Shown: piece by piece, positions 1 through 26,655 of the stretch
How positions within the stretch are numbered: the first letter of the stretch is position 1
How the letters are laid out: the number at the start of each line of letters is the position of its first letter
IMG/VR virus record: IMGVR_UViG_3300022602_000355
Coordinates: 1-26,655 of that record
Reading direction: 5' to 3' (one strand)
DNA from: a virus
Length of the DNA stretch: 26,655 nucleotides
Notes under the pieces: generated by a model
The model's input: the letters and a program-made list of their open reading frames with translations, nothing else
Database searches by the model: none
Told to the model about the DNA's origin: nothing
Position numbers and translations under genes: made by a program

Positions 1-524
1 GTATTATACATCAATGATATACTAGATGACCGGCCGCTTGCAATTAATTCTTCAAGTAGTTCCCAATGCTCGCCGTTGAGCAACGGTTCACCTCCGGTAA
101 AATACATCCAATGCAACGAGTTTGTGATCAGTATATCTTTATAATAAGTTATATCTTGATGTTGAATTAATGGAAATCTATCAAGCTCTTCGGCCCATTG
201 GCTACTAAAATGGGGACCGCAATATCTACATTTTAAATTACACAGATTGGTATTTCTGATATCAACAAATTGTAATCCTGGCGCCGATGTTACTATCTTA
301 TCAAATAAATTTCTATAGCTAGGTAATCCATGATATTCGTCCACAGCACATTTACTGCATGGGTGTGTGGGAGACATTTGATTTGTTAAATCGGCAAATC
401 TATTAGTATTGCTTAGTTCAGAAATTGACTTTAAGTAACTAGCATCAACTTGGCAACAAGGGCCAATCTTTCCATTAGGAAAAACGGTTACTCCGTGATT
501 GATTGCTGCACAGGACCAAGTCAT
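1..524 (-). CDS. Radical SAM enzyme with N-terminal SPASM/twitch-like cysteine motif (3' end outside window)
   Basis: I translated this frame by hand; about 174 codons are visible and it stays open to the window edge, so the C-terminal part is missing. The radical SAM 4Fe-4S motif CX3CX2C is at C95, C99 and C102 (CNLKCRYC), followed by the SAM-binding GGEP motif at residues 144-147. Before the core, C5, C23-C24 and C56/C59 (HPCSKC) form a cysteine set like the twitch/SPASM auxiliary cluster regions found in radical SAM enzymes that modify peptides, sugars or small molecules. The ATG at 524 overlaps the stop of the SGNH gene as ATGA, so translation is probably coupled. The family uses reductive SAM cleavage to start radical chemistry; the substrate here is unknown. 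Related proteins occur, as I recall, in other T4-like aquatic phages near tail or glycosyltransferase genes. Confidence 0.85.
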   Translation of the reverse strand, partial: MTWSCAAINHGVTVFPNGKIGPCCQVDASYLKSISELSNTNRFADLTNQMSPTHPCSKCAVDEYHGLPSYRNLFDKIVTSAPGLQFVDIRNTNLCNLKCRYCGPHFSSQWAEELDRFPLIQHQDITYYKDILITNSLHWMYFTGGEPLLNGEHWELLEELIASGRSSSISLMYN

Positions 525-1189
525 TTAAGTTCCTTGATTAACAAATCTGCAAATAATTTTTGCTCTTCAACTGTAGGGTGCTTGCTGGTCATAGTGGTAC
601 CGCTGAAGTTCATGATTTTGGTAAATGTTGCTGATAATTTTACATCTGGATATCCTCCAAATACAGCAAAATCGTCATAAACAATATTATATTTTTCCAG
701 CCATGTTTTAAATAATTCAATGGTTGTGTTTGCAGATGTAGTTTGATCAAAAAAATTGTTTTCAATAATTAATCTGTGTAGAAGTGGCAAGATTGGCAAA
801 TAGTCTTTGTTTTCTTTATTGGTTACAAACCTTACATCATTTTTATAATCTACAAATAAATCCTCGTTGGCCGTATCACCTAACCAAACAAAACTTGGTA
901 AAATTTGTAGTGCAGAATTTTCTGAATAGATTCCAAGCCTTCCTGGCACTGTCCAACCAATGATTACTCTCTCAACTTCGTTGTGATGTTTTTTTAAATA
1001 ACTGTAACCAATTTCTGCTGTTTTTAAAACAGATATACCGGGCTCAGCTAGATTTACATATTCTAATTGAAAATAGTCGGCAAGATATTTTCCAAACGCA
1101 TGTTTTGTATTGTCTGGATGCTTAACAGTTTTGAATGTTCCAATACCATGACAAAAACTATCCCCAAGCACCAATAATTTTTTTACCAT
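521..1189 (-). CDS. SGNH/GDSL hydrolase-like protein
   Basis: A 222-residue protein that starts with the block I signature LVLGDSFCHG; S11 would be the nucleophile. A histidine near the C-terminus (H204 in SKHPTVEEQ) fits block V, where the catalytic histidine of SGNH esterases and acetylhydrolases sits. The aspartate normally three residues before that histidine is not present (threonine instead), so the active site may be a dyad or use another acid. No signal peptide or membrane segment is visible, so it should act in the host cytoplasm or virion. AGGAG lies 9 nt before the ATG. The gene overlaps the glycosyltransferase-like gene upstream by 7 nt and the radical SAM gene downstream by 4 nt. 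Removal or transfer of acyl groups on a glycan would fit the neighbours, but this is inference. Confidence 0.7.
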   Translation of the reverse strand: MVKKLLVLGDSFCHGIGTFKTVKHPDNTKHAFGKYLADYFQLEYVNLAEPGISVLKTAEIGYSYLKKHHNEVERVIIGWTVPGRLGIYSENSALQILPSFVWLGDTANEDLFVDYKNDVRFVTNKENKDYLPILPLLHRLIIENNFFDQTTSANTTIELFKTWLEKYNIVYDDFAVFGGYPDVKLSATFTKIMNFSGTTMTSKHPTVEEQKLFADLLIKELK

Positions 1190-2109
1190 CCTTCTTGACT
1201 CCTAATCACATCAATCTCTTTGATCATAATACCTCGGTTATGCCAATTACTACGATAGTGATGTTTAAAAAATTCACTTTCTTTTGGACCCATCATGTTA
1301 ATTGGCAGGTCCAATTGTGTAACTAAGTCTTCAGCAATTCGCCCTGCTAGTATTTCAGGATCGCTTTCTTGAATTGTGGACCACAACTCTTCCAACGCAT
1401 CAAACGATTGCACCTGTCGATAATCCCAAGTTGGCGTAATCATAGTCATATAGGTACCCATCCTGGCTCCGACTATAGCCCATATACCGTTGTCTACATC
1501 TCGTCCCACGTTGTGCCAGACGGTTAGATGGTCAAGATTGCGATGATGTACACGGTCTTGAAATTCAGCAATAGTGGGGCGAGCGCCTTTGTTCAGGCAC
1601 ATCTTAACACCTTCACGGAACCCAGCTCGCCATGCTTGGAATTCCGTAGCATTGGGATATGTTGTAGAGTAGCAGTCGTGCATAGCATAATAGTTAGGAT
1701 AGAAACAAAACTCTACGTCATTTTCTGCAGTGCCATCTGTAGCTTCATGTGTACGCATCGCATAGACAAATTCTTTTGACCACACACTCATTCCACCGTT
1801 ACCATACATCAATCCGTTAATATAATTCTTGGCACGCCAACGATACACACAAGTAATATCTTCATCTGCAATGTCAAGTGTAAGATTAAAGAATTTATCA
1901 TCTGGAATATTGTCGCCATCAATCAGAACAAAACGGTCAGTGCTACTTGCATCAGCGGCGGCCTTGTGGGCAGCGTCTGACCCTTTAACACCATCTACAC
2001 GGCGGGCCCATGGTACCATGTTCTTAATCTTAATCCACGTTTCTTCTTTATTGGGCTCGTCATAAGTTAAGTAGATGCAGTCTAAATCTGCTATATCAAT
2101 TGAATTCAT
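1183..2109 (-). CDS. Glycosyltransferase-like phage protein
   Basis: A protein of 308 residues if it starts at the ATG at 2109; an in-frame TTG at 2118 is the alternative. I prefer the ATG because TGGAAT lies a suitable distance upstream. The segment FVLIDGDNIPDD (DGD at residues 64-66) resembles the DxD metal and nucleotide-sugar motif of GT-A enzymes, and YGNGGMSVWSKEF follows as a second conserved block. Aromatic-rich stretches such as MHDCYSTTYP and WRAGFREGVK match, from memory, a family common in cyanophages and other T4-like aquatic phages that is usually annotated as hypothetical or glycosyltransferase. It overlaps both neighbours (14 nt upstream, 7 nt downstream). The sugar donor and acceptor cannot be inferred. 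Confidence is high that the gene is real and moderate for its function. Confidence 0.72.
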   Translation of the reverse strand: MNSIDIADLDCIYLTYDEPNKEETWIKIKNMVPWARRVDGVKGSDAAHKAAADASSTDRFVLIDGDNIPDDKFFNLTLDIADEDITCVYRWRAKNYINGLMYGNGGMSVWSKEFVYAMRTHEATDGTAENDVEFCFYPNYYAMHDCYSTTYPNATEFQAWRAGFREGVKMCLNKGARPTIAEFQDRVHHRNLDHLTVWHNVGRDVDNGIWAIVGARMGTYMTMITPTWDYRQVQSFDALEELWSTIQESDPEILAGRIAEDLVTQLDLPINMMGPKESEFFKHHYRSNWHNRGIMIKEIDVIRSQEGW

Positions 2110-2446
2110 TGTGTACAATATTCCATTTTACATGAGGTTGATCTGGATCAACTATTACGCATACATCTTGTGGAGCACAGGTAATGCCGGCGACCGGGTT
2201 GGGTTGTAGTTTTTTAACAGTAATTACCGGCTTAATATAAACAAGTTTACTATCAACTACGCGAACATTAAATGCAGATAAAACATAAGTTTGTTGATCA
2301 ACTTCTATGTAATTACCTGGTAATTCCTCCATGCTGTAGATAATTGGAGAGCCATCGTCATTATAATACAGTCTATAAAATATTGGAGCAGCACCTGGCA
2401 GGTTGTGCAAGGCTGCCCAAAATTCTTCTTCAGTCATCTGCGTCAT
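2096..2446 (-). CDS. Conserved hypothetical phage protein
   Basis: A 116-residue product if translation starts at the ATG at 2446 (MTQMTEEEFW); an ATG at 2437 is also possible. The open frame runs further back, but that upstream part lies inside the preceding gene and has poor protein character, so I shortened it. The start begins with an acidic helix-like segment and the rest looks beta-rich, for example FYRLYYNDDGSPIIYSMEEL and DQQTYVLSAFNVRVVD. I recognise no enzymatic motif; two cysteines (in ITCAPQDVCV) are spaced for a disulphide or by chance. It overlaps the Cys-motif gene upstream and the glycosyltransferase-like gene downstream by 14 nt, so it is translated as part of this chain. The position suggests an accessory role for the glycosyltransferase-like proteins, which is only a guess. 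Confidence 0.65.
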   Translation of the reverse strand: MTQMTEEEFWAALHNLPGAAPIFYRLYYNDDGSPIIYSMEELPGNYIEVDQQTYVLSAFNVRVVDSKLVYIKPVITVKKLQPNPVAGITCAPQDVCVIVDPDQPHVKWNIVHNEFN

Positions 2447-2711
2447 TATTCTTTGCCCGTTGATCTGCTCGATATTGTTTGTCAAACTTTTCTTCTTGCA
2501 CAGTCTTCTCTCCAAACACCTTACGACGATTACCACATATTACACAGCCAGGTTGGCCACAATCAGCTGCATGGTGCTTGATCAAGCGATGTGGTTGATC
2601 GATATATTTTGTATTGCCAATGGACTTGGCAATTTTTAATTGGCGTTTGATTACTGCCCAGGCACGTTGTAAACGTTTACCATGTTTGGCTTTGTCTTGT
2701 TCATTGCTCAT
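2430..2711 (-). CDS. Small basic protein with HH and CX4CX2C motif
   Basis: A 93-residue, strongly basic protein. Residues 41-64 hold a compact set of possible metal ligands: H46-H47, then C51, C56 and C59 in CGQPGCVICGNRRK. Short proteins with this CG-x-P-x-C-x-x-CGN-x-R-K signature are frequent in T4-like aquatic phages as I remember them, with no known function. The pattern could bind one zinc ion, which would suit nucleic-acid binding, but a full HNH nuclease core is not visible. The C-terminus is acidic and lysine-rich. The ATG at 2711 overlaps the stop of the glycosyltransferase-like gene by 11 nt, and its own stop overlaps the next gene's start, so it is expressed within the operon. 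Confidence 0.7.
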   Translation of the reverse strand: MSNEQDKAKHGKRLQRAWAVIKRQLKIAKSIGNTKYIDQPHRLIKHHAADCGQPGCVICGNRRKVFGEKTVQEEKFDKQYRADQRAKNNDADD

Positions 2712-3471
2712 TTGCCCACTCCTTTATGTGATAATGTACCAGTCCCCATTGTGCTACTGTGTTGATTCTAAATGGATTATTTTCCCAAACCAATTCTTGA
2801 GTCCAGTCTATTGTTTGTATAGGATTAATATAGCGTTTCATATGTACAATGGTAGGCCCAAGCCCAACAGGTAATGTAACACGCTCTGGCCCCATAATAA
2901 CAGCGGCTATAGCATAGACTACATCAGTTGTTGGCATCTCGTCTGGAAACTTTAACAAGGTCTTATATTCATTCCACTGTTCAAATATTTGTTTGACTAA
3001 CTCAAAAAACTCTTTAGCAACAATACTTAGGCGCCAATAAGTAATAGCATTGTAAACATCTGGTAAGTTATTTTGATCAAACATTTTTCTATAGTATCTT
3101 GACTCGGCGGGGTTATCATAGAATGTTCTTGCTCCTTGACTTACTACAACATCACGTTGTTCAAATAGTGTCCACCAGTGATCTATAGAGCTAGCGCAGA
3201 GCATGTCTGCTTCTAGTTTAATAGTTTGACGGTACGGGCTTGCGTGGAATACTTGCCAATCGTTAGCGTAGCCACCTAGGTCACCAAATGGTAAAGGTAT
3301 TACATGGTCAAACACCGGATCGTTACATCGTTTGACTGTGATTACCGCGATGTTAGCATCTGGGTGCCATTGGCGAATAGACTCGGCCAGGCGTATTGCA
3401 CATGACAAGTAGTCCACTGATTCAGTATCAATGGCCGGAATTAAATAACCACGTTCAGCAAGGATTGGCAA
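2701..3471 (-). CDS. Glycosyltransferase-like protein (TTG start)
   Basis: About 256 residues. No ATG exists near the start; two adjacent TTG codons do (3474 and 3471). GGAG at 3481-3478 lies 3 nt before the first and 6 nt before the second, so I chose 3471. The protein opens with a short strand, a helix (CAIRLAESIRQWHP) and a strand (NIAVITV), then KLEADMLCASSIDHWW. The EAD there (residues 89-91 counted from the first TTG) sits where GT-A glycosyltransferases carry DxD, although the first acid is glutamate. It looks like a distant relative of the neighbouring DAD-containing protein and matches a family I recall from T4-like aquatic phages. It overlaps the upstream gene's end by 17 nt and the downstream gene by 11 nt. 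Confidence 0.7.
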   Translation of the reverse strand: MPILAERGYLIPAIDTESVDYLSCAIRLAESIRQWHPDANIAVITVKRCNDPVFDHVIPLPFGDLGGYANDWQVFHASPYRQTIKLEADMLCASSIDHWWTLFEQRDVVVSQGARTFYDNPAESRYYRKMFDQNNLPDVYNAITYWRLSIVAKEFFELVKQIFEQWNEYKTLLKFPDEMPTTDVVYAIAAVIMGPERVTLPVGLGPTIVHMKRYINPIQTIDWTQELVWENNPFRINTVAQWGLVHYHIKEWANEQ

Positions 3472-4207
3472 CAATAGCTCCTAGTTGTTGTTTACCCATG
3501 GCATGAAAGTCTTGTTGTAATGTAATCCACCGGGCTTTATTTTCTGTATTAATAAAATCAACTCTGTAACTGTCTTGATCTAACTGTGTTAACTGATGTT
3601 CTGGAGTTAAACTTGCTAATGCCCAAGGAATACTGTTATGGTCTAATGTATGTCCGTTAACTATGCCAAGAGCAATACTAAGAGCATGGTCGTTACGATA
3701 GGTTGCTGTTGTATTTTTATACAAATTCCTGTAGTGGCCCCAGTTATCGCGGATCATTTGCATTGATTCAAAAATTAATCTTGCATGATTACTTTTACGA
3801 AACATCATCACAGTGGCCCACCACATGGGCATGCGATTGTTGCCAAAGTAATTAAGCCCTTCAAAGTTGTTGCAACCGGTGACATCATATGCCTGCCGGT
3901 GTGCTAGAAAATCCTGATCAATCTCTAACAACACTTTTAATTGGTCGCTAGCAACAACATAATCAGCATCAAGAACAAGTGTACGATCCCACGGACTTAA
4001 ATGATATGCATCCATACGATTATGATTGTGCCAGGTTACATTGCCGATGTCTGTAAAGTGCCTGGTATTATTGTTGGGTGCAGTATCGGTTATAATGTGT
4101 GTTGGTATACCAAGGTGTCGTTTGATATTACAAGCTGACCACTCGGCCATGGCAACATAATCAATTTCTTCGTTGTTGCGAGCAAAAATTAATGCGCCGA
4201 TTGTCAT
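3455..4207 (-). CDS. Putative GT-A fold glycosyltransferase
   Basis: A 250-residue protein with a nucleotide-sugar transferase layout: an N-terminal beta strand (MTIGALIFARNN), a helix with WSACNIKRHLG, a second strand (PTHIITD), then WDRTLVLDADYVVASD with D80 and D82 forming the DxD-type metal motif. A later block, YRNDHALSIALGIVNGH, resembles the acceptor-side helix seen in related phage and bacterial GT8-like proteins. Retaining or inverting chemistry and the sugar cannot be told. The ATG overlaps the stop of the preceding gene as ATGA, and the gene's end overlaps the next glycosyltransferase-like gene. Three such proteins in a row suggest stepwise building or decoration of a glycan, on the phage particle, phage DNA or the host surface. 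Confidence 0.78.
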   Translation of the reverse strand: MTIGALIFARNNEEIDYVAMAEWSACNIKRHLGIPTHIITDTAPNNNTRHFTDIGNVTWHNHNRMDAYHLSPWDRTLVLDADYVVASDQLKVLLEIDQDFLAHRQAYDVTGCNNFEGLNYFGNNRMPMWWATVMMFRKSNHARLIFESMQMIRDNWGHYRNLYKNTTATYRNDHALSIALGIVNGHTLDHNSIPWALASLTPEHQLTQLDQDSYRVDFINTENKARWITLQQDFHAMGKQQLGAIVANPC

Positions 4208-4509
4208 CTATTTTTGTTTAGTTCTTCGTATTCAATTAACCAAGCATTCATTTGTTCTTGCCAGCGGCTGCGGACTATATCTCGGAATTCTCGAGAGTCT
4301 ATTTCCACCGGTGTATCGTATAAGTCAAGAATCACTGCTGTTGGTGCGGCGCAAGCGGCTAATGTAGCAAGTAATTCCGGACCAGCTATCCACATTCCAC
4401 CAGCATGTGCAAATGTCAATTTGGCTTGATATTTTTCTTTAAGAGTGCGTCGGGCGACCGCATGTTCAAAACGGCTACGACCGTGTGCAACAAGTTCGTC
4501 AGTATTCAT
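4204..4509 (-). CDS. Conserved hypothetical phage protein
   Basis: A 101-residue protein that opens the left operon. It begins with an amphipathic, charged helix (residues 1-30), has a short central hydrophobic region with MWIAGPELLATLAAC, a strand-like VILDLYDTPVEI segment, and ends in a long charged helix containing WQEQMNAWLIEYEELNK. That ending and the LDLYDTPVEI block match a small family I recall from T4-like aquatic phages; its function is not known to me. The stop overlaps the glycosyltransferase ATG as ATGA. A possible promoter places transcription start very close to the ATG, so the message may have almost no leader. No clear Shine-Dalgarno sequence is seen. Confidence 0.68.
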   Translation of the reverse strand: MNTDELVAHGRSRFEHAVARRTLKEKYQAKLTFAHAGGMWIAGPELLATLAACAAPTAVILDLYDTPVEIDSREFRDIVRSRWQEQMNAWLIEYEELNKNR

Positions 4510-4515
4510 ATATGT

Positions 4516-4544
4516 ATTGTACTACAAAAAGAGGATAAGGTAAA
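4516..4544 (-). promoter_or_regulatory. Possible sigma70-like promoter for the left operon
   Basis: On the minus strand TTTACC (4544-4539, 4 of 6 to TTGACA) and TACAAT (4521-4516, 5 of 6 to TATAAT) are separated by exactly 17 nt. Initiation would fall about at the ATG at 4509, giving a leaderless or nearly leaderless message. The -35 element overlaps the end of the terminator hairpin. A+T-rich sequence can give such matches by chance, hence modest confidence. Confidence 0.4.
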
Positions 4545-4562
4545 GCCCCTTGCGGGGCTTTT
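4542..4562 (-). terminator. Rho-independent terminator hairpin
   Basis: An inverted repeat AAAGCCCC / GGGGCTTT with a 4-nt loop separates the structural genes from the left operon. On the minus strand the stem is followed by CTTTACCTTAT, a short and interrupted U tract; the plus-strand reading has TTTT, so it could work in both directions. Its place just after the last structural gene supports a transcription boundary. Confidence 0.75.
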
Positions 4563-4581
4563 GGTAATACTAGTGTTACTA

Positions 4582-5595
4582 TTAGGCTACAGAAGCCGCA
4601 ATAGTTGGGGTTCCCCATGTATTGGACAAGCCTTGTGCGGTAGCAGGTGGCAGGTAAGTAACCAAAGTAGTCGGTGCTGTACCTGTAATTGTAGTGCTTG
4701 GACTAGCTGTAGCTGTACCACCCGAAATATTGCAGGTCGTGCCTGCGCCGCTTACCGCTGGTTGGAACCAAGTTGTTACTAAAGTTAATACTGTGCTTGA
4801 AGTAGCTGTAGCAGTAGTACGGATATACTCGCCGGTATATGGCGATGCAGTATTGTTTAACTGGAATATAGTAGTCGGGCTGGTTGTAAGGTTATACCAT
4901 CCTGTAGTAGTTGTTAATGTAGTTTGTGTGCCACCACCGCCACCAAGGCGTGTAGTACCCGTGTAGGCCTGGCTAGCAATAGTTTGACTTGCACCAGCAA
5001 CACGACCAGTAAGGTTAATTGATCCACATAGTCCAGCAAAAGTATTCCAGTCTGCATCCACATCGGTGCCTGTACTTGATTTACCGTATTGAAGTTTTAC
5101 AATACCACCAGCATTCCAGAAATACCTAGCTTGATCGGCACTTGGGAATGTAACAGTAGTTGTAAATGTAATAGTCCAAGTTGTTTGTCCAGAACCGGTG
5201 GCAGTAGTTTTACTTGTTGTGCCGGAGAATGTGCCATACGCTGTACCAGACGCAGCAGCATTGCCACGATTGGTTGTAACATTTGTTAGGTCAGTATTTA
5301 CTGCAGCTAGTGCTGTAATAGTTTGCCCAGTAGTCGGGGCAGTTCTTGCAGTTATTGTGGTGCTGGTTTGAGCGCCGGCTGTAGCAATATCGTTTACTAA
5401 ACTTGCCCATTGTGTGGCTGTAACCGTTCCAGCAGCCGATACAGTAGGGACTACAGTTTGTCCCCATCCTTTGTCGCCTGACCCGGTTGACCAAATATCA
5501 TTTAAGTTAGCACCCGCTGTACCGCCCGATGCTGTGGGGCCAACAAATCCATTATAATCTGTTGCTTGTATTAATCCGCCTGATGAATATGTCAT
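4582..5595 (-). CDS. Threonine-rich virion structural protein
   Basis: A 337-residue protein of extreme composition: about a quarter threonine (83 residues by my count), rich in Ala, Gly and Ser, with only four lysines and two cysteines. The start (MTYSSGGLIQATDYNGFV, then a GSGDKGWGQ motif and VTATQWASLVNDI) and the central ARYFWNAGGIVKLQYG motif match, from memory, a family of small virion proteins coded next to baseplate genes in aquatic T4-like phages. No enzymatic motif is seen; the alternating polar/hydrophobic pattern suggests beta structure and a fibre or surface role. AAGGAT precedes the ATG, and only 12 nt separate it from the fibre gene upstream, so the two are probably cotranscribed. 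It is the last gene before the terminator. Confidence 0.78.
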   Translation of the reverse strand: MTYSSGGLIQATDYNGFVGPTASGGTAGANLNDIWSTGSGDKGWGQTVVPTVSAAGTVTATQWASLVNDIATAGAQTSTTITARTAPTTGQTITALAAVNTDLTNVTTNRGNAAASGTAYGTFSGTTSKTTATGSGQTTWTITFTTTVTFPSADQARYFWNAGGIVKLQYGKSSTGTDVDADWNTFAGLCGSINLTGRVAGASQTIASQAYTGTTRLGGGGGTQTTLTTTTGWYNLTTSPTTIFQLNNTASPYTGEYIRTTATATSSTVLTLVTTWFQPAVSGAGTTCNISGGTATASPSTTITGTAPTTLVTYLPPATAQGLSNTWGTPTIAASVA

Positions 5596-5607
5596 TCTGT
5601 TTAATCC

Positions 5608-6879
5608 TTAATTTATTGTAACAATAGCTTCAACGGTGCCTTCGCTACTATCTAATTTATCTTTGAGTGCGCGGCCAATTACATTAAATGCTGTCGCTTC
5701 ACCTACCTGGGCAGATCTAGCTAATCCGTTACCAGCCGAAACCAACCTATCACCTTTACGAACGTGACCGATAGTTCTAACAGGAACTCGTCCAGTCATT
5801 GCAACTGGGGGATGTGTTTCATTTGTTCCGGCATTACTATTCATCAAATATGCTGCTCTAGTACTTATGACGCCAAAAACATTCTCACTTAAATCTGTAT
5901 TAACTTGAGTAATTTCAGCTGATCCACCCAATTCGACCACTGTTCCAGGAACAAGCGCAACATCTGACTCAAAGCGTTCTGCTAAGTCGGCATAGTTAGC
6001 ATCAATTTGCAAACCAGTGATAACACCCGTAGATCCATTAATAGACATCGCTGTAACAACGCCACTGCCAGTATTCACAGTGAAATTAATATTGCCAGTG
6101 GAAGTTTGATTGGCGATAGTTGCAGTTGTGCCGGAAACACTCATACGGAGATCACTACTTGCGCCGACTGATAATCCTGTATTATTAAGAATGCCCAATG
6201 TTCCTGTTGTTGTTGAGTTAGTATCGTTACGCAAAAATTGTGTCGCCGCGATTCCACCAACTAGTTGTGCATTTGTGGCTGTACCTGTTAGCACTGCGCC
6301 ACCTGTGGTAGACAAGGTAATTCCTGGGTAGACCGCTGCAAATCCTGCAATCGGAGTGGCAGGGGTAAACATAGAGTCTTTACTAACCATACCGACAATT
6401 GTTCCACCGGAATATAGTTCGACTACATAGTGAGTTCCACCAATGTTGTCAAGGATTGCAGTAGAAACTGCACCGGTAGTACCACCAGGCGTGTTTGACC
6501 CAGGTCCAACCACTAACCAAGCGGCGCCAGTCCATACATTTAATTGTTGGGTTGATGTGTTATACCACAAGTCCCCAGTAACATTACCGGTTGGAGCAGA
6601 ACTTTGAGCAGTAGTAGAACTAATAGTTTTAAATGCACTACCGTTATAAACTTTAAGTAAACCATTACCAGAATCCCACCAAAGCTGACCAGTTAATGGT
6701 GCACCGGGTGGCGTAGTATTTGATGCATTTTCTAAAAGATGAATATAATTGGTATTTAGAAAATCACCATATCCTGCGTAATTCTGCCCTACTAGCGTCA
6801 TCGAGCTAGAAGTATTAATAGTACCATCCGCTACAACAGCAAATATGGTTCCATCGGTTAAGTTAATTGTATATGACAT
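5608..6879 (-). CDS. Tail fibre-like protein with ADLAE-type C-terminal domain
   Basis: A 423-residue virion protein. Residues about 58-118 hold two copies of a beta module, TGQLWWDSGNGLLKVYNG and TGDLWYNTSTQQLNVWTG, common in phage fibres. The middle (about 130-290) is Gly, Thr and Ser-rich, with NINFTVNTGSGVVTAMSING typical of fibre shafts. The C-terminus from YADLAERFESD to VEAIVTIN, with GVISTRAAYLMNS, HPPVAMTGRVPV and GHVRKGDRLVS, is a compact beta-rich domain widespread at the ends of phage and bacterial surface proteins. Some fibre C-termini are self-cleaving folding chaperones, but I see no clear catalytic signature here. GGAG lies upstream of the ATG, and a late-promoter-like element lies 48 nt before it. 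It could form a short fibre bound to the baseplate. Confidence 0.82.
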   Translation of the reverse strand: MSYTINLTDGTIFAVVADGTINTSSSMTLVGQNYAGYGDFLNTNYIHLLENASNTTPPGAPLTGQLWWDSGNGLLKVYNGSAFKTISSTTAQSSAPTGNVTGDLWYNTSTQQLNVWTGAAWLVVGPGSNTPGGTTGAVSTAILDNIGGTHYVVELYSGGTIVGMVSKDSMFTPATPIAGFAAVYPGITLSTTGGAVLTGTATNAQLVGGIAATQFLRNDTNSTTTGTLGILNNTGLSVGASSDLRMSVSGTTATIANQTSTGNINFTVNTGSGVVTAMSINGSTGVITGLQIDANYADLAERFESDVALVPGTVVELGGSAEITQVNTDLSENVFGVISTRAAYLMNSNAGTNETHPPVAMTGRVPVRTIGHVRKGDRLVSAGNGLARSAQVGEATAFNVIGRALKDKLDSSEGTVEAIVTIN

Positions 6880-6926
6880 TTATGTTTGCTCCGTCCTTGT
6901 ATATTTACCGCGTAATAATATACTCA

Positions 6927-6934
6927 TATTTATG
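6927..6934 (-). promoter_or_regulatory. T4-type late promoter-like element
   Basis: CATAAATA on the minus strand matches 7 of 8 positions of the T4 late promoter box TATAAATA. It overlaps the stop codon of the 201-residue gene and lies 48 nt before the fibre ATG, which would give a leader of about 40 nt. A weaker GGTAAATA lies at 6909-6902. Such motifs are easy to find in A+T-rich DNA. Confidence 0.42.
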
Positions 6935-7535
6935 CCGCACTCAAATTAGTTAAAGTCTGAATACGCAAAGTATAGTCTATCTGTATCTGTCTGTTTAAAC
7001 TTTTTTGCACTGGGTGGAAGATTACATGGGTAATTAACAACAAATTACTAGCACTTCCGTTCCAGCATTGTAATCCTAGCTCATCAAACACATAATCACC
7101 ATTAAAATTGGTGCTGTTATCAAACGCTTGTTGACCTGCAGGCTCGCCATAATCCAATAAACAAGTAGTTACTATATCTGTATATACATTACCGGAGGTA
7201 TGTAATACTGTAAGATAGTTATTAACAGGGTCCAAATCAGCTGCTGAATTTTGATTTACTACTTTAGCATAAGTTTCATTATATAAACTGGCATTTTGAC
7301 CAGTGGTATTTGGTGGCAAGTAAGTAATAACGCCAGTAGGATCTACAGCACTTCCGCCATTGCCAACCGCCATAGCATAGATAAATCCAATATTGTTATC
7401 GGCTAATGTATTTGCCATAGCAATACTGATATTTTCGTAATGAATTTGATTGGACCCATCAAAAAATACCTCTTTTGTAGATGGGTCATATATTTTCAAA
7501 AATCCTCTTATTGACAGGTTGCTGTTAGTCAACAT
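6930..7535 (-). CDS. Conserved virion structural protein with replaced 5' end
   Basis: A 201-residue product from the ATG at 7535, which has AGGAAAG just upstream. A longer frame from an ATG at 7580 is less likely because that part lies inside the endonuclease gene. Conserved blocks are GFLKIYDPSTKEVFF near the start, IHYENIS, FIYAMAVGNGG, YLPPNTTGQNASLYNETY, YGEPAGQ, YVFDELGL and HVIFHPVQKSLNRQIQIDYT. I recall this protein from aquatic T4-like phages beside baseplate genes; the FDELGL and PVQKSLNR regions suggest a small attachment or tip protein. The first 25 or so codons have a second, diverged version in the remnant at 8169-8318, with the homing endonuclease gene between them. The start overlaps the endonuclease stop (ATGTTGACTAA). 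From codon 30 onward the gene appears intact. Confidence 0.8.
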   Translation of the reverse strand: MLTNSNLSIRGFLKIYDPSTKEVFFDGSNQIHYENISIAMANTLADNNIGFIYAMAVGNGGSAVDPTGVITYLPPNTTGQNASLYNETYAKVVNQNSAADLDPVNNYLTVLHTSGNVYTDIVTTCLLDYGEPAGQQAFDNSTNFNGDYVFDELGLQCWNGSASNLLLITHVIFHPVQKSLNRQIQIDYTLRIQTLTNLSAA

Positions 7536-8172
7536 ACACTTTCCTTTTATTTTTGGTTCCGGATCGAACACTTTTTCCATTTTTCATTGATTTCCATCCG
7601 TTTCGTTGATAATATACTTGATAGAAATTTACATTGTTTTCTCTACACCAAGGGCGAAGGCCATTAACTAAATGTTCGATGCCGTCTGGAGTAGTAATTA
7701 TCCAATCTAAATTGCACAAGGCATCACGACCGTTTTTTTTCCAAAGCTCTTTAGTTTTGTCAGATACTGTTGCTCCAGTTCTTTGTTTCGACCATATTTT
7801 TTTTGTTTCAATCGATGGAATCCATCCTTTTTTGCTGTCAGACCAGTTTTTCTTGTGTGTCTCAGATCTTGGAGGCATTTTTCCACCTGGTGGAAAACCG
7901 TCTAAACCTGTTTCAGGAACCAAATTTGCCCAATCATTACTATGGACAACGTCAAAAAACTCGCTGAAAAATGTTGCAAACTCAAAAATATCTGATTCTT
8001 CTGTAAATAATTTATGCCACACAGTACTAACGTCTTTGCCGTGCTCATTCAAATGCCTTGACCAATAAAGACCAGACCCTGAATATACTACTGGATCAAC
8101 TGATACAGTTTTTCCAAAATAAAGTTTACCTGTTTTGTTATGTTTTTTGACATAGAGACTTGTTGGAATCAT
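7525..8172 (-). CDS. GIY-YIG homing endonuclease (Seg-like)
   Basis: A 215-residue protein. The N-terminal nuclease module shows LYV at 6-8 and LYFGKT at 17-22 (the GIY and YIG halves), then YSGSGLYWSRHLNEHG at 30-45, typical of phage GIY-YIG enzymes. An acidic candidate for the metal ligand lies in DIFEFATFFSEFF, E64 or E71. Residues about 103-148 contain two NUMOD3-like helical repeats (SETHKKNWSDSKKG and SIETKKIWSKQRTG), and 160-195 form a NUMOD1/IENR1-like helix-turn-helix (PDGIEHLVNGLRPWCREN, then GWKSM). These modules bind the target DNA. The enzyme would cut alleles that lack the insertion and spread by repair. Its start overlaps the remnant's stop as ATGA and its stop overlaps the next start, leaving no room for an intron ribozyme. 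Confidence 0.9.
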   Translation of the reverse strand: MIPTSLYVKKHNKTGKLYFGKTVSVDPVVYSGSGLYWSRHLNEHGKDVSTVWHKLFTEESDIFEFATFFSEFFDVVHSNDWANLVPETGLDGFPPGGKMPPRSETHKKNWSDSKKGWIPSIETKKIWSKQRTGATVSDKTKELWKKNGRDALCNLDWIITTPDGIEHLVNGLRPWCRENNVNFYQVYYQRNGWKSMKNGKSVRSGTKNKRKVYVD

Positions 8173-8318
8173 GCTCTTTTCTCCACAAATACTTTTTTAG
8201 TGGCAGGATCAAAAATTCTAATAAATCCTTCAACTGACATAGCGCCAGTTTCGTTGGGTCTTTTGGCCGCAAGTTTCGCAGCTGGAGTAGGTTGTTTTGG
8301 CATGATAGGTTCGGTCAT
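8169..8318 (-). pseudogene. 5' remnant of the structural gene interrupted by the endonuclease
   Basis: An open frame of 49 codons with ATG at 8318 and TGA overlapping the endonuclease ATG. The first 26 residues are Pro, Ala and Lys-rich (MTEPIMPKQPTPAAKLAAKR). Residues 27-45, MSVEGFIRIFDPATKKVFV, align with residues 6-24 of the 201-residue protein (NLSIRGFLKIYDPSTKEVFF), with most differences conservative. Codons differ at many synonymous sites, so this is not a fresh duplication. After VEKR the frame ends, just where the intact family continues into the IHYEN block. I read this as the original front end of the gene, cut off by endonuclease insertion. It keeps a ribosome-binding-like AAGG and may still be translated into a short peptide. 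Confidence 0.75.
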
Positions 8319-8334
8319 ATTTTATTTACCTTGG

Positions 8335-11300
8335 TTATAGTCCCCGTAAAAACCTTGCAGCTATCGTTTCGGTTTCTTGTAGAGGATTACCGTCGCTAGG
8401 GGTACTAATGCCGGGTGCATACCAAGTTACTCCGCGTCGTATTAATATAGTAACATCGACACCATCTGGCGGTGCAGTATCAAATGTGATGCTCACTGGA
8501 CTATCAGCAGTAATAGTATATCCAGTTACTACTAGAATTCCACCAACATAAACCTCAATCGCATCATTTTCGGTAGTAGTAATATCTGTAGCGTCAAATA
8601 TAACAGTTGACCCATCGGCTAATATAGTAGCACTTACAATGTAATTTTGATAATCTGCTGGCAATAAATTACCGCGTCCCATGTTATAAACGGTTGCGCT
8701 GGATGCGTGTGGCGCCACTGCGGTGCCAGCTGTACCTCTTAACAGCCCACTAACGGTATTGGTACCAGTATCTCTATAGCGATACATAATTCTTTCTGCG
8801 TCAATAGTTAATACTCCCCAGATATTGTCATCCAATGCTGGGTCAACTAGCGCACCGGCGTTGGCAACATAAATGGTGTCATCTGTAATTAAAACTGGTT
8901 GAGTTGTTGTGGTTGTGGTATCAGTGGTAATGCGGTAAGTAGCCTGTACTCCACGCATATCCTGGAAAATTCTAAATGCCATAGCTTCTGGTACTACAAA
9001 GTTTGTAAATTGTGTTACCATAAGGACATCGGTTATTTTTAACAATCCAGATGTTAATATTAATTGTGTTCCACTTATTGTAAAGTTAATGCCATAAAAC
9101 AACTGACGGCCGTTTAATGACACCAACAACCGATTGGGATTAAGTATTGCGGTTCCAAGATCAATGTCATTGACAGTTACAATTACTCCCGCGGTGTAAT
9201 CGTAGCTTCCTGGATCATCAGTGACAGTACCGACATCAAAGTCTGTTGTGTCGTATGGTTCATTTGCAGTAATACCTTGTGTGACCGGGCCCACAAAACA
9301 CTGTGTTAAAATGGCCTGTTGGCGAGGATCATTCCAGGTAGTTACATCAATCACTGCACCAATACCTGGGACTAATCCTCCACTGGCGTTAAACACCAGT
9401 TGGTCATCATCAACATAGCATTGGGCATTTGTTAATACATAAATTAAAATTTGTTGACCAGCTGCTGGCGCGGTTGTGAATAATACTGTGCGTACACCAG
9501 CTGAATACGGAGTAACTATAAAATCTGTACTTAGGACTTGTGGAATATTGTTTACATATACATGCACCTGATTATCGGCAATCAACGATTCACTAAATCC
9601 AAGTCTTGCTGGCAACTGATATTCAACAGTACTATCATCACCTATCCAGTTAATGCCAGCTGCTGTTCTTGCACGGGCACCGTTTACAGTAACAACTATA
9701 CTATCAGGATTATTATAAACTAAACTATTATTAAGTGTAAAACTTAAAGCGCCATCACCGATAATAACCTGTGTTTGTGGGGCACTCCAGCTATAATTTA
9801 TTGTGGTGGAATTAACGGTTGTTGGGCCAATTGCAACCAAACTAATAAAATCCGTGCTAGTGTATGTTGACACAAAATTAATTTGAGTTTGATTACTATC
9901 CAAAATAGATTGGTAAGTGTAATCGGTATTCTCAACCAAGACCACACCATTAACAAAAATAGCAAATTCTTGTATTTCGCTATAGGTCACCGGAACAGTA
10001 ATAGTATCTACAACATCGGCGCCGTTATACACTTGTTTATAAAGTTGATTACCGCCACCTAATTCAAATACTGTAATTACTATAACATCGCCGGCGTTAG
10101 CATTGGCAATCACGGTAATTGTTTGGTTAGCCCAATCAACCGTATATCCATAATCAAGAGTGAGAGCTGTGCCTTGTGTTTGATTTGATACTGTTATCTG
10201 CACAGGATATGGCTGCACATTGGCAAAACTTACAGTAGGAGTAAGAGAATCAAATATAAATTTGTAAGTTGCCTCAGGGAACCCGTGACCACGCTGTAGC
10301 CAATCTGCGCCAGGGCGAGTATAAACTCGCATGTCTAAAGTATCAAATTCACTACCGGGTACTAATTCCTCTGGTGCATAGCTACTGAATACATCTATAT
10401 ATTTGCCACCGTCGACATTGATATCTGTGGCTCGTGTGCCTAGATACGGGTCAAGATATGCGCTAGAATATCTAACATCTAGAATAGCAGGGTCGTAGGT
10501 TGGGCGACCAACTGCGTCAAGTGCAAAATTATCAAATGGGTTGATGTCAAAATTACCAACATCAAATCCAGAATTTTGGCTGTACGTTGGCGCAGTTACT
10601 TGTACGCCGGGATATTCAACACCATCGATTAATAACGGTAAACTTAATCCTGGCATATTTGGCCCAGGAACATAATAGCCCATAGTTCGGTCAACACCAC
10701 TTAGTGTGCTGGCAACTACTCTGGTCCACTCGTCGGGTATAAACACCGGGCCAGATACTGTGCTGTTGGCTGCCCATACAATATTTGACCAACGAACTTG
10801 CGTTCCTTCAGTATATGTAACATTGGGTTCCCAATCAATAATGGTTGATGCGTATTGATAACGATCGTACTTAATTGTAGTTTTAATTGAGCGAACTAAC
10901 TCGTTGCCCATTTGCGCCACAGCAATTGCACCTGTACCGTTGCCACCGGTTAATGTTATTGTGGCGGTGGTACTATATCCACTACCTGGGGTAATAATAT
11001 TAACAGCCACAACTCGTCCTGCACTATTAATAACTGCGGTCATTTGGGCAGGAGCTACACAAGTTCCTGTAACAATAACCTCGGGCGGTATTGTATATCC
11101 AGAGCCACCGTTGGCAACAGTAACTCCTTGTATGCCTAACAGATAATTATTAAACCATTCACTCCACGGTTGCTCAAGCCAAACTTGAGCAGTAGCTGCT
11201 GCATCACTAACAGTAGATTCTACTAAACTACTCGACAATGTATAAGGAGTTAACACCGGACTTACAAATTGTGGAATTTCTAAAGTTGAATCCCAGTAGG

Positions 11301-14300
11301 CTGGAACATCATAGTCAGTTGGCAATCCGGGCCAAGTATCTATGCCATCATATATTAAGTTAAATGAAAGAGTTTGTACATGGTATGGTTTAACCTCTTG
11401 TAGGTAATCTAGCACAAAAGTTTGATTGTCTGGCTGGTAAAGTTGGAATGGCTCTAATCCACGAATCACATGATCAACTTCGATGTAACTAGTTTTCATT
11501 AACCAGTAAGGGCTATTGAATTCTGAATAGATAAATTTAAACATTAATATTAACGATTGGTTGCGTTCTATTAACAAATCGTCAATAAACAATTCTTCAT
11601 TAATAGCTCGAATAATTTGACGGGTTTCGATTGCTGGATATTGATCAAAATACTGTGCATCAAATACTTGAACATCGAAGCCAAATTTACCTACAGAATA
11701 ATTCCATAACTCTTCTTTAAATTCAATTGTACCATCTTCTAGGCCAACTCGTTGCCATCCAGTAACTGAACTTATACCAGTTCTAAGATAAATTTCATAC
11801 TTGCCTTGCCCGTTAGCAGTGACTTTTACACTACTTCCGATCGGTACTTGTGATATGCTCAGAGCTTGTAGTCCGGCAGTATTTGCCACAGTAACCAATG
11901 GTTGTACTGAACTATTATAACCTGGGAGATACCAATTAATATAATCCCAATACAGCGGAGTGTCATAGGTTTGTACTTGGACTAAATTTAAAACTCGTGT
12001 GCCTGGGACAAAGCCCTGCGCTACTACATAAATGGTCCAGCGACCGTTTTGACTGCTGTCTGATTCTACCAAATATAGATAGCCCAGTGGAACAATGGCA
12101 AGATTTTGATAGTACAATATTTCAAGATTCGGTACTGCATAATCCCAGGCACCCGAATTGGCTGCAGGAGTGGGCTCACTGCTGTTTAGTAAATTAAAAC
12201 TACGAGTTTCGCTAATAGGATATTGTGCCAATATTGTGTTGGCTCTGCCTAAATAATTTTGTAAAGCAGTAAATCTGTCAGCAAACATACTCTGGCGAGG
12301 ACGGAATTCTACACCATATTGCAGACCTGGGCTGAGCAATGGGTCCGGAACAAGGTTACCCACAGTATCTTGACCAGAGAAACTATCCAACAGTTTACGA
12401 TATAAATTTGCATTTAAGAATGAGTCGGGACGACCGTCGGCAATAAATGCATATTCGGTATGTGTATCTCCGGTACTGCCATCAGCTTGACGATTGTACT
12501 CGACGTGTAATATTGTGTCTCTAGCCGATAATAATCCCTTGGCATTGTATAAAGCAACGGTATTGGCGCTCAATGGAGCAATATATGGAAGCCCACTACT
12601 TAACGGATTTAATATATAACCGGCAATACCATTAGTACTTAAAGTTTTACCTGCGGTGGTGTTAATAGTAGCAAGACCAGTGACCCAGAAATAGTAATTA
12701 GTGACAAACACACCGGAGTTGTTCAACGATGATGTTACTGTGTAACTAATTGTACTAAATGGTGTTCCTGGGCCGGTATAGCTGGCCGGTGGTACAGAAC
12801 TTTCTATCCATTGATAAATGTCAATGCTACTACCAGGGAAGGTCTGTGCCCAGCGGCGGCTGGCATAGGTAATGTCATCTTGGCTAGGTTCAATAAATCT
12901 AACGGTATAGGTACTCCACCAAATTTCTCCTACGTGGGCTGCCCCCCAGCTGGTACCAATGTTGTGTATACTACCGGCATTATAGTTTGCTGGATCTACT
13001 GCGCCTATGTAGTCTATGTTTCTACGGGCCACGCCAAGGATCTTGCCTTGTAATGGATCAATAAAATCAAAATAAGTTTGTGTGCTGTTTAATAGTTTAT
13101 CAAACGAGTAAACAGAATTAATTAATTCAATATCGACTGCTGGTTGCTGAGTGTGTATTATTGTCCAAGATGGTACATCGTTGGAGTTGTCAAACACAGT
13201 AACATCATAATCTATATCATAATCTTCATCGGCTTCCTGACCAGGAGATCCAATAACTAACCGATTATTGCGGTAGTTTACAGCAACACCAAATAGATCA
13301 TTAGTTTCTAAATTATTATTATATATCTGCTGACCAAATACAAACTGTCCAGGATTTGACAACGAATTAGACGAGCTAGGTAGGTAATCAAATGTGTAGG
13401 CTACTCCGCTGTTGTCAACTTGATTAAAGAAAGTTGTGCTATGTTCATCAAAATAAGTTTGGCCAGCATCAAAGGTAGTTGGCTCGTATACATTGCCATT
13501 GGGTGCTCCTACTACTAAACTCGAAGCATTGGTATTAATACTTAATGCAGTACCAAATTGAGCATATGGTGTAGGATTAGGACTGACAATAGTCTGCGTG
13601 TAGGCATAGGTTGTAAATCCAATATCTGCAAATGCTGTGCCAGAGACTCCCGGTAGTACTGTGAGTTTGTTAAATGTAGCTGCAGCAGTAGCATTAATAA
13701 CACTAACAGTCATTCTACCGGATATAACTTTAATAATGCTACCCATTGCCGGAGCCGTTACAAATGATATTTGTTGTGTGGCATTGGTATAGGTATAGGT
13801 GTATCCACCAGTAGGATTGGCTATTTGTAATACATCATCAAGATATACTATAGAAGTATACGCACCTGCGGCTGAGTAAATATTGCCAATGTCAAATATT
13901 TTAGTTGAGCCATCGCCATACAGGGTTACATCTGGGGTTGCTGTTGCAACAACATTTGGTATTCCGGAAGTGTTAATTGCTGTAATCAACGACTGTATAG
14001 TAGTATCGGGTACTGTAACCAACGAGTCATTAATACGAATAGTATCGCCTGGGGTTAATATTGGATTAGCCACGGTTGACGTAATTACCCCGTATATTCT
14101 AGATTGATTTACTTGACGTTGTGCCAATCCAGCTTGTGGAATTAATCCGCCTTCTAATGGTGCGCCAATGTACACACTACAATTATTAGGGCAGATATCT
14201 ACCGCTTGACCAAATGCCGATTCATCAAATACTGTTTTTTCAACAATCTTTTGAATCTGTTGGAACTGATTAGTTTCAATTTCTAACATATCGCCCACAG

Positions 14301-17300
14301 TTAGTACTACCGAGCTTGATAGTATAATGTCAGCCCCACTAACAGTAAATTGTCCATTGATATATTGAGCGGTGTTGGTTAAGAATTGATTATTAAGTAT
14401 TACTGCTATAGGATCGGTGTATGCTCCGGGGATAGCATAGGTAGTTTGTGTAGCATCAGTAATAATGTATCTGACCACGCTACGATCAAATGCATATACT
14501 GATCCGCCGTGGCTGACAGTGTTGCCATTGCTGTCTGTGGCAGTATCGCGAACAGCACCAATTAAAATCTGGCGGCCATCGGTACCACAAGTTATACTGG
14601 TACCAAATTTAGCCCCAGCATCGATACCAGGAACAGTAATACTATTAATATACTGCCAGTAAGTTCCTGCAGTAATAGCAATGGTGGCACCAACTGTTGG
14701 CGTAGTTACAAAGGTAATGTCCACACCACTAAATGTATAATCGATATATGGTCTTTGTATAATACCATTAACACGAACAGTAAACGAATCAATATTAGTA
14801 GCGGTGTACAAATATTGTTCTAGTGAGAAAGTTGGAACGCTATAAGATAATTGAACAGCAACGGTACGAGCAATTACCACTGTTTGTCCGGCAGCCGGTG
14901 CTACAAATAACTGGACAAGATTTGTGTTTATAACATAATCAACGCCATATGTTAATATAGTTCCATCGACTGTAACCGTTAGTTGATCTGGAAAAGTTGA
15001 GTTGATTGTAATATTATCAACATAGGTAAATGTTGCAGTTACCCCGTTGCCAACATAACTTATTGTTTCTACCGGAATTTCAACCTTACCATAGGCATAT
15101 ACTAAATTGCCGCCAGGAGCACCAATATACATCCATTGTTCGTCATCGCTAATAACTGTAGACGATCCAAAATTGTATGCATCGTTATAGTAATCGGGTG
15201 CCACTAATAGTTGTACTTCTATAAAATCATTTGTTGCTGGCGGTTGATATAGCATGACTGCATAACCTGCGCCTGCGTTACTAGCACTGGCACCGACTAC
15301 CGCCCATGCTTGTTTACCAAAGTCTACAGCATTACCGAATCCAAGAACATCGGTAGCAGCAAGTGTTAGTTCATTATTGTTAATATACGTCTGGGTAGTA
15401 TTGTCTCGTCTATAAGTGTATAATGAGCCCACTCCAGAATTGTTGCCGGGTGCGCCAACTAATAAAGAATAATGATTAGTGGCTTGGGCTAAACTATACC
15501 CGTATAATGAATCTGCATCGAGTGTAGTAGCCGACAGGGCGCTTATCTCAGTAAATACTTTTTGTTTTTGTATTACTTCCCAATGGCCAGATCCGTTGTT
15601 ATCTACCCAGGCTGTGGCACCGGGAACTAAATCATTGGCATACGGTAAGTTGACTACATCACTGGCCTGCGATACACGCATGGTCTGTAAATGGAATACA
15701 ATGCCAGTTCCAGTTATTGACGTTTTATTCAAATTAGTAAAAGCAAATTCAATCACCGCAGAATTTATACTAGGCAGTGATAGTACACGATAAACGCCAT
15801 CTACTGATGAATCAAAGTAACGAATAATTATTAAATCACCAACTGATAGTCCTGTGGTTAATCCAGAAAATTGCGCTATGCTTGTGCCGTTGAGATTATC
15901 AGTTAGTTGGTTCAGTCGTCCTGGTACTTGTACACACTGATAGATATTCCAACTATAACTATTATCTTGTGCTACCCAGATGCTTGTACCGTTACCGATT
16001 GTGCTTAATTTGGCAGCAATTGTGCTTGGATCATTAAGATTGAATACAGTGATATCTACATCGTTAAGATTTACATAACCAGCCGACGGAAGTGCTGTGT
16101 CTAAATTCCTTGTGTAGGTTGTTGGCAATATATCTGTGTTTGGAATTTTATAACTTTCACTCCAGAGGTCACTTAACAATATAGCCTGATTGGCACCCGA
16201 GGTTTCGCCTGGAACAACAATTTGAACTGTGCTAGGATTTCCAGTTAACAATGCCGCATTTAAATTCACTTCAAACCAACTACGGTTGGCGTTGGCACCG
16301 TATGTTCCAACTAAGATTCCCCAGTCTTCATAGATATTATATTGACCAGTTTCTTTGTTAAAATTAACCTGTGTAAACAAATCGGCCGCTTGTAAACTAC
16401 CTTTAGTTTTAATAAATTGCTGATACAAATTAACTTGACTTACGCTGTCTAAATTTAAATCAACCATGTACTGACGAGGACGGAATCCAATTAATCCAAA
16501 TGCCAATAAATCGTTGGCGCCATTAAGGTTAGCCGTTTGTACATTGTAACTGTTGGCCAGTTGATCAGCCTTGTTGGCTAAATTCTGTAATAGTCCTTGT
16601 TGAATTCGATCGTAATTACTCTTATACCAATCAGCATATTCAAACTTTTCTTTGGGCTGTACAATAGTAGAGGCTTGCCAATAACTATTTTTATAGATAA
16701 CAATGTCACCTTTGGTGTATTTGGTGTTAGGTGACCATGCTATGACATTATTTTGATTTAAAATAAATCCTTGAGCATTTAATGTGCCGTCCCACTGCGT
16801 CGATGTAGCGGCCTTCATCATCAACCGATTTTGTCTTTCAGCTGTAATAGGATCATACATTAAATCATTGAAAATAGTTGTGTTATCAAACACAATCATA
16901 TCTTCATAATCGGTAAATTTTAATTGTAGGAAACTGATAGTTTGACTTCCACCAGGTGCTGGACGTACTGTAAATGCATCACCTTCGCGTTGAATGACTA
17001 AATTTTTGGACTTAAATTGTTGGCGGTTTTGATCTAACAACATATTTTCAGGAGTATAGATTACAATACTATCAACAATAGATCCAGGTCTAAGGGCAGA
17101 TACTTCCGTGGCCGCTGGATTTAAATTAATAATGGTTCCTGGAGCCCAACCTTGGTTGGCAAAATATAAAAACTCCTGGGCCATTTGTTGCCAATTAAGA
17201 ACATAGCCATTTTCTATCTGAGTAAAGGACATTCCTTGACTGGCAAGATATGCACCATAACTTAATATAAAATCAACAGTGCTGGTGAGATTACTAAATG

Positions 17301-20300
17301 TATAACCATATGGAATCTGTACAATGCTATCAGAATACTGACTTGGTACTGTAACGGAAATGTTTCCGCCAGTTAGTGTCTGCGTATTGCCGTTAATCTT
17401 GCTGGACAAAATTGGAAAATATGGTTGATAACTGCTATAGCCATAAATGGTGTACCCGTCCTCACCAACTTCTACAATTAACGAACTATAAACTATTTCA
17501 TCAAATGGTTGATTTTTATATAATACTAAATTATAACTTTCTGGTGGTATTAGTAATGTAGAATTATTACTATTTGGATTAGATTTTTCTAAGTAGACAT
17601 TTAAATTTTGTTGGGCTACAAAGGATGCGGCACGATAACATAATCGCACATCAAGAGTTGACAGGTCGGTAGTCAATGCATCTGTACTGTTTAATCCCAG
17701 TTGCTGATTATAATCAACAATCCAATCGATATAACTTGCCTTGCTAACACCATTGCCGTAGACTTGAATACTTGCTGGATCTATTCTATAACGACCGTTG
17801 TATAGGTACTGATCAAATTCTGTACTGTAACGATACAAATCGCGATCGGCAAATAAACTAAAGAATTCTGCAGGACGAGTCAATGCTAATAAACGCATAA
17901 CTGCAAACGGATAGCTACTACTCATCCACCAGCTAGCTTCTACTGGCCCGCCATCACCAACGACCCAACTCTTAACAAATCCATTAGGGTTGAATTTCCC
18001 TGCTACACTTTGTAGTGGCGGTATTAGATTGCCTTGACTGTCTACTGGAATAACCGATGTTAACCCAGGACGAGCATAATTAGGTTTGATATAGGGAGCC
18101 GCAGGGTCGGCAACTAATCCCAATTCTAGATCGCCCCAGAGTACTAAGTTGTCGCTGGTATACGGCCCGGGGCCATATCGGGTTTCCCACCATACAGGCA
18201 TTTCGCTAAAGCCCAACATTTCCCATGGTGTGATGTTTGGAGTTAGGGTATCATAGAAGTAACGATAAATTCCGCGCCATGCTCCTAGTAACGGAGCACC
18301 GTCAAGTTTGTTACCAGCTTGACTATAATTGTAAGTGTATTCGTTGTTGGCAATAAAAGTTTGTGCTGTATAATCTAATTTGTTATATCCGACCCAGCTA
18401 AGGAAAGTTTCACCTAGTATTTGATTAATTTCTGTTTGTGTATAATCTGTAGTTCTAAAATATCCAGGGATAACATCCTCGGCAGTAAGTGGAGGAGGGT
18501 TACCATCATTTTTAAGATTGCTAAAGATTCTAGTTTCAAATTCCAACAATACTTGATCTCGTATGTCACCAAACGCCACAGTGATCGATCCGTCGTGACC
18601 TTGAATCACCGGAGTAGGATTTACATAATCATCATCTAGGAAAATTTCTGGTCGGTACTTAGGATACAAGCCTAATTTAGTCGGAGTGTTGGGTACAAAA
18701 TTTCCAGCGGTATCAGTGTATTCATTGACAGTAACCACATCGCCAACTGACAATGGCACCGTAATAGTTAACACAGGACTATCAACAGATACTACATAAT
18801 CATACTCGCGTGTTAACAATACATTATTAAGATATACTAATAATCCTTGATAGTTTGATTCTGTAAAACTATAAGTCTGTGTGGTATTAAATCTTGAGGT
18901 GGTAATTGCTGTAACCGTTGTGCTGGTTGATGTAAACACTGGACCGGTGGGCAACATGTCACTCCAGTAAAACGGACTCATGTTGGTATCGCCCAAATTA
19001 ATTTGAGCTATGGCCGCATCTAATAATTGAGCAACTGTCCAGTTACCATAATCGGCAATACCAAAAGTAGTTACAGCCTGTAACAGTAATGATTTAAATT
19101 TAATGTATTCACGACTGTTATAATCCAGGGCGCCAAATATATCGTAATTAGCATCGCGCATAAAGTAGCCAGTTAGTGTCAGCGGCGAACTTTGTTGTAG
19201 AATTTGTAAACCATAAGGAACAATGTTGCCAAGGTCGCGAGTATTATTAGCACCAATTACAGGTCCCGACAACGGAATAAGATTTTCAGCAATGGTACTA
19301 TAATGATTGCGTATTGTACCTAGGGTAAATTGTTTACTATTTCCATTGAACGGATTGTTTTCCAAATTAATTGGAACTTCATAAAATGCAGCGGCACTAG
19401 TTTGATCACTGAGTACCAAGACTTCAATTACGTCGCCTGGCACATAAGCAGTCAACAAATTAATTGTAGTTGTGTTTGTTCCGACAACCACCGTATAATT
19501 GTATGATTCTTGGAAAGTAGAATTAACAAATATTTGCACCGCAGGAACAGTTGTATTTGCATTAACCGCAACATCAAGTAACAGCGGACTACCATCATAG
19601 GTAAATTGGAACTGCTGTCTAATTAGACTTGGGGTAACGGCTGTTTGCCAGCCAATCTCTCTGACAAAATTAATACGGTCGCTATATTGTCTAACAAATC
19701 CAGAGCTCAATGGTACAATTTGGCCGGTTTGATTAATGGTATAATTAAAAGAATCAGCGTAAAGATTATTATCAAAAACAATGTCGCCGATGTTAGTCAA
19801 ACTCAAATAGGTTATTGGAAATCCCAGAACTAAGTCTGGTGCAACATCACCAATGGCATAACTGAACAGTGGACTTCCTCTAAAGGTGGTACTAGGATAA
19901 GTTACCGGATCCCCAAAACTTATTCCGTTTGAATCGTATATGTCAAACAGTGGTGGTTGGTTAACCTGTGTCTTTTGTTGAGTCTTAACCCAGGTCACGC
20001 CGTCCCAACGATAGCTAATGCCTTGCTGAGTATTACCATCTAAGATTACCACATTCTGATCAATTAATGCTGGGCTATCAGCAGTCGGAGTTAATATAAT
20101 GATTGGTTCAGCAATCAATGGCGGAACAGTATCGGGAGTAATAAATTGCACCTGATAAATTGTTCGTCTTACAATAGGATCTAAGTCTGCAGCAAAAATA
20201 ATTGTAGATCCGTTAATGAGAGTGTATCCGTCTGTACTATATCCAGTGCCACCATTAATTGTGCTTAATGCGTCTAGTTGTGTAAAATCAATAATGTTAA

Positions 20301-22434
20301 CTGGTTGTTTACCGTTGGTGCCAAAATCAAACAACCGAGTGCCGGCGCGGAATTCTAAAATTGGTCTTGCTGCACGGAAATTGTTATCAAGAACTGGTGT
20401 TGTATTGTTATAAGCAGCCGACGCATTAATAACATCAATATGGAACCAGCGATTACTCCTTGACCACGGGTCAAGATCGGGTGCCGCACGATTTATAGTA
20501 AGATAGTCTGGAACTATAGGTTGATTTAATGACGCATCAAAATTACCAAAATCATATGGTGTGCTATCGTAAGGAACACTGGTACTTTCTGTATAAGTTT
20601 CTGGGGTGACAAAATTAATCACAGGCAATAATCGAATAGCAGTACCTACCCCTTCAACATAGTATTCGTTATTTTGATAGCTATCAGGAATTACATTACC
20701 ACGAAATACAACTTTCATTCCGTTACTAAATGTTACTCCATTAGGACTAGTATAGGTGGAGGAGCCAATAATTGTTGCAATATCGATAGATGACGACAAC
20801 GATTCATCAATAATATTAATTTGTCCAAATAAATTAGGATCTGTGCCGTCTTGGTAGAACAATACATTTTTAGTTGCAGTTAATAATGGAATTTGTTCAA
20901 ATAATCCAGACGAATTTTTATACCAACCAGTACTGGCATACTCAGAGCCAAATAAAATAGAAAATTTATTTAGATTACTAATTTGTTCAATACTGTTTAA
21001 CGAAATATATTGATTGCCGTTTGTGTCGGTTAGATATTGTATTTGCCAAACACTAAATTGTATGGCAGGATCGGTAATCAGAGTATTTTGATCAAAAGTA
21101 GTAGAATCAAATGACCCCACTCCACTAACTACGTTGCCAGCATTAGATAATGGATCAAAGAATGTAGTTTGTTGCCATCCGCCCGACTCCGGATCCGTAT
21201 TGTCATTTATAAAAACAACAGTGCGATTATTTAAATTCGTAATGCCATCAATTCCGTTGGGATTAGCTTCAAAAAATGGGCCTAAAAACTGATTGTTTAT
21301 TTGATCAAAATTTAAGGTGGTAACTAAATCAACTGTGCCAATACTTGGCAAGTTGTAATAAAAATCTTGTGCGGTCGCAAGTGGAACATTAAAAGTAACT
21401 GTGCCGAGGTCCTCGCCATTATTAACAACACCTAAAACATCTCTACTGCTAATGTTTGGAGTCGCTGGAATACGCCCATTAACACCAGGGTCTGTTTGAA
21501 TCCAAAATCCTGGGCCAGTGCCGGGCGTCCCGTCGACAATGTTAAACTGGCCACGGAAATTATATTGGGTGTCATTACAATAATACAATGTGTCGGGTGC
21601 ATCTTGTGGCACTGTGAATGTAATTAAATTAGATGAGGCACCATTGTTGAATACTCCACTACTCCATATATTTGTTGTACCAAGACTTAATTCAGTTTTA
21701 ATCCAAAATGCTAGTGGAACAGTTTGTGTAAGATTAAATGTATAGGTATTCCCTCGCACCAATGTGAGTGTGGGGTTAGACTCAAAATCAATTGCCCAGC
21801 TAGTTGCATTATTAGTGACGCGATATTCTATTGAGGCTTGACTATTTTGTGCAACATTAAAATTATAATTGCCGCCGCGAACCAGGGTAATTGCTGGATT
21901 ATTACCAGAGTAACCAGAAAAAGTATAGTAGCCGTTGTTTCTAGTTACGGTAAAATTATCAGTTAGTGGAAAGCCTTCTGAGGATATATCTACTGCTAGT
22001 GGGCCGCGTGGCAGCCAGTAATATTGTGCATAGTTTACAAATTTATCAAAGTCAACAAACGGATCCCAAGTATAGTAATCACTGGTGTATAATGCCTGAG
22101 GATTAGTTGTCACGGCGCCTTGTACATTTAATGCATCGGTGATACCAGGATAGGTAATTGCATCAACAATTTTATGAGAGTCAGTAGGATCAATTTGTAC
22201 AACGCCCGGTTCTAATTGATAATTGTTGCGAACCGCAGTTGGCTCAATAACATACTTGTCATTGGCGTTGACGCCAGGTCCAATCTTTTGTCCAATATAC
22301 CCTTGTGTTTGTTTGAACCGTGGCTCTTGAACTAGTTGATCAAGGGTTGCAGCCAGAAACTGTTTGTTAACTGGGGTTTGAAATATTTCTGGTAAAAAAT
22401 CTACAGTACGAATTTGTGTACTTGAAGTTGCCAT
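8335..22434 (-). CDS. Giant baseplate/tail structural protein, 4699 residues, in gp7 position
   Basis: One uninterrupted frame of 14.1 kb directly after gene 6, the place of T4 gene 7 (1032 residues). The start TAATG shares one base with the gene 6 stop and has GGAG 7 nt upstream (22445-22442). Approximate layout: residues 1-150, conserved N-terminus (FLPEIFQTPVNKQFLAATLDQL region) likely for baseplate docking; 178-300, two cupredoxin-like domains; 1255-1440, conserved blocks FLDDDYVNPTPVIQGHDGS and WEMLGFSEMPVWWE; 1440-2300, conserved core; 2309-3098, seven FG-GAP-like blades; 3098-3760, second conserved core; 3762-3845, two GSGY repeats; 3915-4053, EYPGV and ELVPGSEFDTLDMRVY blocks; fibre-like modules near 938, 1166 and 4055-4667. 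No transmembrane segment or protease motif was seen. It probably forms much of the baseplate rim and may replace several separate T4 wedge and fibre-socket proteins. Confidence 0.85.
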   Translation of the reverse strand: MATSSTQIRTVDFLPEIFQTPVNKQFLAATLDQLVQEPRFKQTQGYIGQKIGPGVNANDKYVIEPTAVRNNYQLEPGVVQIDPTDSHKIVDAITYPGITDALNVQGAVTTNPQALYTSDYYTWDPFVDFDKFVNYAQYYWLPRGPLAVDISSEGFPLTDNFTVTRNNGYYTFSGYSGNNPAITLVRGGNYNFNVAQNSQASIEYRVTNNATSWAIDFESNPTLTLVRGNTYTFNLTQTVPLAFWIKTELSLGTTNIWSSGVFNNGASSNLITFTVPQDAPDTLYYCNDTQYNFRGQFNIVDGTPGTGPGFWIQTDPGVNGRIPATPNISSRDVLGVVNNGEDLGTVTFNVPLATAQDFYYNLPSIGTVDLVTTLNFDQINNQFLGPFFEANPNGIDGITNLNNRTVVFINDNTDPESGGWQQTTFFDPLSNAGNVVSGVGSFDSTTFDQNTLITDPAIQFSVWQIQYLTDTNGNQYISLNSIEQISNLNKFSILFGSEYASTGWYKNSSGLFEQIPLLTATKNVLFYQDGTDPNLFGQINIIDESLSSSIDIATIIGSSTYTSPNGVTFSNGMKVVFRGNVIPDSYQNNEYYVEGVGTAIRLLPVINFVTPETYTESTSVPYDSTPYDFGNFDASLNQPIVPDYLTINRAAPDLDPWSRSNRWFHIDVINASAAYNNTTPVLDNNFRAARPILEFRAGTRLFDFGTNGKQPVNIIDFTQLDALSTINGGTGYSTDGYTLINGSTIIFAADLDPIVRRTIYQVQFITPDTVPPLIAEPIIILTPTADSPALIDQNVVILDGNTQQGISYRWDGVTWVKTQQKTQVNQPPLFDIYDSNGISFGDPVTYPSTTFRGSPLFSYAIGDVAPDLVLGFPITYLSLTNIGDIVFDNNLYADSFNYTINQTGQIVPLSSGFVRQYSDRINFVREIGWQTAVTPSLIRQQFQFTYDGSPLLLDVAVNANTTVPAVQIFVNSTFQESYNYTVVVGTNTTTINLLTAYVPGDVIEVLVLSDQTSAAAFYEVPINLENNPFNGNSKQFTLGTIRNHYSTIAENLIPLSGPVIGANNTRDLGNIVPYGLQILQQSSPLTLTGYFMRDANYDIFGALDYNSREYIKFKSLLLQAVTTFGIADYGNWTVAQLLDAAIAQINLGDTNMSPFYWSDMLPTGPVFTSTSTTVTAITTSRFNTTQTYSFTESNYQGLLVYLNNVLLTREYDYVVSVDSPVLTITVPLSVGDVVTVNEYTDTAGNFVPNTPTKLGLYPKYRPEIFLDDDYVNPTPVIQGHDGSITVAFGDIRDQVLLEFETRIFSNLKNDGNPPPLTAEDVIPGYFRTTDYTQTEINQILGETFLSWVGYNKLDYTAQTFIANNEYTYNYSQAGNKLDGAPLLGAWRGIYRYFYDTLTPNITPWEMLGFSEMPVWWETRYGPGPYTSDNLVLWGDLELGLVADPAAPYIKPNYARPGLTSVIPVDSQGNLIPPLQSVAGKFNPNGFVKSWVVGDGGPVEASWWMSSSYPFAVMRLLALTRPAEFFSLFADRDLYRYSTEFDQYLYNGRYRIDPASIQVYGNGVSKASYIDWIVDYNQQLGLNSTDALTTDLSTLDVRLCYRAASFVAQQNLNVYLEKSNPNSNNSTLLIPPESYNLVLYKNQPFDEIVYSSLIVEVGEDGYTIYGYSSYQPYFPILSSKINGNTQTLTGGNISVTVPSQYSDSIVQIPYGYTFSNLTSTVDFILSYGAYLASQGMSFTQIENGYVLNWQQMAQEFLYFANQGWAPGTIINLNPAATEVSALRPGSIVDSIVIYTPENMLLDQNRQQFKSKNLVIQREGDAFTVRPAPGGSQTISFLQLKFTDYEDMIVFDNTTIFNDLMYDPITAERQNRLMMKAATSTQWDGTLNAQGFILNQNNVIAWSPNTKYTKGDIVIYKNSYWQASTIVQPKEKFEYADWYKSNYDRIQQGLLQNLANKADQLANSYNVQTANLNGANDLLAFGLIGFRPRQYMVDLNLDSVSQVNLYQQFIKTKGSLQAADLFTQVNFNKETGQYNIYEDWGILVGTYGANANRSWFEVNLNAALLTGNPSTVQIVVPGETSGANQAILLSDLWSESYKIPNTDILPTTYTRNLDTALPSAGYVNLNDVDITVFNLNDPSTIAAKLSTIGNGTSIWVAQDNSYSWNIYQCVQVPGRLNQLTDNLNGTSIAQFSGLTTGLSVGDLIIIRYFDSSVDGVYRVLSLPSINSAVIEFAFTNLNKTSITGTGIVFHLQTMRVSQASDVVNLPYANDLVPGATAWVDNNGSGHWEVIQKQKVFTEISALSATTLDADSLYGYSLAQATNHYSLLVGAPGNNSGVGSLYTYRRDNTTQTYINNNELTLAATDVLGFGNAVDFGKQAWAVVGASASNAGAGYAVMLYQPPATNDFIEVQLLVAPDYYNDAYNFGSSTVISDDEQWMYIGAPGGNLVYAYGKVEIPVETISYVGNGVTATFTYVDNITINSTFPDQLTVTVDGTILTYGVDYVINTNLVQLFVAPAAGQTVVIARTVAVQLSYSVPTFSLEQYLYTATNIDSFTVRVNGIIQRPYIDYTFSGVDITFVTTPTVGATIAITAGTYWQYINSITVPGIDAGAKFGTSITCGTDGRQILIGAVRDTATDSNGNTVSHGGSVYAFDRSVVRYIITDATQTTYAIPGAYTDPIAVILNNQFLTNTAQYINGQFTVSGADIILSSSVVLTVGDMLEIETNQFQQIQKIVEKTVFDESAFGQAVDICPNNCSVYIGAPLEGGLIPQAGLAQRQVNQSRIYGVITSTVANPILTPGDTIRINDSLVTVPDTTIQSLITAINTSGIPNVVATATPDVTLYGDGSTKIFDIGNIYSAAGAYTSIVYLDDVLQIANPTGGYTYTYTNATQQISFVTAPAMGSIIKVISGRMTVSVINATAAATFNKLTVLPGVSGTAFADIGFTTYAYTQTIVSPNPTPYAQFGTALSINTNASSLVVGAPNGNVYEPTTFDAGQTYFDEHSTTFFNQVDNSGVAYTFDYLPSSSNSLSNPGQFVFGQQIYNNNLETNDLFGVAVNYRNNRLVIGSPGQEADEDYDIDYDVTVFDNSNDVPSWTIIHTQQPAVDIELINSVYSFDKLLNSTQTYFDFIDPLQGKILGVARRNIDYIGAVDPANYNAGSIHNIGTSWGAAHVGEIWWSTYTVRFIEPSQDDITYASRRWAQTFPGSSIDIYQWIESSVPPASYTGPGTPFSTISYTVTSSLNNSGVFVTNYYFWVTGLATINTTAGKTLSTNGIAGYILNPLSSGLPYIAPLSANTVALYNAKGLLSARDTILHVEYNRQADGSTGDTHTEYAFIADGRPDSFLNANLYRKLLDSFSGQDTVGNLVPDPLLSPGLQYGVEFRPRQSMFADRFTALQNYLGRANTILAQYPISETRSFNLLNSSEPTPAANSGAWDYAVPNLEILYYQNLAIVPLGYLYLVESDSSQNGRWTIYVVAQGFVPGTRVLNLVQVQTYDTPLYWDYINWYLPGYNSSVQPLVTVANTAGLQALSISQVPIGSSVKVTANGQGKYEIYLRTGISSVTGWQRVGLEDGTIEFKEELWNYSVGKFGFDVQVFDAQYFDQYPAIETRQIIRAINEELFIDDLLIERNQSLILMFKFIYSEFNSPYWLMKTSYIEVDHVIRGLEPFQLYQPDNQTFVLDYLQEVKPYHVQTLSFNLIYDGIDTWPGLPTDYDVPAYWDSTLEIPQFVSPVLTPYTLSSSLVESTVSDAAATAQVWLEQPWSEWFNNYLLGIQGVTVANGGSGYTIPPEVIVTGTCVAPAQMTAVINSAGRVVAVNIITPGSGYSTTATITLTGGNGTGAIAVAQMGNELVRSIKTTIKYDRYQYASTIIDWEPNVTYTEGTQVRWSNIVWAANSTVSGPVFIPDEWTRVVASTLSGVDRTMGYYVPGPNMPGLSLPLLIDGVEYPGVQVTAPTYSQNSGFDVGNFDINPFDNFALDAVGRPTYDPAILDVRYSSAYLDPYLGTRATDINVDGGKYIDVFSSYAPEELVPGSEFDTLDMRVYTRPGADWLQRGHGFPEATYKFIFDSLTPTVSFANVQPYPVQITVSNQTQGTALTLDYGYTVDWANQTITVIANANAGDVIVITVFELGGGNQLYKQVYNGADVVDTITVPVTYSEIQEFAIFVNGVVLVENTDYTYQSILDSNQTQINFVSTYTSTDFISLVAIGPTTVNSTTINYSWSAPQTQVIIGDGALSFTLNNSLVYNNPDSIVVTVNGARARTAAGINWIGDDSTVEYQLPARLGFSESLIADNQVHVYVNNIPQVLSTDFIVTPYSAGVRTVLFTTAPAAGQQILIYVLTNAQCYVDDDQLVFNASGGLVPGIGAVIDVTTWNDPRQQAILTQCFVGPVTQGITANEPYDTTDFDVGTVTDDPGSYDYTAGVIVTVNDIDLGTAILNPNRLLVSLNGRQLFYGINFTISGTQLILTSGLLKITDVLMVTQFTNFVVPEAMAFRIFQDMRGVQATYRITTDTTTTTTQPVLITDDTIYVANAGALVDPALDDNIWGVLTIDAERIMYRYRDTGTNTVSGLLRGTAGTAVAPHASSATVYNMGRGNLLPADYQNYIVSATILADGSTVIFDATDITTTENDAIEVYVGGILVVTGYTITADSPVSITFDTAPPDGVDVTILIRRGVTWYAPGISTPSDGNPLQETETIAARFLRGL
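8435..10270 (-). repeat. C-terminal array of fibre-like beta modules in the giant protein
   Basis: Residues about 4055-4667 contain at least six copies of a module of roughly 70 residues. Each has a strand, an xVxVNGxx turn, an xDYTx strand and an ending like FxTAPAxGxxIxI. Examples are SIVVTVNGARA, HVYVNNIPQVLSTDF with LFTTAPAAGQQILIYV, LLVSLNGRQLFYGINF, and EVYVGGILVVTGYTI with ITFDTAPPDGVDVTI. The pattern resembles repeats near the N-terminus of T7-like tail fibre proteins. Five more copies lie at residues about 938-1010, 1166-1240, 2455-2594 (two), 2651-2721 and 2835-2908; the last four are counted with the propeller. Confidence 0.7.
13140..15510 (-). other. Seven FG-GAP-like blades forming a probable beta-propeller, with inserted fibre modules
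   Basis: Residues about 2309-3098 of the giant protein. Motif pairs in order: YGYSLA/LLVGAPGN (2309-2343), FGNAVD/AVVGASAS (2363-2398), FGSSTV/MYIGAPGG (2416-2451), FGTSIT/ILIGAVRD (2604-2650), FGQAVD/VYIGAPLE (2735-2783), FGTALS/LVVGAPNG (2954-3016), FGVAVN/LVIGSPGQ (3042-3098). The FG-x8-14-hhVGAP pattern is the hallmark of FG-GAP repeats, and seven is the number that closes the integrin-alpha propeller. Blade 7 carries an acidic loop, ADEDYDIDYD, that could bind calcium. Fibre-like modules separate blades 3-4, 4-5 and 5-6. Confidence 0.68.
21530..21900 (-). other. Two cupredoxin-like domains in the giant protein, metal ligands lost
   Basis: Residues about 178-300. The first copy is short (NPAITLVRGGNYNFNV). 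The second is complete: NPTLTLVRGNTYTFNL, PLAFWIKT, ITFTVPQDAPDTLYYCN, and GQFNIVDG. This matches a plastocyanin-like repeat seen in many large phage structural proteins. In versions I recall, a histidine precedes FWIKT and a C-x-x-H-x-x-M motif follows YY; here the first is alanine and the second keeps only the cysteine, so copper binding is unlikely. Confidence 0.6.
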
Positions 22435-25400
22435 TAAATTACTCCACTTCCGGGTGCAGTTTGTAGATTAGCACTGGTCAGTGCTGTGATTACTTGAACG
22501 TCGTTGACTGTTGCACCGTTGCAGAAAATTTGATTAGGTGCTGATCTTATTTCGTATAAGTCACCAAAACTCTTTTGCGGGTCCAGCGGAACTAAAACTA
22601 CAGAACTTACTATGTCGCCAATATTTTGATGTATGTAGGCTGCCAGTTCACTAAAGTAAAAAGTATCTCCAAAGTTCCATGCATCTAAACTGAAATATGC
22701 ATCCATGTTGGCTATAACTAAACTTTGTATGGAACTTACACTTGCAGTGCTTTGACTATTTCGTATAACTTTAATTGTAGCCCGTAGTGCCGAGTCGGCC
22801 TTTTGACCGAATAATGGTTGGAAGTCAACCGAATTAAGAATCATATTATCTGAAATCATTTTATAATTCTGTAAGCCTTGGTATGCAGTAGTTAAGTCAT
22901 CCAAGGTAGGTGCTGATGGCTTTGCCACAGTGCCAGTGGAATCTTTTAACCAGTTTTGATAGGCAGTATAGTAAGCATTGGTAACTACATACAGATCAAT
23001 AATGTTTGTGGATCCAGGATCAATGCGGCTGGTTAACGGACTATTATGTCTATATTGGAATGACAATCCTTGTCGGCCAGTTTGCGCTACAAACGAAGTA
23101 TTAACTGTGAGCGTAGGATTGCCTAACGAATCTAATCCTAGCGTGTAAAATACTTGATCTTGGTAAGCATAAAATATTGTGCCGGTGGTGTATTGAGTTT
23201 GGGCTGCTTGGATGGTAGCCATAGTTGGATACTCACTATTAACTGTGCCAGCATTAACTAACAAATATCTTTGTAAATTATCAAAATCCACAGTGGCTTG
23301 AAAAAACACTAATTTTTCGTTGGCATTAACACCGGGTGCCACAATGTCATTAAAGAAATCTGGGTTTACAGGAGTTAAGTCACCACCAATTGATGCAAAG
23401 CTGACTTCGACCTGAAAGTCGTCGACAAGACCATCGCTTAAAATAGGTTGATTGATAATGGTCAACACATTGTCGGATGGCATTGGACTATTACTATCTG
23501 GCTGCGTGTTAATTCTTAATACATTTACATAATCTCTAATTACTGTGCCGGTTCTACTGTCGTAGATTGGTTGATTGGTATAAAAGAAAAATCTTGTTTC
23601 TAGTACACTACCAAAATAATAATTTAATGATCTTGAAACCACAGTGTAAGTGGATCCGTTATAGGTTGCTTGTATTAACCAACTAGCATCAAGATTAGTA
23701 CCACTGGTATTTTGTGCGTTGGCCAAACTAAATGTTGCATCAACAGCAAGATTATTAGAGGTAATAACATACCAAGTATCAGTAAGATTATTATAGCCAA
23801 GACCAAAATTTTGATTTAGATAAATTTGACTAACAATACTTTGTTGTACAGCTGACGGAATATCTGTTACAAACACAGGAATTACTTGTACTGGAATTGC
23901 CCCAGTTGGTACAAAATTGTTTAATACTACAGGGCCAACTCCGCTGGGTAAATTGCCCAGGCCTTGATTAGTTCCTGACAAATACACCGCTGTGGGACTT
24001 GCCCAGATTGTAAGTTTTTCATTGGGGCCAGATGGTACCCCGGCTACTAACCCGTTGTCTGCGGCAAAATAATATCCAGTGGGTGCGGCAAATTGGACCA
24101 GAGATCCTTCAAGAATATATCTAGCATTATTACTAGCATACGATCCTACCGGAACTGGGTCTCCAGCTGCATTTTGAAAATAGCCAGTGGTCTCGTTGGT
24201 AATAACTGTACTCTGATGCCATGTATAGTTTAATACTGATAAATTTGGTCTAACAAAATTAGCATAATAAAATTGTTTGAGGCCAGCCCGTAATACCAAT
24301 GGATCAATTTGATTAGTTACAGCATTAGAAATATCAGTTGTGGTTAACCAACTAAACTGGAATGTAGGCAAGGCATTAACTTCATACAATGCTCCATCAT
24401 CGGCAAAAATATTGGTGCTAGAATATTTGCCAGTACCGTCGATTAGATCAAGATACCGACTGGTTCCGATACTTGCACGATTTAATGCGGTACTTTTAAG
24501 AATGCTGTTGTATTGTGTAAACGGAAAGTTTGTATAGTCTTCACCGTTGACCATACGATTTTGTGTATAGTATTGAGCCGGTGCTCGTTGTTTAATTTCA
24601 TTAATAGTTTCACGGGCCTGAGCATTGGTCACCGGTGTAGTAATACCGCAGGTAAATGTTAATGTTTCAATTTGTCCAGTACGACTAACATAACTGATAG
24701 GCACCGTAACTGACTGCATGTTAACTGGATTAATAATATAGGTCAATCCATTGGAAGCGCGAACATAGGCGCGGAAGGTTCCTACTGGAATGGTACTGAA
24801 TATGCCGTCGCCAAAGTTTAAGGTGATTTGATCATTGGTGCGACTAGCAATACTGTAAATATCTCTTGTACCCGGAGCAAGTTGTTCTGCGGCAGCGGCA
24901 TATACACTTTGTACATATTTCCAGAAACTAGAAATATTTCCTGTGTTGTCAAGTTGATATAGCCAAACATCGGTGTTGTTAACACCTTCAATATTAATGT
25001 TTACAGCACGATTGCTAATTCTCTCGGCTAAATTAAAATCTTGATTTTGCAATACACCTTGTTTGAACAAGAAGAAAAAGCCAGTGTTAGCACTAGAATA
25101 TCCTAGCTGATCATTTCTAAATAAAACATTAAATTGACCATTTGGCAATGGAGGCGGCTCATAGACATAAGTCTGCCCGGCAGAAGTGGCATTGACTACT
25201 TCAAATGGCATATTCACTGTATCAACTGTAGCAGTGTATGGAATTACTGGAATGTATCCTGGCACTAAATTTATTGTGTACTCTTGCGTGTCAACACCAA
25301 GAATTACTTGATCGTACCCGGGTCGGCCAAATTGTTGAGCATTAACCAAACTAGCATTAATAATTGAAATAAACTGTTCTTGCCAGTCAAGATTAGTTGG

Positions 25401-25874
25401 ATCAGCCCAGTTAACTGTAAGATTAGCAAGATTAATACCGTTATAATCTACAATATCTTCTGTGGTAGAAACAGAAAATACCTTAAGATATCCGCTGGCT
25501 TCTGTGTTGCGTAAGGGTGTATAACTTACTAAATTAGCCAGTTTAACTACGCTGTCACGGCGTTCGGCCGTGTCCATATAATTTTCACGAGCGTTTAAAT
25601 CAGTACGGAATGCCAGACTTTGCCCCATAAAAGCCATAACGTCTAGTAGGGCAATAAATTCAGAACTTTCAATGTAATCATTGAAGGTTTCTGGATAGTA
25701 TAAGCGTAAGTAGTCTACAAAACTTTTGCGTAAAGTTTCAAAATCGTAGCTTTGAAAATCAGCCTCACGATAGGTTTGATAAATTCGTTTCCAATCTTCG
25801 ACGCCAAATATTACGGTTTGCCTTGTGGTTGTTACCGCTGTAGTTGATCCCGAAGTTGTATTGGTAGTGGCCAT
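22434..25874 (-). CDS. 6: Baseplate wedge protein gp6-like
   Basis: A 1146-residue protein in the T4 gene 6 position, with ATG at 25874 and GGAAT just upstream. The N-terminal region has the gp6 signature: YDFETLRKSFVDYLRLYYPE, SSEFIALLDVMAFMGQSLAF, ARENYMDTAERRDSVVKLAN and SYTPLRNTEASG. The middle has ITLNFGDGIFSTIPVGTFRAY and RAPAQYYTQNRMVNGEDY, the Baseplate_J-like core that forms the wedge trifurcation. The C-terminus has WNFGDTFYFSELAAYIHQNIGD, the gp6 dimerisation end. T4 gp6 is about 660 residues; the extra length lies mostly between about residues 480 and 1040, with ARYILEGSLVQFAAPTGYYF near 571. It should pair with gp25 and the giant protein to build each wedge. Its stop codon overlaps the giant gene start by one base. 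Confidence 0.92.
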   Translation of the reverse strand: MATTNTTSGSTTAVTTTRQTVIFGVEDWKRIYQTYREADFQSYDFETLRKSFVDYLRLYYPETFNDYIESSEFIALLDVMAFMGQSLAFRTDLNARENYMDTAERRDSVVKLANLVSYTPLRNTEASGYLKVFSVSTTEDIVDYNGINLANLTVNWADPTNLDWQEQFISIINASLVNAQQFGRPGYDQVILGVDTQEYTINLVPGYIPVIPYTATVDTVNMPFEVVNATSAGQTYVYEPPPLPNGQFNVLFRNDQLGYSSANTGFFFLFKQGVLQNQDFNLAERISNRAVNINIEGVNNTDVWLYQLDNTGNISSFWKYVQSVYAAAAEQLAPGTRDIYSIASRTNDQITLNFGDGIFSTIPVGTFRAYVRASNGLTYIINPVNMQSVTVPISYVSRTGQIETLTFTCGITTPVTNAQARETINEIKQRAPAQYYTQNRMVNGEDYTNFPFTQYNSILKSTALNRASIGTSRYLDLIDGTGKYSSTNIFADDGALYEVNALPTFQFSWLTTTDISNAVTNQIDPLVLRAGLKQFYYANFVRPNLSVLNYTWHQSTVITNETTGYFQNAAGDPVPVGSYASNNARYILEGSLVQFAAPTGYYFAADNGLVAGVPSGPNEKLTIWASPTAVYLSGTNQGLGNLPSGVGPVVLNNFVPTGAIPVQVIPVFVTDIPSAVQQSIVSQIYLNQNFGLGYNNLTDTWYVITSNNLAVDATFSLANAQNTSGTNLDASWLIQATYNGSTYTVVSRSLNYYFGSVLETRFFFYTNQPIYDSRTGTVIRDYVNVLRINTQPDSNSPMPSDNVLTIINQPILSDGLVDDFQVEVSFASIGGDLTPVNPDFFNDIVAPGVNANEKLVFFQATVDFDNLQRYLLVNAGTVNSEYPTMATIQAAQTQYTTGTIFYAYQDQVFYTLGLDSLGNPTLTVNTSFVAQTGRQGLSFQYRHNSPLTSRIDPGSTNIIDLYVVTNAYYTAYQNWLKDSTGTVAKPSAPTLDDLTTAYQGLQNYKMISDNMILNSVDFQPLFGQKADSALRATIKVIRNSQSTASVSSIQSLVIANMDAYFSLDAWNFGDTFYFSELAAYIHQNIGDIVSSVVLVPLDPQKSFGDLYEIRSAPNQIFCNGATVNDVQVITALTSANLQTAPGSGVI

Positions 25875-25893
25875 AGTTATTCCAGTGTTAGAG

Positions 25894-25901
25894 TATTTAT
25901 G
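25894..25901 (-). promoter_or_regulatory. T4-type late promoter-like element before gene 6
   Basis: CATAAATA on the minus strand, 7 of 8 to the T4 late box TATAAATA, lies in the 46-nt gap between the gene 25 and gene 6 homologues. Initiation would be about 14 nt before the gene 6 ATG. The same 8-mer is found before the fibre gene at 6934-6927, which supports a real signal. Confidence 0.5.
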
Positions 25902-25920
25902 GTTTTAATAAACTGGGTAG

Positions 25921-26295
25921 TTAAACGTAGGTAGCTGTGCGCTGTTGTTGATTAAAAAAGATGCTTAACATTTGAGCATTAGTACTAGGCACTACAGCAA
26001 TACCTACTTGTACAAGCAGGCCGTTTTCTTGGGGGAACATTTGTATGCCGCTGATAAAAATCCTAGGATCCCCGGCACAAACTCGTTGTATTTCAGCGTA
26101 GATTAATTGTTGTGTTTCTTGTGTTTGATTCTCAAACAGATAATTCCAAAGTACTGTACCGTACCCAGGGCGGCCAACTAGCTCGCCTTGGCGTATGTTA
26201 AACGCATTAAGTAGGTCAATTTTAATCAAATTAAAGTCTACAGCGGTAAACTTTTTGTTTTGATTGATTGTGTTAAATCCAATAAATGTAGGCAT
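25921..26295 (-). CDS. 25: Baseplate wedge protein gp25-like (GPW/gp25 family)
   Basis: A 124-residue protein, close to the 132 residues of T4 gp25. It has the family hallmark at residues 38-56, GELVGRPGYGTVLWNYLFE, followed by a helix (TQETQQLIYAEIQRVCAGDPR) and the closing beta segments ISGIQMFPQENGLLVQVGIAVV. In T4 gp25 forms part of the inner wedge and joins the gp6 ring to the sheath; R42-P43-G44 and E55 fall in the conserved core patch. The ATG at 26295 lies 21 nt after the upstream gene's stop. The ribosome-binding site is weak, with only GAG further upstream, so it may depend on coupling to the previous gene. Confidence 0.93.
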   Translation of the reverse strand: MPTFIGFNTINQNKKFTAVDFNLIKIDLLNAFNIRQGELVGRPGYGTVLWNYLFENQTQETQQLIYAEIQRVCAGDPRIFISGIQMFPQENGLLVQVGIAVVPSTNAQMLSIFFNQQQRTATYV

Positions 26296-26316
26296 CTTGT
26301 ATTTACTCTATTAAAA

Positions 26317-26655
26317 TTATCCAAGAATTTGATTAACTTGAGATGCTTTAAACACTGGTATCCCGCTACCGGCGCTGTCCACGGTGCCTTGTGCTTGAGT
26401 AAGCAATGCTGTTCCTTGTCCCTGCAACTCTTGTAGTTTTGTTTTTGCGTAATCAATATCAAGTGCAGCTTTTGCAGAAGGTGAATTAGGATCTGGATAG
26501 TCAAAACTTGGTGTAGGAATTTTAGGATTGCCTAATATTCGGTTAGTAGCCGCATCTAATGTGGCTCGATTTACAGTATTGTTAAATCCTGGGCCAGGCG
26601 ACGTAGCGGCAACTAACGGATCAGTTGACCCACCGAGTAAACTGCCGGCTCCTGC
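26317..26655 (-). CDS. C-terminal part of an unidentified protein upstream of gene 25
   Basis: A frame open from the window edge to TAA at 26319-26317; 112 codons are visible and the N-terminus is missing. The visible part starts Gly, Ala and Ser-rich (AGAGSLLGGSTDPLVAATSPGPG), has a proline-rich link (GNPKIPTPSFDYPDPNSP), and then an Ala and Gln-rich helix (AKAALDIDYAKTKLQELQGQG) before ending in PVFKASQVNQILG. I do not recognise it. In T4-like phages the gene before 25 is often a baseplate hub, spike or lysozyme component, so a hub-related structural role is possible. An overlapping frame (26504-26238) has poor protein character and I took it as a shadow. Confidence 0.65.
   Translation of the reverse strand, partial: AGAGSLLGGSTDPLVAATSPGPGFNNTVNRATLDAATNRILGNPKIPTPSFDYPDPNSPSAKAALDIDYAKTKLQELQGQGTALLTQAQGTVDSAGSGIPVFKASQVNQILG

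Follow-up and report, generated by a model that had tools for sequence, protein, structure and literature searches.

Gene context

The window (the whole 26,655-nucleotide stretch analysed here) derives from an uncultured jumbo phage and encodes, on the minus strand, a giant virion structural protein together with gp6-like and gp25-like baseplate wedge proteins (Table 1). The giant ORF belongs to phrog_10938 by its profile match, its shared cores and its position after the gp6-like gene. BLASTP matched it to proteins of 121Q, Phosso and Atu_ph07, in all of which the homologues lie in the same gene order, and residues 96-301 matched the PHROG family 'baseplate wedge tail fiber protein connector'. 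The gp6-like gene had tblastn matches in 62 jumbo phage records. Mass-spectrometry notes place two homologues, CBB_236 (PMC5259590) and the propeller-less PA5oct gp355, in virions and, with the gp25- and gp6-like neighbours, support the description of a baseplate protein given in the first-pass annotation. The gene position is also that of T4 gp7, but profiles of three parts of the core found no match among PDB sequences.

Table 1. Positions in the window of the giant virion protein, its parts and the neighbouring genes.
Feature	Residues	Position	Strand	Basis
Giant virion structural protein with propeller, 4,699 aa		8335..22434	-	Single open ORF; phrog_10938 E=1.3e-284
gp6-like baseplate wedge protein, 1,146 aa		22434..25874	-	phrog_10646 E=2.2e-276
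gp25-like baseplate wedge protein		25921..26295	-	PF04965 marginally below cut-off (E=4.4e-6); baseplate wedge families in PHROG
Core A stretch	1245-1700	17335..18702	-	Conserved in all relatives
Core hairpin strand before insert, HWEVIQK	2284-2290	15565..15585	-	Aligns with W(T/A)VY in relatives lacking the propeller
Propeller insert	~2291-3088	13171..15564	-	AlphaFold2 model; FG-GAP_2; boundaries from empty-site relatives
First propeller strand	2292-2301	15532..15561	-	Model strand 32-37; VIA alignments
Blade 1	2302-2356	15367..15531	-	Blade HMM 28.7 bits; model strands
Blade 2	2357-2410	15205..15366	-	Blade HMM 21.2 bits; model strands
Blade 3, two modules in strand 3-4 loop	2411-2599	14638..15204	-	Blade HMM 25.9 bits; element map
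Module M3a, fibre-type beta module	2457-2529	14848..15066	-	Self-similarity HMMs; weak PF03906 match
Module M3b	2535-2591	14662..14832	-	Matches M3a, M5b, C-terminal modules
Blade 4, one inserted module	2600-2730	14245..14637	-	Blade HMM 36.4 bits
Module M4	2654-2723	14266..14475	-	Weaker member, same module family
Blade 5, subdomain M5a and nested module	2731-2949	13588..14244	-	Blade HMM 39.6 bits; element map
Subdomain M5a, first half	2777-2834	13933..14106	-	Joined to second half in relatives without M5b
Module M5b	2835-2907	13714..13932	-	Cassette nested in subdomain M5a
Subdomain M5a, second half	2908-2942	13609..13713	-	Joined to first half in relatives without M5b
Blade 6	2950-3037	13324..13587	-	Blade HMM 40.2 bits
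Blade 6 strand 2-3 loop hairpin	2978-3009	13408..13503	-	Conservation above propeller average
Blade 7, strands 1-3	3038-3082	13189..13323	-	Blade HMM 32.1 bits
Core hairpin strand after insert, SWTIIHTQQ	3089-3097	13144..13170	-	Aligned to W..YRQQ of propeller-less relatives
Core B stretch	~3100-3360	12355..13137	-	BLASTP to Phosso, Atu_ph07, 121Q

A seven-bladed FG-GAP propeller

Exactly seven FG-GAP units lie within residues 2300-3064, with none elsewhere in the protein. The first residues of the FG...GA(P/S/V) units are 2311, 2366, 2422, 2610, 2741, 2960 and 3048 (15404 down to 13291 on the window). In blades 1 and 3-6 the FG and GAP motifs are spaced 16 residues apart, against 15 in blade 2, and these distances are invariant across 65 non-redundant relatives. 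A blade HMM gave seven matches to the window protein (21-40 bits), the next match scoring -0.4 bits and the best match in 50 shuffled proteins 2.4 bits; motif listing and HMM thus both confirm the initial count of seven motif pairs with no extra copy. With the tested blade and the window excluded, blades 1, 3, 4 and 6 were still detected (E 6e-4 to 7.5e-10), and blades 2, 5 and 7 gave marginal scores only, at the correct position. The FG-GAP profile search proposed as a check gave a match, although not from the family that had been named: the propeller segment scored 45 bits with PF14312 (FG-GAP_2), whose cut-off is 23 (E=1.2e-11), whereas PF01839 did not match the window segment. A propeller profile found no convincing relative among PDB sequences.

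The AlphaFold2 model built from 75 sequences (pLDDT 91.4, pTM 0.91) has seven four-stranded blades and supersedes one built from 8 sequences (pLDDT 64). Integrin alpha chains were the top Foldseek matches in the PDB (E 4e-9); VIA aligned the model to integrin alpha-M with a Z of 29.1 (356 residues at 2.6 A) and to WDR5 over 297/303 residues at 2.4 A, the alignments to WDR5 and the integrin propellers running across all blades. The closest folds to the predicted structure are therefore the integrin alpha and WD40 propellers, and the integrin-like propeller first proposed from the motifs alone is borne out by model and fold matches. The VIA alignments begin at the first propeller strand, which they pair with the first residue of integrin alpha chains, and model residues 26-37 align onto the closing strand of WD40 and integrin propellers, a correspondence taken from the alignments. 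This first strand probably serves as the fourth strand of blade 7 and would close the ring.

The window propeller shares with integrin alpha chains its fold, its blade count, the placement of the FG and GAP motifs and a tendency to accommodate an inserted domain, and in both the closing strand probably comes from the N-terminal end. It differs in that its inserts occupy strand 3-4 loops and not the I-domain position, and identity was at most 19% among the alignments listed. The integrin thigh, calf and membrane parts are missing, the flanks being instead the phrog_10938 cores of a phage virion protein. Integrin-type DxDxDGxxD calcium motifs, which integrins carry in blade 1-2 loops, were found in no blade of 75 relatives, and the eight rows that matched this pattern all did so within the flanking core, ahead of blade 1.

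We considered that the units might be a chance run of motifs or a mis-assembly in a low-complexity, beta-rich protein, as single motifs are short and degenerate. The lower scores of shuffled proteins, the Pfam match above cut-off and the high-confidence fold argue against this, as do more than 400 independent IMG/VR contigs that encode the propeller, one of which, L001, is 99% identical over the segment; we regard this explanation as refuted.

Insertion of the propeller into a core hairpin

Alignment with relatives indicates that the entire propeller is an insertion into the turn of a single beta-hairpin, with an ancient, conserved core on either side. The site is empty in relatives such as PA5oct, Core B restarts immediately after the propeller, and the cores around the site are unchanged whether the propeller is present or absent. 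The distance from Core A to Core B is mostly 591-900 aa without the propeller and 1,091-2,090 aa with it, the longer distances in the propeller-less Phosso and Atu_ph07 types being due to other repeats. On a tree of Core A, which was also the basis of an unbiased search, presence of the propeller maps to a single change (support 99). Pairwise identity is 0.42-0.56 in the propeller block and mostly 0.56-0.76 in the flanking cores, a difference that fits an exposed position of the propeller.

These data bear on whether the propeller is a spacer or decoration, a rigid disc serving to broaden or brace a large baseplate without a specific ligand. Such a structural use has a precedent in the T7 gp12 nozzle, likewise a seven-bladed tail propeller whose blade-3 loop leads to an inserted domain (PMC6702177), although gp12 belongs to the channel of a podovirus, where its role is structural, in gating. 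Retention of the propeller, once acquired, by the descendants sampled would fit, as would the conserved blade-6 hairpin, which lies on the face opposite the loop modules and suggests a fixed protein contact. However, the cores are the same with or without the propeller, the propeller is less conserved than they are, and its modules have been repeatedly exchanged, so that we consider this explanation improbable.

Loop modules and their turnover

The fibre-type modules thought at first to lie between blades are real, two, one and one at blades 3, 4 and 5, but they sit within the blades, in the strand 3-4 loops, and the fibre-type module of blade 5 sits in turn within another subdomain, M5a, that is unrelated. 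As all occupy the same loop in three neighbouring blades, they would project from one face, in agreement with the earlier suggestion of display from one side; this geometry, like that of the tether discussed below, is inferred from model strand order and standard propeller topology. In blade 4, model strands 381-394 and 453-467 continue into module M4. Self-similarity HMMs relate the modules to others elsewhere in the giant protein. The halves of M5a are contiguous in L008, a relative lacking M5b; M5a has no Pfam match, so that a suspected likeness to a flagellin-hook IN motif is unsupported and the subdomain stays unassigned.

M5b is absent from 17/62 relatives and 65-76 aa long in the remainder, with at least four changes on the tree; a second loop module, M3x, underwent at least eight. 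Both are gained and lost as clean cassettes. At no divergence do the modules vary markedly more than the blades, M3a being a moderate exception. These module and blade identities weaken a model in which the modules are hypervariable receptor-binding tips that set host range, but fit docking or general adhesion.

The best-scoring family for M3a and M5b was PF03906, the T7 tail fibre N-terminal domain, at 16-17 bits against a curated cut-off of 25.2 (M5b, E=0.0049); 6/38 M3a relatives also matched it (best E=1.6e-4). This domain attaches the T7 fibre to the tail and not to the host. Docking thus fits the modules equally well, and propeller and modules may bind long tail fibres, spikes or a neighbouring wedge, organizing a branched adsorption apparatus rather than contacting the host. 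Occurrence of the module family elsewhere in the giant protein, module evolution at roughly the speed of the blades and cassettes that appear and vanish as if matching partner proteins are consistent with this, and in RaK2, one of the related phages, many proteins make up a branched adsorption complex (PMC10253068). With the PF03906 matches all below the curated cut-off, we consider docking less likely than not.

Discussion

Propellers have precedents in phage tails. PhiKZ gp131 (4GBF) is reported to place a seven-bladed propeller, with a suggested receptor-binding role, at the edge of the baseplate (PMC4901313), and as described resembles the window protein in carrying such a propeller at a jumbo myophage baseplate; there, however, the propeller is the C-terminal domain of another protein, and no fibre modules are described in its loops. 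PhiKZ gp131 was not among the fold matches listed, which is uninformative about relationship. The phi11 receptor-binding protein is likewise a baseplate protein with a propeller thought to bind host sugar, having a cavity for GlcNAc (PMC4901313), but has five blades, is trimeric with a stem and tower, and is without reported FG-GAP repeats. Nearer to the window phage, the 'hemagglutinin' of AP-J-162 (gp213; PMC11242549) and Atu_ph07 (A0A2L0UZX4) is reported to have an integrin-like fold in a related jumbo phage lineage, but is encoded by a separate small gene (375-394 aa), outside the giant protein, and has no fibre modules described. The homologues 121Q gp582, PA5oct gp355 and the Phosso giant protein share cores and gene order with the window protein but lack the propeller, the site being empty or holding other repeats. 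A literature search of one library found no FG-GAP repeats in phage baseplates.

We propose, with a probability of roughly 0.5, that the propeller is a platform at the baseplate periphery and makes attachment stronger by binding host-surface polymers. Both ends of the propeller would meet at blade 7, and this blade would therefore anchor the disc to the baseplate wedge protein, with blades 3-5 and their modules pointing outwards from that protein. Host-surface polymers could then be bound by the propeller face and by the modules. If every wedge bears one copy, which a gp6/gp7-type wedge protein would be expected to do, numerous weak contacts may sum to a reversible adhesion before contraction. 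More tentatively, the propeller may be a standard mounting disc, acquired once, with its strand 3-4 loops serving as slots into which cassettes of tail-fibre type are inserted and from which they are lost over evolution. If so, a contractile-tail phage could remodel its adhesion surface modularly and independently of its tail fibres, and module swaps at fixed positions would leave the baseplate protein undisturbed.

The propeller clade comprises abundant freshwater phages, with a side lineage that carries the bare propeller (in L268, PF14312 at 91 bits, E=3.8e-26). The window propeller had no tblastn match in 50,697 phage records, queries from relatives matched only a different giant gene of Phosso, and no cultured phage record searched has a propeller in this giant protein. 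Host assignment from contig binning was set aside as too weak, only two contigs being binned, as Neomarinimicrobiota. As the clade is abundant, with more than 400 contigs, and isolate-free in the phage collection searched, it is a concrete target, and since PA5oct and other cultured relatives provide natural controls that lack the propeller, it offers a clean test of what a phage propeller is for. Many of the very large virion proteins of jumbo phages lack an assigned function, and this case, in which relatives with and without the propeller can be matched, shows how one of them grew, by insertion of a complete integrin-type propeller into a single hairpin turn and then by the addition of exchangeable modules.

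Results

Gene neighbourhood of the giant protein

The largest ORF in the 26,655-base window (8335-22434, minus strand) encodes a giant protein of 4,699 amino acids and is preceded by gp25-like and gp6-like baseplate wedge genes, an order common to the window and the jumbo phages 121Q, Phosso and Atu_ph07. The giant matched phrog_10938, 'virion structural protein' (E=1.3e-284), its PA5oct homologue, gp355, was flagged as a virion protein by mass spectrometry, and CBB_236, which adjoins the gp6-like gene of phage CBB, was detected in virions (PMC5259590). Near the N-terminus, residues 96-301 (window 21532-22149), accompanied by repeated PTLTLVRGxTYxF motifs, matched PHROG 'baseplate wedge tail fiber protein connector' (E=3.1e-10). 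A CBM_5_12 match at residues 1899-1920 (window 16675-16740) was sub-threshold, and a match of the GGSGYT...GSGYS repeats at residues ~3767-3850 (window 10885-11136) to phrog_460 head closure is probably owed to the repeat only.

Downstream of the tail genes, ORFs at window 1183-4207 appear glycosyltransferase-like by eye and adjoin SGNH-like (521-1189) and radical-SAM-like (3-524) ORFs; the ORFs tested around this region had no NCBIfam match. A 423-amino-acid ORF (window 5608-6879) had tail-fibre-like PHROG matches and a sub-threshold match to the Peptidase_G2 autoproteolytic domain (E=0.0015), and its product is possibly a self-cleaving fibre protein.

A seven-bladed FG-GAP propeller

Seven FG...GAP units occupy residues 2311-3064 of the giant. 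The first-pass annotation had counted seven with no further copy, and this was borne out by a blade HMM, which gave seven matches of 21-40 bits, the eighth-best scoring -0.4 bits and shuffled proteins at most 2.4 bits. With the tested blade and the window excluded from the HMM, four of the seven blades were still significant and three were marginal, at the expected place. FG-to-GAP spacing was constant for each of blades 1-6 across 65 non-redundant relatives, and Pfam FG-GAP_2 matched with 45 bits (cut-off, 23). Structure prediction likewise returned a propeller of seven blades: the AlphaFold2 model of residues 2264-3116 (75 sequences; mean pLDDT 91.4, pTM 0.91) has four strands per blade, its leading Foldseek PDB matches were integrin alpha chains (E 4e-9), and VIA-align superposed 356 of its residues on integrin alpha-M at 2.6 A (Z 29.1) and covered 297 of the 303 residues of WDR5 at 2.4 A. 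Foldseek TM-scores were low, probably because the inserted modules form a large share of the query; the best viral match among predicted structures was A0A6J5L8L4, an uncharacterised phage protein. In sequence the domain belongs to the FG-GAP_2 propellers, and its fold is that of a propeller with seven blades. The blades lack the integrin calcium motif and the flanks are phage virion cores, so the domain does not count as an integrin. We note that the loop between strands 1 and 2 of blade 5 carries a CPNNC motif (residues 2748-2752, window 14179-14193), both cysteines of which are kept in 70 of 75 relatives.

Insertion into a hairpin turn

BLASTP aligned the giant with those of 121Q, Phosso and Atu_ph07 to residue ~2168 and from 3067-3110 on, leaving the propeller unaligned, and neither blades nor FG-GAP domains were found in these three homologues. 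IMG/VR, which is unevenly sampled, was searched with the conserved core A (residues 1245-1700) alone, so that relatives were not selected by the propeller, and yielded 128 giants with both flanking cores, 107 with blades and 21 without; in distant relatives the HMM detected 3-6 blades, which does not prove that they have fewer. In compact propeller-less relatives, and in the same arrangement in PA5oct, a short turn joins the equivalents of the strands HWEVIQK and SWTIIHTQQ; the propeller, flanked by these strands in the window, thus fills a single hairpin turn (~residues 2291-3088). One change in propeller presence (support 99) was seen on a tree built from 84 sequences of core A. Since several propeller-less groups lie around the root, which served for drawing only, a single gain appears the simpler reading.

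At the propeller's site, Phosso (~1710-3190, L009) and Atu_ph07 (~1660-3160, L012) carry ~1,500 amino acids that include many GxGY-type glycine-rich repeats, as found likewise at window residues ~3767-3850 and ahead of the blades in L246. A 4,909-amino-acid relative of the giant, with weak blade matches, is encoded on two contigs, L283 and L284, of 335 and 153 kb. Both belong to a MAG that bears the label Candidatus Neomarinimicrobiota, and they are probably phage DNA that was binned with a bacterium.

Modules as cassettes in blade loops

Fibre-type modules of blades 3-5
Module	Residues	Position
M3a	2457-2529	strand 3-4 loop, blade 3
M3b	2535-2591	strand 3-4 loop, blade 3
M4	2654-2723	strand 3-4 loop, blade 4
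M5b	2835-2907	nested in subdomain M5a, strand 3-4 loop, blade 5	

Fibre-like modules had been proposed to sit between blades; they are present and resemble modules elsewhere in the protein, but they lie inside the blades. Their HMMs matched each other as well as two further parts of the giant, around residues 1173-1238 and 4150-4667, and the T7 tail fibre N-terminal domain matched two of them weakly, below cut-off. In blade 4 of the model, propeller strands continue directly into the module. The 3-4 loops of all propeller blades share one face, so the modeled modules depart from one face across three adjacent blades; a conserved hairpin in the strand 2-3 loop of blade 6 is on the opposite face.

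Among 62 full-length close relatives, M5b measured either 3-10 or 65-76 residues and the M3a-M3b interval 7-10 or 91-94 (one at 57), the longer interval containing an additional module, M3x, which is missing from the window and present in its nearest relatives. The tree requires at least 4 changes for M5b and 8 for M3x. In a side lineage (L238, L268 and L276) the propeller is free of fibre modules, as judged by applying the module HMMs to L268 and L238 and by reading the seven blades of L268 by eye; a bare propeller is therefore viable. Conservation is lower in the propeller block than in most of the flanking cores, and modules, M3a excepted, evolve no faster than blades.

Discussion

Fold, insertion, cassette behaviour and wedge-gene neighbourhood were observed here. 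We propose that both ends of the propeller come together at blade 7 and tether the disc there, that blades 3-5 with their modules face away from the tether, and that the whole would serve as a peripheral platform. Precedents are the propeller of the phi11 RBP, which has a cavity for GlcNAc, and PhiKZ gp131, a seven-bladed propeller at the periphery of a jumbo phage baseplate (PMC4901313). Both support a platform for host-surface adhesion, our first choice, at a probability of about one half. That the propeller instead docks fibres ranks second and is rather doubtful, and that it is a spacer, for which T7 gp12 (PMC6702177) speaks, comes third and seems improbable.

Integrin-like folds have been described in AP-J-162, which is related to Atu_ph07, where they form separate 'hemagglutinin' genes (PMC11242549), and kelch propellers have been described in CBB (PMC5259590). 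The only match of the propeller searches among cultured phage records was gene 108 of the Sinorhizobium phage Phosso (L282:3790-13701), a second giant annotated at 3,692 amino acids, with 19 FG-GAP_2 stretches (E=2.6e-173) in the 3,304 examined and probably several propellers in one chain. What is new is the location of a propeller inside a giant wedge-associated protein, together with the proof from the empty site, the finding that its presence changes once on the tree, and the modules that behave as cassettes in loops of fixed position.
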